From NCBI GenBank assembly GCA_029213065.1, contig JARGPH010000005.1, positions 131,429-195,428 on the forward strand: a stretch of 64,000 nt of DNA, read 5' to 3'. The notes beneath the pieces are model-generated. The model was not told the origin of the DNA. It ran no database searches and saw nothing but the letters and a program-made list of their open reading frames with translations. Made by a program: the position numbers and the translations under genes. Positions 1-64,000 of this stretch are shown one piece after another. The number at the start of each line of letters is the position of its first letter. The stretch's first letter is position 1. The DNA is from Verrucomicrobiales bacterium. Its GTDB lineage: Bacteria > Verrucomicrobiota > Verrucomicrobiia > Verrucomicrobiales > DEV007.

Positions 1-864
1 CAGGGGCTGGATCCGACTTGGGGGCCGACGATGGACACTCTCCGTCAGCCGCCCCAGAATGGTAAGCGGGATCATCGTTGGCGCAGTGACTCACCGGTTC
101 GCCCCATTCGTTTCAGTCCTCCCGAGACAGTAGATGATTCAAGCGTCCAGCTTCACCTGGGCCATCGGATCGCCAAACGACTTCTCTCCCGATTCCTATC
201 ACAGGGATTCGTGCATCATGACATGTCGCGGGCGTGCCTCGGGCAATCAGACGATGCGATTCCCAGGGTTGTTCTGTTGGGCCGACTCGGGCTATTTGGA
301 AAAGGGGCGACGCGGCTTCATGAAGAGATCCTTACGATCACAGCCCGCTGGGAACCGCCTGCGAAACGAGGTGATAATCCGTTGAAGGCATACGCCCGTG
401 AAGCCGAGACTCGGACCATGGAGATTCTCGAAAATGCTCTGCTTTCAGGCCAGAGCAATATACCAGAGGATGTTCAGTCGCAGCTCCTGGGTTCTATTGG
501 GACCGATGTTGAAGATCTTCGTCTCCTGCTCGATGCCCGGTCTGCTGACGCGGAAAAAGCAGCTCGCCTCCGCCTCGCCGAGCGTGCTGAGATTGAAGCC
601 AAAGCAATAGAGGATGTGCTTACCGCCCAGAAAAAACGGGTGGAGGCGACCTTGAATCGCTCTGCCGATGATGGCCAGCTGCTCCTGTTTGATGACGACG
701 AAAAGCGTCAGTTGGAACAGGACCGGCGCTATTGGCGCCAGTGGTTGGAAGGTGTGGATCAGGATCTCATTGATGAGCCCGCCCGCATTCGTGAATTTTA
801 TGAAATCCAGACGGCTCGGGTTGAACCCGTCGGGCTCGTCTATCTCTGGCCTGCAAACTCGTGA
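1..864 (+). CDS. drmD: DISARM SNF2-type helicase DrmD, C-terminal part only (5' end outside window)
   Basis: The frame is open from the first base, so this is the last 287 residues of a gene that starts left of the window; the ATG at 31 is probably internal. The ending (ARVEPVGLVYLWP) and the stretch with SQGFVHHDMSRACLG resemble the C-terminal part of class 1 DISARM DrmD proteins as I remember them. The helicase motor itself lies outside the window. A charged, probably helical region covers the last ~120 residues. The stop overlaps the GTG start of the next gene (GTGA), which indicates translational coupling. DrmD is a putative DNA translocase of class 1 DISARM. The identification rests on recalled family sequence plus the DISARM genes downstream. 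Confidence 0.8.
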   Translation, partial: QGLDPTWGPTMDTLRQPPQNGKRDHRWRSDSPVRPIRFSPPETVDDSSVQLHLGHRIAKRLLSRFLSQGFVHHDMSRACLGQSDDAIPRVVLLGRLGLFGKGATRLHEEILTITARWEPPAKRGDNPLKAYAREAETRTMEILENALLSGQSNIPEDVQSQLLGSIGTDVEDLRLLLDARSADAEKAARLRLAERAEIEAKAIEDVLTAQKKRVEATLNRSADDGQLLLFDDDEKRQLEQDRRYWRQWLEGVDQDLIDEPARIREFYEIQTARVEPVGLVYLWPANS

Positions 865-2093
865 AAAGTCTAATCAACATCACCGATGCAGACATTGTCG
901 CTGCTATCGACGCAGCGAATATGCGGGTCGTTCTGCTTACTCCGGGCCTTTCGAAAGAAGTCGCAGAAGCGATTGCCCGGGCGTGGAACCGGCTTCATCC
1001 GGAAAGTGTATCCGTGATCGTTGATACCGACCCGGAAGTCTGTCGAATGGGGTATGGAACTATTGAAGCGATCAAGATTGCTCAGCTCGCTGCATCAGAA
1101 CATGGCCAATTGGTTGCGCATCAGCCGGGTATTAGGCTCGGGGTTTTAATGGCAGATCAAAATACGCTGATTTTCTCACCGGCTCCGCACCTGATCGAGG
1201 CGGGATCAGATAATCCCGAACACCCCAACGGAATCATTTTGCACGCGCCACCGGAGACGCTCGCCGATGACCTGGGAGCAGGGGAGGACTCTGTGGCTTC
1301 CCGAACCATCGGATTGGAGAAGATTGATGAAGATCGGGTGAAAGCGATCGCAGCTGATCTCGAGGAGAATCCGCCGCAGAAGTTTGATATCGCTCGTATC
1401 CAGCGCGTCTTTAACGCGAAGCTCGAGTTCGTCGAATTTGAGCTGGAGGGCTGTTACATTTCGAGACACTCCGTTCAGATCCCTTCTGACCTGGTTGGTC
1501 TTGCTCAGAAAGATCCGGCGACCAAAAACAAATTTCGCAGCACGTTTCGACTCATTGAAAAAGACGATGTCATCGATTCCAAGGGCAAGATCTCCGAGAA
1601 GTCTCTCTTAGCGGAAAGAACGCGAATCACTCGGAAATTTCTGGTTCCACTGAAAGACCACGGCGTGGTAATCCTTCGATCGAATAAGGAAGCCTTCCAG
1701 GAAGAACTCAAGTCGCTCGAGCAAATGGTGGAATCCTTTCAGACAGCGCTCTCTGCGAAGCTCGAGAAAATCTTCAATGATAATGCCAAGCGACTTACCA
1801 AAGCATTGTTCCCCTCGGTTGTGAAAAATCCCCCTGAACGATGGATTCGTTTCCTGGGTGCGAACCCTAAGCCGCCTGAGATTAAGGTAGCGCTATTTGA
1901 TGATTTATTGGAATCCTTTGGCGATCCCGAACAACTCATCCGGGCAATGCGGGTAGTAGTCAAATTCAAGGGAGTTACCTATGAGTCTCTCAAGAATGAT
2001 GACTTCAAGGGAAAAGCGGCAGCGGCATTTCCCAATCTCAAACTTCACGATGAATTCGGCGCTGCTCGCGGAGAGCAACCGGAACTTTTTTGA
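861..2093 (+). CDS. DISARM-operon protein of unknown function, PLD-fold-like N-terminus
   Basis: 410 aa, with a GTG start overlapping the drmD stop by 4 nt and a stop overlapping the drmMI ATG by 1 nt. The first ~120 residues alternate strands and helices as in a phospholipase-D half (RVVLLTPGL, then VSVIVDTDPEVCRMGYG, then LGVLMADQNTLIFSPAP). The last segment sits where a PLD protein would carry HxK...D...GS.N, but no HxK is present, so the fold may be a non-catalytic relative. The rest is charged and helical (KSLEQMVESFQTALSAKLEK). It is not one of the five named class 1 DISARM proteins. I recall similar proteins between drmD and the methylase in other genomes, so it may be a regular companion; that is memory, not a search. 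Function unknown. Confidence 0.85.
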   Translation: MKSLINITDADIVAAIDAANMRVVLLTPGLSKEVAEAIARAWNRLHPESVSVIVDTDPEVCRMGYGTIEAIKIAQLAASEHGQLVAHQPGIRLGVLMADQNTLIFSPAPHLIEAGSDNPEHPNGIILHAPPETLADDLGAGEDSVASRTIGLEKIDEDRVKAIAADLEENPPQKFDIARIQRVFNAKLEFVEFELEGCYISRHSVQIPSDLVGLAQKDPATKNKFRSTFRLIEKDDVIDSKGKISEKSLLAERTRITRKFLVPLKDHGVVILRSNKEAFQEELKSLEQMVESFQTALSAKLEKIFNDNAKRLTKALFPSVVKNPPERWIRFLGANPKPPEIKVALFDDLLESFGDPEQLIRAMRVVVKFKGVTYESLKNDDFKGKAAAAFPNLKLHDEFGAARGEQPELF

Positions 2094-5000
2094 TGGCCAC
2101 TTCAAACGACACCAAACGCTCTATCGAAGCGCACAAACGCTGGCTTGGTTATCTCCAGCCAGATGGCCTCGTCGTGTCTGCGGCAGCGCTGGTGGACAAG
2201 GGGCACTATTACCAGCAGGCCCAGCGCGAGCGACAGCTTGAGTTCATCGATCATCTCGAAGCTCACCAGAAATACGATGAGGAGGAGGGCATCGTCGAGA
2301 TCGTCGATTTCAAAACACTGGCGACCGAGTTTCTCGAGTGGCCTGAGCAGGAATGGGTCGATGCCGATGATTTGGGCGACGACTACCATGTTCATCTCCG
2401 GGAATGTCAGGAGACCTTGAGCCCGACCGCCGCGCTTCGCTGGCCGCGAGGAAAGGATCTGGATGACAACATACCACCCTATCAACTCCTCATTCAGGAG
2501 TATGACGGAGATTTCGACGAAGCCTACGAGGTCGTCAAAAATACCTGGTCTACCAGCGCGACTCATCGTCTTGAGCGATTGCTGCATGAAACCGGAATTT
2601 CCATCGGATTGTTAGTTTCGAAAACCCACCTTCGAGTGGTCTATGCCCCGGTGGGTGAGAATGCAGGTAGCCTGACCTTTCATTTCGCTGACATGCTCGA
2701 GACGATGGGGCGGCCGATCCTTGGTGCCTTTGATCTCCTCCTCGGGATCGAGATGCTCTTTATTGGGGAAGAGTCCGAGCAGTTGCCTGCCCTGCTCAAA
2801 TACAGCCGGGAGGTCCAAGCCAACGTTTCCATCGAGCTGGCTCGCCAGGTGCTCGATGGTCTCTACGATCTTGTCCGTGGCACCCAGGCAGCTGATGCCC
2901 GCACCGGCGGTGAGTTGCTCCGATACCAACTCGAGACGAATCCCAACCTGATCTACGAAGGCCAGCTCAATGTCCTGATGCGGATCGTCTTCCTGCTTTT
3001 TGCTGAGGATAGAGGACTGATGCCGAACAGTGATCTCTACAATCAGCATTACTCCGTCCATGCCCTCTATGAGAGGCTCCGACAGGATCAGGCGATTCAT
3101 CATGATACGATGGACGAGCGCTATGGCGCGTGGGCTCAGTTGCTTGCATTGTTCCGGCTCGTTTTTGACGGGCACAGGCATCGTGACCTTAGGCTTCCGG
3201 CTCGTTATGGCTATCTCTTTGATCCTGATCGGTTTCCTTTCCTCGAGGGGCGGGCGATTGATCCAGAGACAGAAAAGGAAGTCGACCTCAGTATTCCTTT
3301 GATTGGCGATGGCACTCTCTTTCGCCTTTTGCAGGGACTTCTTTTCCTCAACGGGGAGCGGATCTCTTACCGGACCCTCGATGTCGAGCAGATCGGTTCG
3401 GTCTATGAAACGATGATGGGATTCGAGCTGGCCCGGGCTGTAGGTCAGACCATCGCGATCCGCCCGCAGAAAAAGCATGGCGCGGCTGTGAATTTGAATC
3501 TCGATCACCTTCTCGCACTGCCTGCCAAAGGCACCGAGAACCGACACAAATTTTTCACTCAGGAAACCGGTCGAAAGTTTTCCGTAAAACGACTCAAAGA
3601 GTTCAATGACGCTAAGACGGTGGAGGAATTGCTTGTTGTATTTCAGGGCGCTACGGCAAACAGCGACGTCATCGCCCGGAATGCCACTCCGCACTTGGCG
3701 CAGCCGGGGGCATTGCTGCTTCAGCCCAACGATGCGCGGCGAAAATCCGGCTCCCACTACACTCCGCGCAAGCTTACTGAGCCTATCGTGCGGAAAGCGC
3801 TGGAGCCGGTTCTTGCCAATCTTACAAGGGACGAAACGGAGTCGATTCAACAGGGTGCAGTCACTGACTCAACAGGGTTAGATGAAGGAGGGGGCCTGTC
3901 GACGGAGTCCAAGGTGCCTTTCCCCGGCCAGATTTTGGGGCTCAAAGTCTGCGACCCTGCAGTGGGGTCGGGTGCCTTCCTCGTCGAAGCTTGTCGTCAG
4001 CTTGGCGACGAACTCGTCAAAGCCTGGGCCGTTCATGGTGGAAAGCCCGTTATTCCAGTTGACGAAGACGAGGTGCTTCACGCCCGCCGACTGGTTGCGC
4101 AGCGCTGTCTCTACGGTGTCGACCGCAACCCCATGGCAGCTGACCTCGCCAAGCTCTCTCTTTGGCTCGCGACACTCGCCAAAGACCATCCTTTTACTTT
4201 TCTTGCCCACGCCATCCGTTCGGGAGACTCACTCGTGGGGCTCAGTAAGAAGCAGATTCTTGCTTTTCATTGGGACCTTAACCACACCTCTGCCAAACAG
4301 CGGGTGTTTGGCCAGGATCAGCTCGAAAAGAAGATCAAGAGCGCCCTCGCCTACCGCCAGGAAATCCTCGACGCCGGAGACCTCGTCCTGCCCGAGATGA
4401 AAGCCGCGCAACTCCGGCTCGCCGAGGAGGAAGTCGACAAAGTGCGGCGCGCTGGAGATCTCGCCGTGTTAGGATTCTTCTCGGGGTCGAAACCAAAGGA
4501 GCGCCAAGAGGCTCGCGACAACCTTCTAGAACGGTGGCTCAAAGCGACAGATCAATCGGGATCGGAGGAGAGCCTGCGTGAAGGGATCGCGCTCAAGGAC
4601 GAAATTCGCTTAGCCCGAGAATCCGAGAAACCTGTCTTTCCCTTTCACTGGGAAGTGGAGTTTCCAGAAGTTTTTGAGCGGAAAAATCCAGGCTTCGATT
4701 CGTTCGTGGGCAACCCTCCTTTCGCCGGAAAAAACAACTTGGCCGGAGGAAATCGATCGGGTTTTCTCGACTGGCTAAAAACGATACACGAAGAGTCACA
4801 CGGGAACTCGGACTTGGTAGCTCATTTTTTTAGGCGAGCATTCACGCTCATCCACAATGACGGCACGCTGGGACTCATCGCCACAAATACAATTGGCCAA
4901 GGCGACACACGCGCAACTGGACTCCGCTGGATTCGGGCGAAAGGGGGAACAATTTATGGAGCCATTCGAAGGAAGAGTTGGCCTGGGGAAGCCGCCGTTG

Positions 5001-6673
5001 TTGTAAGTGTTGTTTGGTGTTCAAAATCCGAGAGACCACCATCAAGCCACCTCGACGGAAGCCCAGTCGACAAAATTACTGCCTACCTATTTCACGCTGG
5101 GGGAGACGAGAACGCAAAGGTTTTACAGGAGAATTTGGGCTCGGCATTTGTCGGAAATTTCGTGCTCGGGCAAGGATTTACATTCGACGATAAGAACTCG
5201 TCAGGTGAGGCCAACACTATCGCAGACTACCACAGGCTCACTCAAGCCAACCCCAAAAACTCCGAGAGAATATTTCAGTATATAAACGGGCAGGAAGTCA
5301 ACTCCACGCCAAATCATAAACCTTGCAGATTCATCATAAACTTCGGATCAATGACTGAGAAAGAGGCGAGCCATTGGCCTGACTTACTCAATATTGTCCG
5401 CGAAAAAGTTAGGCCGAACCGCCTCAATCAGGGATCCATAGTGAATCCTGAACGCTGGTGGATGTTCGCACGAAGCGCAGCAGATTTATACACCGCTGTC
5501 GAAGGGCACAGCAGAGTCATCGTTAGGGCGCTCACTAGCACAAATTTCTTCACATTTACGTTCTTGCCGACCGGCATCGTTTACGACCAAACGCTGATCG
5601 TATTCGCTTTTGAATCCAACTCTGCGCTCAGTATTCTGCTTTCCCGGTGCCACGAAGGTTGGACACTCCTTCAGGGCGGAACAATGAAGGATGATCCCCG
5701 CTACAACGTCGAGGATTGCTTCAAAACTTTCCCTTTTCCTTTGGCCTGGGAATCCAATGCCCACTTGGAAGAAATCGGCCGCGAGTATTACGACTACCGC
5801 GCCGAGCTAATGGTGCGCAACGACGAGGGGCTGACCAAGACCTACAACCGCTTCCACGACCCCGGCGAGACCTCGCCCGAGATCCACAAAATGCGGCTTC
5901 TGCACGCCGCCATGGATCGCGCCGTCCTCGACGCCTACGGCTGGACGGACGTCCCCACCGACTGCGAGTTCATCCCCGACTTCACCGAGGAGGACGACGA
6001 CGGCAACGAGATCCCCAAAAACATCCGCTACCGCTGGCCCGACGAAGTCCGCGATGACGTCCTCGCCCGCCTCCTCGCCCTTAACTCCGAGCGCTACGAG
6101 CAGGAAGTCAACGCCGGCCTCCACTCTAAAAGCACGAAAAAGAAATCGACACGGAAGGTTGCTAAGAAAACCACGAGAAAAGTCGGGGAGACTACCTTTG
6201 ACCCTGGGGTTCCATTTCCAGAAGAGACTCGAATTGCAGCAAGCTCTCCCTCTCTTTATGCAATGAACTTTATAACTGCCGTCATTTCAGAGGCGGGTGG
6301 TTCGTTGGAGTGGACGAGATTACGAGATTCTTTTGTTCTCGCGACAACTCCGGGATTACTTCGAAAGTTTTCACTCGCAGAAGAAGTTGATAGAGTGACG
6401 CAATGGGAGTCTGCGTGGAATGAGACCGCTGCATCCGATTTATTGGTGCCCTCGCTTTTGACATTATTGCAGAGCCCAACCCTGCAACGCGACCCTCTCA
6501 GTTCCGACAAGAAGTTTGAGTTGATGGACGGCCCAGTTGAACCAGCCACAGCGCATGTGAGATTTGATGCCTGGCTCTCATTGACAGTCGCGTCTCGACT
6601 GACTTCGGTCGATGTGGATTCACTTGTTATCAACGCTCTGGATCGAGAGATAGAAATTAAATTGCCGATCTGA
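2093..6673 (+). CDS. drmMI: DISARM adenine-specific DNA methyltransferase DrmMI
   Basis: 1526 aa; ATG at 2093 overlapping the upstream TGA (TGATG). Predicted to place N6-methyladenine on host DNA so that DISARM spares it. Methylase motif I lies near residue 620 (VCDPAVGSGAFLVEAC) and the catalytic NPPF motif near residue 873 (SFVGNPPFAGKN), in the order of Eco57I/PglX-like gamma-class enzymes. The ~600-residue N-terminal part is large, and a Lys/Thr-rich linker (KKKSTRKVAKKTTRKV) precedes a C-terminal domain of ~170 aa. Composition changes abruptly: ~4730-5700 is comparatively AT-rich, ~5760-6120 is strongly GC-rich with C in most third positions, and the tail is AT-richer again, suggesting exchange of specificity segments. 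BREX PglX is the main alternative by size, but no BREX partners are present. Confidence 0.9.
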   Translation: MATSNDTKRSIEAHKRWLGYLQPDGLVVSAAALVDKGHYYQQAQRERQLEFIDHLEAHQKYDEEEGIVEIVDFKTLATEFLEWPEQEWVDADDLGDDYHVHLRECQETLSPTAALRWPRGKDLDDNIPPYQLLIQEYDGDFDEAYEVVKNTWSTSATHRLERLLHETGISIGLLVSKTHLRVVYAPVGENAGSLTFHFADMLETMGRPILGAFDLLLGIEMLFIGEESEQLPALLKYSREVQANVSIELARQVLDGLYDLVRGTQAADARTGGELLRYQLETNPNLIYEGQLNVLMRIVFLLFAEDRGLMPNSDLYNQHYSVHALYERLRQDQAIHHDTMDERYGAWAQLLALFRLVFDGHRHRDLRLPARYGYLFDPDRFPFLEGRAIDPETEKEVDLSIPLIGDGTLFRLLQGLLFLNGERISYRTLDVEQIGSVYETMMGFELARAVGQTIAIRPQKKHGAAVNLNLDHLLALPAKGTENRHKFFTQETGRKFSVKRLKEFNDAKTVEELLVVFQGATANSDVIARNATPHLAQPGALLLQPNDARRKSGSHYTPRKLTEPIVRKALEPVLANLTRDETESIQQGAVTDSTGLDEGGGLSTESKVPFPGQILGLKVCDPAVGSGAFLVEACRQLGDELVKAWAVHGGKPVIPVDEDEVLHARRLVAQRCLYGVDRNPMAADLAKLSLWLATLAKDHPFTFLAHAIRSGDSLVGLSKKQILAFHWDLNHTSAKQRVFGQDQLEKKIKSALAYRQEILDAGDLVLPEMKAAQLRLAEEEVDKVRRAGDLAVLGFFSGSKPKERQEARDNLLERWLKATDQSGSEESLREGIALKDEIRLARESEKPVFPFHWEVEFPEVFERKNPGFDSFVGNPPFAGKNNLAGGNRSGFLDWLKTIHEESHGNSDLVAHFFRRAFTLIHNDGTLGLIATNTIGQGDTRATGLRWIRAKGGTIYGAIRRKSWPGEAAVVVSVVWCSKSERPPSSHLDGSPVDKITAYLFHAGGDENAKVLQENLGSAFVGNFVLGQGFTFDDKNSSGEANTIADYHRLTQANPKNSERIFQYINGQEVNSTPNHKPCRFIINFGSMTEKEASHWPDLLNIVREKVRPNRLNQGSIVNPERWWMFARSAADLYTAVEGHSRVIVRALTSTNFFTFTFLPTGIVYDQTLIVFAFESNSALSILLSRCHEGWTLLQGGTMKDDPRYNVEDCFKTFPFPLAWESNAHLEEIGREYYDYRAELMVRNDEGLTKTYNRFHDPGETSPEIHKMRLLHAAMDRAVLDAYGWTDVPTDCEFIPDFTEEDDDGNEIPKNIRYRWPDEVRDDVLARLLALNSERYEQEVNAGLHSKSTKKKSTRKVAKKTTRKVGETTFDPGVPFPEETRIAASSPSLYAMNFITAVISEAGGSLEWTRLRDSFVLATTPGLLRKFSLAEEVDRVTQWESAWNETAASDLLVPSLLTLLQSPTLQRDPLSSDKKFELMDGPVEPATAHVRFDAWLSLTVASRLTSVDVDSLVINALDREIEIKLPI

Positions 6674-6681
6674 GTAACATT

Positions 6682-8736
6682 ATGGCTTCAACAAATCTTG
6701 ATCTCTTTCCGACTGCTGAAGGTTCGACGTCGAAACTCGCAACCCTCACTCCTCTTACGAGCCGGGAGATTCCCGCGCTCTGGGTGAAAACGATGGCGGT
6801 CTATCGAGAATGGCAGCCGAGTAAGGATACTGAGATGCGCGTGTTTTACCTTCGGCGTGGCTTGAATATTCTGTGGGCTGATCCCGCCATCGGAGCCAGT
6901 GCAGACAATCGTCTGGGAGGTCATGGTGCAGGTAAGTCTACTTTTTGCCGTCTCTTGCGTCATCTTGTATGTGAATCCAAAGCTGGCACCGGTGAGTTCC
7001 TCGACGAATTCCGAAGTCATTTCAGAAGCGGATGGGTCGTGGGCGAGGTTATTGTTGATCAGAAACCGTGGGTAGTGGGTCGTCCTTTGGGTGGCGCGGG
7101 CCACCACTCATTCGCTTTTCAGTCTGAGTTCAAAGACTTTGAGTTTCCAGAGAATCCTCCTCGGCAAGGATTTGCGGAATATCAACTGGCGATTCAGAAT
7201 GCGGTTTTCCGTGGTGAGGATAATATGAAGCTTCCAGAGTCGAAGAAGCGACTCACATGGGAAAAAATGCTGCCGTGGTTTACTCGGGATCAGGAAGCGC
7301 ATTACAGTGGACTTCTTGAATGGCGTCACAAAGACAGTGATCATGACAGCCCCTCTGTTTCACACGAGGATAGAGGGCACATTGTCAGGATGGTCCTTGG
7401 AATAATGGACAGCGAAGAGAAAAAACTTCTTTCTAGATTATCCACCGCTTCAAAGGAGCACGAGCGTCTCATTCGTGAACGACCTCAGGAGGAGCGAGTC
7501 GTGCTGCAAGATCGGAATAGACTCTCGCTGGCATTGGGTGGAATGGAGGTCGTTGGGGAGGAATTACCGGTCCTTCAATATGCTGTTACAAGGAAAGTCG
7601 ATGAATTAAAAGGTCAGGTGAATCTCACACCAGCGAGGGAGCGCCACAAGACTGAGGCTAAAATATTGGAGGCAAAAGTCGATTCTGCTCGATTCTCTTA
7701 TACCGTAGCCACCTCACAACTCGAATCAGTCGAAGACCAGATTCGATTGGAAAAGGCTCGGCTCTCGGGAACGAAACCAGCACCGAAACGGAAAAAAGAA
7801 TACGACCCTCATATAGCCGCGTTAAATATGCTCGGACCTTTTCCGGGCTATTGTTCACACGAAATGACACGGGAATGGAAGAAAACGTGTCCCATTGCTC
7901 ATGAGCGCGAGGCAGATGACGTAACTGAAGAGACCGAGGAATTCAAAGAAGAGAGTGAGAAGAAATCCAGTGAGATTGTGGAACTGGAAAAAAGACTGAC
8001 GTCGCTCAAGAAACAGGTCGAGGCCAGGAGAGTCCCGCTCGAAAACGCCACGAAAGCTCTCGACAATCTTCGGCAAGCGCACCAGATCGAGATTGCTGAA
8101 CTTTCAAGGCCCGGGAAGGAAGCTGCCGCAATCGAATCACTTCATACCTCTTTCGTGGAATCTGAAAAAGCGCTGAAAGACTGGGATACCGAAATCGGTT
8201 TCCAGGCACAGGAGAAAAAGAATATTGAGCTGGAACTTAGTGATCAAGTGAAACAGCACGACAAAGCTATCGAGAAATTCGAGCAAATCTTCAACGAAAT
8301 AGCGAAGCGTCTCGTGAGTAAAAAAGCCTCGGGTAAGGTCGGTTTCAAAGGGAAATCAATCAGCCCTGAACTCTTCCTCAGAGGGAAACGTAACAGCGCG
8401 GCGCTCAAACTCGCAAAGTGGCTCGCGTTCGATCTCACATCACTCGTCTACGGAGCAGTTCACGAAAAATCACTGCACCCGAGATTCCTGGTTCACGACA
8501 GTCCTCGTGAAGCTGACCTTGCCAACAATATCTATGCAGAACTTTTCCGAATTGTGCATGAACTGGAAAATTGTTTACAGTCTGAAGACGGGTATCCGGC
8601 TTTCCAGTATTTCGTTACTACGACTGAAGGGCCACCGAGTGAGCTAAGAAAGAAGCCATGGTTGCTGCAACCTATCCTCAGCTCAGCTTCAGGGGAAACG
8701 AGGCTTCTCGGAATTGATCTTGATGCGGACGAATAA
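6682..8736 (+). CDS. SMC/Rad50-like coiled-coil ATPase embedded in the DISARM operon
   Basis: 684 aa, starting 8 nt after drmMI. A P-loop lies near residue 80 (GGHGAGKST). Two long charged, heptad-like stretches run from about 225 to 375 and about 405 to 545. A Cys pair (CSHEMTREWKKTC) sits between the arms, where Rad50-type proteins carry a hook. Near the C-terminus LRGKRNSAALKLAKWLAFDL could be the ABC signature region and RFLVHDSPREADL a Walker B-like segment, as in SMC-like defence ATPases. Likely role: an ATP-driven DNA-binding or clamp-like module, perhaps sensing DNA ends. It is not a standard DISARM gene. A second start choice is unlikely because ATG 6682 is close to the previous stop. 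The fold call is good; the function is inference. Confidence 0.85.
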   Translation: MASTNLDLFPTAEGSTSKLATLTPLTSREIPALWVKTMAVYREWQPSKDTEMRVFYLRRGLNILWADPAIGASADNRLGGHGAGKSTFCRLLRHLVCESKAGTGEFLDEFRSHFRSGWVVGEVIVDQKPWVVGRPLGGAGHHSFAFQSEFKDFEFPENPPRQGFAEYQLAIQNAVFRGEDNMKLPESKKRLTWEKMLPWFTRDQEAHYSGLLEWRHKDSDHDSPSVSHEDRGHIVRMVLGIMDSEEKKLLSRLSTASKEHERLIRERPQEERVVLQDRNRLSLALGGMEVVGEELPVLQYAVTRKVDELKGQVNLTPARERHKTEAKILEAKVDSARFSYTVATSQLESVEDQIRLEKARLSGTKPAPKRKKEYDPHIAALNMLGPFPGYCSHEMTREWKKTCPIAHEREADDVTEETEEFKEESEKKSSEIVELEKRLTSLKKQVEARRVPLENATKALDNLRQAHQIEIAELSRPGKEAAAIESLHTSFVESEKALKDWDTEIGFQAQEKKNIELELSDQVKQHDKAIEKFEQIFNEIAKRLVSKKASGKVGFKGKSISPELFLRGKRNSAALKLAKWLAFDLTSLVYGAVHEKSLHPRFLVHDSPREADLANNIYAELFRIVHELENCLQSEDGYPAFQYFVTTTEGPPSELRKKPWLLQPILSSASGETRLLGIDLDADE

Positions 8737-8761
8737 AGCATCCCTGAACTTACCAATCGTC

Positions 8762-11700
8762 ATGAACTCCCGCCAAGCCCGACAAGATCTGACCGACACT
8801 CTTCACCTTGATCTGATTGGACCGCCGAACGGTCACAGTTTCGAAAGGGAACTTCTCAGCGAGACACCCACGGCGTGGTATTTGGCTGGGTATCTGGTGC
8901 CCGCGGACGCAGGTGATGATCTAAAAGTCGATGATTCAGCGGAAGAAGAAATCGATAGTGTTCCGAAGGCGGGAGGATTCGATGATGATGCTCCGGTAGA
9001 TCGCTCCGCAGCCGGCAATAACTATCTGTCCTCATCTATGGGAATGACCACCATCGTTCCGGCTGAAGCGAAAACGGTAACGATCACTGTCGAGTGGGGG
9101 GACTACATCGAGGAACAACTTGAGGTCGCTGACGACTCACCCGAAGATGGAAAGAAGAAAATAAAATACGGATATCGCCGAAGTCCGAAAACTTCATCGG
9201 TAGAAATTTCTCTGGCTGATTTGGATCCGATTCAACAAACACGTTTGGACGTCCCTGACAGCAAGGTTCGGCCGGGAGACGAGAGTGGACTGATGCTTTC
9301 GTGCATTGCGCGGTCAGTTCCACATCTAGCGTCCGGGTGCAAAGCGTTCACGGTTTTTCTGGTCAACTACCGCTCGGTCGACACGGATCATTCTTATCGG
9401 AGTTGCGCGTTTCAGACTCGTTTTACCATTCATTGCCCGGCAGGGTTGGTGGGGCGTCCCGATTTACGCGGCACGGCTGCATCGCATCTCGTTGATTCCG
9501 ACAACAGTATTGCCGACCTCCACTACAGGGATGTGTTGGAGTATTCCGTCGGACATGGAACTTCTGTTAATTATACGCCTCCGACTGACGGGGCAGTGGT
9601 GAACTCCGTTATTACTTCGTGGCTGCCAACGCATGAAGTCGAGAAAGTCATTCCAAGCATTATCGATGATGTTGAGTTTCGAATGTTTACCCTGGCTGGT
9701 TTTGAAACTGCGGATGAACTGGCCGACAGCTTGGATCCGATGGTGACAAGCTACCAGTCATGGATTGAAGCTCAGGAGTCGATCATCGAAACTCTGGATA
9801 CTGATGCGAGAAAGAGCACTGCCAAAACGGCGTTGAACGAAGCGCGATCAGCTGCGTCGCGTATCGAGGAAGGGATCGAGTTGTTGAGAAATGATCACGA
9901 TGCGTTTCGAGCATTTTCCCTGGCCAACCTGAGTATGGGGGAAGCTGCTGATCGGCGCTTGAAGGATGTCCCGAGGGAGAAAGTGGCGTGGCGTCCTTTT
10001 CAGCTCGCTTTTGTCCTGCTCAATCTCCCGGGACTGATTGACCCGAAGAACCAACAGAGGGAATATGTAGAGTTGCTTTTCTTTCCTACGGGCGGCGGCA
10101 AAACGGAAGCGTATCTGGGACTCGCAGCGTTTCAGATTGTCTTCCGGCGACTCACCGTTCCGGGGATTCGATCAAGTGGGCTCAGTGTTTTAATGCGTTA
10201 CACGCTTCGACTTCTGACACTTGATCAACTGGGGCGGGCGTCAGCTTTGATCTGCTCACTGGAGCTCGAGCGACGCAAGGATCCAGAGCTTCTGGGTGAC
10301 TGGCCATTTGAAATTGGTCTTTGGGTGGGATCTGCCGCAACCCCCAACCGGCTGGGGTGCGTGGGCTACAATGGTCCGGGGGCGGACCAAACCGCATATA
10401 TTCGCACCAAGCGTTTTCGGGAGAACTCCGCTGCGAATTCTGCACCGATCCCTCTTGAAAGCTGTCCCTGGTGTGAAACGAAGTTTGGCAAAAGCAGCTT
10501 CAAGATGATCCCTTCCGAGAAGGCACCTACGCATCTCAAGATCAGTTGCAGCAACTACGAATGTGATTTCTCTCAGGGAACCGGGCTCCCGATTCTCACA
10601 GTCGATGAAACCATTTACCGCCGCCTTCCTTGCTTCCTCATTGCGACCGTTGATAAGTTTGCTGCGATGCCATGGGAAGGCCGAGCTGGTGCGCTTTTTG
10701 GGAGGGTGAACCGCTACGATCAAAAAGGCTTCTACGGACCGACCGACCCCTCTTCAATGGGGACGAAGATGGACGATATTTTACCGGGACCTGACTTGAT
10801 CATTCAGGACGAGCTTCATCTGATTTCCGGTCCACTGGGCACGATTGCCGGCGTCTACGAAACAGCGATTGAGAAACTCAGCGAGCGTTTTGCGTCAGAT
10901 GGTCGCCAGAGAAAAGTGCCGAAGATAATTGCTTCGACGGCAACAGTCCGTCGGGCGAGTCAACAAATTCAAGCACTTTTCGGTCGCCCAACGACGAGGA
11001 TCTTTCCGCCACCGGGCATCAACCGGTCAGATTCGTTTTTCGCCGAGACGGTGGAGATCGACGAAAACAATGCGTCCACCAACGGACGTCTTTATCTCGG
11101 TGTCGCAGCGCAGGGGCGCAGTCTTAAGCGAGTCCTACTCCGATCAATGCTCACGATCATGAGTCGGGCGGAAACGCTCTACCGGAGTGGTGATCCTGAT
11201 GCCAAAGAATCCGTCGATGCCTATATGACCAGCCTGGGCTATTTCAATAGTCTGCGAGAGCTGGGTGGTAGCCGCCGCATTGTGGAGGATGAGGTATTGA
11301 TGCAGCTTGATCGCTACTCAAGCCGTCGCCGACTGGATCCCCCCGAGAGTCTTTTCTCAGACCGGACAATTGACATGAGCCACATCAAAGAGCTCACATC
11401 CCGTGTCTCCACCAATGAGGTATCGTCCACCAAGGAGAGGATGGGAAAAGTGCACAGCGAAGGGCTTGGTTGCGATGTTGTGTTGGCAACCAACATGATC
11501 TCGGTCGGTCTGGACGTGACGCGACTGGGATTGATGTTCGTGCTGAGCCAGCCAAAGGGAAGCTCCGAATACATTCAGGCTACCAGTCGAGTGGGGAGGG
11601 AGGCCAAGCACCCGGGATTGGTCATCACGCTGTTGAATCCGCACAAACCCCGCGATCGTTCGCACTTTGAGCAGTTCAAGAATTTCCACGAATCCTTTTA

Positions 11701-12232
11701 TCGTTCGGTGGAGGCTACCAGCGTTACGCCCTATTCTCCTCGAGCCCTCGACCGTGCTCTCGCTGCAACCTTGGTCGGCGTGATTCGTCATTCGCTTGAG
11801 AACATGACGTCCTCACTCGGAGCAACTCAGATTCTCGACGTTAATCTCAACAAGAGCCTCGACGACTTTTGTATTTTGCTCGCAGAGAGAGCAGGGCAGC
11901 ATCGGCAAGACCTCAAACAAGAAGCTCGCGACGAACTTTACCACTACGTTCTGAATCGCTGCCGAGGGCTGATCGATGATTGGCGCTCAATCGCAAAAGG
12001 TTATCAAAGTGGACCAAACGTGAACCTGAAGTACCAGACCTACGAAGACGGTAACAATGCGAAACCTCTGCTTCACGCTTTCCTCGATCCTGAGTTGGAC
12101 AACCTGCAGCCTGAATTCATGAACTTTAGGGCAAATCGCTCGATGCGGGATGTTGAGACGAACACGGAGCTAAAAATAAGAGAACTCACTGAGCCGCTCA
12201 CCAACGAACCAAAGAAGGTCTCCACTCAGTAA
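8762..12232 (+). CDS. drmA: DISARM helicase DrmA
   Basis: 1156 aa from ATG 8762. An in-frame TTG at 8714 would overlap the previous gene and gives no family-like sequence, whereas MNSRQARQDLTDTLHLDLIG looks like a DrmA N-terminus. Walker A is LLFFPTGGGKTEAYLGLAAF (~residue 440) and the DExx box is IQDELHLISGP (~residue 680), followed by ASTATV. The C-terminal RecA half contains NMISVGLDVTRLG and YIQATSRVGRE. A zinc-ribbon-like insertion (CPWC ... CSNYEC, ~residues 567-600) lies between motifs. DrmA with DrmB forms the DNA-binding core of DISARM, loading on DNA with single-stranded overhangs. Together with drmB and drmC in fixed order this firmly identifies DISARM. Confidence 0.95.
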   Translation: MNSRQARQDLTDTLHLDLIGPPNGHSFERELLSETPTAWYLAGYLVPADAGDDLKVDDSAEEEIDSVPKAGGFDDDAPVDRSAAGNNYLSSSMGMTTIVPAEAKTVTITVEWGDYIEEQLEVADDSPEDGKKKIKYGYRRSPKTSSVEISLADLDPIQQTRLDVPDSKVRPGDESGLMLSCIARSVPHLASGCKAFTVFLVNYRSVDTDHSYRSCAFQTRFTIHCPAGLVGRPDLRGTAASHLVDSDNSIADLHYRDVLEYSVGHGTSVNYTPPTDGAVVNSVITSWLPTHEVEKVIPSIIDDVEFRMFTLAGFETADELADSLDPMVTSYQSWIEAQESIIETLDTDARKSTAKTALNEARSAASRIEEGIELLRNDHDAFRAFSLANLSMGEAADRRLKDVPREKVAWRPFQLAFVLLNLPGLIDPKNQQREYVELLFFPTGGGKTEAYLGLAAFQIVFRRLTVPGIRSSGLSVLMRYTLRLLTLDQLGRASALICSLELERRKDPELLGDWPFEIGLWVGSAATPNRLGCVGYNGPGADQTAYIRTKRFRENSAANSAPIPLESCPWCETKFGKSSFKMIPSEKAPTHLKISCSNYECDFSQGTGLPILTVDETIYRRLPCFLIATVDKFAAMPWEGRAGALFGRVNRYDQKGFYGPTDPSSMGTKMDDILPGPDLIIQDELHLISGPLGTIAGVYETAIEKLSERFASDGRQRKVPKIIASTATVRRASQQIQALFGRPTTRIFPPPGINRSDSFFAETVEIDENNASTNGRLYLGVAAQGRSLKRVLLRSMLTIMSRAETLYRSGDPDAKESVDAYMTSLGYFNSLRELGGSRRIVEDEVLMQLDRYSSRRRLDPPESLFSDRTIDMSHIKELTSRVSTNEVSSTKERMGKVHSEGLGCDVVLATNMISVGLDVTRLGLMFVLSQPKGSSEYIQATSRVGREAKHPGLVITLLNPHKPRDRSHFEQFKNFHESFYRSVEATSVTPYSPRALDRALAATLVGVIRHSLENMTSSLGATQILDVNLNKSLDDFCILLAERAGQHRQDLKQEARDELYHYVLNRCRGLIDDWRSIAKGYQSGPNVNLKYQTYEDGNNAKPLLHAFLDPELDNLQPEFMNFRANRSMRDVETNTELKIRELTEPLTNEPKKVSTQ

Positions 12233-12244
12233 CCAATTACAGTA

Positions 12245-14095
12245 ATGGCAATTCAGCAACTTCGCAGCAGTCAGCTCATCACCACATTTGGCACGGGTTC
12301 CCTCGTCGATCTTCCCGAGGCCTCGGTGATTATCGGAGGCCCTGATAGCTGGGTCTACCGTGAGGATGAGATCCCCGAACACTTGATTCATGAGGAACGA
12401 CTAAGCAAGAGGATCGCTGAGTATCTCAACGACCTTTTCAGCTTTGGCTTGAAAGATGTGCAACTGCGCCGCCCTCCCCGGATGCGTAACGCCATGCAAT
12501 ACCAGGGGCTAAACCCTGAAGTAACAGCATGGAAATTCCCGGAGTGGTATGTTGTTCAGCAGATCGAACAAACGAAAGCCGGAAAGCGCCGCCGCCTCGT
12601 GAGCAAGTATTTATTGGAGAAAGGAAAATATCGGGATCACAATGGTAAGCGGCAGCCAGTGGTTCCAATCCGTTTCGTTCGCGCCTGCGACAAAGGACAT
12701 GTTGATGATATCGATTGGCTCTCCTTCGTCCACGGATTCGACAACCGAAACTGTCCCCGCGCTCAGGGCGGTCTTTATCTCCTCGAAAAAGGGAGTTCAG
12801 GTGCCCTCGCGGATATCATTGTCTCCTGCGACTGCGGGAAGAAGCAATCACTGGCTCTGGCACGGACAAACAAGACATTGCTTGGCTTTTGCAACGGGCG
12901 TCGCCCTTGGCTGGGGCCATTCAGCAAAGATGAATGTTCCAATCCTTCAAAACTTTTGGTCCGTAGCGCAAGCAATGCCTATTTCCCTCAGCTCTATTCG
13001 GTGATTTCCATTCCCGAAGGGGCATCCGGGTTACCTGCCGTATTGCAGCGATTTGAGAGCGACTTAACCGAAGCCACGACACTCGAAATGTTAAAGATGG
13101 CCCGCAAGTTTAACGGGAATTTAGACAAAAGTCTGGGTGATTATTCTGATGCAGAAGTCTTCGAGGCATTGACCAAACTTCGCGGAAAGAAGAGTGAGCA
13201 AATGGTCCCTACGAAAATTTTGGAGTATGCTGCTTTTGCCGGCCCTACCAATCAGCTCTCTGACGACAAGGTTGAAGGTGACTTCCTGATCCGTCATCTC
13301 GAAGACAAATTCTGGAAACCCGATCCTACCCTTTCTACCTGCCTCGACAATATCGTCCTAGTTGACCGCCTCCGGGAGGTCGTTGCTCAGGTCGGGTTCA
13401 CCCGGTTCGAGTCACGGGGAACAAAATTGGATGGTGAACTTGATCTCGATTTGCAGCCTTCTCCACTCGCAAAAGACAAGACTAACATTATTCCTGCTTT
13501 CGAAAACCGGGGTGAAGGGATCTTTCTTCAATTCGATTCGAAGCGGATTTCTGATTGGAGTAAGAAACCAGAAGTTCAAGCGAGGGCTGAATCGCTCAAG
13601 CTGGGTTTCACTCTCAAAGCTGAAGAACGCGGTCAGGAGGATCTCAGTTTCCACGGGACGCCGTTCTACATGTTGCACACTCTGGCGCACTTGCTCATTC
13701 AGGAAATATCCTTGGAATGTGGGTATCCGACCAGTTCACTGAAAGAGCGCATCTATTGCGACGCGGCTCAGAAAACATTCGCCATCCTGATTTATACGGG
13801 CAGCTCCGATGCCGAGGGAACACTGGGCGGTCTCGTAAAAGCAGCTGAGCGCATTCAACCAATACTTCTGAATACGATTCAAAACGCGTCGATTTGTTCC
13901 TCGGATCCTGTTTGTTCCCACACAAAACCAGAACCAGACAATCCGAGCCATTGGCTTGTCGGGAGCGCCTGCCATTGCTGCACCCACCTGCCCGAAACAT
14001 CATGTGAACAGATGAACCAGTTTCTCGACCGTTCGCTCGTAGTGCCTACACTGGAGGGGCTGGGATGTGAGTTCTTTAAATTGCCATCGTCGTGA
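12245..14095 (+). CDS. drmB: DISARM protein DrmB (DUF1998)
   Basis: 616 aa, starting 12 nt after drmA. The N-terminus (LRSSQLITTFGTGSLVDLPE) is characteristic of DrmB. The C-terminal DUF1998 part contains the HTLAHLLIQEISLECGYP segment, the YTGSSDAEGTLGGLV segment and a Cys/His-rich end (CSSDPVC, then GSACHCCTHLPETSCE) that probably binds zinc. DrmB is the obligate partner of helicase DrmA. The stop overlaps the GTG start of drmC by 4 nt (GTGA), so the two are coupled. Length is normal for the family and no key segment appears to be missing. Confidence 0.95.
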   Translation: MAIQQLRSSQLITTFGTGSLVDLPEASVIIGGPDSWVYREDEIPEHLIHEERLSKRIAEYLNDLFSFGLKDVQLRRPPRMRNAMQYQGLNPEVTAWKFPEWYVVQQIEQTKAGKRRRLVSKYLLEKGKYRDHNGKRQPVVPIRFVRACDKGHVDDIDWLSFVHGFDNRNCPRAQGGLYLLEKGSSGALADIIVSCDCGKKQSLALARTNKTLLGFCNGRRPWLGPFSKDECSNPSKLLVRSASNAYFPQLYSVISIPEGASGLPAVLQRFESDLTEATTLEMLKMARKFNGNLDKSLGDYSDAEVFEALTKLRGKKSEQMVPTKILEYAAFAGPTNQLSDDKVEGDFLIRHLEDKFWKPDPTLSTCLDNIVLVDRLREVVAQVGFTRFESRGTKLDGELDLDLQPSPLAKDKTNIIPAFENRGEGIFLQFDSKRISDWSKKPEVQARAESLKLGFTLKAEERGQEDLSFHGTPFYMLHTLAHLLIQEISLECGYPTSSLKERIYCDAAQKTFAILIYTGSSDAEGTLGGLVKAAERIQPILLNTIQNASICSSDPVCSHTKPEPDNPSHWLVGSACHCCTHLPETSCEQMNQFLDRSLVVPTLEGLGCEFFKLPSS

Positions 14096-14874
14096 AAAAT
14101 CCGCTCATACTTTTGCCGAAGAGTAATCTCGAAAACCTGCGATCGGGATTCGCGCATGGATCACTCAAGTATGAAGTTACTCCGGGAGCGTTACTTCAGT
14201 CCGGAGTGCCCGCTGGGCAGGAATACGCAGTCAGCGAATTTCTAAATGAGCGAAGCTGGGGATCGGATGTCGTGGCGGCTGTGATCGACACCATACTGGA
14301 TACCCGCGATGAATCGCTCAACGTGTCGCTCACACAAAGCTTGGTCGTCACCGGTCCGGAAGTTCCTCAGAAACAAATTCTAAAGACAGGATCTCGATTC
14401 TTACAGGTCGTTGACCATGCCAAGCGTGAGCTAATGGTGGCGACTTTCGCTCTATATCAGGGAGACAAGATTCTCGAGCCAATCTACCAAGCTATGCTGC
14501 GAAATGAAGATCTGGATGTCGTTTTGATATTGAACGTTCAACGCGGATATGGAGATACGACTCAGGCGAGCCAGCTCGTTGATAAATGTAGGCACGATTT
14601 TCTTTCCAAGCACTGGAAGTGGGATCTTAAGCCAAGGGTTTACTATTTTCCCGGATCGCTCGAGCTTAGCTACAAATTGCGAGGCGTAATGCATGCAAAA
14701 TTCTTGATCGCTGACGAGGAGCGTGCCTTCGTTACTTCCGCGAACTTTACTGAAGCAGCCCAGCAGAAGAACATTGAAGTGGGTGTCGAGTTAGCAAATT
14801 CCATAGAGCCGAAAGCTCTTAGCCGGTATTTCAAGGAACTTATCGAATCCGGGTGTTTGGAGAAATTGTTGTGA
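14092..14874 (+). CDS. drmC: DISARM phospholipase D-like protein DrmC
   Basis: 260 aa with a GTG start. A single clear HKD motif lies at about residues 201-220 (HAKFLIADEERAFVTSANFT), followed by EAAQQKNIEVGVEL, the usual end of a PLD nuclease half. The first half (VVDHAKRELMVATFALYQG) fits the opening strand of the fold. With one motif the enzyme would be expected to dimerise to build an active site, as in Nuc-type nucleases. DrmC is the third core DISARM component; it is reported to be dispensable in some tested systems. It is the first of two clear PLD nucleases in the operon. Confidence 0.92.
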   Translation: MKNPLILLPKSNLENLRSGFAHGSLKYEVTPGALLQSGVPAGQEYAVSEFLNERSWGSDVVAAVIDTILDTRDESLNVSLTQSLVVTGPEVPQKQILKTGSRFLQVVDHAKRELMVATFALYQGDKILEPIYQAMLRNEDLDVVLILNVQRGYGDTTQASQLVDKCRHDFLSKHWKWDLKPRVYYFPGSLELSYKLRGVMHAKFLIADEERAFVTSANFTEAAQQKNIEVGVELANSIEPKALSRYFKELIESGCLEKLL

Positions 14875-14895
14875 TTTTCGATTCGGTAGCTAATT

Positions 14896-16170
14896 ATGTC
14901 ATCTCTCGGCTGGATAGACTTTAACTCGGAAGACAGTGCCAAGGTGCGCACGGTTCTCGACCTGCTCTCTGACACGGGAGTAATCGATGAACTCGGGATA
15001 GGAGTGATTCGGGACTCGTTCGCGGATCGTATGTTTCCCGGGATCTCCACGGTTCAAACGCGGCCGAAGTATTTCACGCTGACTGCACATCTGCTCAAGG
15101 ATTACGCCGAAAACGAAGTTCCCAAGACTCGTCCTCGTTCGCTGGCGAAGTATCTCGAAGAAGAGGAGAAATGGTGTCGAATTGAGTTCGTAAAGGCGCA
15201 TGGGGAGGGGCGCCAGAATCTGGGGATTATCGGGGGAACTTTTGGAACCGATACGAATCGGGATGTCGTGAGAAAGCCTTCGTCGATCTACTGGACGGGG
15301 TTGCGGCAGTATGGATTCATTTCACCCTCGAATCTCTCTTTGGTCGAGTTTGGTCGGCGACTCGCTGACGGGAAGCACCGCCTTCACGCCTTGCTGAAAG
15401 AAAGCGGGGATGGTGGAGGCGATGACGACGACGCGATGGATCACGAGCACCGGATTCGCATTCATGCTCCGGAGAGGCCTGAAGACTACTGGGAAACACT
15501 GACGATCAATCTGACGAAGGAGGAGGCAGAGTTTTTGCGATTCCAGATTCGGGCAAATCAGCCGGACAGCCTTCTCGGGCAGATCCTGATGGATACAGCG
15601 ATCATGGACGAGATTCTGGAACTCTCCCCTTCGGCCAACTTCGAGGATTTTGCGGCCTTGCCATTTGTTGGCTCGCTAAAAGATGAGTCATTGCGCGTCA
15701 CGGTTCGTCAGGCGCGGGATTTTTGGCGATTGCTCGAAGGGGCGCATGTCCGATATAACATTCAGCTTCAGGAACTGCTCGGGACTTCCGAGAAGTTGGG
15801 AGGCTTTGTTGAGCGGTGGAAAAATTGGCGTGAGTTGCTCCCTCAATATCTCGCGGAGTGGGACACTGGATTTATGTGGAGTGTCGTTCATGAGCGAGGC
15901 AGTATTCCCAAACCGTCTACGAGGCAATTTGTCGAAGAGTGGATCGAGGAATGTTATGCGGGTGCGATCAACGAGTCCCGCTGTGACGCTCTCGTAAAAA
16001 CGCAGGAGCTGCGCAACAAGGGCAAGCGGGCCCGCCTGCGCGGGACCGGGGCGGAGGGGATCAATAGCTGGATTGGTCTCGACGGTCTCAATTACCGCTT
16101 TAGCGAAGTTTATCAGTTGGTTAGGGATATCCGGAACGCTGAGTTGGGAAAGGGGGGCGTAGATGCTTGA
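14896..16170 (+). CDS. DUF6361 family protein
   Basis: 424 aa, starting 21 nt after drmC, which is the widest gap at this end of the operon. The N-terminus (MSSLGWIDFNSEDSAKVRTV, then GIGVIRDSFADRMFPGIST) matches my memory of DUF6361, a family found beside PLD and helicase genes. The body reads as a mixed helical protein without recognisable catalytic motifs; an acidic stretch (DGGGDDDDAMDHE) lies near residue 177. The next gene starts inside this one (8-nt overlap), so expression is linked. Role unknown; by context a substrate-binding or adaptor protein of the DUF6361-PLD-helicase module. Confidence 0.82.
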   Translation: MSSLGWIDFNSEDSAKVRTVLDLLSDTGVIDELGIGVIRDSFADRMFPGISTVQTRPKYFTLTAHLLKDYAENEVPKTRPRSLAKYLEEEEKWCRIEFVKAHGEGRQNLGIIGGTFGTDTNRDVVRKPSSIYWTGLRQYGFISPSNLSLVEFGRRLADGKHRLHALLKESGDGGGDDDDAMDHEHRIRIHAPERPEDYWETLTINLTKEEAEFLRFQIRANQPDSLLGQILMDTAIMDEILELSPSANFEDFAALPFVGSLKDESLRVTVRQARDFWRLLEGAHVRYNIQLQELLGTSEKLGGFVERWKNWRELLPQYLAEWDTGFMWSVVHERGSIPKPSTRQFVEEWIEECYAGAINESRCDALVKTQELRNKGKRARLRGTGAEGINSWIGLDGLNYRFSEVYQLVRDIRNAELGKGGVDA

Positions 16171-18040
16171 TTGCAGACGGGATCGCCTCGACTACGGCGA
16201 GCAGCTCCAGCCGCCATCAGGCTATCGTCTCGACCGTGCCGTAGCGTCGACCTATAGTGCAGACCTCGGGGCGCTTCTCTCGATACCAGTAGCTCTGGTC
16301 TATGCCCAAACGATGGAAGGGGATCTATCCGGAGCCAGGTTTCAGCTCTTGAAAGCGATCGAAGAATTCTCAAGCCGGGTGCGGGTCTATCATCAGGAGG
16401 GGCAGCTTCACGTTCCCCAAAAGCTGAACTGGCTTTATGCACATCTTGAGGATGCGCTGGCTCCGATCCTCCCCGATGACGCATTTACTGCCTTTCATCC
16501 GAAGATGTGGGTGATTCGATTTGTCCCGGATGAGAAGGACGAGGAAGGGGCTGAGGACATTTCAAAGCCGTCCAAGTTTCGTATCATTGTTCTGAGCCGA
16601 AACCTCACCTTTGATCGCAGCTGGGATATTGCAGCAACTCTTAATGGGGAACCCGGTGAATCGTTCCAGCGTAATAATCAGCCAATTATCGACTTTGTGC
16701 GTTGGCTTCATCGACAACGTCCGATCGACTGGGTAGAGGGATTTTTGGAAGAGTTGGGGCGAGTGGAGTTTGAGACTCCGGAGGGATTTGATAGTCACTT
16801 CTTTCATCCCATGGGTATTCCCGGATATGGCACGAGCCCTCTTGATGGACTGCAGTCAAATCGGACGGTGGTGCTGTCTCCCTTTCTCAGTCCCAAGACG
16901 ATTGAACGTCTACTCGAGGGGACTCACTCGGATTTGAATTTGTTCAGTAGGGCTCACGAGTTGGCCAAGTTGCCAGTGGATCTTTTGAACCAAATTCAAA
17001 GTTATTCGCTCTCTGATTTGATCGTGGACGGAGAAGCAATGGAAGCGGCCGAAGACGGCAGTATCGATGTCAAAGAGCAAGAGCTCCACGCGAAGGTGTT
17101 TGTCATGAAGCCGGGGGATGAGACTTGCTGGTTTCTTGGATCAGCCAACGCGACCGAAGCAGCCCGTGAACGCAATGTGGAATTGATGCTCGAATTGAGG
17201 GGCACATCCAACAAGTCGCGCATCTACCGTCTCTTGAATGAACTCCGTGGTGAGAAAGAGGGCGATGGGCCGTTCTTCTCGTTTGAACCGGAAGAGGGCG
17301 GTAAAGAGGATGCGAAGGTAGCGAAGCAGGAGGCTGAGGCCCGGCGTTTCGAATACGCCATTTTGAAAGCGCCGATTGAAGCCAAGATAGAGCGTTCAGA
17401 GAACGGCAAGACCTTCGATCTGTTTCTGGAGCTGGATCTTCGGGGAGTCCCCGTTTCCGAAGAGCTGCAGGCGAAAGTGCTGCCCTTCAACGTGAAATCG
17501 AAACCAAGTCCCGTGACGCTTTCCCCGGGCACCATCCAGAGGATTGAGTTTCGAAACCTGGGTGAGGTCGAGCTGAGTCGATTTCTTCATTTTCGGATCG
17601 AAGGAGCAGACGAAGCTTATCACGAGTTTCTGGTCCGAATTGAAATCGCAAACCTCCCTGCAGATCGGCTCGAAAACATTCTTCGCAAAATCATCGACAG
17701 CAGTGATAAGTTTTTCGAGTATCTCCGTTTCCTCCTCGCCGACGAGGTGACTAAGGAGGATCTCCTCGCGACTGGGGCGGAGGATGCTGCTCCTGAGCCT
17801 CAGGACGGCCATGAAGACGCTTGGCAGACGAACTTGCCCATCTATGAGCAGCTGCTTGTCGTAGCTTCACGGGATCCTCGGCGGCTTAAGGAGGTGGATG
17901 AGATCATTCGCCATCTTTCCACCACAGAAAGTGAGGAAGAAGAACTCGGAGGGGAGCCAATTATACCTGCTGCCTTCCTCTCGTTCTGGGAAGCCTTTCG
18001 CGATTTGATACCGGAGAAGGAAAGGAGTTCCACGTCATGA
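16163..18040 (+). CDS. Phospholipase D-family nuclease of the DUF6361 module
   Basis: 625 aa, ATG inside the end of the preceding gene. Two PLD half-sites are visible: HPKMWVIRF ... LSRNLTFDRSWD near residues 112-155, and HAKVFVM ... WFLGSANATEAARERNVELM near residues 310-340. The first resembles HxK...S.NLT without the usual following acidic pattern; the second is canonical. The C-terminal ~270 residues form a separate region, first strand-rich and then helical, possibly DNA- or partner-binding. Stop and next start overlap (ATGA). A nuclease acting with the helicase downstream is the natural inference. It differs from DrmC in length and in having two motifs. Confidence 0.88.
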   Translation: MLDCRRDRLDYGEQLQPPSGYRLDRAVASTYSADLGALLSIPVALVYAQTMEGDLSGARFQLLKAIEEFSSRVRVYHQEGQLHVPQKLNWLYAHLEDALAPILPDDAFTAFHPKMWVIRFVPDEKDEEGAEDISKPSKFRIIVLSRNLTFDRSWDIAATLNGEPGESFQRNNQPIIDFVRWLHRQRPIDWVEGFLEELGRVEFETPEGFDSHFFHPMGIPGYGTSPLDGLQSNRTVVLSPFLSPKTIERLLEGTHSDLNLFSRAHELAKLPVDLLNQIQSYSLSDLIVDGEAMEAAEDGSIDVKEQELHAKVFVMKPGDETCWFLGSANATEAARERNVELMLELRGTSNKSRIYRLLNELRGEKEGDGPFFSFEPEEGGKEDAKVAKQEAEARRFEYAILKAPIEAKIERSENGKTFDLFLELDLRGVPVSEELQAKVLPFNVKSKPSPVTLSPGTIQRIEFRNLGEVELSRFLHFRIEGADEAYHEFLVRIEIANLPADRLENILRKIIDSSDKFFEYLRFLLADEVTKEDLLATGAEDAAPEPQDGHEDAWQTNLPIYEQLLVVASRDPRRLKEVDEIIRHLSTTESEEEELGGEPIIPAAFLSFWEAFRDLIPEKERSSTS

Positions 18041-21000
18041 AACACACTCACCTGATTCCCTATGTAGAGGATGCTATTGATGGTTTGAAGGACTTTCAGT
18101 CGGCCTCGGTGGATGCACTGCATGATCGCCTCTACGTGGAGAACCGTCCCTGCATGTTGCTCGCCGATGAGGTGGGACTGGGAAAGACAGTGGTCGCGAA
18201 AGGACTCATTGCAAAGGTGCTGAAGGAGCGCATCGATCGTGGGGAAAAGAAGCCGTTCAAGGTGACCTACATCTGCTCGAACCAAGTCATCGCGAAAGAG
18301 AATTTACGAAAGCTGAATCTTTTTCCTGCTTCATTCTCAATGAAGCCGCCAATTTCCCGCATTAGCTATCTGGCCTGGGCTCCGAATGAGAGAGCGGGAA
18401 AGGAGGAGCGTCAGACATTGCTTGAAATGAACACCCTCACTCCGGCCACTTCCTTCAAGGTGACTGACGGTATGGGCAACATGTGGGAGCGGCGTATCGT
18501 CTTTGCGGCGCTCTGTCATGATCCGTTTTTTCTAGACCAGAAGAACGGCCTGAGCTGGATGCTGAAGTGGACGGTGCGGCGGATGGATCGCTACAAGGAG
18601 GAACTTAACAAATCGCTTCAGTGGGAGATGAGAGGCGGTCTTCCGGAACGATTTCTCAGGCTTCTAAAGCGAACGAAGATCCCGAAGCATGTGGATGCCG
18701 TCTATGGCGAGTTGGAAGGGAGAGGAAGTGTGACGCTCTACGAGGCAGTAGCTGCGTTTGCGGAGAAGGTTGATGGACGAACCTGGAAAGGGTATTGGGA
18801 TGGTAGTAATTATCTGGCCTCGCGACTCCGCGAGTGTCTCATCGACTGTTGTTTGCGCTACGTCGATGCTGACCTTTACATCCTCGACGAGTTCCAGCGT
18901 TTTCGTGATTTGATCGACGAGGAAAGTGAGGAGGATCACGCCCGTCTTGCCCGGAAGATCTTCTTCGAGCAGAGCCCGGATACGAGGATACTGCTCCTGT
19001 CGGCGACTCCGTTCAAGGCTTTCACGGGATATGATGATGTGGAGCGGGGAGAAGATCATTATCAGGATTTTCGAAAGGTCCTGAGTTTCCTCCTTAGGAA
19101 TGACGAAGTGGCCCTCTTAAAATACGAAAGACATCGTCAGGCTCTCTATCGACAGATTCTCGATTTGCGGAGCGGTGATGTGGCGGCTCTTTCCGGAGAG
19201 CATCGTGAAGAAGTTGAGCGCGTCCTGAGGTCGGCGATGTGTCGCACAGAGCGTCACAGTGTTGCCGCAGATCCCAACGCCTTGATCAATGACTTGTGGA
19301 AAGATCCGGCCCATATAATTCCTTTCGATGCTGGCGACATTGAGAACTTCAAGCGGACCGACAGTCTTGCCCGAGCTCTTCGAACAGTAGGTTATCACGC
19401 GGGGAAACCAGTGGAGTATTGCAAGTCCGCGCTTTTCCCACTGTCCTTTCTGGATCGCTACAAGTTCAAGGAACAACTCCGCCTACATCGTGACAATCCG
19501 AAAGTGAGAGAAGCGCTGAGGCAGTCGAAAGAGGGATGGCTCGATCTGGAGAACATTGATAGTTACAAGTGGGCGCTTTCTTCACCAGAGAAGAAGACCC
19601 GGGCCAGTGGGAACGCCCGACTTGCGAAGCTCATCGAACAGGCGGTCGGGCCCCATGGGGCGAAGCTTCTTTGGGTGCCTCCCAGTCTTCCGTATTACGA
19701 ATTGGAAGATGCCTACGCCGGCAGCGAAGGCTTTACGAAAACGCTGTTGTTTTCCTCCTGGGTCATGGTGCCTCGCATGGTTTCGACAATGGTGTCGTAT
19801 GAGGTTGAACGGCAAACCGTCGGCAACCCGGAAACGGTAGATCAGCAGGAGGTGGAGGAGCGGAGTTACTTCGCGAAGAAGCGGCATCCGGTTCCACTGA
19901 TTCGCTATGCAAGGCGTTCCAGGGAGGGCCGCACCCAGCTCGTCAACATGAGTAACTTTACGCTCCTGTTTCCGAGCCAGATACTGGCCGAGATTGCAGC
20001 GCCAATTCAAAATATCAAGCACGGTCGCTCTCTCGGAGAACTGCGAGCTCAGGCGAAGGAAGACATTGAGAGGAGGATTGAAGAGGCTGGGTTGGCGAGG
20101 TTCATCACGCCCGGCGGGGAAGGGGAGCGCTGGTATTGGGCTGCGCCACTTCTTCTCGACCGGGCTGATTCGGAAGCGCGGAAGTCGTTGGAGCAATGGT
20201 TCGAGTGGGGGCAGAGTGAGGCAGGGGACGAGGCGCTCGAAGAGGAGGAAAAGGACAGTGATGAGTTCAAGGGCGCCAAGAAGGACCACTATGATTTCCT
20301 GAAGGCCTGTTTTGAAGACCCCTCTCTGATTGGCCTGGGGCAGCCTCCTGACGATCTCGCGGAAGTGCTGGCTGATCTCGCTCTGGGATCTCCCGCGATT
20401 ATTGCTATCCGGTCCCTGCGGCGGCTCTTTGGAAAAGAGGCCGATCCGTCGTCAATGCTGACTCAGGCCACACGGATCGCCGATGAGTTTGCCTCCCTCT
20501 TCAACAAGCCGGAGTCGATCGCTGCGGTCCGACTCAGCGAGAAGCACGAATGGTATTGGCGCATGGTCGCCGACTACTGCGCCTCCGGCTGCCTCCAATC
20601 GGTCCTAGACGAATACTTCCACCTTCTCTATGGGCAGAACGTGAATCCTCAAGGAGCCGTCGATCAGTTGCTGGGTGCGATCAATCTCAATGCCTCCAGT
20701 ATCAACGTCGATAGCCTCGATACTTTCCTCTCAGGGCAGCCGAAGAAGATGCGCTGTCACTATGCCGCGGAGTTTGGTAGCCAGCGTATTGAGACCGATC
20801 AGGGGCAAAAGCGGGCCTCCGGGCTGAGGGAGGTCTTCAATTCTCCGTTTCGCCCCTTTCTTCTCTCGACGACTTCGATCGGGCAGGAGGGACTCGACTT
20901 TCACTCCTACTGCCGTCGCATCGTGCACTGGAACCTGCCGGGGAACCCGGTGGACCTGGAGCAGCGGGAGGGCCGCATCAACCGATTCAAGAGCCTAGTC

Positions 21001-21435
21001 ATTCGGCAACAGGTCGCCCGGACCTATGGTCCAAAACTCGATCAATGTAATTTTGATCGGGGGAGTGATATTTGGGAGGAGTTGTTCCGCCTTGCGGATC
21101 AAGAGGAGCGGGAGAAAACAGGGAAGTGCGAGCTCATTCCGTTCTGGCACGTGGAGACTGACGCGGATATTCGGATCGAACGAGTGATCCCTCTTTATCC
21201 CTTCAGCCTGGATCGAGGCAGACTTGATCATATTCTCAAGACCCTCGCGATCTACCGTCTCGCCTTCGGTCAGCCGCGGCAGGCGGAACTGGTGGATCAT
21301 CTCCTCGAGCGTAAATTGTCACAGGAGGAGATTCAGCACGTCATGGATACTCTAATGATTAATCTAAGCCCGATCCGGTATGGGGAGGGGAAACGCGGAG
21401 TAGGTGAGCTACCGAGGATGGAGGGGAATCAGTAG
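18037..21435 (+). CDS. SNF2/SF2 helicase of the DUF6361-PLD module
   Basis: 1132 aa. Walker A is MLLADEVGLGKTVVAKGL (~residues 40-57), typical of SNF2-like translocases. Motif II is LYILDEFQRF (~residue 283), with DEFQ where most have DEAH/DExQ; motif III is LLLSATPFK (~residue 321). The C-terminal half carries LLSTTSIGQEGLDFHSYC and the motif VI stretch QREGRINRFKS (~residue 974). A long insertion of several hundred residues separates the RecA-like halves. This is the second helicase of the operon within the window and the third if drmD is counted. It is the last gene; 456 bp without genes follow. Confidence 0.92.
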   Translation: MKHTHLIPYVEDAIDGLKDFQSASVDALHDRLYVENRPCMLLADEVGLGKTVVAKGLIAKVLKERIDRGEKKPFKVTYICSNQVIAKENLRKLNLFPASFSMKPPISRISYLAWAPNERAGKEERQTLLEMNTLTPATSFKVTDGMGNMWERRIVFAALCHDPFFLDQKNGLSWMLKWTVRRMDRYKEELNKSLQWEMRGGLPERFLRLLKRTKIPKHVDAVYGELEGRGSVTLYEAVAAFAEKVDGRTWKGYWDGSNYLASRLRECLIDCCLRYVDADLYILDEFQRFRDLIDEESEEDHARLARKIFFEQSPDTRILLLSATPFKAFTGYDDVERGEDHYQDFRKVLSFLLRNDEVALLKYERHRQALYRQILDLRSGDVAALSGEHREEVERVLRSAMCRTERHSVAADPNALINDLWKDPAHIIPFDAGDIENFKRTDSLARALRTVGYHAGKPVEYCKSALFPLSFLDRYKFKEQLRLHRDNPKVREALRQSKEGWLDLENIDSYKWALSSPEKKTRASGNARLAKLIEQAVGPHGAKLLWVPPSLPYYELEDAYAGSEGFTKTLLFSSWVMVPRMVSTMVSYEVERQTVGNPETVDQQEVEERSYFAKKRHPVPLIRYARRSREGRTQLVNMSNFTLLFPSQILAEIAAPIQNIKHGRSLGELRAQAKEDIERRIEEAGLARFITPGGEGERWYWAAPLLLDRADSEARKSLEQWFEWGQSEAGDEALEEEEKDSDEFKGAKKDHYDFLKACFEDPSLIGLGQPPDDLAEVLADLALGSPAIIAIRSLRRLFGKEADPSSMLTQATRIADEFASLFNKPESIAAVRLSEKHEWYWRMVADYCASGCLQSVLDEYFHLLYGQNVNPQGAVDQLLGAINLNASSINVDSLDTFLSGQPKKMRCHYAAEFGSQRIETDQGQKRASGLREVFNSPFRPFLLSTTSIGQEGLDFHSYCRRIVHWNLPGNPVDLEQREGRINRFKSLVIRQQVARTYGPKLDQCNFDRGSDIWEELFRLADQEEREKTGKCELIPFWHVETDADIRIERVIPLYPFSLDRGRLDHILKTLAIYRLAFGQPRQAELVDHLLERKLSQEEIQHVMDTLMINLSPIRYGEGKRGVGELPRMEGNQ

Positions 21436-21891
21436 CCGAAGCATCAATAACACTCCGGGCCGAAGAAGAGCCTTTTGATCAATTTGGTGGATCCGCTGTG
21501 GACCAAAGTCAGTGGTAAGCGGAGACCGCTGCGGATGATTACCATTCTCCGCAGGGGAGAGGCAGGATGTAAAAGGGGGAGAATGGAATAGCCGGGGTTC
21601 CGGAGAGCAGTATTGCAGAGCGATCTCGATAAGATGCCGCAGGAGTTTATGGAGCCTTTGGGATAGAGGAATCCGGACAAGCAATTGAGTAAAGAAGCAT
21701 TCACTTTCTTGAGGGACCTTCGGATATCCAGTAGATCTCCTTTCCTCCGGGAAGCCACCTTCGGGCTCCCGGAGAAAATAGAGATAATTCAAAGTAAAGA
21801 AAGACGGCCGGAGGGAGCGTAGCGACCGTAGGTCTTATATATCTTCTTGTACGGGTCACAAACTCCAGAATGTTGTGACCCATATTGCTCA
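21436..21891. other. Gene-free stretch with two hairpins after the defence operon
   Basis: No convincing coding frame on either strand. Two inverted repeats stand out. CTCCGGGA at 21745 pairs with TCCCGGAG ending at 21774. GGGTCACAA at 21853 pairs perfectly with TTGTGACCC ending at 21881. Neither is followed by a clear T run, so they are weak as intrinsic terminators, although the first could end the operon transcript. The second lies just past the stop of the minus-strand gene that follows. The region probably separates the defence operon from the next element genes. Confidence 0.5.
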
Positions 21892-22653
21892 CTACTTACT
21901 CATTATTATTATTTTAGGCGTTACATTCCACGGAGACCAGTCATGGACGTATTGTCCGGCCGGGTTTCGGGTCGGACGGCTATCTTTCGATGTAAATTCG
22001 GCCCGGGGGCGGACCCATACATCATCCCATAGATCTCTCCAGGTGAGATGAACTCTCCTGAATTGGCCCTTGGGCATGTTTGGGTCGTAAGGATCGACCT
22101 TCACCACCGGACATACGGGGCTCATCTTACCCTTCATCCAGAACCATGGGACGTCCCCAACGGCTTCAAACGAGTTGGGGGAGATCTTAATGATCGTCGG
22201 CACCTCCGTCTCATGAATCCACAGAAATCCGCCGTGATGCTCGTCGTGAGCGTGGGCGATCAAGTTCAGTGGATCAATCAGTGGATCTCTCATCCTCGCC
22301 CACAGATCCGGGTCCTCGGCTTGCCGGATCAGCTGCGCGACATAACCGCACATGAGCCGACTCTTGAACACTCGGGAGAATTTGACCTTCCGGCGACTAT
22401 ATCTGACCCGGAAGTGGCTCTCTCGTCCTTTCTCCTTGCACGGAGACACGTAGGGGAAGCCCGCGGACCGGATCTTGCCCTTTACCAGCTTTCTGTGGCA
22501 GAGGGGAGTCTTGGTCTCAATTGGCCGACCATTCTTATCCACCAGCCCCTTCCCGGTGTCCGGATCTCTCGCGTATCTGCGACGGTTGGTTTGTTCTACT
22601 ATCCTGGGCGGTGGAATAGGTGGCTCCAGGATGCCCTTACTTAAGTCGATCAT
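21892..22653 (-). CDS. Hypothetical protein, 253 aa
   Basis: Not recognised. The protein is basic in its N-terminal half (RRRYARDPDTGKGLVDKNG, then YSRRKVKFSRVFKSR), Trp-rich in its C-terminal half (DVPWFWMKGK, LTWRDLWDDVW) and contains HAHDEHHGG near residue 138, which could bind metal. There is no signal peptide or membrane segment. The residue mix looks like a real soluble protein, and the opposite-strand frame at 22048-22644 looks like its shadow. Gene context is a mobile element. Function unknown. Confidence 0.6.
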   Translation of the reverse strand: MIDLSKGILEPPIPPPRIVEQTNRRRYARDPDTGKGLVDKNGRPIETKTPLCHRKLVKGKIRSAGFPYVSPCKEKGRESHFRVRYSRRKVKFSRVFKSRLMCGYVAQLIRQAEDPDLWARMRDPLIDPLNLIAHAHDEHHGGFLWIHETEVPTIIKISPNSFEAVGDVPWFWMKGKMSPVCPVVKVDPYDPNMPKGQFRRVHLTWRDLWDDVWVRPRAEFTSKDSRPTRNPAGQYVHDWSPWNVTPKIIIMSK

Positions 22654-22703
22654 TTTCTATGAAGTTTGGTATTTGGCACTTTTTTGCTGAGTGCGCTGAA
22701 GTT

Positions 22704-22735
22704 CGGCGAGACGACAGATTGGTGCCGTCTCGCCG
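22704..22735. terminator. Perfect 10-bp hairpin between two minus-strand genes
   Basis: CGGCGAGACG (22704-22713) and CGTCTCGCCG (22726-22735) form a perfect stem with a 12-nt loop, about 14 bases past the stop of the DUF3102-like gene. It could be its terminator, but no U run follows on the minus strand, so a role as an RNA end-stabilising structure is equally possible. Confidence 0.45.
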
Positions 22736-22748
22736 GGTTATCATGATC

Positions 22749-23657
22749 TCAGATCAGCCGCTTCGGCTCGGTTAGGAGCAAAATTTTAAGCGATTCCACG
22801 ACAGGGATGAAGTCCGCCCGCTGCGGTCTTGGTGCAGCGGTCCAACTCCCGTTTACCGCATCCATCAATCCCAAGAACAGTAACTGTTTTCGGAGTGCCG
22901 TATCTTTTTCGGAGCTATTTGCTGCAAAAGAATTCATAGCTTGTTGAACGTGCTCCGGTTTTATAGGATAAGACTCCTCCCACGGTTCCGTGGTGGTGTG
23001 AGTTTCTCCATTAATGAGGACAAATCTCCCGGGTTCTTGGGCAGAGTGAGTATCCACAATACTAGAAGTAGGGCTTGCCGATTGCTCGTTACCATCGTCC
23101 TGAGGGGGGGCTGTATCGCCGTCTGGCTCTGGGATCCGTGATTCAGAAGCCTCCGTCTCTGCAACAGAGGTGTCGTTTGTCGCGGGTGATTCGGAACTTT
23201 GCACATCATCCTCAGGAGCCTTGATCTCCAACTCGTTGTTTTCCTTGTTGTCTCCTAAATTACCGGAAGCAGCGCGGATAATACCAAGAGAATCAATGAG
23301 TCCGATTTTTCGGAGTTGGCCTGAGTCATCTTTCAACAAGTTGCGGTTGTCATAGATGCGCTTGTAGTTGCTCGCGCTTCTGGGGTGAATACCCAGCGTT
23401 GAATCGAGGTAGTTTGTCCAGGATCCATGCTCTAGCCTTTCTTTGAGAAAGGACAAGAGCTCCCCGATTCGAATCGCTTTCTCGAGAACAGTCCGCTGAA
23501 ACCCCTCTAACTCAGAGTGAAGCTTGCGCGCCTCCTCTTCCTTTTCGGTAATTGCTGACTTCTGATCCAGCCCGTTTTTACTCAGGGCGCCTTGCGGCAT
23601 CGTTTGATGGTTTTGATGAGGCTCCGTGAAGGAGCCTTCGATATTATTAATTGTCAT
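22749..23657 (-). CDS. DUF3102-like plasmid/phage protein
   Basis: 302 aa from the ATG at 23657 (MTINNIEGSF). The longer frame up to 23912 adds a stretch that reads like non-coding sequence. Residues ~35-120 hold a coiled region and a DUF3102-like segment (RIGELLSFLKERLEHGSWTN, then LGIHPRSASNYKRIYDNR), the pattern of proteins related to KorB/ParB-type DNA-binding modules on plasmids and phages. A low-complexity acidic/Ser/Pro region follows. The C-terminus has a second short helical part (PEHVQQAMNSFAANSSEKD). The gene faces away from the RHH gene to the right, sharing a 454-bp intergenic region that probably holds both promoters. Confidence 0.65.
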   Translation of the reverse strand: MTINNIEGSFTEPHQNHQTMPQGALSKNGLDQKSAITEKEEEARKLHSELEGFQRTVLEKAIRIGELLSFLKERLEHGSWTNYLDSTLGIHPRSASNYKRIYDNRNLLKDDSGQLRKIGLIDSLGIIRAASGNLGDNKENNELEIKAPEDDVQSSESPATNDTSVAETEASESRIPEPDGDTAPPQDDGNEQSASPTSSIVDTHSAQEPGRFVLINGETHTTTEPWEESYPIKPEHVQQAMNSFAANSSEKDTALRKQLLFLGLMDAVNGSWTAAPRPQRADFIPVVESLKILLLTEPKRLI

Positions 23658-24111
23658 TGTGTTAGTTGTATAGGGTAACCAACACCGAAGCAGACTAAGA
23701 GGGCGATCGATGACATCGATTAGACCAGTCCGAGAAACTCGAACGGCGAACACCATAACCCAGCCTGAAAACCTTCGGTGAAGGATTCCAAGTTTAAAAA
23801 TTGGGTTAGTGGTTACTGGTCTTAGCGCCGGGCTCTCATCGTATCTCCCTCTCGGAGGGAGCAGTTCAATGGGATAGGGCGGTTTCCCGCCGACGCCTGA
23901 TACCAACTTCAAAGTACAGGAAGTTGCCCTGCTCGTAATAAATCTGAATTCGAAGAATCGTCAAAATATTTCTTCTGAAAAATCAAAACGGAAATCATTT
24001 CCTTTTTGAACTGGCTTTGTAGGTGAAAAACCACCCCCAAACTGCCATAATACTTTGAGTCGGCGGCCTAGCTGTCAGCGGCTCGATTTATCACCTCAAA
24101 TCATAGAGAAA
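23658..24111. promoter_or_regulatory. 454-bp divergent intergenic region
   Basis: No gene is supported here. It separates the leftward DUF3102-like gene from the rightward RHH gene and so should contain both promoters; part of it is AT-rich (23931-24010). Short hairpins occur, for example CTCCCT-CTCGG-AGGGAG around 23846. I cannot name a specific promoter or operator with confidence. Confidence 0.35.
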
Positions 24112-24318
24112 ATGCCCCAAAATCGGCACTATTCTCCCGCGATTGATCGGTTTCTCGTCTGTGCTCTCTACCACGAGGCCAGGGCAAGACGCATTCCCAT
24201 GACGCGGCTCGTCAATGAGCTGCTTCGGAAGGCTTTGTCCGGCTCAAGTGGCTGGCTTCAGGCCGAGAAACAACGATCAACGCGGGATTCACCCCATCAG
24301 GATCACGCTCCGTCGTGA
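24112..24318 (+). CDS. Small ribbon-helix-helix-like regulator
   Basis: 68 aa from ATG 24112; an in-frame TTG at 24055 would add 19 residues. The core AIDRFLVCALYHEARARRIP, then MTRLVNELLRKAL, has the length and hydrophobic spacing of an RHH/Arc-type DNA-binding domain, with the typical second helix before LL..AL. The tail is polar. The gene's end overlaps a hairpin (GATCACG/CGTGATC, 24301-24320) and an intrinsic terminator follows at 24346. Likely a transcriptional regulator of the element genes, but it is too short to be certain. Confidence 0.5.
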   Translation: MPQNRHYSPAIDRFLVCALYHEARARRIPMTRLVNELLRKALSGSSGWLQAEKQRSTRDSPHQDHAPS

Positions 24319-24345
24319 TCAGTCACCCAACCCTCAGGCACGACG

Positions 24346-24374
24346 AAGCCCGGCTCAATGAGTCGGGCTTTTTT
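24346..24374 (+). terminator. Intrinsic terminator
   Basis: AAGCCCGGCTC (24346-24356) pairs with GAGTCGGGCTT (24360-24370), with one G-U pair, a 3-nt loop and a run of T to 24374. It ends the RHH gene transcript. The preceding bases CGACGAAG recur beside another hairpin of this module near 26640. Confidence 0.8.
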
Positions 24375-24416
24375 GTGTCCTGACATCACCTAAAACAACG
24401 AAAGGAAATACAAAAA

Positions 24417-24935
24417 ATGGCAATCAAACTCATCGGCAACTATGCCAAACGACTCGGCCTCCCCGGCTACTCCAGTCATCAGTTTTCTGTCTCGATTGAG
24501 ACCGAGCTGACTGACAGCGGAGACATCCAGGGCGAGGCCACCCGGATCTATCATCTGCTGCAAGACGCAGTCGATCGTGAGATTCAAATAACCGGCTTCG
24601 TGCCGGATGAAGCATACGGACTCTCGAATGGTTCATCCCATTCCGGTCCCTCTCCTAACGGAAACGGCAACGGCCGCTGGTCATGCTCCGACAAGCAGAA
24701 GGAACTCATCCTGAAGCTGGTCACCGAGCATGACCTCGATCGCGACGTCATAGAGCAAATCGCTCTCGATCGGTTCGGGAGTGGCGTTAAACAGCTCAAC
24801 AAACTCCAGGCTTCCGGCCTCATCGGAGAACTGATCGAGCTGGCCAACACCACGCCCCGGAATGGCTCGAAACCACAAGGCTCGAATGGCCGCAACGGTC
24901 ACCGGGCTTCTAACGGGAAAGGAGGTCGCTCATGA
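24417..24935 (+). CDS. Element protein paired with PDDEXK nuclease, 172 aa
   Basis: ATG preceded by GAAAGGA at a reasonable distance. The N-terminal ~65 residues (KLIGNYAKRLGLPGYSSHQF, then SVSIETELTDSGD) look like a small alpha/beta domain. A Ser/Gly/Asn linker follows, then a helical domain (SDKQKELILKLVTEHDLDRD ... QASGLIGELIELA) of the type found at the C-terminus of some phage recombination proteins. A second Gly/Asn/Ser-rich tail ends the protein. The stop overlaps the nuclease start (ATGA), so the two are probably made together and may act on the same DNA substrate. No exact family name can be given. Confidence 0.65.
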   Translation: MAIKLIGNYAKRLGLPGYSSHQFSVSIETELTDSGDIQGEATRIYHLLQDAVDREIQITGFVPDEAYGLSNGSSHSGPSPNGNGNGRWSCSDKQKELILKLVTEHDLDRDVIEQIALDRFGSGVKQLNKLQASGLIGELIELANTTPRNGSKPQGSNGRNGHRASNGKGGRS

Positions 24936-25744
24936 TCGCGGCCCCTTTGCCTGCTCTGGCACCGCCCAGCGATCCTGAGTCTGGGCCCCTCGACTATGTC
25001 TCAGCCTCCCGGCTGAAGTGTTGGCAGGAATGTAGGCTCAAGTTCTACTTCCGCTATGTCGAGAGGATCACCTCTCCCACCAACCCGGCGCTCTTTGTCG
25101 GCAAGGCCGTGCATCATGTTCTCCAGCAGTGGAACCTCGCCCGATGGCGGGGGGAGGCTGCAGATGCCGAAACCCTCAAGCCGGGCTTCTCCGCCTATTG
25201 GGAGGACGCGCAGGCTGAGGAGGAAATCGACTGGTCCGGCAAGGAGGATGAGCACCGACAGAAGTCGTGGACCATGCTCGAACATTACTTCGAGCACACG
25301 CCCATTCCTTTGGAGGAAAAGCCACAAGCCGTCGAGGTCATCGTGGATCGAGATCTCGAAGCGCATGGCTTGCCACCACTGCGGGGAGTGATCGACCTGG
25401 TTCGAGCCGGAGGGTGCATCGTTGATTTCAAGACGAGCGCCCGCACTCCGGCCCAAAAACTCGCTGGCCATCTCCACGAGACCCAGCTCACCACCTACGC
25501 CTTGCTCTATCGTGAGGCGACCGGTGAAGAGGAAAGCGGCTTCGAGCTGCAATTCCTCATCAAGACAAAGCAGCCCAAGTTGATCGTGACCAGCCTGCCC
25601 CCGGCGAAGCCGGATCAGGTGCGTCGCTTTCTCCATCTCATGGAAAGCCTTGTCGAAGGAGTCGAGCGGGAGGATTTCATACCGTCGCCCGGCCTGCAGT
25701 GCAGTTACTGCGATTACCAAACTCAGTGCCAGTCCTGGCGCTGA
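24932..25744 (+). CDS. PD-(D/E)XK superfamily nuclease with likely Fe-S cluster (RecB/Cas4-like)
   Basis: 270 aa. The motif order is that of the PDDEXK_1 family: SASRLKCWQECRLKFYFRYV near the N-terminus, VGKAVHHVLQQW, GVIDLV (D155), IVDFKT (D165, K167) and the ETQLTTYALLY helix with Gln/Tyr. A Cys at the N-terminus (CWQEC) and three near the C-terminus (C-x2-C-x5-C, in LQCSYCDYQTQC) match the spacing of AddB/Cas4-type 4Fe-4S nucleases. Expected to be an exonuclease for recombination or replication of the element. Overlap with the upstream gene and DUF932 downstream fit a phage/plasmid recombination module. It is not Cas4 by context, as there is no CRISPR locus. Confidence 0.85.
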   Translation: MIAAPLPALAPPSDPESGPLDYVSASRLKCWQECRLKFYFRYVERITSPTNPALFVGKAVHHVLQQWNLARWRGEAADAETLKPGFSAYWEDAQAEEEIDWSGKEDEHRQKSWTMLEHYFEHTPIPLEEKPQAVEVIVDRDLEAHGLPPLRGVIDLVRAGGCIVDFKTSARTPAQKLAGHLHETQLTTYALLYREATGEEESGFELQFLIKTKQPKLIVTSLPPAKPDQVRRFLHLMESLVEGVEREDFIPSPGLQCSYCDYQTQCQSWR

Positions 25745-25772
25745 TTCATCCCTAACCAAAACAGCAGGACGA

Positions 25773-25805
25773 AAGGGCCGGTTGCCGACGAGGTGACCGG
25801 CCCTT
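25773..25805. repeat. Perfect 10-bp intergenic hairpin
   Basis: AAGGGCCGGT (25773-25782) and ACCGGCCCTT (25796-25805) pair perfectly around a 13-nt loop in the gap between the nuclease and DUF932 genes. No T run follows. It sits in the same relative place as the structures at 24346 and 26642, and an A/C-rich leader then precedes the next ATG. Confidence 0.7.
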
Positions 25806-25831
25806 CCTGCGTACAAACCCAAACTAACATC

Positions 25832-26608
25832 ATGATACAAACCCTTGAACCTATCACTCTCCCGAGGCCCGCAGCCACGAAGGGCATGCTCCTTCACTGC
25901 GGTGCTGAAACCGTCGACCGCGAGGTCGTCTTCGACACGGCCACTCCCATGGCCACCGAAACCTGGTATCCTTTGCCGCATCGCGATCTCATTCACGAGG
26001 TCGAGGGACAGCTTGAGTATGCCGGGTTTCAACTCACCGCCGAATCACACGCTCTCAGTCATGAGGGTGATCGCTACTTTGGCGTGTTTGAAGTGAGTCT
26101 TCCTGATCGTTCGATCGAGGACTACCAGTGGATTGTCGGGCTGCGTAACAGCCATGACAAATCCTTCCCCGCCGGCCTTGTCGCCGGGACCCATGTCCTC
26201 TGCTGCGACAACATGGCCTTCACCGGTGAGGTGAAGATCAGCCGCAAGCACACCCGCTTCGCGGTCCGGGATCTTCGTCACCTCACGGCACGTGCTGTGG
26301 GTCAACTCGGCGACCGGTTCCGAGGTCTCGATGAGCGCATTGCCGCCTATCGGGATCGCTCACTGACCAATCCGAAAGCTCACGACCTCATCGTCAAAGC
26401 GATCGATTGCCGGGCAGTCACCGTTACCCAGATCCCCAAGGTGCTTGAGGAGTGGAGAACGCCGTCTCATGACGAGTTCTCTCCCCGCAATGCCTGGAGT
26501 CTCTTCAATGCCTTCACCGAGGCACACAAGGGACTCAACCCCAACACCATCGTCGCCCGGAGTCAGGCCCTGCATGGGCTCTTCGACGGGCTCGTTGGTC
26601 TCAACTAA
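25832..26608 (+). CDS. DUF932 phage/plasmid protein
   Basis: 258 aa from ATG 25832 (MIQTLEPITL); the frame opens further upstream only through the hairpin region. Segments typical of DUF932 include TWYPLPHRDLIHEVEGQLEY, DRYFGVFEVSL, WIVGLRNSHDKSFPAGLVAG and VLCCDNMAFTGEV. The family is common on plasmids, phages and ICEs; its biochemical role is not settled. No SD is seen; the leader is A/C-rich. It lies between the nuclease and two small membrane proteins. Confidence 0.85.
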   Translation: MIQTLEPITLPRPAATKGMLLHCGAETVDREVVFDTATPMATETWYPLPHRDLIHEVEGQLEYAGFQLTAESHALSHEGDRYFGVFEVSLPDRSIEDYQWIVGLRNSHDKSFPAGLVAGTHVLCCDNMAFTGEVKISRKHTRFAVRDLRHLTARAVGQLGDRFRGLDERIAAYRDRSLTNPKAHDLIVKAIDCRAVTVTQIPKVLEEWRTPSHDEFSPRNAWSLFNAFTEAHKGLNPNTIVARSQALHGLFDGLVGLN

Positions 26609-26641
26609 ACCCCAACCCAATCCTCCCGGAAGTGGGAACGA

Positions 26642-26678
26642 CGAAGCCGGTTTTGTCTCTCACGGCAGATCGGCTTCG
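26642..26678. repeat. Intergenic hairpin of the element module
   Basis: CGAAGCCG (26642-26649) pairs with CGGCTTCG (26671-26678) over a 21-nt loop between DUF932 and the lipoprotein-like gene. The bases ACGACGAAGCC repeat those beside the terminator at 24346, linking the intergenic structures of this cluster. Confidence 0.6.
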
Positions 26679-26703
26679 CCCGTTTTCGGGAAAACCCAAA
26701 CCT

Positions 26704-27030
26704 ATGAAATCACATCCTATGAAAATCATCCTCATCACCCTGGCCTTTGCCTTGCTGTCCGTCACCTCGACGAGTTGCAGCCTCAAGGCCGAAGAACCTC
26801 CGGCAACCGTTGAAACCTCTCCGAAGCCTGACCCGGTCAAGATCCTCGAAGAGCGGATTCAGACCGAGCGGGAGCTTCGTGTCGAAGCCCAGCAGGAAGC
26901 CTCGGATGAGGCGCTCCTACGGGAACGGTGGCAGCTCGCATCCATTGCCCTCTGCCTCCTTGCCCTGGTCGCCTTCCTTGGCGGCACCACCATCGGATCC
27001 CGCGGAAAACGTCATGCAGCCATTGCCTAA
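26704..27030 (+). CDS. Small lipoprotein-like membrane protein
   Basis: 108 aa; two in-frame starts (26704 and 26719) lie close together. The N-terminus is a signal sequence (IILITLAFALLSVTSTSC) with a Cys that could be a lipid attachment site. A charged, probably coiled segment (PDPVKILEERIQTERELRVE) follows, then a C-terminal membrane helix (LASIALCLLALVAFLGGTTI). This layout recalls small phage or conjugation accessory proteins such as spanin-like proteins, but that is only a possibility. The last 17 nt overlap the next gene. Confidence 0.6.
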   Translation: MKSHPMKIILITLAFALLSVTSTSCSLKAEEPPATVETSPKPDPVKILEERIQTERELRVEAQQEASDEALLRERWQLASIALCLLALVAFLGGTTIGSRGKRHAAIA

Positions 27031-27535
27031 ATCCCCCTTCGAGGAAGAGGACTTGGCGGGATGGCAAGATCACGCTCCCGTTGCATCCGATCGACGCTCC
27101 AGGCCCCTGCGAATGCTCGGGCGTTTCTGGAACCCGGCTCCCGTGCCTCCACCCCAAATCGATCCCCATCTCGATGAATTGAGTTGGCCGGAGCGATCCG
27201 GAGAAGTGATCAGCTTTGCCCTGCTCTCCTTGGAGTGTTGGCTGAGCCGGGGCGGGGTGCTTCGTGAATGGCTGCGACTCAATCTCTGGCTCGCGGTCAT
27301 GTTCACCTTGTTCGCAGTGCTCCTGGTTCCGCCGGTAACGGCTCTCCTCAAGGGCGCGGTCGAATGGTCCGCCTTAGGCAGTGACATCGTCGAGAACGTC
27401 ACTACTGCGATCATGCGGCTTCCGCCAGTGGTGCTCGCTCTCGCGACGCTCCTGCTCGTGATCAAGCTGCTACAACGTCACTGGCTTCGCCGTCGGCGAC
27501 AGTCTTCACCCTATGAGGAGGAGCGCTATCAATAA
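27014..27535 (+). CDS. Small integral membrane protein
   Basis: 173 aa from ATG 27014, which overlaps the previous gene in another frame. The N-terminal ~85 residues are soluble and Pro-rich. Two membrane helices are visible: LWLAVMFTLFAVLLVPPVTA and VVLALATLLLVIKLLQ. The C-terminus is strongly basic (RHWLRRRRQSS). The function is not recognisable. Its coupling to the lipoprotein-like gene suggests that the pair forms one envelope-associated unit of the element. Confidence 0.6.
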   Translation: MQPLPKSPFEEEDLAGWQDHAPVASDRRSRPLRMLGRFWNPAPVPPPQIDPHLDELSWPERSGEVISFALLSLECWLSRGGVLREWLRLNLWLAVMFTLFAVLLVPPVTALLKGAVEWSALGSDIVENVTTAIMRLPPVVLALATLLLVIKLLQRHWLRRRRQSSPYEEERYQ

Positions 27536-27564
27536 CCCCATAACCAAACCAAAAACAAACAACC

Positions 27565-29019
27565 ATGAAATCCACCCCATCCCTGGCGGTCAGCGCGGGC
27601 GACTTGCGTCCAGCCCTGACCGCACTCGGTAAGGTGAGAAAGAGAGGCAAGGCAGTTCCTGAAGAACTGCAGCATCTCCAAGTCGAGACGGTGGGCCGGA
27701 GTTCGCTCCGGCTCACCGCGACCGACGGCGAGACCTTTCTTTCCCTCACCCTGCCGACCATCTCACCGGAGAAGAGAGAACCGTTTCTGGTTCGCTTCGA
27801 TCGTCTCCAATCGTCCCTCCGGGGCGCCCGAGTCGACGAGGCTATAGCTCTCCGACCGGTGAAGACTCCGCCGGCGTCTCTGTATCCCCAGTGTCCGATT
27901 GTCCGGAGCAAACCCATCGAACTCGGCCCTGCCGCAGTCGAGGCGTTTCATCACGCCTTTGGCTCAACCAGTCAGGATCCGAGTCGTTACGTGCTGCAAG
28001 GGGTTCACCTCGATCCGAAAGGAAAAGGAGGAACCCGCTTCATCGGCACCGATGGACGGCATTTGTTCCAGAGTCATCTATTCCCAGTCAAAGGCCTGAA
28101 GGAATCGATCATTCTCCCGGCAGTGGCGGCTCTCGCCAGTCCCGCGTTGAAGAAGGCTGATACCTGGAAACTCCGTCTTTCTCAGGGCAGAAAGTGCGCT
28201 TCCCCGATCTTTCAGATTCAGGGAGCCAATTGGTGCCTGACCGGCAAGCTGATCGAGGGAAACTATCCCACGTATCAGCAGGTCATCCCGCCCGACTCGG
28301 GCTTCAAAGCCCGGGTCACCATCCCCGTGGATCTCGGCAATGAGTTGATCAGAGTTCTCCCGGGGCTACCCGGTCGAAAACTTTCGAACCACCCCGTCGC
28401 CCTTCGTCTCGCGGAGTCATCCGTGAGCGTCCTCGCAAGACCGACTGACAGCGCTCCGTGTGAGGAACTCATTCTGTCATCGGCTCAGAAAACGGGTGAG
28501 AACCACACTGTGTTCGTGAACCGGGATTATCTGTCTCACGCTCTGAGATGTGGGATGACAAAGATTGAGATAATCGATGAGAACACTCCTATGAAATGCA
28601 CTGGCGACTCCGGTATTCTGATCATTATGCCGGTTCGATCCCTCGGAGAAGTGAAGGTCGGACATTCGCGAAGTTTTGGTCCCGGTCGGACTGAGAAAAT
28701 CTCTGAGATAAAACGTGAAAGTCTCCGATCAAAACTGAGACCTCGCCGTGAAAAACTGAGAGCCAAACCCGAATCGCCGAGATTCAAAAAGAGAACCCCA
28801 ACCCCCATACTGATGAAGAAACCATCCCCTGATCAGAAAACGGCTGAGAATCCCGATGAGAAAATCGCGGAGATTAAATCAGCCCTCAAAGTGGCCGCCT
28901 CCGGGCTCGCCGAGTTGACCGCCTGCCTCCGGGCATCGCGTCAGCATCAACGCCAGACCGAGAAAGAAGTTCGGTCGGTGAAGAAGACTCTGCGGAGTCT
29001 TCGACAGGTCGAGTTGTGA
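27565..29019 (+). CDS. Divergent DNA polymerase III beta sliding clamp with extra C-terminal tail
   Basis: 484 aa. The first ~360 residues follow DnaN through all three clamp domains: LQVETVGRSSLRLTATDGE (domain 1), SRYVLQGVHLDPKGKG and FIGTDGRHLFQSH (domain 2), EGNYPTYQQVIP (~residue 230), FVNRDYLSHAL, and ILIIMPVR (~355), where cellular DnaN ends with VMPMRL. About 125 further residues form a basic Arg/Pro/Lys-rich tail and a terminal coiled-coil-like helix (EIKSALKVAASGLAELTACL). No SD is seen; the leader is A/C-rich. A clamp beside a recombination nuclease and DUF932 suggests that the element replicates or repairs its own DNA with a dedicated clamp. Sequence divergence and context argue against this being the housekeeping copy. 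Confidence 0.85.
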   Translation: MKSTPSLAVSAGDLRPALTALGKVRKRGKAVPEELQHLQVETVGRSSLRLTATDGETFLSLTLPTISPEKREPFLVRFDRLQSSLRGARVDEAIALRPVKTPPASLYPQCPIVRSKPIELGPAAVEAFHHAFGSTSQDPSRYVLQGVHLDPKGKGGTRFIGTDGRHLFQSHLFPVKGLKESIILPAVAALASPALKKADTWKLRLSQGRKCASPIFQIQGANWCLTGKLIEGNYPTYQQVIPPDSGFKARVTIPVDLGNELIRVLPGLPGRKLSNHPVALRLAESSVSVLARPTDSAPCEELILSSAQKTGENHTVFVNRDYLSHALRCGMTKIEIIDENTPMKCTGDSGILIIMPVRSLGEVKVGHSRSFGPGRTEKISEIKRESLRSKLRPRREKLRAKPESPRFKKRTPTPILMKKPSPDQKTAENPDEKIAEIKSALKVAASGLAELTACLRASRQHQRQTEKEVRSVKKTLRSLRQVEL

Positions 29020-29042
29020 GCGGCACTACCACAGGAGTTCCT

Positions 29043-29078
29043 GCCCCGGCCCCCGGGTCGGGGCGGGGCTCTTTTTTT
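29043..29078 (+). terminator. Strong intrinsic terminator after the clamp gene
   Basis: A GC-rich stem (GCCCCGGCC with GGTCGGGGC, one G-U pair, loop about 4 nt) is followed by GGGGCTC and seven T (29072-29078). It closes the 24.4-29.0 kb gene set and separates it from the TIR genes. Confidence 0.85.
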
Positions 29079-29364
29079 AGCTATCAGGTGTCTAAAGCTC
29101 TATTTTGAGCCTTACCCTTCCAGCAGGATGGAATCTCTTTACCGCCCCTGTTCGCCTGAGCCACCCCCAACGGAAGCGGAGCCGACGGGCTAAGGCTGCT
29201 TTCTGTCTAATTACGCGAGTTCACTGTTGCCAAAGCGAACTCAATCCTTGTAAAACCGGGAAACATATACGGATTTCAACAAATAAGGAATGCGTGTTAG
29301 ACCGAATTTTACTATTACTTTGTTATTTCACACTTCCGCTTAATACACTGTTAGGCTTCGAAAC
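29079..29364. repeat. Gene-free leader of the TIR cluster with attC-like inverted repeats
   Basis: No gene is supported. GTCTAATTACGC (29205-29216) is nearly inverted by GCGTGTTAGAC (29292-29302), about 75 bases apart, and GAGTTC/GAACTC make a small hairpin between them. A separate GTTAGGCT (29350-29357) lies 7 bases before the first TIR start, and its exact inverse AGCCTAAC (30506-30513) follows that gene's stop. GTTRRRY/RYYYAAC pairs are the core sites of integron attC elements, but a complete attC cannot be drawn. The region also has to hold the promoter of the TIR genes. Confidence 0.35.
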
Positions 29365-30492
29365 ATGCCACTTGTAGTCAGACGCATAGTTGCAATCGCA
29401 GGCGGTCTCATTCTTCCGCTCGTCGCATTCCTCTGGGCCGTTCACGGAAGTGGCTTCGCGGGGAACCTATTCTCCCACAGTCACGGACTCCGATCAGAGA
29501 TTGGTCCCGATGCGATTTATAAGAAATTCGCGGATGTTTATACTTTCTGGGGAATCTTCGGGATCTCCACTGCCGGGGGATTCGCGTTCGCATTTCTGTA
29601 TTGGGATCGTCGCCCAGTTCAATGGAAGGTCCAGTTATGCTTCTGGCTATTCTTCTTTCTAATTCTACCACTTTCAGTGCTTAATTATTGGAGTGCCGAT
29701 ACCTATGTAAGCCGCTCAAAACAGGCTCTGATTGACCTAGTCCTCGTTTTTCTCGGAGTCGTCGTAGTCCTCCTGATTGCTCGTATTAAGGCCAAGACTA
29801 TTCCGGCCAGAGTGCTCCAGTGGATGGCTGTCTATTTCATTGCTTTGCAAGCTGTGCTCATTCCAGCGATATACGCATCACTTTGGTGGTTAAACTGGCA
29901 AGAGGCCATCTCCGCAGCCAACACCAAAGATTGGACTCCCGGTTGGATTAGCGTGACTGGGGCCATATTGGCCGTATTTGGTGCAACTTTTCTTACCAGT
30001 CGATTCCCGAACCGCGTCAGCGTGCGGCCCCCGCGAAGTGTGTTTATTTCATATCGCCGAAAAGACTCCGCGGAGGTGGTTGGGCGCATATACGACCGGC
30101 TTTGTGATCAGTTCGGAGCTGAAGCTGTATTCAAGGATGTCGATTCAATTCCGCTGGGAGATGACATTCACAAGCATCTTGACGCCGCTGTTCGACATGC
30201 GGAGGTATGCATAGCGATAATTGGGCCCAATTGGATGCCGCCAGACCAGAGCGGAGCACGAGAAAAACCGGATTTCGATTTTGTTCAGCAAGAGATCGAA
30301 TGCTCCTTGAGCCACTGCATCCCGATTATTCCCGTGTTTGTCCACGGAGGCAAATTTCCACCTGCCTCTGAGATCCCGAACAGTCTGCATTCTTTGTCAC
30401 GCATTAACGGATCGATTGTTCGACCTGACCCTGACTTTGAAACTGATATGGCACGTCTTGTTCGCGGAATTGAGAGAACCCACTCCGGCTAA
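29365..30492 (+). CDS. Polytopic membrane protein with C-terminal TIR domain
   Basis: 375 aa. About six membrane helices fill residues 5-215, for example VAIAGGLILPLVAFLWAV, LCFWLFFFLILPLSVLNYW and LVLVFLGVVVVLLIARI. A TIR domain follows from ~222: SVFISYRRKDSAEVVGRIYD, then DVDSIPLGDDI, EVCIAIIGPNWM and FDFVQQEIE, whose Glu lies where bacterial TIR NADases carry the catalytic Glu. The TIR end would face the cytosol. TIR domains in bacteria commonly cleave NAD+ or make cyclic ADP-ribose signals during phage defence. First of four TIR genes on the same strand. Confidence 0.88.
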   Translation: MPLVVRRIVAIAGGLILPLVAFLWAVHGSGFAGNLFSHSHGLRSEIGPDAIYKKFADVYTFWGIFGISTAGGFAFAFLYWDRRPVQWKVQLCFWLFFFLILPLSVLNYWSADTYVSRSKQALIDLVLVFLGVVVVLLIARIKAKTIPARVLQWMAVYFIALQAVLIPAIYASLWWLNWQEAISAANTKDWTPGWISVTGAILAVFGATFLTSRFPNRVSVRPPRSVFISYRRKDSAEVVGRIYDRLCDQFGAEAVFKDVDSIPLGDDIHKHLDAAVRHAEVCIAIIGPNWMPPDQSGAREKPDFDFVQQEIECSLSHCIPIIPVFVHGGKFPPASEIPNSLHSLSRINGSIVRPDPDFETDMARLVRGIERTHSG

Positions 30493-30602
30493 CCGGCAAT
30501 CAATGAGCCTAACGATCTGCGGCACCACAACTCGGTCCCGCGTCGACTCGAAATGTCTTTCCTGATTTCGATCCCTGACTTACAGTTCCACCAGCGCATA
30601 CA

Positions 30603-31433
30603 ATGGAAGGTAAATACGCATTCGCCAGCTACAGCCATCAGGACGCCGATTCCGTGATGCCGCTTGTCGAGTCTCTACTCGATCGCGGCTTTCGAATCTG
30701 GATTGATCGGATGCAGTTAGTTCCTGGCAAGGATTGGAGTTCCGAGATTTCTGGCGCGCTCGGAGACGCTAGAGCTCTGCTGTGGTTTGCCGGAAGGCAC
30801 ACTAGCACGTCTAAATGGATGCAGGCAGAGGCCAGAGCCATGGTCTCTGCGGGGGAGGACCAAACCATTATTCCTGTTCTTGTCAAAGGTGCTGAACCAG
30901 AAGAGCTGCCTTTATTTCTACGTAATCGCCAGTGGGTAGACGCACGCTCTGATACAGAACAAGCGATAGGGCAACTTAGCGAGGCCTTGGTGCACTATCT
31001 CGGCGCCCCGGCTGAAGAGCCAACCGAGAAGGTTAGGGCAAAAAACAAGGGTTACGTATTTATCAGCTATTCAGTTGAGGACGCAGGATTCCTCGATGAC
31101 CTGAAGGAATTTTTGAGAACGAAAGGCTACGGCTATTGGGATTTCCATGAAAACAAACGAGATTACCAGGCTCAGTTTCATCTTGAACTAGAGTCGATCA
31201 TTCGAGACTCCCGGGCAATGCTATGTATTGTAACTCCTTCATGGAAGCATTCGCGCTGGGCGCCACGTGAATACTTGTTTACTGAAGACATCCGAAAACC
31301 TATTTTTCTACTTAGGGCGGAGCGAATGGAGCCAACTCTATTGATAGCCGGGTCCTCGTATATCGATTTTGTAGATGATCGCGACGGCGCATTTAGAGAA
31401 CTCGATCGCGAATTGGCAACGGCCGGATTATGA
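30603..31433 (+). CDS. Tandem TIR-TIR protein
   Basis: 276 aa made of two TIR domains and little else. The first covers residues ~4-125 (YAFASYSHQDADSVMPLVES, RIWIDRMQLVPGKDW, KWMQAEARAM). The second covers ~150-276 (YVFISYSVEDAGFLDDLKEF, YWDFHENKRDYQ, RWAPREYLF). Both keep a Glu in the helix equivalent to the NADase Glu (AEAR, PREY). The second has lost most of the usual D-E-D loop after the second strand, so one half could be structural. No membrane segment. A 110-nt gap separates it from the first TIR gene. Confidence 0.85.
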   Translation: MEGKYAFASYSHQDADSVMPLVESLLDRGFRIWIDRMQLVPGKDWSSEISGALGDARALLWFAGRHTSTSKWMQAEARAMVSAGEDQTIIPVLVKGAEPEELPLFLRNRQWVDARSDTEQAIGQLSEALVHYLGAPAEEPTEKVRAKNKGYVFISYSVEDAGFLDDLKEFLRTKGYGYWDFHENKRDYQAQFHLELESIIRDSRAMLCIVTPSWKHSRWAPREYLFTEDIRKPIFLLRAERMEPTLLIAGSSYIDFVDDRDGAFRELDRELATAGL

Positions 31434-31618
31434 ACATCAAGACGCCGCTGATCAACCCGCTTCAAAATGCCCCCTTTTTCTCGAACGCTTATTCCTGTTA
31501 CGACGCTACGCTCCTCGTTGTGGGCACCAACGATTGAACATTCATCCAAAAGATGAGAGGAACTCACACTTTAGATTGGATAGCCTAGTCTTCACGTACA
31601 AACTTATCTGACAGAAAA

Positions 31619-33385
31619 ATGCCGAGTGAATTCTATTGTTTCATTTCCTACCGAAGATCGGACAATCAGTCTCCCGGTCGTCGATGGGCATACTGGCTCC
31701 ATAGCCAGTTGGAGAGCTTTCCAGTGCCAGAGTCCTTGGTAGGTTCACGAAACAGACGCGGTGAGATAATACCAGACCGCATACGCCCGGTATTCCTCGA
31801 CGAAAAGGACTTGGGCGCAGATCCAAACTTAAGAGAAGCAATTCACAAAGCTCTCCAAAGCTCGAAATTCCTAGTAGTAATCTGTTCCCGACGCGCAGCA
31901 GGTGCTGATTCAGTATATGTCAAAGAAGAAATCAGAATGTTCAAGGCACTGGGCGGTGGTAACCAGATTTTTGCCGTTCTAATCGATGGCAACCCCACGT
32001 CCGGTGACCAAGGCGGATCGTTTCCGGAGCCGCTTTGTTTCAGGGTCAATGAAGTCGGAGAGGTAGACCACACGGCCCCACATGAGCCGCTTGCCGCCGA
32101 TTTTCGGGTTTCCGATCAAGGCGAAGAGGGGTGGGCTAGTTTAAGCGCATACGAAGGTGTACTACGAGGAGAGGGTGTTCTCCCTGAAAACGAGATCCAG
32201 CGACTAACGTCGATGTATCGCGACCGTCAGAAACAAGGGTTATTGCAGATACTGTCAGGGCTTCTTGGTGTAGGTTTGAGAGAACTCGTTGAACACGACG
32301 AGTTGCACATGGCTCGGAAAAAGTTTCGTCAGCGCCTCACGCGTGTTTTAGCTGCCTTTCTACTTTTCGCGGCTATTTCCACCGGGGTTATTTGTATACA
32401 GATAAAATTTTCAGAGAAGCAGGCTCATTCACTTGCTTCCACGCGGCGTGAACTCAGCTCTACCCACGAAAGCCTGGCCTTAATGCACGTGGACTTTGGG
32501 GAATTTGAAGAGGCTTTCGCATCGCTCGAACGTTCGGTTGCAATAAATGGGAAAATATACGGTGAAGAAGAATCGGTCGAAGCAGTGAAGGCGGTTGCCG
32601 AGACTTATGCGAAGCTCGGGAATTCGGCTCTGCAAGAGGGCATTGATGATATTGCGAAGAAATTCCTTTTGAGAGCAGGTGATCTATTCTCTTTCGTATA
32701 CGAAAAGGAAGAAACTCCAGCCAATGGTTTGGCGCTTGCGGGAGTATTTCAGGACCTTGGCAAATCTCCGTTACGGCAAGGCAATTTGAGGCAAGCTGAA
32801 GAATACTTCTCCCGAGCGAAATTCATCGCGGAGAAAATTTTAGCTGAGGATGACAACGCAGCTGCCTTGGGCTCAGTAGCGTCGTCAAACAGGTTGCTCG
32901 CTAATGTGGCAGAGATAAGCGGCGACATTGAAAAAGGTAAGAGGCTACTGGAAGAGTCTTTGCGTGCGAATGAGATCCTTATTTTGGAGGAACCCAGCAA
33001 TTTCCAGTATCGACGTCAACTCTCAGAGGATTATTCAAGTTTAGCTGCGCTTGCAATAAAGCAGCTGGACTATGGTTCAGCGGTGGAGAAACTTGAAAGG
33101 GCGTTGGATGTTCGATCACAGTTGATCGCGTCAGATCCTAGTTCCAATGATGACCGGAAATCTTTGGCCGTGGCTCATGCTAACCTGGGATCTGCCTACC
33201 AAGAGATGGGGGGCGGAGGCAACCTGCCGCGAGCTGAGAAGCAGTATGAATTGGCGCTAGAAATATTGGAAACTACTTTCTCCGAGAACCCGGAACTTGA
33301 GGAGTTGCAAGACACTTTAAATCAAAACCTAGAGCGGATAAGAAATCTAGAAAGGAAGGAAAAGGGCAGAGGACCCGACCGCTAA
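31619..33385 (+). CDS. TIR - transmembrane - TPR protein
   Basis: 588 aa. The TIR domain spans residues 1-~165 (FYCFISYRRSDNQSPGRRWA, VFLDEKDLGADPNLREAI, LVVICSRRAAGADSVYVKEE); the Glu in KEEIRMF is in the expected place. A linker with a helical region leads to one membrane helix near 242-262 (VLAAFLLFAAISTGVICIQI). The C-terminal ~310 residues are helical repeats of TPR type (ASLERSVAINGKIYGEEESV, AEEYFSRAKFIAEKIL, AVEKLERALDVRSQLIA). With a single helix, TIR and TPR parts lie on opposite membrane faces, which suits transmembrane sensing. Gap of 185 nt upstream and 45 nt downstream. Confidence 0.87.
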   Translation: MPSEFYCFISYRRSDNQSPGRRWAYWLHSQLESFPVPESLVGSRNRRGEIIPDRIRPVFLDEKDLGADPNLREAIHKALQSSKFLVVICSRRAAGADSVYVKEEIRMFKALGGGNQIFAVLIDGNPTSGDQGGSFPEPLCFRVNEVGEVDHTAPHEPLAADFRVSDQGEEGWASLSAYEGVLRGEGVLPENEIQRLTSMYRDRQKQGLLQILSGLLGVGLRELVEHDELHMARKKFRQRLTRVLAAFLLFAAISTGVICIQIKFSEKQAHSLASTRRELSSTHESLALMHVDFGEFEEAFASLERSVAINGKIYGEEESVEAVKAVAETYAKLGNSALQEGIDDIAKKFLLRAGDLFSFVYEKEETPANGLALAGVFQDLGKSPLRQGNLRQAEEYFSRAKFIAEKILAEDDNAAALGSVASSNRLLANVAEISGDIEKGKRLLEESLRANEILILEEPSNFQYRRQLSEDYSSLAALAIKQLDYGSAVEKLERALDVRSQLIASDPSSNDDRKSLAVAHANLGSAYQEMGGGGNLPRAEKQYELALEILETTFSENPELEELQDTLNQNLERIRNLERKEKGRGPDR

Positions 33386-33430
33386 TCGAGGTGGGTCACT
33401 CCGGCCTTCGGCCAAGCAAAAGATGCGCGA

Positions 33431-34489
33431 ATGAAAATCTTCATAATCGGTGGCGTCACGACGAAAAGTGACAGTCCCAAATTCAACTCGGAAATGGAGT
33501 TGTTGAGGACTTCCATGAGATCTCTCGGAGCGGAGTTGGTAGCTCACGGTCACGAGATAGTAGTGTGCAGCCCTTTCCCGGACTCTGCGGACTATCACGT
33601 TCTTAAAGGAGTGGCCGAGTGTGAGGGTGCCGCCGATGCGCTGATCTCTATCCATTACCCAGAAATCTCGTCTGTCGACGCCGCGCTGAAGGAACTGCTT
33701 TCAGGGGCCAAGCAACTTAATGTAAAGCGGTTTCCGTGTCCGGGTTCCGGTGAGTCTTCTTCAGCTGAGTCATTTCAGTATGCATGGCTTTTTGCCCAAC
33801 TCAACGCGATGGATTCAAGCGCCGGCGTAATTACTGTCGGAGGAAAGCCCAGTGGTTCTCTGAACCTGCTTTTCCATCTCGCAGATGCGAAGAATAAGAG
33901 CGTCTTGCCTCTGACTTTTTTAGGTGGTGCAGCTCAGGATCACTTTGATGTAAAGTATTGGGACTTGCAGGACGTTATCCCCGATGACATTGCGAAGCTA
34001 AGAGATCCAGCGTCGATCATCGAGGTCCCGAGTATTCTAGAGGCCCTTCTTTCGGGGAGACCTACCGATGAAGAACGATCATTCTTCATTAGCTACGCTA
34101 GGGCCCGACCAAACGAGGCGGACTATGTCGAGACACTTTTACGACGTCGAAATCATACCGTCTATCGGGACGAGGAGCACTTTGAGCCATCCTCCGATAC
34201 TCAGACTGAGATCATCAAGAACATCAAGAGGGCAAATGTGTTCGTTGCCCTTTGGTGCAAAGAGTATGCTTGTAGCCCTTGGTGTTTTGATGAGTTGGAA
34301 ATGGCTCTTGAGCGCAAGGAGAAGGGCTTGGCGGAGCTGTGGATTTTCTGCGTAGACGAAACCAGAATTGTTCCAAGGGCAGCCCGAGATCTAAATTACT
34401 ATCCAGCAACTTCGCGCGAGAGTCTGGAGGGCAAGATTCTGTTTCTGCTCAACAAGCTTGAGCAAGACATTGATCCGGTGCAACAGTGA
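33431..34489 (+). CDS. SLOG-TIR fusion protein
   Basis: 352 aa. The N-terminal ~200 residues look like a SLOG/LOG Rossmann-type nucleotide-binding domain: MKIFIIGGVTTK at the start, AADALISIHYPE, and GVITVGGKPSGSLNLLFHLA followed by KSVLPLTFLGGAAQ. The TIR domain is residues ~213-340: SFFISYARARPNEADYVETL, VYRDEEHFEPSSD, VFVALWCKEYACSPWCFDEL. SPWCFDELE is a canonical TIR NADase Glu motif. In Thoeris the SLOG domain of ThsA binds the signal made by a TIR protein; here sensor-type and enzyme-type domains sit in one chain. No SIR2 domain is present. Last gene of the TIR row; the next gene converges on it. Confidence 0.85.
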   Translation: MKIFIIGGVTTKSDSPKFNSEMELLRTSMRSLGAELVAHGHEIVVCSPFPDSADYHVLKGVAECEGAADALISIHYPEISSVDAALKELLSGAKQLNVKRFPCPGSGESSSAESFQYAWLFAQLNAMDSSAGVITVGGKPSGSLNLLFHLADAKNKSVLPLTFLGGAAQDHFDVKYWDLQDVIPDDIAKLRDPASIIEVPSILEALLSGRPTDEERSFFISYARARPNEADYVETLLRRRNHTVYRDEEHFEPSSDTQTEIIKNIKRANVFVALWCKEYACSPWCFDELEMALERKEKGLAELWIFCVDETRIVPRAARDLNYYPATSRESLEGKILFLLNKLEQDIDPVQQ

Positions 34490-34579
34490 AGTGTTATTGA
34501 ACGAGGCGATTCTGGAGCGTGAGACGAATTGTGGGGGGAGCTTCACGATCCGGGTGTCACGAATAACCTGAACTTGTAG

Positions 34580-37168
34580 TTAGTCTTCTTCCATTCGACT
34601 TTCTCGTTGAAATAGTGCTTCAGGAATTCTGATCACGTGAATTCTCTTCCGGCTGTATGTCCCAAGTGGCTCCCAGCCTTCGTGCGCCTTCCGCAGCTCC
34701 TCCGCCACGCGCAGAACATCAAAGGTCGGAGCACCGCCTTTAGGACTTTCCACGGCGGAGCGCTTCAAGAGAACGGCGCCTTGCTGTCTGTGCTCGTTGA
34801 TCAGGTTTTGTTCGTCCAGCAGGTGGAGCCTGGCGAAACTCAGGAATCGATTTAGATACTGTCCCGGGGGAATGACTGTGTCTCCGCAATTTTTTGAGAT
34901 GGTGCGGAATTCATCCTTCAGTTCTTTTTCATCGACCAAATCCACCAAGCGTTCGAAAGCGACCTTGAGCGAGGACTGGCCCACCACAGCATAGCAGAGC
35001 AGGGCGAACAGGTGCTCGGGGATTTCCGGCATGTCCGGATACTTGTCCGGAGTCCCGGATAGGCAATGGACGAGACAGGTCACTCGCGGATCGAGACGGT
35101 GCGCATCGTCCTCGAGAGCGGCAACGATCCGTCCCTGTCTCTGAAATTGCTCGAGCGACCAATAAGACGAGGCCATGAGCCGGGGAACGCCGGCGTGTTC
35201 CCTCGGAGCTCGCCCCACCTGAATGGACTGGATCCCGGTGAGCGTCTCGAAAGTCGACAGGTAACTCGGTGAAGGCAGGGCTAGGAATGAATTGAGTCCT
35301 CTGGAGCCCCGGAGCAACCAATAAAGCGCGGCGTAGAACAGCACGCCGGCGACTTCACAGGCCCGCCGATCGATCGTCGACAGCCAGCTGGCGAACTCCC
35401 GCGCTTTGAAGCGAAGCGCCTCCTGTTCCCAACGTTGCCCGGTCAAGGCCCCGAACGTGGGCAGCATCTGCACCACCTGGGGAACCTCATGGCGAATGGT
35501 CTTCATTCGGAGCCCCCGGGGATTGATGGCATAGTCCGGTCCTTGGAATTCATCCCTCGTGAAGCCCCACGCCTTCGGTGCGGTCGATTTATACAGGGGT
35601 GCCATTTGCGTCCCCCGCACGATGAACGGCAGCTGGCTGATCCCCCCATAGCATGTGAGATTAGGCAAGGTCGCCCATCCGGAACGGAGTGCTGCTTTGC
35701 TAGCTCCCTCCATGAGCTTCCTCCCGTCGAGGAAGTCTAACTCGGGAATGTTGAACTCAGTCGTGTCATGCCCCATTGACAGCTTCAGCCGATGATTGAG
35801 CGCTTCTTCGCCAGCAAGATAGGACTCCTCGATCCGGAGGCTGAAGTTGGAGCAGGGCTGAAACCCGGAGCGGTCGCGATTGGTCGATTTTAGGTAGATC
35901 CCATTGCGGCAGAGGAAGGTCGCGTGCTCCCCTTCGTAAGGGAGTAGCCGTGGAGTGGTTCCGCTCAGCCGGACAGCCGTGTCAAAGTCGATCCTCAGTC
36001 GGGAAGACACTTCCGTCGTCAGCGTTTCGCGGGTTTTTGCAGCGATCCAGGGCTTGGCTAGAATCGCATCCAGATAAGCCAGGGCCTGAGAGTCCGACTG
36101 AGTCCGTCCCTGGATATGATCCGCAACGAACGTAATCGCATCGGTTCCGCCGTGGCTTTTGATGCAGATCTGATCCAGCACATCATCCTGCCGGGCATCA
36201 TGCACCCGCACTTCCCCCCTCGAATGACAAAGCGCCAGAGCAAACTCTCCTGACTCGTGTTCTCTAGGAAGGTAGTGGAAAACTCTCGTGGGAATCTCCT
36301 CTAAAATGGCTTCGTCGCAGTGCTTGACGAAAAGAAAAGGAACCTTGCGCAGATCATCATTCGCCAGCTTCGATTGAAACAGACAGGCGGTGTCGAGATC
36401 GGTGGCCAGAACAAGATCTTCACTCCAGTCTTGATAGAAGCTCCATGAGGGAATGATTGCTTCGAGATTGCCGGGCCGGCGGAAGTATATCCGGGCGGCT
36501 TCCACTGGAACCTTGGCGCGACAGATCGAAATATAGGCGGGCAGTCCCTGGATCGTCCTGAGGAGGCGCAACCTCATTGTTGGACCGGGAATCTTTAAGC
36601 GTCCTTCGATCTCGGGGAACCATCTTTCAAAATCAACCACTGCGAGCGTCCCGTTTTCCCCGAAGGGAAACAGGTTTTCCGGGGCCCTGTATCCGGTATA
36701 AGTGACGGCTTTGTCGAGGATGGAGCGAAGCCTTTCCCACGCCTTGGCTCGATGCACCCAATCCTCATCCGGCTCTTCGCCATTGAAAACATCCCATTCG
36801 GCGAGGTGAGCGAGGATCTCATCCCAGGAATCAAATTGGCCGTAGCGTGTCCTCCACATCAGGGCCAGCTCGTTGCCGAGGAATCCGCAGTTGGAGCAAT
36901 GAAACGCGTGGTCGTTCTCCGGGGTGGGTGTGATCCGCAGGGTATCCCGCCGGTCCATGAACTGGGCATAGGTGGGAGGGGACGGTTCCCGGGGAGCCCC
37001 ACGGCAAGCCGGACATCGGTGGACTCCGTTGATCGCCCCGTGAAAGTTCTCGATTCCGCAGGCAAGGGCGAAACGTCGAAGATCAGGAGGCCTTTTCAGC
37101 GGAGCCGGGGGCTTTACGAATCGATTCCTCATCGAGAGTTGCAGCAGACGTTTCTGATGGATGAACAA
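34580..37168 (-). CDS. Large zinc-ribbon protein of the island, possibly primase-like
   Basis: 862 aa with a TTG start at 37168 preceded by GGAGG at a good distance; an ATG at 37132 is the alternative. The N-terminal region has two CxxC pairs (HRCPACRG and FHCSNCGFLGN) around a spacer, as in CHC2-type zinc ribbons of primases. A segment near residue 250 (DLVLATDLDTACLFQSKLAN) could be a TOPRIM-like strand-acidic turn, but this is weak. The remaining ~450 residues are not recognised; SRKRIHVIRIP marks the C-terminus. It overlaps the upstream 216-aa gene, so the pair forms a small operon. A replication role is a guess from the zinc ribbon and the island setting. Confidence 0.65.
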   Translation of the reverse strand: MFIHQKRLLQLSMRNRFVKPPAPLKRPPDLRRFALACGIENFHGAINGVHRCPACRGAPREPSPPTYAQFMDRRDTLRITPTPENDHAFHCSNCGFLGNELALMWRTRYGQFDSWDEILAHLAEWDVFNGEEPDEDWVHRAKAWERLRSILDKAVTYTGYRAPENLFPFGENGTLAVVDFERWFPEIEGRLKIPGPTMRLRLLRTIQGLPAYISICRAKVPVEAARIYFRRPGNLEAIIPSWSFYQDWSEDLVLATDLDTACLFQSKLANDDLRKVPFLFVKHCDEAILEEIPTRVFHYLPREHESGEFALALCHSRGEVRVHDARQDDVLDQICIKSHGGTDAITFVADHIQGRTQSDSQALAYLDAILAKPWIAAKTRETLTTEVSSRLRIDFDTAVRLSGTTPRLLPYEGEHATFLCRNGIYLKSTNRDRSGFQPCSNFSLRIEESYLAGEEALNHRLKLSMGHDTTEFNIPELDFLDGRKLMEGASKAALRSGWATLPNLTCYGGISQLPFIVRGTQMAPLYKSTAPKAWGFTRDEFQGPDYAINPRGLRMKTIRHEVPQVVQMLPTFGALTGQRWEQEALRFKAREFASWLSTIDRRACEVAGVLFYAALYWLLRGSRGLNSFLALPSPSYLSTFETLTGIQSIQVGRAPREHAGVPRLMASSYWSLEQFQRQGRIVAALEDDAHRLDPRVTCLVHCLSGTPDKYPDMPEIPEHLFALLCYAVVGQSSLKVAFERLVDLVDEKELKDEFRTISKNCGDTVIPPGQYLNRFLSFARLHLLDEQNLINEHRQQGAVLLKRSAVESPKGGAPTFDVLRVAEELRKAHEGWEPLGTYSRKRIHVIRIPEALFQRESRMEED

Positions 37169-37733
37169 ACTTCAGATCCTCCGTCGCTTCAGGAACTGGT
37201 GTCGGGGCAAGCGTTTGAAGAAACGCTTCGCTCTGAGGGGGAAACACCGAACGGTTTTTCTCCGTCAGCGGGATCGACTGAATCGCCTCGGGATGCCTCG
37301 TGGGATTGAGCCAGCGGTGAACCACCTCGCACTCCTCCAGAAATTTTCGCGAGTATCTCACATCGACGGCGAAGACTGCACAGAGATTATCGAGCTTCGG
37401 CACTCCCAGCTTCTTATCCCATGCAGGGAGAAGATCCAAGTTCGCCACCCGATCACCGGCGACAAGAGCGGCGATGCGGGGATGAAATTGCTTCTGAATG
37501 TTCTTCAATTTTCGGAGTCGGCGCTGGTCGTTGTATCGGTCCCTCCGGGCGTGGGCCCGGCAAGTCTTGTCCTGCAATGCAAACTGCTCTCCAAACGAGC
37601 GTGTCGCTGGAATACCGTGAACCACCGAGTCGTGGAACTGCTTCCAGGCTTTGGCCTCGAAGCCGGGCTCGAGCTGAGCCTCCAGCTTCGAGAACTCCAG
37701 TCTGAGACGGGGACGTAGGATATGTTTCTTCAT
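37083..37733 (-). CDS. Hypothetical basic protein upstream of the zinc-ribbon gene
   Basis: 216 aa from ATG 37733 (MKKHILRPRLRLEFSKLEAQ); a GTG at 37796 would add 21 residues. It is rich in Arg/Lys (AHARRDRYNDQRRLRKLKNI), has no membrane segment and ends in an acidic/Ser/Ala tail. The 3' end overlaps the start of the 862-aa gene by about 85 nt, indicating coupled expression. Not recognised; nucleic-acid binding would fit the charge. Confidence 0.55.
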   Translation of the reverse strand: MKKHILRPRLRLEFSKLEAQLEPGFEAKAWKQFHDSVVHGIPATRSFGEQFALQDKTCRAHARRDRYNDQRRLRKLKNIQKQFHPRIAALVAGDRVANLDLLPAWDKKLGVPKLDNLCAVFAVDVRYSRKFLEECEVVHRWLNPTRHPEAIQSIPLTEKNRSVFPPQSEAFLQTLAPTPVPEATEDLKFVHPSETSAATLDEESIRKAPGSAEKAS

Positions 37734-37999
37734 TTTGGATTGAGTGGAGTAAAATCGTGATGGGAGGCCCCGTTTCCGGGGTGCATCTTGCGTCACCTGT
37801 CCGGCGCGCGGTCGATGGATGGTTTCGGTTTGGGCAATTGACGGAAATTTGCTGCTGCTGATTCCGCAGTAGACTCGACTCCGTCCTAACTAGAGTCCTT
37901 GCAAAGCTCCCTTGGAGTGCCAAACGCCCCGGATACGGGTCCATATTCCTTGAAGGCCATGATTGGTTAATGGAATTTGGATTCAGGGTTCTTGGATGA

Positions 38000-38407
38000 C
38001 TAGTAGCGCCAAATGCGGAGGTTAAAGCCGTAATTGGTTATTTTGGAGAGGACGCGGTCGATAAATCCTTCAGGCGGAGGCCAATTCCAATAGCTGCCAG
38101 CGATACTAGGGAAATCTCCCTCCTGGTTGCCACAGGTATAGTTGCTGAGATTGACGAGGAACCTATTTCTCTGACTGGGAGTGAGTTCCCGAATGGCACC
38201 CCATGGAGGGTGCTCTTGTATGAGGACTCGGATCATGCTGGCTTTGCATTCCTTCTCCAGCCAAGTGAACATGCTTGGCTTGCAAGAGCTATCATCCTTC
38301 GCTGCTTCAAGCACAGAGAGGAGCCCTCGGAACTCCCGAAAAATTGCGAGGGTGCGTTCCATTTCGAGCCGTTTGATGCTCACCTCGAGGGTATCATTAT
38401 CATTCAT
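38000..38407 (-). CDS. Hypothetical protein, 135 aa
   Basis: ATG at 38407. The N-terminal half is helical and charged (SIKRLEMERTLAIFREFRGL), the C-terminal half Trp/Pro-rich (AGSYWNWPPPEGFIDRVL). No known domain, signal or membrane segment. The even residue mix supports a real gene. It is isolated in the island, with 142 bp to the next gene on the right. Confidence 0.5.
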   Translation of the reverse strand: MNDNDTLEVSIKRLEMERTLAIFREFRGLLSVLEAAKDDSSCKPSMFTWLEKECKASMIRVLIQEHPPWGAIRELTPSQRNRFLVNLSNYTCGNQEGDFPSIAGSYWNWPPPEGFIDRVLSKITNYGFNLRIWRY

Positions 38408-38550
38408 TATACTATAATTGGGTATGGGTTTCGATGGGCGATCCTTGGCTGAAGACCAAGAAAAGTAAGGGGGAGGAAAAAATGTGGGGTGATGATCAAT
38501 TGCTCAGAGATGGTTGCAGGGGGTGCGAGGAAATCCGCCTTCAAATCCGG

Positions 38551-38979
38551 TTACGGTGTCTGAATATTGGATTCGTGAGAAAAACTCTGAAAAAGGTGTC
38601 TCCCTGCAACAGCATCCTTAAGTCGCCGCAAACGGGACCAGTCGGACTCCCTGCACTGGCCCCTCCTCTTCAGTTGCTCAAAGTCAAAGGAGGGAAAGTT
38701 GCATCCCGTGGATCCTTCAACCCAATCAGTTGACCTACGATAAAAATCAGTCATCTCCCGATACGAATTGTATGTAATCAGATAACACTGAAATATGGAT
38801 AAACTCTTTATATAGGAACGCAAAAAGGCGGAGCGATCATCGCGACTCATGCTCGAGGAATGTTCCGGACTGACTTCAGGAAGACATCCAGTTGTTGGTT
38901 TCTTTTTCTCTTTTTCAAGTTCGCGAGGAATTGTCTGGGTGCATACTTGCGGACCCGGCGCAGGAGAGGTAGTTTTCAT
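38551..38979 (-). CDS. Possible small protein of unknown function
   Basis: 142 aa with a Lys/Pro-rich start (RELEKEKKKPTTG) and a charged helical remainder (QLKRRGQCRESDWSRLRRLK). No SD or family similarity is evident. It is kept because the stretch otherwise holds nothing and because it follows the excisionase-like gene on the same strand. It could equally be a chance frame. Confidence 0.3.
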   Translation of the reverse strand: MKTTSPAPGPQVCTQTIPRELEKEKKKPTTGCLPEVSPEHSSSMSRDDRSAFLRSYIKSLSIFQCYLITYNSYREMTDFYRRSTDWVEGSTGCNFPSFDFEQLKRRGQCRESDWSRLRRLKDAVAGRHLFQSFSHESNIQTP

Positions 38980-39019
38980 TGGAGATAGAGGCTGTCTTGG
39001 TGATGATTTCTTTTCCTGT

Positions 39020-39050
39020 GAGCCGCTCGGGGTATATACCTGAGCGGCTC
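39020..39050 (+). terminator. Intrinsic-terminator-like hairpin beside the excisionase-like gene
   Basis: GAGCCGCTC (39020-39028) pairs perfectly with GAGCGGCTC (39042-39050), with GGTATATACC making a further palindrome inside. TTTTTCTT follows on the plus strand. It lies 6 bases past the stop of the minus-strand excisionase-like gene, yet the U run points the other way, so it would best end a plus-strand transcript for which no gene is seen. Confidence 0.6.
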
Positions 39051-39056
39051 TTTTTC

Positions 39057-39272
39057 TTAGTCAATAGAAGGAACGGAGAGACGCTCGATTGCCTTTTTCA
39101 CTGCGGTGACGTCGTAGCGGATGCAGCGCTTCGAGAATTTGACGTAGGGAATCAACCGCCGGGTGCGGTAGTCATGGAGTGCTCGGGGAGAAATGCCTAA
39201 GATGCGGCAGACCTCCTTCCCGGTGATAAGTTGCTCGGAAAGGGTGATAGGGGAGGATGAAGTCGTGTTCAT
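39057..39272 (-). CDS. Excisionase-like HTH protein (MerR/AlpA type)
   Basis: 71 aa. It contains a winged-helix excisionase pattern: LITGKEVCRILGISPRALHD, then YRTRRLIPYVKFSKRCIRYD, followed by AVKKAIERL, as in HTH_17/AlpA proteins. This family often directs excision or regulates the integrase of mobile elements. The integrase gene lies 1 kb to the right. The neighbouring 306-aa gene runs divergently; inverse hexamers GGTAAG (39273) and CTTACC (39341) sit near the two starts and might be regulatory half-sites. Confidence 0.8.
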   Translation of the reverse strand: MNTTSSSPITLSEQLITGKEVCRILGISPRALHDYRTRRLIPYVKFSKRCIRYDVTAVKKAIERLSVPSID

Positions 39273-39353
39273 GGTAAGACAATCATCCCAAGTTAGGTAT
39301 AGGCGCCAGATCGCCGTTTCTTGCCAATGCAGGAAGTTTGCTTACCGTGAGCA

Positions 39354-40274
39354 ATGAGCCAGGCCAAAGAAACGTCGCCCGAGATACACCCTCTCAGAAA
39401 GGTGAGAGATATAATGTCGGAGGTCGAAGGACGGACGATTTCTCAAGAGGAACTGGGTAAGGTTCTCAATAGTAAGCGCGGAAAGATTGATGCCGTGGAG
39501 AACCGAAGAGGGAGTGGAAAGCGTCCCGAATTGAGTCTGGAGATGGCCGCACTGCTATTTGAGTACACTGGAGCGCTCGTCGCCCCATTCAGTTTTTTAT
39601 TTCCTACAGGCAAAGTAGACGACAAAGAGGGAGTGAAAATGTGCGAGATAGCACCCTCGTCAGAAGAGGCCCTCAATCTCGATGGTGGCCCCTTCACGGG
39701 CGATAATTACAGGCAAACGTTGGAGACGAGAAGGCCTTTGTCCATTGAACCGGAAGAGACCGATTCGGCAGAGGAGTTGGAGAACAAGTCCAGAGCGGCG
39801 AACAAGAGAATGGTAGCGGAAGAGATACTGAAAATTCAAGCGGAGATCCTCTTCAAGGCTGCTTCTCATGCTGGAAGATGGGATGAAGTGCGTAACCGAC
39901 TTCTCGAAGCGATTGGAAAGTGTGGCAGGGAGTTTCTAGACTGCGAATCGATCGATTACGGGCTCAAAGAGTGGAATGACGCCCAACCACCAATTTCGCC
40001 GGACCAGATCGAATCTCACCCGTTGCTCAGGCAATGTGCCGAGAGACCGGAGTGGAAAAAAGCCCTTAAGTGGCTTCAACAGAAAATTTCGAAAGACTGT
40101 AAAGAGGAGATAAGAATTCGAATCCCTGTGCGACAAACAGAATCGCTCTGTCAAGGAGATGAAATCTTTCTTGGTGCGGGACACGAAATTGAAGTTGAGT
40201 TCGACGGCACAAACGAGAGGGGGGAAATCGTGAAAAAGGTGGCTAAGATTTCGGTGAATCAGCGAAGCAGGTGA
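39354..40274 (+). CDS. XRE-like N-terminal domain protein of the island
   Basis: 306 aa from ATG 39354. Residues ~15-85 resemble a helix-turn-helix of lambda-repressor/XRE type (VRDIMSEVEGRTISQEELGK, then VLNSKRGKIDAVENRRGSGK, LSLEMAALLFEYTGA). The middle is charged. The C-terminus has a strand-rich portion (EEIRIRIPVRQTESL ... EIEVEFDGTNERGEIVKKVA). Placed between the excisionase-like and integrase genes and divergent from the former, it may regulate element mobility. The gene converges with the integrase, 15 nt apart. Confidence 0.6.
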   Translation: MSQAKETSPEIHPLRKVRDIMSEVEGRTISQEELGKVLNSKRGKIDAVENRRGSGKRPELSLEMAALLFEYTGALVAPFSFLFPTGKVDDKEGVKMCEIAPSSEEALNLDGGPFTGDNYRQTLETRRPLSIEPEETDSAEELENKSRAANKRMVAEEILKIQAEILFKAASHAGRWDEVRNRLLEAIGKCGREFLDCESIDYGLKEWNDAQPPISPDQIESHPLLRQCAERPEWKKALKWLQQKISKDCKEEIRIRIPVRQTESLCQGDEIFLGAGHEIEVEFDGTNERGEIVKKVAKISVNQRSR

Positions 40275-40289
40275 CTCAACCGTTGGAAG

Positions 40290-41495
40290 CTAAGCAGGGC
40301 TCAAATCAAACCACTCCTTTGCAGCCTTCTCGGAAACCGGCCTTCGATAATTCTTCACGATAATCTCGGGACTGTTTCCCATCTCGGAGGCGAGCTTCTG
40401 GGTGTCCTTGATCAGAGCGAGCCGGTAGGAGCCATAGCTGTGACGGAGGACATCCTCTGGCCACTCGTCGAAGAATTCCATCTTCTTGTGCTCACTGGTC
40501 ATCATTTCGTGAGGGCGCTTGAACTGCGCAACCAGTCCGGTCTCCTCTTGGAATGGCTCCAGCCATGCCTTGAGGTTCGGGTGCAGAGGGATGAACCGAT
40601 CTCTGAGGGTCTTTCTTGCCTGAGAGGCGTTAATCTCGATGTAGCTGTCTTCCCAGTGGATGTTCTCCCAAGTGATCCGGCGCGCTTCACTGGGACGCAA
40701 TCCGCCAAAGGCTGAGAGTGCCAGATAGGGCGTTAAGTCGTTCCGCACGTGAGAGAGAATCTTCTTCATCGTCTCTGGATCAAAGATCGAAACCGACTCA
40801 ATTAATTCGGGCCTCTTCTCCATTTTCTCCGCTTCCGTCTCAAGGTTGGGGAGGAAGCGTTGCTTTCGACACCAGCGGAAGAAGGTGATCAGAGCAGCCC
40901 GGCAATTGTTGGAATAGCGAGGTGAGTAATCCTGCTTGATCAACCACGCCTCGATCTGATTGTGGGTGACGTCAGATAGAGGACACTGAAACGCCGCGGC
41001 AAACCTCCCTACATGCAGTTTTACGGTCTCAACGTTACGCTTGCTGGTTCGATTCTCGGCGCGCTCCAGATAAACGTCGTAGGCCTCCGTAACCGTTTTC
41101 TCATGGAGAAGATCCGGCGAGTGGGACAGAAAGAAGCGAACCGCATCGGAGAGACTGGTTCGTCTGTCGAGCGCTTCATAGGCGGTCGTGTAATCCTGAA
41201 CGGCTTCTCCCAATGAAATCCCGATAGGTTGCAGCTTCTTGATTGCCGAGAGATAGGCGACTTTGTCCTCTCCCCGAAGTTGCTGACTTGGAGCCATCCC
41301 CAAGTTGAGCTTACGAAGAACATCCTCAGCCTCGACCCGGGCTTTCTTGTAGTCGCTTCGAATCAACCGCTGCCTCTTGCCGTCCTCATACCAGGACACT
41401 GTAAAGGCTTCGTAGCCGTTCACGGGCGTCGCGTAAATCCTAACCGATACGCTTCCATCCTTGATGGTTTGAGGAAACGTCTTCGGCTTTTTCAT
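40290..41495 (-). CDS. Tyrosine recombinase/integrase of the genomic island
   Basis: 401 aa. The N-terminal arm- and core-binding part includes an SAM-like region (VETVKLHVGRFAAAF, then DVTHNQIEAWLIKQDYSPRY). In the catalytic part the first Arg is in SAFGGLRPSEARRITWE, the box II segment is EDVLRHSYGSYRLA (Asp where many have the first His), and the nucleophile Tyr is in VKNYRRPV (Y383). The gene starts 110 bp from the 3' end of tRNA-Glu, the usual placement for an integrase that uses a tRNA gene as attachment site. Palindromic and direct repeats lie directly upstream of the start. Confidence 0.92.
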   Translation of the reverse strand: MKKPKTFPQTIKDGSVSVRIYATPVNGYEAFTVSWYEDGKRQRLIRSDYKKARVEAEDVLRKLNLGMAPSQQLRGEDKVAYLSAIKKLQPIGISLGEAVQDYTTAYEALDRRTSLSDAVRFFLSHSPDLLHEKTVTEAYDVYLERAENRTSKRNVETVKLHVGRFAAAFQCPLSDVTHNQIEAWLIKQDYSPRYSNNCRAALITFFRWCRKQRFLPNLETEAEKMEKRPELIESVSIFDPETMKKILSHVRNDLTPYLALSAFGGLRPSEARRITWENIHWEDSYIEINASQARKTLRDRFIPLHPNLKAWLEPFQEETGLVAQFKRPHEMMTSEHKKMEFFDEWPEDVLRHSYGSYRLALIKDTQKLASEMGNSPEIIVKNYRRPVSEKAAKEWFDLSPA

Positions 41496-41497
41496 GG

Positions 41498-41525
41498 TGA
41501 CAGACTGTCATAAATCTGTCATAAA
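41498..41525. promoter_or_regulatory. Palindrome and direct repeats before the integrase start
   Basis: TGACAGACTGTCA (41498-41510) is a perfect 13-nt palindrome. Its right half continues into two copies of CTGTCATAAA (41505-41514 and 41516-41525). It lies 2 bases upstream of the integrase ATG and could be an operator or an integrase/excisionase arm site. Confidence 0.5.
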
Positions 41526-41573
41526 ATCAAGAGCCTCTTTGCTTTGTTGATCTCTGGAAACTACGCCAGGGCA

Positions 41574-41600
41574 CAAAAAAACCGCCTCTATGAGGCGGTT
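41574..41600 (-). terminator. Intrinsic terminator of tRNA-Glu
   Basis: AACCGCCTC (41580-41588) and GAGGCGGTT (41592-41600) pair around a 3-nt loop. Read on the minus strand the stem is followed by a T run (A at 41574-41579 on the plus strand), just past the tRNA 3' end. Confidence 0.85.
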
Positions 41601-41604
41601 AAAT

Positions 41605-41679
41605 TGGCGACCCGTACGGGACTCGAACCCGTGTTACCGCCGTGAAAGGGCGGTGTCCTAACCACTAGACGAACGGGTC
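41605..41679 (-). tRNA. tRNA-Glu (anticodon TTC), CCA encoded
   Basis: On the minus strand the sequence starts GACCCGT and ends ACGGGTC-G-CCA, giving a 7-bp acceptor stem. The anticodon arm CCGCC-CTTTCAC-GGCGG presents TTC, and the T arm CGGGTTCGAGTCCCG is canonical. With the encoded CCA it is 75 nt. Its 3' end faces the integrase gene, so the 3' part is the likely attachment site of the island to the left. I found no second copy of the 3' end in the window. Confidence 0.95.
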
Positions 41680-41810
41680 ACGTTCATCACTTACCGGAGG
41701 TTTAGTCCGTGCAGCGGAGCGGGAATATGGAGAGGAATTCGAAGGGCGCAAGAGGAAAATGTGAAAGATTTTTCAGTGGCAGGTTCGGCGCTCCCTGCGA
41801 AGGTGCAGCC

Positions 41811-42803
41811 ATGCCCATTTTGACTGATGTTTTCTTCCTTCTTATCGGCCTCACTGCTCTCTATTTTGGCGCGGAGTGGCTCGTTAACGGTGCCGCCAAG
41901 CTCGCGGTGAAATACGGCATTTCGTCGCTGGTGGTGGGGCTCACCGTGGTTGCATTCGGCACGAGCGCTCCGGAGTTGTTCGTCAGTATTGGTTTCAACC
42001 AGAATGGACTTCCCGATATGGCGATCGGGAATGTAATTGGATCGAATATTTGTAATATTGCTCTCGTTCTGGGAATGAGCGCCTTTATCTGCGTCCTTCA
42101 CATCAAGTCTGACCTCTTGATCAGAGACCTTCCGATTCTCCTTGTCGCGACTCTGGTGTTTTGCGGGATGCTTTGGGACGGGGAAATCGGCCGGATCGAA
42201 GGGGCTATCCTTTTTGCATCGGTGATTGCCTACACCTTTTACCAGCTGATTCTCGCGAGGAAGGTGAAGAATCCGGAGGTGCTCGCGGAGTTCGAAAACG
42301 AGTTCGATCCGGAGGAGGCTGCCGTTGAGCCGATTTGGAAGTTGGTTGTCTTCATCCTTATCGGGCTCGTAGGACTGTATTTCGGTGCCCAGTGGCTGGA
42401 AAGAGGCGGCGTGAGCCTTGCGAAGCGTTTCGGGGTTCCGGAAGCCGTCATTTCGCTGACTCTGATTGCCTTCAGCACGTCGGTCCCTGAGCTGGCGACG
42501 TCAATTGTCGCCTCGCTGAAGAAGGAGGGGGACATCATTACAGGAAACGTGATCGGTTCCTGCATTTTCAACCTCCTCTGCGTGATCGGTGTTACCTCCC
42601 TGGTAAAGCCCATTGTCACGACTCAGATCGAGATGGTCGATCTCTGGGTGATGATCGGGCTCACTGCGATACTGATCCCCATCATGGCCTCCCGGCGTCG
42701 CATCAGCCGGGTGGAGGGAGGCGTTCTGCTCGCAATTTACATCGCCTACACCGCGTTCCTCTTCGTCACGCGAGTGGCGCCCGAAGCCACTGCGGCGCTG
42801 TAG
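41811..42803 (+). CDS. Sodium/calcium antiporter of the CaCA family (YrbG-like)
   Basis: 330 aa from ATG 41811. The frame extends upstream to 41709, but membrane sequence begins at MPILTDVFFLLIGLTALYFG. Two homologous halves carry the alpha repeats: VVGLTVVAFGTSAPELFVSI with MAIGNVIGSNICNIALVLG, and VISLTLIAFSTSVPELATSI with IITGNVIGSCIFNLLCVIG. These are the ion-binding GTSAPE and GN.IGS motifs. About ten membrane helices; an acidic loop (EFENEFDPEEAAVE) joins the halves. Inner-membrane exchange of Ca2+ for Na+ or H+ is expected. It marks the start of chromosomal backbone after the island. Confidence 0.93.
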   Translation: MPILTDVFFLLIGLTALYFGAEWLVNGAAKLAVKYGISSLVVGLTVVAFGTSAPELFVSIGFNQNGLPDMAIGNVIGSNICNIALVLGMSAFICVLHIKSDLLIRDLPILLVATLVFCGMLWDGEIGRIEGAILFASVIAYTFYQLILARKVKNPEVLAEFENEFDPEEAAVEPIWKLVVFILIGLVGLYFGAQWLERGGVSLAKRFGVPEAVISLTLIAFSTSVPELATSIVASLKKEGDIITGNVIGSCIFNLLCVIGVTSLVKPIVTTQIEMVDLWVMIGLTAILIPIMASRRRISRVEGGVLLAIYIAYTAFLFVTRVAPEATAAL

Positions 42804-42838
42804 GCATCGGTGGTGCTGTAGGCATCGGTGGTGCTGTA
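42797..42838. repeat. Tandem 18-bp repeat at the antiporter stop
   Basis: GCTGTAGGCATCGGTGGT occurs twice in tandem (42797-42814, 42815-42832), followed by a partial third copy that changes into GCTGTAAAAGGTGG. The antiporter stop codon lies inside the first copy. A similar GCTGTAAAA block occurs near 44166. Confidence 0.85.
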
Positions 42839-42994
42839 AAAGGTGGCGGATAGGCGCTGTTCAGCTCCCGGATCGATATAGATCCTTCGGGCCGCAAACA
42901 GAGCCTGCTGGCAAGGTGAGGGGGAGGTTGCAGACAGAGGCTTCCATAGCGAAGCCTTCTCACCTGCTTTACTTCTTTACTCCTCAACTTCTTC

Positions 42995-43543
42995 CTAGAT
43001 CATCCCGAGCTTCATTTTCCCTTCTTCGGAAATCATGTCCTGATTCCAGACAGGATCCCAGACGATGTCGACCTGAGCGTTGCTGACGCCTTCGAGCATG
43101 AGAATTTTTGACTGGGCGTCCGCAGCGATGGTTGGTCCCATGCCGCATCCGGGAGCGGTGAGAGTCATCTTCATCTCGACGTTGGTTTCGCCTTCCTCCT
43201 CTTTGATGGTGCAGTCGTAGACGAGTCCGAGATCCACGATATTGACGGGGATTTCGGGGTCGAAAACGAGTTTGAGCTGCTCCCAGATCGCTCCCTGAAG
43301 GTCTCCTGCGGCGAGGGCCTCATTGGCGGCTGAAAGTTTGGCTTTCTCGGCTTCGAGATCGATTCCGAGGGCGTCAGCATTATCCTGTTTGATGCGGGCC
43401 AGTCCTGACTGGGTCGCCACGGTGTAGGTGCCTCCCAGTGCCTGCGTGATCATGACCTTGGTGCCAACAGGGAGTTTGATGAGATCTCCACTGGGGATCT
43501 GAATGGCTTCAACGTCGCGGGTGAGTTCGATTTCTTCGTGCAT
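42995..43543 (-). CDS. sufT: Fe-S assembly protein SufT
   Basis: 182 aa, the length of long-form SufT. The N-terminal ~85 residues form the SufT-specific extension (VEAIQIPSGDLIKLPVGTKV, MITQALGGTYTV). The DUF59/MIP18 domain follows: DPEIPVNIVDLGLVYDC, MKMTLTAPGCGMGPTIAADA with its conserved Cys, and VDIVWDPVWNQDMISEEGK. SufT helps mature Fe-S proteins in the cytosol. It lies downstream of sufU and a rhodanese-like gene on the same strand, forming a small Fe-S operon. The gap to sufU holds A/G-rich GTAAAAGGT repeats. Confidence 0.92.
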   Translation of the reverse strand: MHEEIELTRDVEAIQIPSGDLIKLPVGTKVMITQALGGTYTVATQSGLARIKQDNADALGIDLEAEKAKLSAANEALAAGDLQGAIWEQLKLVFDPEIPVNIVDLGLVYDCTIKEEEGETNVEMKMTLTAPGCGMGPTIAADAQSKILMLEGVSNAQVDIVWDPVWNQDMISEEGKMKLGMI

Positions 43544-43664
43544 AGCTGTGGGCAGCGGAGCTGCCGTAAAAGGTTAAAGGTAAAATGTAAAAGGTCTAAT
43601 TGCCGCTTCGCGGCTCGTGGAAGATGAAAAAGTGGGCGCAGGATTCTTTACTCCTTTCCCGCTT

Positions 43665-44147
43665 TCATTCTTCTAATTTGATAACTTTGAGTTTGCCTGA
43701 CTTCTTCCCCGCTGGATTCATGTCACCTAAGAGGGTATTGCCGGGGACTGAAGAGGGTTGAGTCGGCGGTTCTTTATCGGAATCCTCTTTGAGTGCGTCG
43801 CGGAGGGCGCCTTCGACCATCTCCCCGCAGTGAATTTTCATGGGGGGAAGCGGGCCGAGCTCTTCGGAAAGGTCGGTCGATTTCAATTCCCGGGCTTCTT
43901 CCACGGTTTTGCCCTTGAGCATTTCCGTTGCCATGGAGGCGACGGCGATAGCGGTTTGGCAGCCGAAACTCTGGAAGGATGCCTTGTTGATGACTTTTTT
44001 GCCGTCTTTCTCATCGAACTTGAGCCACAACCGGACCATGTCACCGCATTCGGGATTGCCCACGGTGCCTACGGAATCGGCGTCAGTCATTTCCCCCATG
44101 TTCTGAGGATTGGCGATCGCGTTCTGGAGTTTGTCTTCGAAGCTCAT
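43665..44147 (-). CDS. sufU: SufU/NifU-type Fe-S scaffold protein
   Basis: 160 aa from ATG 44147 (MSFEDKLQNAIANPQNMGEM). The upstream part of the frame runs through intergenic repeats. The three scaffold Cys are present: NPECGDMV, SFGCQTAIAVAS and LPPMKIHCGEMV. This is the IscU/NifU N-terminal fold on which a cluster is assembled. A C-terminal tail (~30 aa) of polar and basic residues is extra. Neighbours sufT and the rhodanese-like gene support Fe-S cluster assembly as its job. IscU is an equally good name by sequence. Confidence 0.9.
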   Translation of the reverse strand: MSFEDKLQNAIANPQNMGEMTDADSVGTVGNPECGDMVRLWLKFDEKDGKKVINKASFQSFGCQTAIAVASMATEMLKGKTVEEARELKSTDLSEELGPLPPMKIHCGEMVEGALRDALKEDSDKEPPTQPSSVPGNTLLGDMNPAGKKSGKLKVIKLEE

Positions 44148-44308
44148 GGGGTTAGCGCCGGTGGCGCTGTAAAAAGTTGAAGGTAAAAGGTGAAAAGTCG
44201 GGTGGGCTTTGCGGCGAGGGAAGGTGAGAAAGTAGGAAGGTATCAATTTAGCGGGCTGGTGCCCGGCTTTATCTGAAAACCTGGAACTGAAAACTTCATA
44301 CTTTTTTT

Positions 44309-44863
44309 CTATTCAAATTCGAGTTTGTATCTGGCAATTGAGGTGTCGGCTTCGAGGGCGTAGGCGTCGATTCCGCCGCGAAGGGCACGGGCGTTTTTGA
44401 ATTCGTGGCCGATCAGGTAGGCGGCTGAATCGAGTGAGCGGTCGCCGGTGTGGTCGTATACGACGATGACGCGGTCTTTTTTCTCGGTCCCGAAAATCTG
44501 CTGTAAAAGATCATTGCTGAACATTTCGGAGCCGGGCAGTGCGATGGCGTCATGCTCCTCTCTTGTTCTCAAGTCGATGAGGCGCGGTGGCGTGTCGCTC
44601 TTGAGCATTTCCGCCAGTTCGAGTGGTTCGATGAGAATCTTTCGGTCGTTCTCGTGAGCGGAGAGAATGTGGGAAATGACTTCGTCGACGGGAAGGCCCT
44701 CGTTTCTTTCGCACACTTCGGCGAGCGTCTCGGTGTCATCGTAGCTGCAACTTTGGCATCCGCCGATGTGGTAGCGGGCAAAAAGCGCTCGTTTCGCGCC
44801 GGGGAATTGGGCGAGAACGTCTCCCATCTCGATGCTGCCGTCTATTTCTGCAATTTCTGCCAT
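44309..44863 (-). CDS. Rhodanese-like protein with substituted active-site Cys
   Basis: 184 aa. The N-terminal ~65 residues resemble a DUF1858-like domain with a CxxC pair (HIGGCQSCSYDD, C36/C39). The rhodanese domain covers ~75-180 (RLIDLRTREEHDAIALPGSE, RVIVVYDHTGDRS). The active-site loop usually begins with Cys; here it is D137 (DHTGDRS), so sulfurtransfer by the standard mechanism is unlikely. It may act as a binding or regulatory protein in Fe-S assembly, as it is first in the sufU-sufT operon. Transcribed away from pssA. Confidence 0.85.
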   Translation of the reverse strand: MAEIAEIDGSIEMGDVLAQFPGAKRALFARYHIGGCQSCSYDDTETLAEVCERNEGLPVDEVISHILSAHENDRKILIEPLELAEMLKSDTPPRLIDLRTREEHDAIALPGSEMFSNDLLQQIFGTEKKDRVIVVYDHTGDRSLDSAAYLIGHEFKNARALRGGIDAYALEADTSIARYKLEFE

Positions 44864-44942
44864 GTTTTGAATATGAACCTTTCCTGCCGCTTTTACATAT
44901 GAAAATTTGAACTTTGGCGATGAAGCAGGATCATTACGCTAT

Positions 44943-45797
44943 ATGAAGCGTCATGTTCCAGGACCGTGGAGCGATCCACAGGTCTATCTTCTCCCCAATC
45001 TGATGACCGCCGGCAATCTTGCCTGCGGATTCAGTGCCGTGCTTACGATCTTCGAAGGTATGCGGGATGTCGGGGGAGGGGCAAAGGATTTTCATCTCGC
45101 CATTTTTCTCATTCTGGGTGCCTGTTTCTTCGATGCCCTCGATGGTCGTGTCGCGAGGATTAAAGGTCAGGAGTCTATGTTTGGACGCGAGTTCGACTCC
45201 ATAGCTGACATTGTTTCTTTCGGAATGGCTCCGGCCTTGTTGGTCATGGACATCGTTTTGAGTTCTTTCGACAACCGTCTCGGTTGGACGATTGCCTTCA
45301 TTTATCTTCTCTGCGGGGCGATGCGACTGGCCCGGTTTAACTGTCTTTCTCAAATGGCGGAAGAGAATCCGGATGCCGTCAAGAGTCGGGACTTTGTGGG
45401 GTTTCCGATCCCTGCGGCGGCGGGGCTGATTGCTTCACTGACGATTTTTATCCTGTGGCTGAATGAAGGGCAAAAGGACATCGGTGCCTGGCGGTATGTC
45501 CTTCCCGCCCTGATGCTGCTGTTGTCCTTCATGATGTTGAGTGAGTTCCGTTACCCCAGTTTCAAGGCGATTGACTGGAAGGCCAAAAAGTCGCTTGTCT
45601 GGTTCTTTCTAGCGGTTCTCACCCTGGTCTGCGCCGTTAATTTTGTTGAGTTTGTGCCCCTCGGGATATTTTTGTCCTATCTGGTTTACGGCCTCCTTCG
45701 TCCCTGGATTTCGCGTGAGTGGCAGCGGGAAATTGAGGAGGGCGGGGAGCTGCCCGCCGCGGTCGAAGAGGTCGCTTCCGAAGAAACGGGGAATTGA
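44943..45797 (+). CDS. pssA: CDP-diacylglycerol--serine O-phosphatidyltransferase
   Basis: 284 aa from ATG 44943; a TTG at 44907 is less likely. The CDP-alcohol phosphotransferase signature D-G-x2-A-R-x8-G-x3-D-x3-D is complete (DALDGRVARIKGQ, then MFGREFDSIAD). NLMTAGNLACGFSAV precedes it, as in PssA. About seven membrane helices follow. The enzyme makes phosphatidylserine from CDP-diacylglycerol and serine in the inner membrane, the precursor of phosphatidylethanolamine. The acidic/Glu-rich C-terminal tail is unusual but short. An SDR gene follows after 55 bp. Confidence 0.93.
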   Translation: MKRHVPGPWSDPQVYLLPNLMTAGNLACGFSAVLTIFEGMRDVGGGAKDFHLAIFLILGACFFDALDGRVARIKGQESMFGREFDSIADIVSFGMAPALLVMDIVLSSFDNRLGWTIAFIYLLCGAMRLARFNCLSQMAEENPDAVKSRDFVGFPIPAAAGLIASLTIFILWLNEGQKDIGAWRYVLPALMLLLSFMMLSEFRYPSFKAIDWKAKKSLVWFFLAVLTLVCAVNFVEFVPLGIFLSYLVYGLLRPWISREWQREIEEGGELPAAVEEVASEETGN

Positions 45798-45852
45798 TTT
45801 GAATTCCTGTATGCGGTGATTGACCTGCGTCCCGAATGCCTTATCAATGGGC

Positions 45853-46629
45853 ATGAGTTTTGTTGAAGATCTTTTTTCTCTGAAGGGGCAAACCGCCGTT
45901 GTCATCGGTGGAACCGGAGTTTTGTGCGGTGAAATGGCAACCGGCCTCGCGAAAGCGGGGGCAAAAGTGGCCATCGTCGGGCGGAGTGAGGAAAAAGGTG
46001 CGAAGCGGGTCGCAGCGATCGAGGCTCTCGGCGGTGAGGCATTCTTTGTTGCGGCTGACGTTGCTTCACGGGAATCACTGACCGAACTTCTCAATACCGT
46101 GCTGGAGCGGGAAGGGAAGATCGATATTCTCGTCAACGGGGCGGGCGTGAATTCCCCGACACCGGTGCTCGATATCACCGACGAGGAATTTTCGAGAATT
46201 CTCGACATTAATCTCTCGGCAGTGTTGCGGAGCTGCCAGATTTTTGGTGCTCAGATGTTAAAACAGGGGCGGGGATCGATCATCAACGTGGGATCGATTT
46301 CAGGTCTCGGCCCCTTGAGCCGTGTCTTCACCTATTCGGCGAGCAAGGCAGCGGTGCACAATCTTTCGAAGAATCTCGCTCGCGAGTGGGCGGAACAGGG
46401 GGTGCGGGTTAATACGCTCGTCCCCGGTTTCTTCCCTGCTGAGCAAAATCGCAAGGTGCTCACCGAAGATCGCGTTGCAGCGATTATGGGGCACACCCCT
46501 GCAAATCGTTTTGGTGACGCGGATGAGCTGATCGGCTCGACGCTTCTGCTGGCTTCTCATGCCGCAGGATCGTTTGTTACCGGCGTGGAAATGATCGTCG
46601 ACGGCGGCTTCTCGGCGATGTCGATCTAA
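45853..46629 (+). CDS. Short-chain dehydrogenase/reductase
   Basis: 258 aa from ATG 45853 ([20 protein letters not shown]); an ATG two codons upstream is also possible. The cofactor loop reads [11 protein letters not shown] instead of the usual TGxxxGxG; NGAG is present. Catalytic residues are Ser148 or Ser150 (GSISG), Y161 and K165 (YSASKAA). The end [14 protein letters not shown] is the classic SDR C-terminus. It resembles SDR fructuronate/gluconate-type reductases in the first strand and the PAEQNRK loop ([13 protein letters not shown]), so a sugar acid is a plausible substrate. Cytosolic, probably NAD(H)- or NADP(H)-dependent. Confidence 0.88.
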
Positions 46630-46706
46630 AAGGCCCCGCTTCCGCTGTGTCGCATCGCGGTTGAAATCTATTTGGTTTCAGGTTCAGCTGTCATTAAGAG
46701 AAAAGA

Positions 46707-47201
46707 ATGAAGTATTCCAGTATTTTGATTATCGGGGTGGTCGCGCTGCTTTGCAGTTGTCAGAGCACGGAGGAGGAGCAGGCTTCTGAGGTTGCTCAGA
46801 TTGAGTCCTCTCACCTCGGGCAGGAACCTGCCTTTGCTCAGGCTGACTACGATTCCAACGGGCAGCTCTCGGCGACGGAAGTGGCGACCTATTATCATAG
46901 AGAGGCCCTCGCAGACTACGATCTGGATGGCGATTCTCATATCTCCAGAAGTGAGTGGGCTTCGGCGCATCCTTCTGCCGCTGAAACGGACGCGCACTTC
47001 AACCAATTTGATAAAGACGGAAATGGAAAAGTAACGGAAGGGGAAGCGGTTGCTTATGTGACGGAGCATGTCTCCTTCGGAGATTCATTTTCAAAATACG
47101 ACGCGAACGGTGACTTCAGCCTGCACTGGCAGGAGGTGGATGCCGCTGCTCCGACTGAAATGAATGTCACCCTGTTTTCGATTCATCCCCGGAATTCATA
47201 A
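46707..47201 (+). CDS. EF-hand lipoprotein
   Basis: 164 aa with a lipoprotein signal (ILIIGVVALLCSC, Cys at residue 18). Four EF-hand loops are visible or partly visible: DYDSNGQLSATE, DYDLDGDSHISRSE, DKDGNGKVTEGE and KYDANGDFSLHWQE. Three are complete D-x-[DN]-x-[DN]-G loops with a final Glu. It is expected to be anchored in an envelope membrane and to bind Ca2+. EF-hand lipoproteins of this size are common in PVC bacteria; the specific role is unknown. Confidence 0.85.
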   Translation: MKYSSILIIGVVALLCSCQSTEEEQASEVAQIESSHLGQEPAFAQADYDSNGQLSATEVATYYHREALADYDLDGDSHISRSEWASAHPSAAETDAHFNQFDKDGNGKVTEGEAVAYVTEHVSFGDSFSKYDANGDFSLHWQEVDAAAPTEMNVTLFSIHPRNS

Positions 47202-47683
47202 TTTCCCGGCGATTCCGTCGGCATTGCCGGTAGCGTGGAGATTCAGCCGGAGGCGGCGCGGAATGCTCAGGTAGAGGGAGTTTCCCCCAATTCAGATCTT
47301 TGCGGCGTCAATACGCCGATGTTCGCTGGGATGCCTGCGCTGGTGCCGCGAAGGCTTTTCCGGTATCTCGATGATGATTGGGATGTGATCCGGTTGATTG
47401 TGCTGTTTCCTGCCAAACTAACAGGAATGGGCGGGATGCTATTTCCGGGGACCTGCTTTTGAAACAGTTCGAATATCCTGCCAGTAGCACAATTAGCTCG
47501 AATAACGCCTTCAATCGGTGAATAGAAATTTTTCAAGAAAATTCAAAAAACCAGTCATTACGCATTTGTGCTAATTATACCATAAAAACCATAAGATTTA
47601 TAGTTGAGGTTTTTCCGAGTGGAAATACAGTTTGGTCAGGATTCTTGAGACGCTTGTGAGGGGCATAGTCAAGTTGATAGGAT
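47202..47683. other. 482-bp stretch without a supported gene
   Basis: Short frames exist on both strands (47235-47462 plus, 47267-47536 minus), but neither has an SD or a recognisable family. The minus frame (RYRKSLRGTSAGIPANIGVL) reads a little like protein and could be the remnant of a gene. From 47520 to 47620 the sequence is AT-rich and probably contains the promoter of the pseudopilin-like gene. Confidence 0.4.
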
Positions 47684-48928
47684 ATGAAATTGTTTTCAGG
47701 CCGTGGGCACTCTATAACCAGTTACCGGAGTGCCTTTGGGGGAAGGCCTCGTTGTTCGGGAACTACCATGATGGACATGCTGATCACCGTCGGGTTGCTC
47801 GCGATCGGAGTGACGGTAGGGGTTACCGCCTACGGGGCTGTCTCTGAAAATTCACGACGAGTCAAATTGATCAGTGATGTGAGAAATCTCAATTCGGCAG
47901 TATGTGTATATATTGCCAATGGAGGTGATAAGTCGGAGTTGAAGGATGAGGCATCCGTCCTCCGAAAACTAAAGCAGACGAGGATACATGAGACACGCCA
48001 GTTGAGTACCTTCGCGGGATCGGGGCAACTGATCGACTCCCGGATAAACTGCGTGCCTCAATCGAGTGAATTAGCACGTGATAAATGTGTTAAGGCCTAT
48101 TGGTGTCCGAAGGCACTCGCTTTCAAGATTACTTCTGACAGTCGTCCCGGTATCCATAAGTTCTTTATGTGTGATAAGGCGGGGGAAAAGGACTATGGCG
48201 TTGACGAATCTCAAAGGGATACGGCTTTTACCTACGCGGAGCGTTCGAAGTGGATATGGGACTACGATGAGCGGCCTGCGGAAAAGAGAAAGGGTGTTTC
48301 AGCGGTTCCGCTTTACAATCGTGCCAATACCTCGATTCCTGTTCCCGAAACAATTGCGTCCACTGTTGGGACGGTTACTTCAGTTTCGGGGTTTAGTTCA
48401 AGGTCCGATTCCTACTCGAGGAGCGGGGGATCGAGCGGGGGATCCAGTGGGGGCTTTGCTTTAAACGCGGGATCCGGAACTGCCAGCACGTCAGGAGGTG
48501 TCGCGATTAATGTGTTGTCAGACAATGTCAGTTCAGAAGAGGGGGAGCTGGCTGTCGGTGTTGCCAATCTGGAAATACGCCTCGACAACGTTCCCGGAGT
48601 CGCGGTGCTGGGTAACGTGGCAAGTCGGGTCGCGACTGTCGGCGCAGATACTTTGGATACCGTTTCGAGCGAGGTGGTCCCTGTCGCTAAACGTTTGGAA
48701 TCGTCAACTGTCCTCGCGGAAAGGCTCGCGATATCTGAAGGGGGGACGCGGGCGAATCTTGGTAAGGGCGAATCATCCGTATCTGAAGGAATCGCGCTGA
48801 ATGGCGGTTCAGGTGATTCGAAAGCGACGAATGCTCTCACTGGAAATATAGGGGGCGGTGAGGCTTCTTCAACCGGAGGCGGGGCTATCAATCTGGGTTC
48901 CGGGACTGCGCGAAGCGGGGGGGATTGA
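47684..48928 (+). CDS. Pseudopilin-like protein with low-complexity C-terminus
   Basis: 414 aa from ATG 47684. Residues 1-26 form a basic leader ending in Gly (GGRPRCSG), followed by TTMMDMLITVGLLAIGVTVG. This is the prepilin pattern of a leader, Gly, a polar residue at +5 (Asp instead of Glu) and a hydrophobic helix. A globular region with several Cys follows (residues ~45-165). The last ~200 residues are Gly/Ser/Val/Ala-rich and repetitive (SGGSSGGFALNAGSG, SSTGGGAINLGSG). Likely processed by a prepilin peptidase and located in the envelope or secreted. Convergent with the large minus-strand gene. Confidence 0.6.
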   Translation: MKLFSGRGHSITSYRSAFGGRPRCSGTTMMDMLITVGLLAIGVTVGVTAYGAVSENSRRVKLISDVRNLNSAVCVYIANGGDKSELKDEASVLRKLKQTRIHETRQLSTFAGSGQLIDSRINCVPQSSELARDKCVKAYWCPKALAFKITSDSRPGIHKFFMCDKAGEKDYGVDESQRDTAFTYAERSKWIWDYDERPAEKRKGVSAVPLYNRANTSIPVPETIASTVGTVTSVSGFSSRSDSYSRSGGSSGGSSGGFALNAGSGTASTSGGVAINVLSDNVSSEEGELAVGVANLEIRLDNVPGVAVLGNVASRVATVGADTLDTVSSEVVPVAKRLESSTVLAERLAISEGGTRANLGKGESSVSEGIALNGGSGDSKATNALTGNIGGGEASSTGGGAINLGSGTARSGGD

Positions 48929-48941
48929 CCTGTGTAGTTCG

Positions 48942-48961
48942 AACCGGTTGGTCAACCGGTT
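48942..48961. terminator. Perfect 9-bp palindrome between convergent genes
   Basis: AACCGGTTG (48942-48950) and CAACCGGTT (48953-48961) are exact inverses with 2 bases between. It lies between two converging genes, where a shared terminator is expected, but no T run flanks it. Confidence 0.45.
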
Positions 48962-49017
48962 TGTGGGTCGGTCAGGTAAGCCGTTCGCAGAGGAAAACAA
49001 GCAGATATTGGTAAAGC

Positions 49018-52000
49018 CTACTCAACAACCATCTCACCTTTCATCACGATCCAGTGACCGGGGAAGGTGCAGAGGTAGGGATACACACCGGGTTCTTGAG
49101 GAGCCTTGAATCGAAGGATTTCTCCGGTGTCGGGCCCGAGCAGTTTGCTGTGGTGAAGGATCTTATCTGATTCGGGGATGAAGCCTTTGCTCAGCCCTGA
49201 TGGATCTTTGGCCATTTCGTTTCCTGCCATACCCACTTCTTCAAGCGCGCCCGGCTCGACGATGACAAGGTTGTGCTGAGTCGCATCGGGGTTGGTGAAG
49301 GTCAGCTTGACGGGCTGGCCGGCTTTCACGGTGAATTTCGTATTCGTGAAAAGGAGTCTTTCGGGGACGCAGGAGATCTCTACGGTGGCGAGGTTCTTCT
49401 GCCTGTCGAAACGGGCTTCCTTCGGGCTGCGCTTCGTGAGGCCGTCTTCAATTTTAGCGTCGCCGGTCCAGCTTGCGGAGAATTCCGCCAGCTTCGGATG
49501 GGCTGAGAGAAATGCTTCGTTGCCTTTCCAGTGCTGAGACAAAGCTGCCGAACCGAGGCTGCATCGCATCGCGTATTCGAGATGGGTTTCCATGGGGTGA
49601 TCGAGCACCCCGAGGATGGCTTCGAGGGATTCTTTGGTTCCGATATACGAAGCTGCGTTGGCTGCCTCCATCCTCACAATGCCGTTTTCGTCATTGGCGG
49701 CAGCGGCGAGAAGCGGCATCGCGTCGGCGTCGAATTCACTGTGCCAGTAACGGAGCTGACGAGTCGCTGCGGCGCGGGCGAGGTGGTTGTCGCATTTGAG
49801 CAATGATTCCAGAAGGGCGGGGCGGGTAGCTCCGATACCCCGGTAGACCCAGATCGCCTCGAGTTGACGGTGACGGAAATCCTCGTCGGTTTCATTGAGA
49901 TTCGCGACCCAGTGGTCGAGCGCTTTTTCGACGGCGGCGGCGTCATGGTTGTCGCGCAGTTCGCGCTTCGTCCAGTAACGGTAGCGATACTCGGGGCGCT
50001 TCAGATTCTCGAGGAGTGCTTCGAGCGATGCGCCCGCAAATTGAGGGGGCTCCTGAAGTTCCGCGCCTTTCGGAGTGACTCTCCAGATGCGCCCGCTCTT
50101 CCGGTCGCGGCGGGGATCGCGCAGGGAATACTGCGCGTGGCCTTTCACGGGATTGTACCAGTCGCAGATATACATGGCACCGCGCGGCCCGTAGCGAATA
50201 TCGACGGGTATGAAGCTCAAATTCTCGGAGAAAATGAGATCGCTGACATACTCCTCAGTAAAGTGGTCCTCCTTTTCGACCCACTTGTGAATCTCGATGC
50301 GGTTGGTGGGTTTGTAGCGGGCTTTGATAAAGCCGCCCTGCATCTCCTTCGGCCATGAGGCAAAATCGACGAACTCGTGGCCGCAGGTTCCTGAATAGGC
50401 GGGGATCCCTACAGCCTTGGGATGTTGCTCCGGATAGGGAGGATTCGTTGCGTGAAAAGCGGACGCGAAAATGGGATGGCTCGCGACGTGGTGCCCCCAT
50501 TTGTCAAAGGTGACACCCCAGGGATTCGTGTTCGGGTAGGCTCCGAAACTGGTCAGCTTCTGGCTGTCGGGGCGGAATTGAAACCAGGCTGAGTTTTTGG
50601 CTCTGATAGGGCCGTAGGGAGTCTCGACCTGCGAATTGTGAAAGATCGACTCGCGAAAGAGGAGATCACCGTCAGGAGTGAAGGTGAAATCGTGGAGCGC
50701 GTGGTGGGAGTCTTCGCAACCGAAGCCGGTGAGCGGGTGGCGTCTCCAGTCAGCCTTGTCGTCTCCGTCGGTGTCGCGCAGTTGTGCGAAGTGAGGTTCC
50801 TCGGAGACAAAGATGCCGTCTTTGTAGAGTTCAAAGGAGAGTGGAATGTGAACGTCGTCGGCCCAGACCGTTGATTTGTCAGCTTTGCCATCGTTGTCGG
50901 TGTCTTCGAGAATCACTATTTTATCGTTGGGTTCCTGACCGGGATAAATGTGAGGGTAGGTCGTGGAGCAGCTCACCCAGAGGCGCCCCTTCGAATCCCA
51001 ACGCATCTGGATGGGGCAGGCGATTTCAGGAAACTCTTCTTCGCTGGCAAACAGGTTCACCTCAAAGCGGGGATCGACGCGAAAGGCAGCCTGCTCGTCT
51101 GCGGGCGAAAGCCACTCATTGGCGCCACGGGCTTCAATGACATCGCCGAGAGGAGGGACATTGGAATCATCGACTGGCGTCTCTCCGAATGACTTTCCCT
51201 GTGCGATTTCCCGGGCGCGGGATTCGCGGTTCGCGGTCATGATTTCAAAGTTCCGCATCGCGGGGAGGAAGTCGAGGTAGCCATAGGTTTTGCTCCGGCC
51301 CCCGACATAGTAGAAGGTGTTGAGGGGGCGGTAGCGGCGGAAATACTGGCGGTTTTTGTCGACGATGATCTTGCGCAGTTCGTCGTTCGGATCCGGCGCT
51401 GACTCCCCGAAGGTCTCGCTGAAGAGTTGGTCGGCGAAAATTTTGTAGCCTTCGTCGAGGAGGTGCGCCCCGTTGATAGTGAGATCGGAGGCACCGTCCC
51501 GCATCGCTGCTTCTGTGGCGTCATAGACATTGGAAAAGCCGACGTTCTCCTTCTCCGCCACTTCCGCGATCGCATCGGAGTAGGCTTTGAGGTTGGCGTT
51601 GTTCAGGTCTGCTGCGGGAATATTTTCGATGTTTTCATTCGCGACAGGGGAAATAAGGACGATGCGGGGAGCGGTCTCACCGTTGAAGGCGCTCGTCTTC
51701 AGATCGATAAGCCAGGTTGTCATCCTTGCTTTAAAACTCCCGATTGCCTCGGGACCGGCAAAGGATTCGTTGTAGCCGAAGGCGGCGAAAATAACGTCGA
51801 TCTTTTCGCGGGTGAGATGTTGCTTCACCGTCGCAAAATTGTCGGGACGCGGCTGCAGGTCGACTTCGTCAGCCGACCAGGAAAAGTTGCGGATTACCAG
51901 TTCGTGATCGGGGTGCGCGAGATGCAGGTAGGATTCAAAGTGGCCGAAATTCTGGGCGCGGTCGAGAAGGGTGTTCCCGATGAATGCGATGCGGTCTCCT

Positions 52001-52317
52001 TTTTTCAGTTCGAGAGGTAAAGTGGTTTTTATCGGCTCCGCCTTTTCGGGATTCGGCGCATCGGTTGCGTAGATCCCGAACTCCGCGAGCGCGGGATCTT
52101 TCGGCGGGGCCGGCTTATCCAATTCCTCGTTTTTAGCGTCCCTGACATTCTTCTTTCGGGGATCTCTTCCGGTATCCTCGGGAATCATTCCCGCCTCGGA
52201 CTTGTTTCCCGTCTGCGCTTTTGAGGCACTCTTCTTTGCCGGTTTGTCTGCGCCTGATGCCGTTATCGCGAAGCAGAGGGAGAAGAGAAGTAAAAGTCGT
52301 GGAAAAGAATATTTCAT
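49018..52317 (-). CDS. Secreted SGNH hydrolase - dehydrogenase propeller - HEAT - cupredoxin protein
   Basis: 1099 aa with a signal peptide (LLLLFSLCFAITASGAD). Residues ~85-300 look like an SGNH/GDSL domain (IAFIGNTLLDRAQNFGHFES, INGAHLLDEGYKIFADQL). Residues ~395-780 are the membrane-bound dehydrogenase-type propeller common in Verrucomicrobia and Planctomycetes (ACPIQMRWDSKGRLWVSCS, DTDNDGKADKSTVWADDVHI, VDIRYGPRGAMYICDWYNP). Helical HEAT-like repeats follow. The last ~95 residues form a type 1 copper domain: H1015 (TQHNLVI), C1083, H1088 and M1092 (YLCTFPGHW ... M), with azurin spacing. Many relatives end in a cytochrome c instead. Probably a periplasmic oxidoreductase passing electrons through copper. 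Confidence 0.85.
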   Translation of the reverse strand: MKYSFPRLLLLFSLCFAITASGADKPAKKSASKAQTGNKSEAGMIPEDTGRDPRKKNVRDAKNEELDKPAPPKDPALAEFGIYATDAPNPEKAEPIKTTLPLELKKGDRIAFIGNTLLDRAQNFGHFESYLHLAHPDHELVIRNFSWSADEVDLQPRPDNFATVKQHLTREKIDVIFAAFGYNESFAGPEAIGSFKARMTTWLIDLKTSAFNGETAPRIVLISPVANENIENIPAADLNNANLKAYSDAIAEVAEKENVGFSNVYDATEAAMRDGASDLTINGAHLLDEGYKIFADQLFSETFGESAPDPNDELRKIIVDKNRQYFRRYRPLNTFYYVGGRSKTYGYLDFLPAMRNFEIMTANRESRAREIAQGKSFGETPVDDSNVPPLGDVIEARGANEWLSPADEQAAFRVDPRFEVNLFASEEEFPEIACPIQMRWDSKGRLWVSCSTTYPHIYPGQEPNDKIVILEDTDNDGKADKSTVWADDVHIPLSFELYKDGIFVSEEPHFAQLRDTDGDDKADWRRHPLTGFGCEDSHHALHDFTFTPDGDLLFRESIFHNSQVETPYGPIRAKNSAWFQFRPDSQKLTSFGAYPNTNPWGVTFDKWGHHVASHPIFASAFHATNPPYPEQHPKAVGIPAYSGTCGHEFVDFASWPKEMQGGFIKARYKPTNRIEIHKWVEKEDHFTEEYVSDLIFSENLSFIPVDIRYGPRGAMYICDWYNPVKGHAQYSLRDPRRDRKSGRIWRVTPKGAELQEPPQFAGASLEALLENLKRPEYRYRYWTKRELRDNHDAAAVEKALDHWVANLNETDEDFRHRQLEAIWVYRGIGATRPALLESLLKCDNHLARAAATRQLRYWHSEFDADAMPLLAAAANDENGIVRMEAANAASYIGTKESLEAILGVLDHPMETHLEYAMRCSLGSAALSQHWKGNEAFLSAHPKLAEFSASWTGDAKIEDGLTKRSPKEARFDRQKNLATVEISCVPERLLFTNTKFTVKAGQPVKLTFTNPDATQHNLVIVEPGALEEVGMAGNEMAKDPSGLSKGFIPESDKILHHSKLLGPDTGEILRFKAPQEPGVYPYLCTFPGHWIVMKGEMVVE

Positions 52318-52417
52318 AGTGAAGCAGTCTATTTATAGCGGAGAAGGATTAATCAACCAGTCCGTGAAAGGGGAGGAAAAAGTCAGTGAGATAAATATCT
52401 GACTTGCAATGGCCTGC

Positions 52418-54454
52418 CTATTCGTGCCTCAGCGCGTCGACGGGACTGAGGCGCGAAGCTCTCAAGGCAGGGTAGAGTCCAAAGACGACACCTGTGAGCA
52501 CAGAAATGGTAAAAGCCAGTCCCGGGGCCCACGATTTGACGACCGTCACCATTCCACTGAAATGAGTGACGAGGGCGGGAACGGTGAGGCCGAGGGCGAC
52601 CCCGATGAGGCCTCCGACCCCGGAAAGGAGAACTGCTTCGATCAAAAACTGGAGGGTGATGTCCTGCCGGCGACCGCCGAGGGCGCGGCGGATTCCGATT
52701 TCGCGGGTTCGTTCCGTTACGCTCGCGAGCATGATGTTCATGATTCCAATCCCCCCGACGATGAGGCTGATCGTTGCGATTGACCCGAGCACGATCGTAA
52801 AAATCTGTTTAGTTCGTTCGGCCTGCTGCAGCAATTCGACGGGGACGATGACCTGGAAGTCCGGTTTGTCGTGGTTGGCCTCGAGCAGGTGCCGGATCGC
52901 TTCGGCTTTTGATTCCACTTCGACCGGATCATCGACGACGACGGTGACTTCATGGAACTCGACTTTCTCCGCTTCGAAGCTGCCGGTCCTTGATTTGTAG
53001 ATCACTTCGCCGAAACGCTCTAACATTGTTTCCAGCGGAATATACATTTCGTATTCACGGGTTCCGGTTTCCTCCTCTCCCGGTAAGCCTTCGGTGCTGT
53101 CGAGAACCCCTATGACTTTGTAGTAGGTATCGCCCAGCTTGACGTCGCCTCCGAGGGTGGGGCTGAGCGGAAAGAGCTTTCTCGATACCGATTCACTGAT
53201 GACGCAGACGTTCTGCTTCGCCTCCATTTCGATCAGGTTGAAAAAACGACCCTTCAGGAGCTTGCGATTTCGCATCTCGGGGAAAAGTGGGATCACTCCT
53301 GAAACGACCGTGTCGACTCGCCTCGTTTTGTGGCTGACATAGTCTCCGATCTCCCTATTCGGAACCACCATCCTGATTCCGGGAATCGTGGAGATGATCT
53401 GGCGGACATCACGTGCCGAGATTCCGTAGTCGAGGACAAAGGAGCGCTTTTCTCCGCTGTCGCTGCCTCCGGGTGGTTTTACGCTGCGGAGAATCACATT
53501 CTGGCTTCCCAGTTTTCGTATTTGTTCCTGCGCCTCGAAGCTGGCTCCTTCACCAATTGCGAGCATCGCGATGACGGATGAGACGCCGAATACGATTCCG
53601 AGAGCGGTGAGCAATGAACGGAGCCGGTGCAGCCAGAGGCTTTTCAATCCCAGAAGAATCGTGCGCTTGAAATTCAGGGCGGGGAAAAGCGTTTCAGGTT
53701 CTCCCGTAGTCGAGGGCGAAGACGTCAGCGCATCAGCGGATTCCAGCCCCACCGGCCTGTCTCGAATCGCAAGGTCACTTTCGACTTTGCCGTCACGGAG
53801 GCGAAGGATGCGGTTGCCCCGTTTTGCCATCTCCTCATCGTGGGTCACAAAAATGAGGGTCTTGCCTTCCCTGTTCAGCTGCGCAAAGATCGCGAGAATT
53901 TCCTCTCCGGATTTGCTGTCGAGATTCCCCGTCGCTTCGTCGGCGAGGATGACAGGTGGATCATTTGCGAGAGCGCGGGCAATTGCGACCCGCTGTTGCT
54001 GTCCGCCGGAAAGCTCGTTCGGCCGGTGGTGGACACGATCGGCGAGTCCTACCTTTGCCGCGAGTTCGAGAGCTCGTTTCCGGCTCTGCTGTTCGGAGAC
54101 TCCCCGGTAATACAAAGGCACCTCAATGTTCTCGAGAACGGTGAGCTGAGGAATCAGATTGTAGGACTGAAAGATAAAGCCAAGCCGCCTCCCGCGAACC
54201 CCGGAGAGGGTTTCATCGTCGAGATGGGAGACGTTTTCGGTATCGAGGACGTAGTCGCCCTCGTTGGGCTGGTCGAGACAGCCGAGGAGATTCAGCATCG
54301 TCGATTTTCCGCATCCGGACGGTCCCATGATGCAGAGGTAGTCCCCGCGATTCACCGTGATCGAAACGCCGTCGAGCGCCTTGACGACGGAGTCGCCCAT
54401 GCGGTAGGCCCGCTTCACGCCGTCGAGTTCAATGATGGGAACCGGCGAACTCAT
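52418..54454 (-). CDS. MacB-type ABC transporter (ATPase-permease fusion)
   Basis: 678 aa. The N-terminal ATPase has Walker A GPSGCGKS (~residue 45), signature LSGGQQQRVAIARAL and Walker B VILADEATGNLDS. It is joined to a MacB/FtsX-type permease: a first membrane helix at ~282 (SLLTALGIVFGVSSVIAML), a large periplasmic domain, and three C-terminal helices with GGIGIMNIMLASVTERTREI. The start overlaps the stop of the adaptor gene (ATGA), making a MacA-MacB pair. Such pumps use ATP to drive export from the periplasm of peptides, lipoproteins or drugs. No outer-membrane TolC partner is in the window. Confidence 0.92.
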   Translation of the reverse strand: MSSPVPIIELDGVKRAYRMGDSVVKALDGVSITVNRGDYLCIMGPSGCGKSTMLNLLGCLDQPNEGDYVLDTENVSHLDDETLSGVRGRRLGFIFQSYNLIPQLTVLENIEVPLYYRGVSEQQSRKRALELAAKVGLADRVHHRPNELSGGQQQRVAIARALANDPPVILADEATGNLDSKSGEEILAIFAQLNREGKTLIFVTHDEEMAKRGNRILRLRDGKVESDLAIRDRPVGLESADALTSSPSTTGEPETLFPALNFKRTILLGLKSLWLHRLRSLLTALGIVFGVSSVIAMLAIGEGASFEAQEQIRKLGSQNVILRSVKPPGGSDSGEKRSFVLDYGISARDVRQIISTIPGIRMVVPNREIGDYVSHKTRRVDTVVSGVIPLFPEMRNRKLLKGRFFNLIEMEAKQNVCVISESVSRKLFPLSPTLGGDVKLGDTYYKVIGVLDSTEGLPGEEETGTREYEMYIPLETMLERFGEVIYKSRTGSFEAEKVEFHEVTVVVDDPVEVESKAEAIRHLLEANHDKPDFQVIVPVELLQQAERTKQIFTIVLGSIATISLIVGGIGIMNIMLASVTERTREIGIRRALGGRRQDITLQFLIEAVLLSGVGGLIGVALGLTVPALVTHFSGMVTVVKSWAPGLAFTISVLTGVVFGLYPALRASRLSPVDALRHE

Positions 54455-56265
54455 TTAGCAGCAGTCGTTTCCGCTGCCTCGGTTTTCTTTGCGGGAGTGG
54501 TGCGCTTGTTCGTTTCGTTTTCGACGAAGGGTTTACTCAGGAAAACGACCTCTCCTTCTTTCACCCCGGAAGCAATCTCGATGAACTCATCATTGAATCC
54601 TCCCGTCTCGACGACCTGGCGGAACGGCTTCCCGTCCCGTTTCGCGTAGACGACTGTCTCGGCCCGGTCAACCATGACACATTGAAGGGGAATCTTGATT
54701 ACATCCTTCAGTTCGTCGGTGATGATTTCGAGTTTCACGCTCATGCCCGGCTTGAGCCAGTCGTGTGTTCCGTCGACGTCCACTTCGGTCGGGTAGACTT
54801 TCTGGTTCGGATTCTCATACCAACGGTTCGAATCCGGGAGCAGAGCCACCTTTTTAACCACTCCGGTTAATGTTTTGTCAGGTTCAGCGTCGGCAACGAT
54901 CCTCGCCTTCTGTCCCACCTTGACCTTTTTGATCTGAGATTCCTGAATCGATACTTTGACGCCCATTCGTCGCATGTCAGGGATTGTGATCATGGTCTGT
55001 TTGAAGCGGACCGAGGCACCTTCTTCAATTTTCGCTTCGTTTCCGCCGAAGTAGGGGTTCCGCTCGGATGAGCCATAAACCACCAGCCCGGGTTCGGTGG
55101 CAATGATGTTGCAGCTTTCGAGTTGGGTCGCGAGATCGGTGCGGCGCTTCTCTGCGAGTTTGAAAAGCTGCTCCATGTTACGGAACTTCGCCTCCGCCTG
55201 GGAGAGCTTAGCAAGTGCCTCGGTTTTCTCTCGGTCGAGCGCGTGAAGAGCGTCTTCGTATTTGGTGAGGAATTCCTCGGCGTTTTTCGGGAACTCGTAG
55301 CGACGGAAAAGGGAGAGGGAAGTTTGCGCGCTCAGTTCGGCGAGCTGAGCTTTTTTCAGGGCGACCCGCTGTTTATCGAGGGTGGCTTTGGCGATGAATT
55401 CGCGTTTCGCGAGCCGCTCCGACCCGAGGACGTTCTCAAGTTCGACTGCTGATTCACTCGTCGCAACAAGGAGAGCGTCCTGACGCTTACGCCATTCCTG
55501 CTGGGCTTCGCCGTCGCCGAGATTATCCTCTTCGAGATACTTGGCAAAGTCGACCCGCTCCCAGTTTCCGCGTTCAATGATGACGTCGCGGTTCGCAGTC
55601 TGAATCTCCTCTCCCGTTGCCTCCTCGTCTTTCTGCAACCCCGCAGTGAGTCGCTCCCTGTACTTGGCTTCGTAGGCAGCGAGTGGGTCTTCGTCGTCGG
55701 GCAGGTTTCGCTGGCTCAGCACTTTGACTGAAATTCCTTCGCCGAGATATTTTTCAAAGTCCAACAGAGCAAAACGGACTGCTTGTCGTGCCACCTTGAT
55801 TTCTTTTTCGCTTTCGGTCGACTGGATCGCGCGCGCCTCGTCGGCTTCGGTCATGGCGCCCTGTGCATTTTCGTATTCAATGTCGTGAGCTTCGATGCGC
55901 TCTTTAATCTCGGTGGGGTCGAGTTTGATGAGGACCTTCTTTTCTTCGACATCCTTTGCGGTGACCTCGTAGCCTTCGTCGACGATGGAGAGAATTTTGG
56001 CGCCGTCACGCGTTTCAACCTGAGACTTCAACTCGAGGGATTCGAGGGCGCGTAGATTTCCCCCTTCGAGAACGAGAATGGTGAGATCGCCGCGGGTAAC
56101 TTTTGCGGTGGTTCGCTCAATCGATACCGAACCGGATTGGGAGAGCCACTGCCAGGTGAGAAACGCGATAGCGATGAGAGCGACGAAAGCGATGATTTTG
56201 GCAAAGCCGTTATTCGTTGTCTTCCTGTTACTTATCGGATCAGCGGCGTGCGCTTCGGTTTCCAT
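54451..56265 (-). CDS. Membrane fusion protein (MacA/HlyD-like adaptor)
   Basis: 604 aa, long for the family. One N-terminal membrane helix (IIAFVALIAIAFLTWQWLS), then the first beta-barrel/lipoyl half (LTILVLEGGNLRALESLELK). An extended helical hairpin of ~270 residues follows (KKAQLAELSAQTSLSLFRRY, KFRNMEQLFKLAEKRRTDLA). The second half contains GLVVYGSSERNPYFGG and GVKVSIQESQIKKVKVGQKA; the C-terminal barrel has GMSVKLEI. It bridges the inner membrane pump to the outer membrane. First gene of the two-gene operon with the MacB-type pump; the kinase gene runs divergently. Confidence 0.9.
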   Translation of the reverse strand: METEAHAADPISNRKTTNNGFAKIIAFVALIAIAFLTWQWLSQSGSVSIERTTAKVTRGDLTILVLEGGNLRALESLELKSQVETRDGAKILSIVDEGYEVTAKDVEEKKVLIKLDPTEIKERIEAHDIEYENAQGAMTEADEARAIQSTESEKEIKVARQAVRFALLDFEKYLGEGISVKVLSQRNLPDDEDPLAAYEAKYRERLTAGLQKDEEATGEEIQTANRDVIIERGNWERVDFAKYLEEDNLGDGEAQQEWRKRQDALLVATSESAVELENVLGSERLAKREFIAKATLDKQRVALKKAQLAELSAQTSLSLFRRYEFPKNAEEFLTKYEDALHALDREKTEALAKLSQAEAKFRNMEQLFKLAEKRRTDLATQLESCNIIATEPGLVVYGSSERNPYFGGNEAKIEEGASVRFKQTMITIPDMRRMGVKVSIQESQIKKVKVGQKARIVADAEPDKTLTGVVKKVALLPDSNRWYENPNQKVYPTEVDVDGTHDWLKPGMSVKLEIITDELKDVIKIPLQCVMVDRAETVVYAKRDGKPFRQVVETGGFNDEFIEIASGVKEGEVVFLSKPFVENETNKRTTPAKKTEAAETTAAK

Positions 56266-56584
56266 TGTGCTCTTCCCTTAGTGACTCAACTCAGGAAGGA
56301 GTATTCCGATTTAACGCTGGAAACGAAGAAAAAAAACTGAACTTTCCACGACCGGCGGGGTGTCAGGATACGGGCAGTTTTTCTCTCAATTTGGCTTGTT
56401 TGAGAAGGCCGGTGATAAGCGAGCTCGCGCAGAATGCACGATGAAACAGGGTTGATTGCACGATTCAACAGGGTTGGGTTGCTGACCGCCCGGCTGAATT
56501 TCGGCCGGTTTGAAAAAATGCTGACTTTTACCCGCCGGGGAATGACTTGCCCGGTTGCACGATTTATCGTTCCTTCACTCGAGT
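56266..56584. promoter_or_regulatory. 319-bp divergent region with a 22-bp tandem repeat
   Basis: No gene. GCACGATGAAACAGGGTTG (56436-56454) is followed by GCACGATTCAACAGGGTTG (56458-56476), and a partial GCACGATTTA lies further right (~56556). The repeats sit 110-150 bp upstream of the kinase start and may be binding sites. The rest shows no recognisable element. Confidence 0.5.
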
Positions 56585-57640
56585 ATGCAGGAGCAGTCAA
56601 TTTACCTTGATCGATATCAGCTGCTTCGCCTTCTCGGCCGGGGCGGAATGGGAGAGGTATGGCTGGCCCGGGATCTGGAACTCGAGGCGGAAGTTGCTTT
56701 GAAGTTCCTTGTCTCGTCATTCGATGAAAAAGAGACTGAGATTCTGCGAAGGGAAACCAAGCAGGCTCGTAAATTGAGTCATCCCCATATCCTCTCCGTT
56801 TACGATTTCCACACTCAGGTTGATGGCGTTGCGGCGATCAGTATGGAGTATGCGCCCGGTGGATCCCTCGGGAATTTAGTCAGTCGCGGTGTTCCCGTGC
56901 TCGAGGTGAGCGAACTCTCGAACTGGATTCTACAGGTCTGTGATGCGCTCAGTTATGCGCACGAGGAGTGCGGGTTGGTTCATCGCGATATTAAGCCTCA
57001 CAATATCATGCTCAGTGGATTCGAATCGGTTAAGCTGGCCGATTTTGGACTCTCTGCCCAGCTCGCAATGTCGCTGGACTCCGAGTCGGAAAGGGTGATC
57101 GGGAACCGCCTCACCCTCCATTACGCCTCGCCCCAGGTGGTTTGGAACCCATACGAGAGTCATTACCTGAATGATGTTTACGCACTGGGTGTGACGATCT
57201 TCAAGCTGCTGACAGCAACTTATCCGTTCAAGGATCCCAGAGCGGATTTCTGGAGTTGGGATCCTGATAATCTACTTTCAATGTCAGAGCGACGGAAAGA
57301 GAACGGGTTTGGTTGCGAGCCGATTCCCCGGCGCTGGAATTATGCGGTTGCGAAGTGTTTGGCTGAAGATCCATCTGATCGCCCCGCGAGCATTCGTGAA
57401 TTTAAAGAGCTGTTGATTGGAGATTCATCTGAAAGGGCGGCAGAGATTTCCGTTCCGCTTCCTCCATCGCAAAGGGAGAAAACCGCTAAATCGGGAGGGC
57501 TTTTATCCCGCCTCGTGGTGTTTGTGATCGCTGCTGCGGTTACGGGATTGCTGGTGGGAATTCTCTGGGGGCTCTTTGAGATTGTGAATCGTGAAGAGGT
57601 CGCCTCTTCAGTTCCAAGGACAGAGATCGTCGAGCCGTAA
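56585..57640 (+). CDS. PknB-like serine/threonine protein kinase with C-terminal membrane anchor
   Basis: 351 aa from ATG 56585 (MQEQSIYLDRYQLLRLLGRG). The Gly loop GRGGMGEV, catalytic Lys40 (VALKFL), HRDIKPHN (from residue 133) and DFG (from 153) are all intact. The activation segment ends LHYASPQV, with Gln-Val in place of the usual P-E, a mild oddity. After the kinase domain (~280) a linker leads to one membrane helix (VVFVIAAAVTGLLVGILWGL) and a short tail. The kinase faces the cytosol. The next gene, 168 bp downstream, encodes a membrane-anchored low-complexity protein that could be a partner. Confidence 0.93.
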   Translation: MQEQSIYLDRYQLLRLLGRGGMGEVWLARDLELEAEVALKFLVSSFDEKETEILRRETKQARKLSHPHILSVYDFHTQVDGVAAISMEYAPGGSLGNLVSRGVPVLEVSELSNWILQVCDALSYAHEECGLVHRDIKPHNIMLSGFESVKLADFGLSAQLAMSLDSESERVIGNRLTLHYASPQVVWNPYESHYLNDVYALGVTIFKLLTATYPFKDPRADFWSWDPDNLLSMSERRKENGFGCEPIPRRWNYAVAKCLAEDPSDRPASIREFKELLIGDSSERAAEISVPLPPSQREKTAKSGGLLSRLVVFVIAAAVTGLLVGILWGLFEIVNREEVASSVPRTEIVEP

Positions 57641-57808
57641 GAGTAGATCTCATCGGGATTTTCCGGGTTGAGAGGCGGTTCGGGAAGCGGTGAAAGGGTT
57701 CGCAGGCTGAGTGGTAGGAAACTTGCGATGTAATAAGGTAGCGTTCCCGGAGCGTTTTTGGTTAAATGCTGAACGTGTCGTCAGGTTAACCCATAGAAAT
57801 CTATCCTT

Positions 57809-59071
57809 ATGAATTCATCAGTTGTCAGCAGGTCAGTGATCACCGTCGTCTCGGTGGTCGTTTTTGGATTCGCGATTTATTTCGGGCGCAGCCTGATTTC
57901 GCAACTCTTTCCGGAGGATCGTTCAAACGATCTGGTTTCTACCAGTGAATCGGGTGAGTTGAGCAATACTGATGAAGGGAGAAAGGCGACGGGTGTCAGC
58001 GACGATAAGTCTGATGCAAACGATACTGAGCCGGGCGAAGGCCCATCCATCGTTGAGAGCGCTGAGACAGTCGAACCGGAAGGGGCCTCCGAAGCTGACG
58101 TGGAAGTAAGGAAGAGCGCCTTTGAGGGATACTTCGAGCCGGCCGGTTTTGAATCCCCTTCAAAAGAAGTTGTGATTTCTGCAGAGGCTTCAATGCCTGC
58201 CAGCGGGGACGGGGACCTTGCCTTCAATTCAGAATCAGACCGTGAAACTGAAAGGGCGAACCTCGGTGCTCCACCAAAAGCGGATGGTCCCGATGAGGCG
58301 GAAAATGATCCTGAAATTACCCCTCCAGTTGTCGACGAGTTGGTAGATACAACCACTTTGATCGACACACTGGAGAGTGCGGAAGCACGAGCCAAGCTAA
58401 GTGTCGGAACTGGTGACGGGAGTGCGGCCGGGCTCGCCATCGCTGCCGGAGGGAGTGAGGTCGCAGCCGAAGTTGCAAGCGGAGTGACGGATTCGCTCCC
58501 ATTGCCACCTGTGGTCTCGACGGTCGATTTGAATACCGCGCCCGTCGCAGATCTGCCCGCTGAAGTTGTGGGTGAACTGGTAAATGCGCCGGCGCCTGCG
58601 AGAGCACCGCAAGCGACTCTCGAAAGGGCACCGCGCCCCGGAATGATCTATTCCAATGCTTTGGGAGGCAGTGTCAGCGGTTTGATCGGCGGAATGGACA
58701 GGCCTGCTTCGTCGACGAGTCGGGTGAGAGATCGCGATGAGGTGGTCTCAGGTGGATACGCAGGACAAGGCGGGGGCGCTTCTGCCGGTATCGTTGTGAA
58801 TCAAGCCTCCGTGAACGGTGGCGTTGCTGCGGGGATGCCGTCGACGGCCCCTTCGCTGCCGGTTTCTCAGTTGCCTTCGATCATCGGGCCCGCTGCCGGA
58901 AATGTGACCGGTTCGACCGGAGGTATCGTTCCGCCGGTGCCAACTGCGACGACGTCCGGCGCGGAGGCACTTAACGCTGTAGTGCCATCCGTTTCAGTTG
59001 GCCTCCCCGGTTTGGGGATTAACACCGGGGGCGCCGGTGTCGGCGTGAATCTGAATCTGAACCTTCCGTAA
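57809..59071 (+). CDS. Membrane-anchored low-complexity protein
   Basis: 420 aa. One N-terminal membrane helix (VITVVSVVVFGFAIYFG) with a short cytosolic start. An acidic Ser/Glu-rich stretch (GEGPSIVESAETVEPEGASE) follows, then an Ala/Val/Gly/Pro-rich C-terminal half ending in LGINTGGAGVGVNLNLNLP. No domain is recognised. The protein is predicted to extend into the periplasm. Composition resembles the C-terminal half of the pseudopilin-like gene at 47.7 kb, although no clear repeat unit is shared. It follows the kinase gene on the same strand. Confidence 0.65.
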   Translation: MNSSVVSRSVITVVSVVVFGFAIYFGRSLISQLFPEDRSNDLVSTSESGELSNTDEGRKATGVSDDKSDANDTEPGEGPSIVESAETVEPEGASEADVEVRKSAFEGYFEPAGFESPSKEVVISAEASMPASGDGDLAFNSESDRETERANLGAPPKADGPDEAENDPEITPPVVDELVDTTTLIDTLESAEARAKLSVGTGDGSAAGLAIAAGGSEVAAEVASGVTDSLPLPPVVSTVDLNTAPVADLPAEVVGELVNAPAPARAPQATLERAPRPGMIYSNALGGSVSGLIGGMDRPASSTSRVRDRDEVVSGGYAGQGGGASAGIVVNQASVNGGVAAGMPSTAPSLPVSQLPSIIGPAAGNVTGSTGGIVPPVPTATTSGAEALNAVVPSVSVGLPGLGINTGGAGVGVNLNLNLP

Positions 59072-59393
59072 GGATACCCACACGGTCGGGAATAGAGCTT
59101 ATCTCCCAAAGCCCATCGCGGCGAATTGCAGAGACTGGCTGAATCAAAACGATCAGGGAAGCTTCTGGCGAAAGTCCGGAGAGCGTATCGAGTTCAAAAG
59201 TGATTCGGGAGGGGGACCTCGGCGAATAGATATCGAGTGATACTATCCCGGCTTTCAAGGCAAATCGGCATCCGGCGGGACCCAACCCTGTTGGGTCGAT
59301 GGCTTGACCCTCTTGACTCATTCCTGCAGAAGCGTGCCTGATCCCGTCGGAGATTTTGATGGATTCTGTGACCGGAAAATCAGAGAGTTTGGA
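59072..59393. other. 322-bp intergenic region with a short hairpin
   Basis: No gene is supported; the minus frame 59019-59321 overlaps the 3' end of the preceding gene and has no SD. GACCCAAC (59279-59286) pairs perfectly with GTTGGGTC (59290-59297), without a T run. The promoter of the sulfatase gene is expected here. Confidence 0.4.
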
Positions 59394-61469
59394 ATGCTCC
59401 GGTTATTGTTTTTCGGCTTCGTTTGCCTCTTTGGTTTTGTCAGTGAAGGATGGGCGGTTGAGAAGCCCAATGTCATTTTTATGATGGCTGATGACATGGG
59501 GATGGGGGACACGAGCGCCTATCAGGATTTCACCGGCAACGCCGATGCGGTTCAGCTCGCGACGCCTAACATGGAACGACTCGCCCGAATGGGAGTGCGA
59601 TTCACGGATGCTCACACGCCCTCGTCACGCTGTTCGCTGACCCGCTACGGGTTGCTAACAGGGCGTTATCCGTGGCGGAACCGGCTCAAATACTGGGTCC
59701 TTTTCGGGACGCAGGGCGACCCGATGATCGAGCGGGATCGACCTACCCTCGCGACGATGTTTCAGGACGCGGGATACGGAACAGCGATCGTGGGGAAATG
59801 GCATGTCGGCTTGCGTTTTCGTCGCTCCGACGGGAGTCCTGCGGCGGGTTGGGAGGATGCCGACCTGACTCAGCCCTTGTTCGATTCTCCTGTGGATCAC
59901 GGATTCGAGTTTGCGAGATACACCTCGAGGTCCCATGGCACTTCGGGGCCTTCGCTCCGTGGGAAGGGAAAGAAGCCCAATGGACCTGCGCAAAGCGCGG
60001 GGCCGGGGCATCTCCACGGGGCTGAAATTGTGGGTGCGACAGGCAGGGGAAAGGAACTCATTGCGGATGGTGAAGATGCCTACGTTTTTAATGAGCTGGG
60101 AGGCCGGCACTCGGACATGGCGATTGAGTATCTATCGACCCATCTCGATGGGGGTGAGAACGCGGCGAAGCCCTTTTTTCTCTACTACCCGTCACCGTCG
60201 AATCACTCGCCCTACACGCCGGATACTCATATTGGAGATAAGCCGAGTCGGGGCGCCTCGAGAACGAAGTCGGGGGAAGCGATGGATCTGCGGCATGATT
60301 TTATCTACGAGAACGACCTCATTCTGGGGCGTTTTATCGACTGGTTGGAAGAAAATGACGATCCAAGGAACCCGGGAAAGAAGCTGATCGAGACGACCCT
60401 GGTGGTTTTCACGAGTGACAACGGAGCGGAGAAAAACAGTAAGGTCGCGACGGGGCCGTTTCGCAGCAACAAAGGTTCGACTTACGAGGGCGGGCATCGC
60501 GTTCCCTACCTGGTGGCTTGGGGAGCCGGCGGTATTGGAGATGGCGATGCCGCGACGGATGGTGTCACGAGCGGTGAACTGGTTTGTCATACCGATGTGT
60601 TTGCGACTCTCGCTGAACTGATCGGGAGCGAACTTCCGAATCCTCTTGAAGGAGAACGGGGGGCGGAAGACAGCTTCAGTGTCCTCAAAGCCTGGCGCGG
60701 CGGAGTGCTCGACGAGCGGCCGCCTGTATTTGCTCATGATCACAAAGAGGACAAAAACGATCCCGCAGTGGCGGCGATACGGCTGGATTCACCGACGGTG
60801 GATGGCGAGGTGGTGAAGGGGCAGTGGAAGCTGTTTTTCGATGCCGATTTGCTCCGAAGCGGCAAAACGGTGCCGGTTGAGCTGTATGACTTGAGTTCCG
60901 ATTCCCCGGAGGAAAATAACCGAATCAGTGAGCCCGGATTGGAGCCGCTCGTGAAACATCTCAGTGGTGTTGCGCTGGATCACCGGAATGCGGGCGGGCA
61001 TCGGCTCGCCGCGGCGGCGATGGGGGATCCGGTTCTTTTCGATTTTCGGGGGGACGGGAAAATTGCGTCATCCCATCGCAAGGGCGGCGTTGAGGTGACG
61101 CTGTCCCCGTCGTCCGGTGAGCTGTCGGCGAATCCCCGTGGTGTCGGCGTGAGCGGTGGAGCGTTTGCGCAAGTCGAGGGCGGCGAGTCTATCTCGATCA
61201 CTTTTGACGGGGACGTCGTCGTGCAATCCGCAGCTGTCGTGACTGGAAATGGTGTCTGTGGAGGTTTCTATCAGGTTGGTGACAAGGCGCCTCTGGCGAT
61301 CTACTGCGTCGACGGGGATATTGACGATAAAGATCAGTCCGGGGTTCTCAGTGATATCGGGGTGGTGAAGAAGGGTGAATCGTTCGTTTTGAGCAGCGCG
61401 CCCCACTACGGATCAGAGACTCCGGGGCAGTGGCGCCTGCAGTCGCTTTCGGTGCGGGCCCTGCCGTAA
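59394..61469 (+). CDS. Sulfatase family protein with altered CxPxR motif
   Basis: 691 aa from ATG 59394, where a signal peptide begins (LLFFGFVCLFGFVSEGWA). Sulfatase features are present: PNVIFMMADDMGMGD with the metal-binding Asp pair, GKWHVGL, and TSDNGAEKNSK. The formylglycine motif reads C80-S-L-T-R84, with Leu where CxPxR has Pro (codon CTG). The flanking RYGLLTGRYPWR is normal. Formylglycine conversion may therefore be impaired. After ~560 there is an extra C-terminal beta-rich domain. It would act in the periplasm on sulfate esters, commonly of polysaccharides in this group. A canonical sulfatase follows after 74 bp. Confidence 0.88.
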   Translation: MLRLLFFGFVCLFGFVSEGWAVEKPNVIFMMADDMGMGDTSAYQDFTGNADAVQLATPNMERLARMGVRFTDAHTPSSRCSLTRYGLLTGRYPWRNRLKYWVLFGTQGDPMIERDRPTLATMFQDAGYGTAIVGKWHVGLRFRRSDGSPAAGWEDADLTQPLFDSPVDHGFEFARYTSRSHGTSGPSLRGKGKKPNGPAQSAGPGHLHGAEIVGATGRGKELIADGEDAYVFNELGGRHSDMAIEYLSTHLDGGENAAKPFFLYYPSPSNHSPYTPDTHIGDKPSRGASRTKSGEAMDLRHDFIYENDLILGRFIDWLEENDDPRNPGKKLIETTLVVFTSDNGAEKNSKVATGPFRSNKGSTYEGGHRVPYLVAWGAGGIGDGDAATDGVTSGELVCHTDVFATLAELIGSELPNPLEGERGAEDSFSVLKAWRGGVLDERPPVFAHDHKEDKNDPAVAAIRLDSPTVDGEVVKGQWKLFFDADLLRSGKTVPVELYDLSSDSPEENNRISEPGLEPLVKHLSGVALDHRNAGGHRLAAAAMGDPVLFDFRGDGKIASSHRKGGVEVTLSPSSGELSANPRGVGVSGGAFAQVEGGESISITFDGDVVVQSAAVVTGNGVCGGFYQVGDKAPLAIYCVDGDIDDKDQSGVLSDIGVVKKGESFVLSSAPHYGSETPGQWRLQSLSVRALP

Positions 61470-61543
61470 GAGTGGGCTCCTATGGCGTGATACGGCGGGG
61501 CACCTGCCTTGCAAAATGGCGGAGTCCTGTCGAGATTGAGGAG

Positions 61544-63301
61544 ATGTCTTTTGCAAAGTATCTCCTCGTTTTTTTTGCTGGATTAGCCCTGATCGGCGCC
61601 GGTTCAGTGCAGGCGGCCCCGCGTCCTAACATCATCATCGTGATGCCCGATGATATGGGCTACGGCGATCTCGGTTCAACGGGGAATTCGGTGATCCGGA
61701 CTCCGAATATTGACCGGCTTTCAACCGAGAGCGCGGAAATGACGAATTTCTATGTCAGTCCGGTGTGTTCTCCGACCCGGGCGTCGCTCATGACGGGGCG
61801 CTACAACTACCGCACGCGGGTCATCGACACTTTCAAAGGTCGTTCGATGATGGAGCCCGATGAGGTAACGATTGCGGAGGCGCTCAAGGAGGCCGGTTAT
61901 GTGACGGGGATTTTCGGGAAATGGCACCTCGGTGATAATTTTCCGCTTCGTCCGCAGGAACAGGGATTTGACGAGGTGTTGATTCATCGCGGTGGGGGGC
62001 TCGCACAACCGTCGGAGCCGATTGAGAATGATCGTCGTTACACCGATCCGATTCTTTTTCACAACGGGGAACAGGTTCAGACGAAGGGGTACTGCACCGA
62101 TGTCTATTTTGATGCCGCGATCGATTTCATGAAGAAAAGCAAAGAGGCGGGGGATCCGTTTTTTGTGTATCTCCCGCCGAATGCGCCGCACGGCCCTTAT
62201 CATGACGTGCCGGAGGATTTGCTGGCCTACTACAAGTCGATTGACCTCACCCCGGCACTCGCAGGCAACACCAGCGAGAAACACAAGGACACGGTCGCCC
62301 GCGTTTTCGCGATGGTTGAGAACATCGATGAGAACATGGGCAAAATGGACGACTACCTGAAAGAGTCCGGTCTGATCGACAACACTCTGGTGCTCTTTTT
62401 CACGGATAATGGCCCTAACACGATGCGATACGTGGGGCCGTTTCGCGGGATGAAGGCCGGCGTCCACGAGGGCGGCATTCACACGATGTTCTACGCGCGG
62501 TGGCCTGAAGTGCTTAAGGCGGGGACAAAGAGCGATCGCATTGCCGCCCATATCGATATCATGCCGACTCTGCTGGAGGCAGCGGGCGCGGCGACTCCTG
62601 AAGGGGGCGAGTTCGACGGGAAAAGTATTTTGCCCTTGCTGAAAGGCGAGTCGGAAGGCTGGCCGGACCGTGCTCTTGTTCTTCAGAGTCATCGCGGAGA
62701 TGTCCCGCAGCCGTTTCATCATTTCGCACTGAGAACACAGGACTGGAAGCTGCTTCGCGGAAGCGGGTTTGGCCTCGAGAGCCTTGAGGGAAAAACGAAG
62801 ATTCCCGGATTTGAGCTCTATAAGATTTCGGAAGATCCGGGGGAATCGAAGAATCTTTTTGGAAGTGAGCCGGAGAAGGTAAAGGAATTGCGTCAGAAAT
62901 ATACCGCATGGATGAAGGACGTTTCGACGACAAGGGAGGACAATTATGCGCCACCGCGTATTTTCCTCGGCGTGGATGAGGAACTCATTTCTGATCTCTC
63001 GATTCAGGACTGGCGGGTCGGCGATGAGGCCGGTTGGGGATCTGCCGGCAAATGGATGGTGGATTTTAAGCGAACGGGGCCCTACGAGGTGTCGGTTTCC
63101 TGGACGGATCCCGTCGGTGCGCGGAGTATCACGTTGAATATCGGCGAGAGATCCACCGTCGGGGAGCTGGCAGCGGGAGAAAGCACCATGACCTTTCCAG
63201 CAGTGAGCGTCCCTGAGGGCGAAACCGCCGTATCCGTGGAAGTGGGCGGAGAGATAAAAAAGGGGGAGACGCTTCGCTTTGTCACTTTTGAAAGACAGTA
63301 A
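61544..63301 (+). CDS. Arylsulfatase-type sulfatase
   Basis: 585 aa from ATG 61544 (MSFAKYLLVFFAGLALIGAG), with GAGGAG just upstream. Signal peptide to about residue 25. Canonical motifs: PNIIIVMPDDMGYGDLGSTG, C75-S-P-T-R formylglycine site (SPVCSPTRASLMTGR), GKWHLGDNFP, PNAPHGPYHD and FFTDNGPNT. The C-terminal ~110 residues form a beta-rich extension similar in placement to that of the preceding sulfatase. Periplasmic hydrolysis of sulfate esters is expected after activation by a formylglycine-generating enzyme encoded elsewhere. Confidence 0.93.
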   Translation: MSFAKYLLVFFAGLALIGAGSVQAAPRPNIIIVMPDDMGYGDLGSTGNSVIRTPNIDRLSTESAEMTNFYVSPVCSPTRASLMTGRYNYRTRVIDTFKGRSMMEPDEVTIAEALKEAGYVTGIFGKWHLGDNFPLRPQEQGFDEVLIHRGGGLAQPSEPIENDRRYTDPILFHNGEQVQTKGYCTDVYFDAAIDFMKKSKEAGDPFFVYLPPNAPHGPYHDVPEDLLAYYKSIDLTPALAGNTSEKHKDTVARVFAMVENIDENMGKMDDYLKESGLIDNTLVLFFTDNGPNTMRYVGPFRGMKAGVHEGGIHTMFYARWPEVLKAGTKSDRIAAHIDIMPTLLEAAGAATPEGGEFDGKSILPLLKGESEGWPDRALVLQSHRGDVPQPFHHFALRTQDWKLLRGSGFGLESLEGKTKIPGFELYKISEDPGESKNLFGSEPEKVKELRQKYTAWMKDVSTTREDNYAPPRIFLGVDEELISDLSIQDWRVGDEAGWGSAGKWMVDFKRTGPYEVSVSWTDPVGARSITLNIGERSTVGELAAGESTMTFPAVSVPEGETAVSVEVGGEIKKGETLRFVTFERQ

Positions 63302-63334
63302 CGGTCCCCGGTTTTACTAAACAAAATTTTTGAG

Positions 63335-64000
63335 ATGCTAAGAAATATTTCACTGGTTATTGCAGGTGCTGCCCTGGGCGTTTTTCCCGGAATGGTGGCG
63401 GCGGATGAAGCTGCTTTCGACAAAATCGAGCCCATCCTGATGGATTATTGCTACGACTGTCATGGTGACGGTATGGACAAGGGGGACTTCGCGATGGACG
63501 ACTACGATTCAGTCGCAGAGCACCTCGACAATTTTGATGTCTGGTACGAAATTTGGAAGAACGTGAGAAGTAATCTCATGCCGCCGGCTGACAAGCCACA
63601 GTTCAAGTCGGAGGAACGGGACGCGGTTCTCGCCTTTATTGAGAGTAAGGTTTTCAAAATTGATCACGAGAATCCCGATCCCGGTCGTGTCACGATTCGG
63701 CGGATGAATCGCGAGGAATATCGCTATACGATTCAGGATTTGCTCAATGTGCATCTTCCCGCCTACGATCTTCTCCCCGCCGATGATACCGGTTACGGAT
63801 TCGATACGATCGGTGATGTCCTGAGTATTTCGCCATTGTTGATGGAGAAGTATCTCGAAGCGGCGGAGGTCGTGGTCGAGAAGGGCGTTTCGACTAACGA
63901 GCCCGAGATCGTGGAATGGTGGCCATCACTGGATTCGTTCAAAGACGAGCGAAGCGGTGATTGGAGCGTGAGCTGGATGCCTTTCAATCACGCACGGAAG
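63335..64000 (+). CDS. PVC-type cytochrome protein (CxxCH and DUF1587), 5' part
   Basis: The frame is open to the window edge (222 codons seen). ATG 63335 begins a signal peptide (MLRNISLVIAGAALGVFPGM). A haem-binding CYDCH lies at residues ~43-47, followed by GDGMDKGDFAMDDY and DVWYEIWKNVRSNLMPP, the planctomycete-type cytochrome c. DUF1587 follows: VTIRRMNREEYRYTIQDLLN and DDTGYGFDTIGDVLSISPLL. The full protein is usually ~750-900 aa with further DUF domains to the C-terminus. It is expected to be periplasmic and is often found near sulfatases and other secreted PVC proteins. Confidence 0.9.
   Translation, partial: MLRNISLVIAGAALGVFPGMVAADEAAFDKIEPILMDYCYDCHGDGMDKGDFAMDDYDSVAEHLDNFDVWYEIWKNVRSNLMPPADKPQFKSEERDAVLAFIESKVFKIDHENPDPGRVTIRRMNREEYRYTIQDLLNVHLPAYDLLPADDTGYGFDTIGDVLSISPLLMEKYLEAAEVVVEKGVSTNEPEIVEWWPSLDSFKDERSGDWSVSWMPFNHARK

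What the first reader, a model, noticed from the sequence alone, without database searches (positions are those of the whole stretch)
29365..34489. Row of four TIR genes with four different architectures
Membrane-TIR, TIR-TIR, TIR-TM-TPR and SLOG-TIR follow each other on one strand with gaps of 45-185 nt and no other gene between, making five TIR domains in 5.1 kb. All keep a Glu at the expected NADase position. The mix of membrane-bound, sensor-like (TPR) and nucleotide-binding (SLOG) parts suggests a signalling cascade that does not match Thoeris or other named TIR systems I know.
Basis: partly seen in the sequence, partly recalled or inferred. Interest (0 to 1): 0.75.

Follow-up and report, generated by a model that had tools for sequence, protein, structure and literature searches.

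The report
TIR defence genes stacked as cassettes
Four bacterial immune-type (TIR) genes sit in a row partly because a gene-capturing system (an integron) stacked them inside a defence island, and the last gene belongs to a family repeatedly found beside other TIR genes, so it probably receives their chemical alarm signal.

Summary
The four ORFs, five TIR domains, gaps and catalytic-position Glu residues are real. Two results change the reading. (1) The g1-g2 and g2-g3 gaps match attC sites of this genome's own integrons (E 3e-5, 1.2e-8; nothing comparable in 135 kb of the contig, 663 kb of other loci or 2.7 Mb of simulated sequence). The sites are decayed; these genes arrived as integron cassettes, so adjacency alone shows no cascade. 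The row lies in an ~80 kb tRNA-Glu island with 11 TIR genes (own HMM). (2) g4, SLOG-TIR, has full-length relatives in several phyla. In 9 of 9 loci of its stand-alone type other TIR genes lie within 10 kb; 6 of 9 hold a ThsB-family protein (Thoeris sensor), 5 of 9 a TIR-SLOG2 protein. Its N-terminal half has the fold of the ThsA signal-binding SLOG domain. Relatives of these partners (ThsB-like, TIR-SLOG2-CHAT, patatin-like) lie elsewhere on the same island. Most likely g4 is a ThsA-like receiver and NADase fed by TIR-made ADP-ribose signals, and g1-g3 are exchangeable TIR modules. A new variant of a known kind; no activity was tested.

The parts
29365..30492 (+). g1: membrane segments plus C-terminal TIR (375 aa)
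30509..30597 (-). attC remnant between g1 and g2 (covariance model 30501-30627, reaching past the g2 start; decayed)
30603..31433 (+). g2: TIR-TIR protein (276 aa)
31434..31542 (-). attC remnant starting at the base after the g2 stop (covariance model 31426-31547)
31619..33385 (+). g3: TIR-TM-TPR protein (588 aa)
33431..34489 (+). g4: SLOG-TIR protein (352 aa), candidate signal receiver and NADase
29350..29356 (+). GTTAGGC, possible cassette boundary before g1 (the motif alone is not above chance in the window)
29039..29068 (+). strong terminator-like hairpin separating the row from the upstream gene
40290..41495 (-). tyrosine integrase of the island
41593..41634 (.). right end of the island: 42-nt exact direct repeat of the tRNA-Glu 3' end; the other copy lies at contig C67:92791-92832, outside the window
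41605..41679 (-). tRNA-Glu (insertion site)

Best explanation
The row is in part a small, decayed integron cassette array (attC remnants follow g1 and g2; none was found at g3-g4 or after g4), sitting in an ~80 kb tRNA-Glu defence island with 11 TIR genes. g4 (SLOG-TIR) is most likely a Thoeris-like receiver: its ThsA-type SLOG half binds an ADP-ribose-derived signal made by other TIR proteins and switches on its own TIR half, which consumes NAD+ and stops phage growth. The signal makers would be TIR proteins of the row or, more likely, the ThsB-like protein and other TIR proteins about 46-66 kb away on the same island. g1 and g3 would be TIR enzymes with their own sensing parts (membrane, TPR), and g1-g3 exchangeable modules. 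Shown by computation: genes, domains, folds, attC remnants, island ends, recurrent neighbourhood. Inferred: signal binding, NADase activity, partnership and phage defence.
For: attC: a model from 9 of this genome's attC sites gives, at E<=1, only two matches in window plus L014-L016, the g1-g2 and g2-g3 gaps, in cassette orientation. Genome-wide the g2-g3 site is found at E 1.1e-5. A sequence-only profile of 24 sites gives E 1.2e-8 and 3e-5; next best 8.8 bits in 135 kb of the contig, 11.8 bits in 20 Markov-simulated copies, 7.6 bits in 663 kb of other loci. Three integron integrases over cut-off exist on other contigs, none on this one. Neighbourhood: 9 of 9 stand-alone SLOG-TIR loci have other TIR genes, against 0 of 14 loci of the other SLOG-TIR group and 2 of 10 g3-like loci (Fisher p 1.2e-6 and 7e-4). 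ThsB_TIR over its Pfam cut-off in 6 of 9 loci, TIR plus SLOG cluster2 in 5 of 9. None of 28 neighbour proteins scanned matched SIR2 or macro at E<=0.01 (for one of them only its best 25 families were shown). The island carries a ThsB-like protein 64% identical over 186 aa to the one in the Paenibacillus SLOG-TIR locus, a patatin-like homologue, and TIR-SLOG2-CHAT. Fold: ThsA SLOG with bound gcADPR, Z 16.3. The TIR half matches Cat1, a CARF-TIR NADase effector, at E 2e-10.
Against: No activity, expression or phage data. SLOG fold matches are equally good to DprA and TM1055 (Z about 16), so the fold does not fix the ligand. ThsA residues that coordinate 3'cADPR (R371, K388, E403, PMC10022894, passages) could not be mapped. 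In the same loci the TIR-SLOG2 protein is a rival receiver: in L063 it matches the Sir2- and TIR-associating SLOG family STALD over its cut-off, which g4 does not. The ThsB-like gene lies ~46 kb from g4. attC stems and boxes of both remnants are broken. No attC was detected at g3-g4, after g4 or before g1. Neighbourhood controls were chosen afterwards, flanks differ in length (L068 is a 3 kb contig), and 2 of the 14 control loci (L067, L079) did not show their own TIR.
Confidence: 0.5

Rival explanations
1. The four genes are independent single-gene defence or stress proteins that piled up; g4 senses a metabolite on its own and needs no partner TIR.
For: Cassette stacking explains adjacency of g1, g2 and g3. 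The row is not conserved as a unit. The other SLOG-TIR group shows no other TIR gene nearby in 14 loci.
Against: The stand-alone SLOG-TIR group lies near other TIR genes in 9 of 9 loci from several phyla, with the same partner families recurring.
Confidence: 0.25
2. The row is one operon and one signalling cascade: membrane TIR, TIR-TIR, TIR-TPR, then SLOG-TIR.
For: Same strand; no terminator-like site in the three gaps and a strong one before g1; similar GC of about 0.50 in all four.
Against: attC remnants in two gaps; g4 in no other of 387 genomes of the phylum at E<=1e-5.
Confidence: 0.1
3. The TIR-SLOG2 protein (here TIR-SLOG2-CHAT), not g4, is the receiver of ThsB-type signals; g4 only travels with it.
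For: TIR-SLOG2 occurs in 5 of 9 SLOG-TIR loci, one copy matching STALD over cut-off, and the island copy carries a CHAT effector domain.
Against: 4 of 9 SLOG-TIR loci showed no TIR-SLOG2 protein in the stretch held, L026 and L062 among them with ThsB.
Confidence: 0.1
4. The proteins serve regulation or cell-envelope signalling rather than phage defence.
For: g3-type TIR-TM proteins are common in the phylum and I know of no tested function (recalled).
Against: Located on an island with DISARM/Zac-type genes and ThsB-like, CHAT and patatin-like proteins.
Confidence: 0.05

Closest known systems
Thoeris (ThsA SIR2-SLOG or TM-macro with one or more ThsB TIR proteins)
   Same: SLOG fold with Z 16 to ThsA bound to gcADPR; ThsB-family TIR proteins near SLOG-TIR relatives and on the same island; several TIR proteins per receiver, as described for Thoeris (PMC11204291 and PMC12578639, passages read).
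   Different: Effector half is TIR, not SIR2 or TM-macro; the ThsB-like gene is ~46 kb away; TIR partners vary from locus to locus.
Cat1, the CARF-TIR effector of type III CRISPR (PMC12162218, start of abstract in search listing)
   Same: Ligand-sensing domain joined to a TIR that degrades NAD+; TIR halves match by profile at E 2e-10.
   Different: Sensor is SLOG, not CARF. CRISPR loci were not searched for here.
SLOG-TIR immune systems predicted by comparative genomics (Burroughs et al. 2015, recalled; not held; SLOG-TIR systems named in PMC7824862, passage read)
   Same: The domain pair itself was proposed as an immune system.
   Different: The recurrent ThsB / TIR-SLOG2 / patatin neighbourhood and the integron link were not in the passages I could read.
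Integron cassettes as phage-defence stores (Darracq 2025, Kieffer 2025, Getz 2025, as described in PMC12409362, passages read)
   Same: Defence-type genes carried as small cassettes with attC sites.
   Different: Here the attC sites are decayed and the genes lie inside an integrase-borne tRNA island, TIR genes only.

Membership tests
Thoeris | ThsA effector with SIR2-SLOG or TM-macro next to ThsB | tested here: not met
   No SIR2 or macro match among the row and six nearby genes. The STALD search of the whole genome found none, but its control rang nowhere, so that part is inconclusive.
Thoeris | ThsB-family TIR protein present | tested here: met
   ThsB_TIR over cut-off at C67:118556-118861 (59.2 bits) on the island; g2 and g3 also pass its cut-off but TIR_2 fits them better.
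Thoeris | SLOG domain that binds a cADPR isomer | tested here: inconclusive
   Fold matches the ThsA SLOG with bound gcADPR, but also other SLOG proteins; binding and pocket residues not tested.
SLOG-TIR proteins | N-terminal SLOG plus C-terminal TIR over full length | tested here: met
   22 loci of genome contigs and 17 plasmid records, each covering at least 80% of g4; folds of both halves.
integron cassette array without integrase (CALIN; definition as in PMC12444791, passages) | at least two attC sites, no integron integrase beside them | tested here: met
   Two sites, in two of three gaps; integron integrase matches lie on C2, C32, C48 (over cut-off), C69 and C73 (below), none on C67.
integron cassette array without integrase (CALIN) | intact attC with both recombination boxes and stems | tested here: not met
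   Stems and end boxes broken in the alignments. Folding energy is a weak test: z 1.48 and -0.74 here, but true sites of this genome gave -2.64 and -0.35. Filed as relic, not as an active array.
TIR NADase | Glu at the catalytic position | tested here: met
   5 of 5 row domains.
TIR NADase | NAD+ cleavage or cyclisation | not testable with these tools
   needs an enzyme assay

The most novel reading that the evidence does not exclude
A further class of Thoeris-like immunity in which a SLOG-TIR protein is the common receiver and executor for several exchangeable TIR sensors, and in which integrons supply new TIR sensors as cassettes to an island that already holds the receiver.
Probability: 0.28. 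Interest if true: 0.82.

Novelty: new variant of a known kind. Interest (0 to 1): 0.64.

Why it matters
If right, it adds a receiver type to Thoeris-like signalling, explains why TIR genes gather around SLOG-TIR in several phyla, and shows how new sensors can be plugged in by cassette capture. The Paenibacillus filicis locus (L061), with a SEFIR/TIR, a ThsB, a TIR-SLOG2 and a SLOG-TIR gene in line on one strand, gives a compact set that can be tested in laboratory strains.

Tried and rejected
A strict attC search by R''/R' boxes found nothing in the contig or in the real integrons, so the script was too strict and its zero was not used. GTTRGGC boxes alone are not above chance (12 against 10.5 expected). 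Plasmid blastn with the row gave no match; by protein, g3 hit 10 plasmid records and g2 3, none over 80% of the query. Viral contigs gave no SLOG-TIR relative. One joined-query genome search was of limited use: at most two candidates per genome were scored and g1 was not seen even in its own genome, so g4, g1 and g2 were searched again singly; g3 was not. No SLOG match to ThsA by sequence. Rfam at its gathering thresholds gave only the tRNA. Thoeris with patatin: one paper listed. 'Type III Thoeris': none held. Integron with TIR and phage defense: four papers listed, none about TIR cassettes by title (listing only). Most subscription-journal papers are not held.

Rows dropped: L079 (frame broken) left the SLOG-TIR alignment after one search was rejected; L067, L073, L077, L026 and L027 were not put in (19 rows). 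In the other SLOG-TIR group 12 of 14 loci show a longer protein; in L067 and L079 my HMM found no TIR at all, so their type is by position in the hit list. The g3-like control used the 10 best-scoring of the 45 other genomes with a match. TIR genes of L058 and L077 were not scanned for ThsB_TIR, apart from one L077 protein.

The STALD match adds a rival receiver, so the odds of the best explanation went from 0.55 to 0.50, of the novel case from 0.30 to 0.28 and of the one-operon rival from 0.12 to 0.10.
Full report
Observation. Pfam finds TIR_2 in each and twice in g2; g3 has TPRs. g1 has five hydrophobic stretches and g3 one. SLOG in g4 is not seen by Pfam but is clear from the model. The Glu at the TIR catalytic column is present in 5 of 5 row domains and 12 of 12 island domains.

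Setting. A 42-nt exact direct repeat of the 3' end of tRNA-Glu lies at window 41593-41634 and at contig C67:92791-92832, with a tyrosine integrase beside the right copy. The row is therefore inside an ~80 kb island. My iterated TIR HMM finds 11 TIR genes with 12 domains on it (one, 288 aa, only at 9e-5). Of 12 TIR_2 matches in the genome 10 are on this stretch. The island also holds DISARM/Zac-type genes.

Cassette origin. The genome has three integron integrases over the cut-off, on contigs C2, C32 and C48. Nine attC sites from C48 and C2 gave a covariance model. On window, L014-L016 and the three integron loci it returned 27 matches at E<=1: 25 in the integron loci, 12 of them on C32, which was not used for the model, and two in the window, at 31426-31547 and 30501-30627, the g2-g3 and g1-g2 gaps. 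In the C48 array the longest ORF is on the strand opposite to the model in 8 of 9 intervals between neighbouring sites (by eye), so the minus-strand hits here fit plus-strand cassettes. Genome-wide 56 sites passed E 0.01, a lower bound because 150 of 975 first-look candidates were scored; the g2-g3 site was among them (E 1.1e-5), the g1-g2 site was not. A sequence-only profile of 24 sites gave 31434-31542 (E 1.2e-8) and 30509-30597 (E 3e-5); the next match in 135 kb had 8.8 bits, 20 Markov-simulated copies reached 11.8, and 663 kb of other loci 7.6. With the covariance model 40 loci (740 kb, L013-L016 of the own contig included) gave one match at E<=1, 13.7 bits; the weaker window site has 21.8. 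Against this: both remnants have broken stems and boxes, and nothing comparable was found before g1, between g3 and g4, or after g4. Folding energy does not help: z 1.48 and -0.74 for the remnants, -2.64 and -0.35 for two true sites. I read them as attC relics. Another TIR gene of this genome, on C50 (L024:4703-5587, minus), starts 10 nt from an attC.

SLOG-TIR family. Full-length relatives occur on a Sinorhizobium plasmid (44%) and, at 27%, on Klebsiella-type plasmids, in the one locus looked at within a longer protein, and in 22 loci of genome contigs. Eight of these 22 plus the Sinorhizobium plasmid are stand-alone SLOG-TIR proteins like g4: Westiellopsis, Azotobacter, Rhizobium, Paenibacillus, a Ruminococcus MAG, Saprospiraceae, Chitinophaga, Flavilitoribacter (there frame-broken) and Sinorhizobium. 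All 9 have other TIR genes in the stretch held. Of the other 14, 12 show a longer protein with an extra N-terminal part (not scanned) and 2 showed no TIR at all; none has another TIR gene (one, L068, is only 3 kb long). Of 10 loci around g3-like genes 2 had further TIR genes. Fisher p values 1.2e-6 and 7e-4 treat loci as independent, and the controls were picked afterwards.

Partners. ThsB_TIR (PF08937) over cut-off occurs in 6 of the 9 loci: L059, L061, L062, L063, L064, L026. A ~700 aa TIR plus SLOG cluster2 (PF18163) protein occurs in 5 of 9: L059, L061, L063, L077 by Pfam and L064 by homology in two ORFs. In L063 this protein also matches STALD, the Sir2- and TIR-associating SLOG family, over its cut-off, so it is a rival for the part of receiver. 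A patatin-like protein occurs in L026 and L060 (Pfam below cut-off, L060 by homology). Some loci also have Nmad2, 5-hmdU kinase and thymidylate synthase genes. In Paenibacillus a SEFIR/TIR protein (NB-ARC below cut-off), ThsB, TIR-SLOG2 and SLOG-TIR follow each other on one strand.

Same partners on this island. At C67:114-120 kb lie a TIR (180 aa), a ThsB-like protein (186 aa, 64% identical over its full length to the Paenibacillus one), a patatin-like protein (972 aa, 31% to the Sinorhizobium one, Pfam just below cut-off) and a weak TIR. At C67:99.3-103.5 kb lies a 1192 aa TIR - SLOG cluster2 - CHAT protein (the TIR part below its Pfam cut-off) next to a 188 aa TIR; related pairs lie close together in L063 and L064. 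So relatives of the partners that SLOG-TIR has elsewhere are present on the island, about 46-66 kb from g4.

Fold of g4. The AF2 model has mean pLDDT 88.5 and pTM 0.64, from 19 rows. Residues 1-208 align with BcThsA bound to 1''-3'gcADPR (Z 16.3, rmsd 2.9, 169 residues) and with other SLOG proteins such as TM1055 and DprA at similar Z, so the fold does not fix the ligand. Residues 214-346 align with TIR of SPARTA (Z 17.5), AbTir and SARM1. C46, S47, P48, G137 and G138 in the SLOG half and E288 in the TIR half are invariant in 19 of 19 rows.

Unit or not. The row is not conserved. At E<=1e-5, own genome counted, g4 was found in 1 of 387 genomes of the phylum, g1 in 5 and g2 in 24; the matches of g1 and g2 outside the own genome cover about one TIR domain. 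g3-like TIR proteins are common. No terminator-like site was found in the three gaps and a strong one lies before g1, so joint transcription is possible.

Mechanism. By analogy with Thoeris, where several ThsB proteins can feed one ThsA (PMC11204291, PMC12578639, passages read), and with Cat1, a sensor-TIR NADase (PMC12162218, abstract start in listing), I propose that SLOG of g4 receives an ADP-ribose-type signal and that its TIR half then destroys NAD+. The partner may be in the row or elsewhere on the island. Binding, catalysis, partnership and defence are inference.

Novelty. SLOG-TIR systems were named before (PMC7824862, passage read; PMC9503650 speaks of TIR-SLOG-based antiviral systems, passage read; Burroughs 2015 recalled). 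Integron cassettes with phage-defence genes are known (PMC12409362, passages read). In the searches (listings, and the passages named) I did not find SLOG-TIR as a ThsB partner across phyla, or TIR genes delivered as cassettes into a tRNA island.

Noticed in passing
L141:1313-4891 (C67:99313-102891, minus): 1192 aa TIR - SLOG cluster2 - CHAT (caspase-like) protein on the same island; an unusual three-part immune-type protein.
   Followed up: partly
L015:14453-19482 (C67:114453-119482, minus): Group of TIR 180 aa, ThsB-like 186 aa, patatin-like 972 aa and weak TIR 288 aa genes, the first three with homologues in the Sinorhizobium SLOG-TIR locus.
   Followed up: partly
own genome, contigs C2, C32, C48 and others: At least 56 attC sites at E<=0.01 on many contigs and three integron integrases over cut-off: an integron-rich genome.
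   Followed up: partly
L024:4703-5587 (contig C50): Another TIR gene starting 10 nt from an attC site, probably a cassette too.
   Followed up: partly
window 8714-21435: DrmA, DrmB, PLD protein, DUF6361, ZacB, ZacC in a row: DISARM/Zac-type defence operon, with an MmeI-like methylase at 2090-6673.
   Followed up: no
window 31-864 and L016:9048-11561: ORF matching only the C-terminal quarter of DrmD, overlapping an 837 aa upstream ORF that was not scanned: drmD may be split.
   Followed up: no
window 24932-29019: PDDEXK_1 nuclease, DUF932 and a sliding-clamp-like protein (Pfam below cut-off) upstream of the row: possibly the island's replication or recombination module.
   Followed up: no
L015:3551-5797: 748 aa protein with lipase and abhydrolase domains next to the 188 aa TIR gene on the island.
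   Followed up: no
L061:4080-11023 (Paenibacillus filicis): Four-gene line SEFIR/TIR, ThsB, TIR-SLOG2, SLOG-TIR, the neatest example of the neighbourhood.
   Followed up: partly
L083:9064-19000 (genome G307): g3-like 1556 aa TIR protein beside a TIR-SLOG2 and a third TIR gene in a same-order genome.
   Followed up: partly
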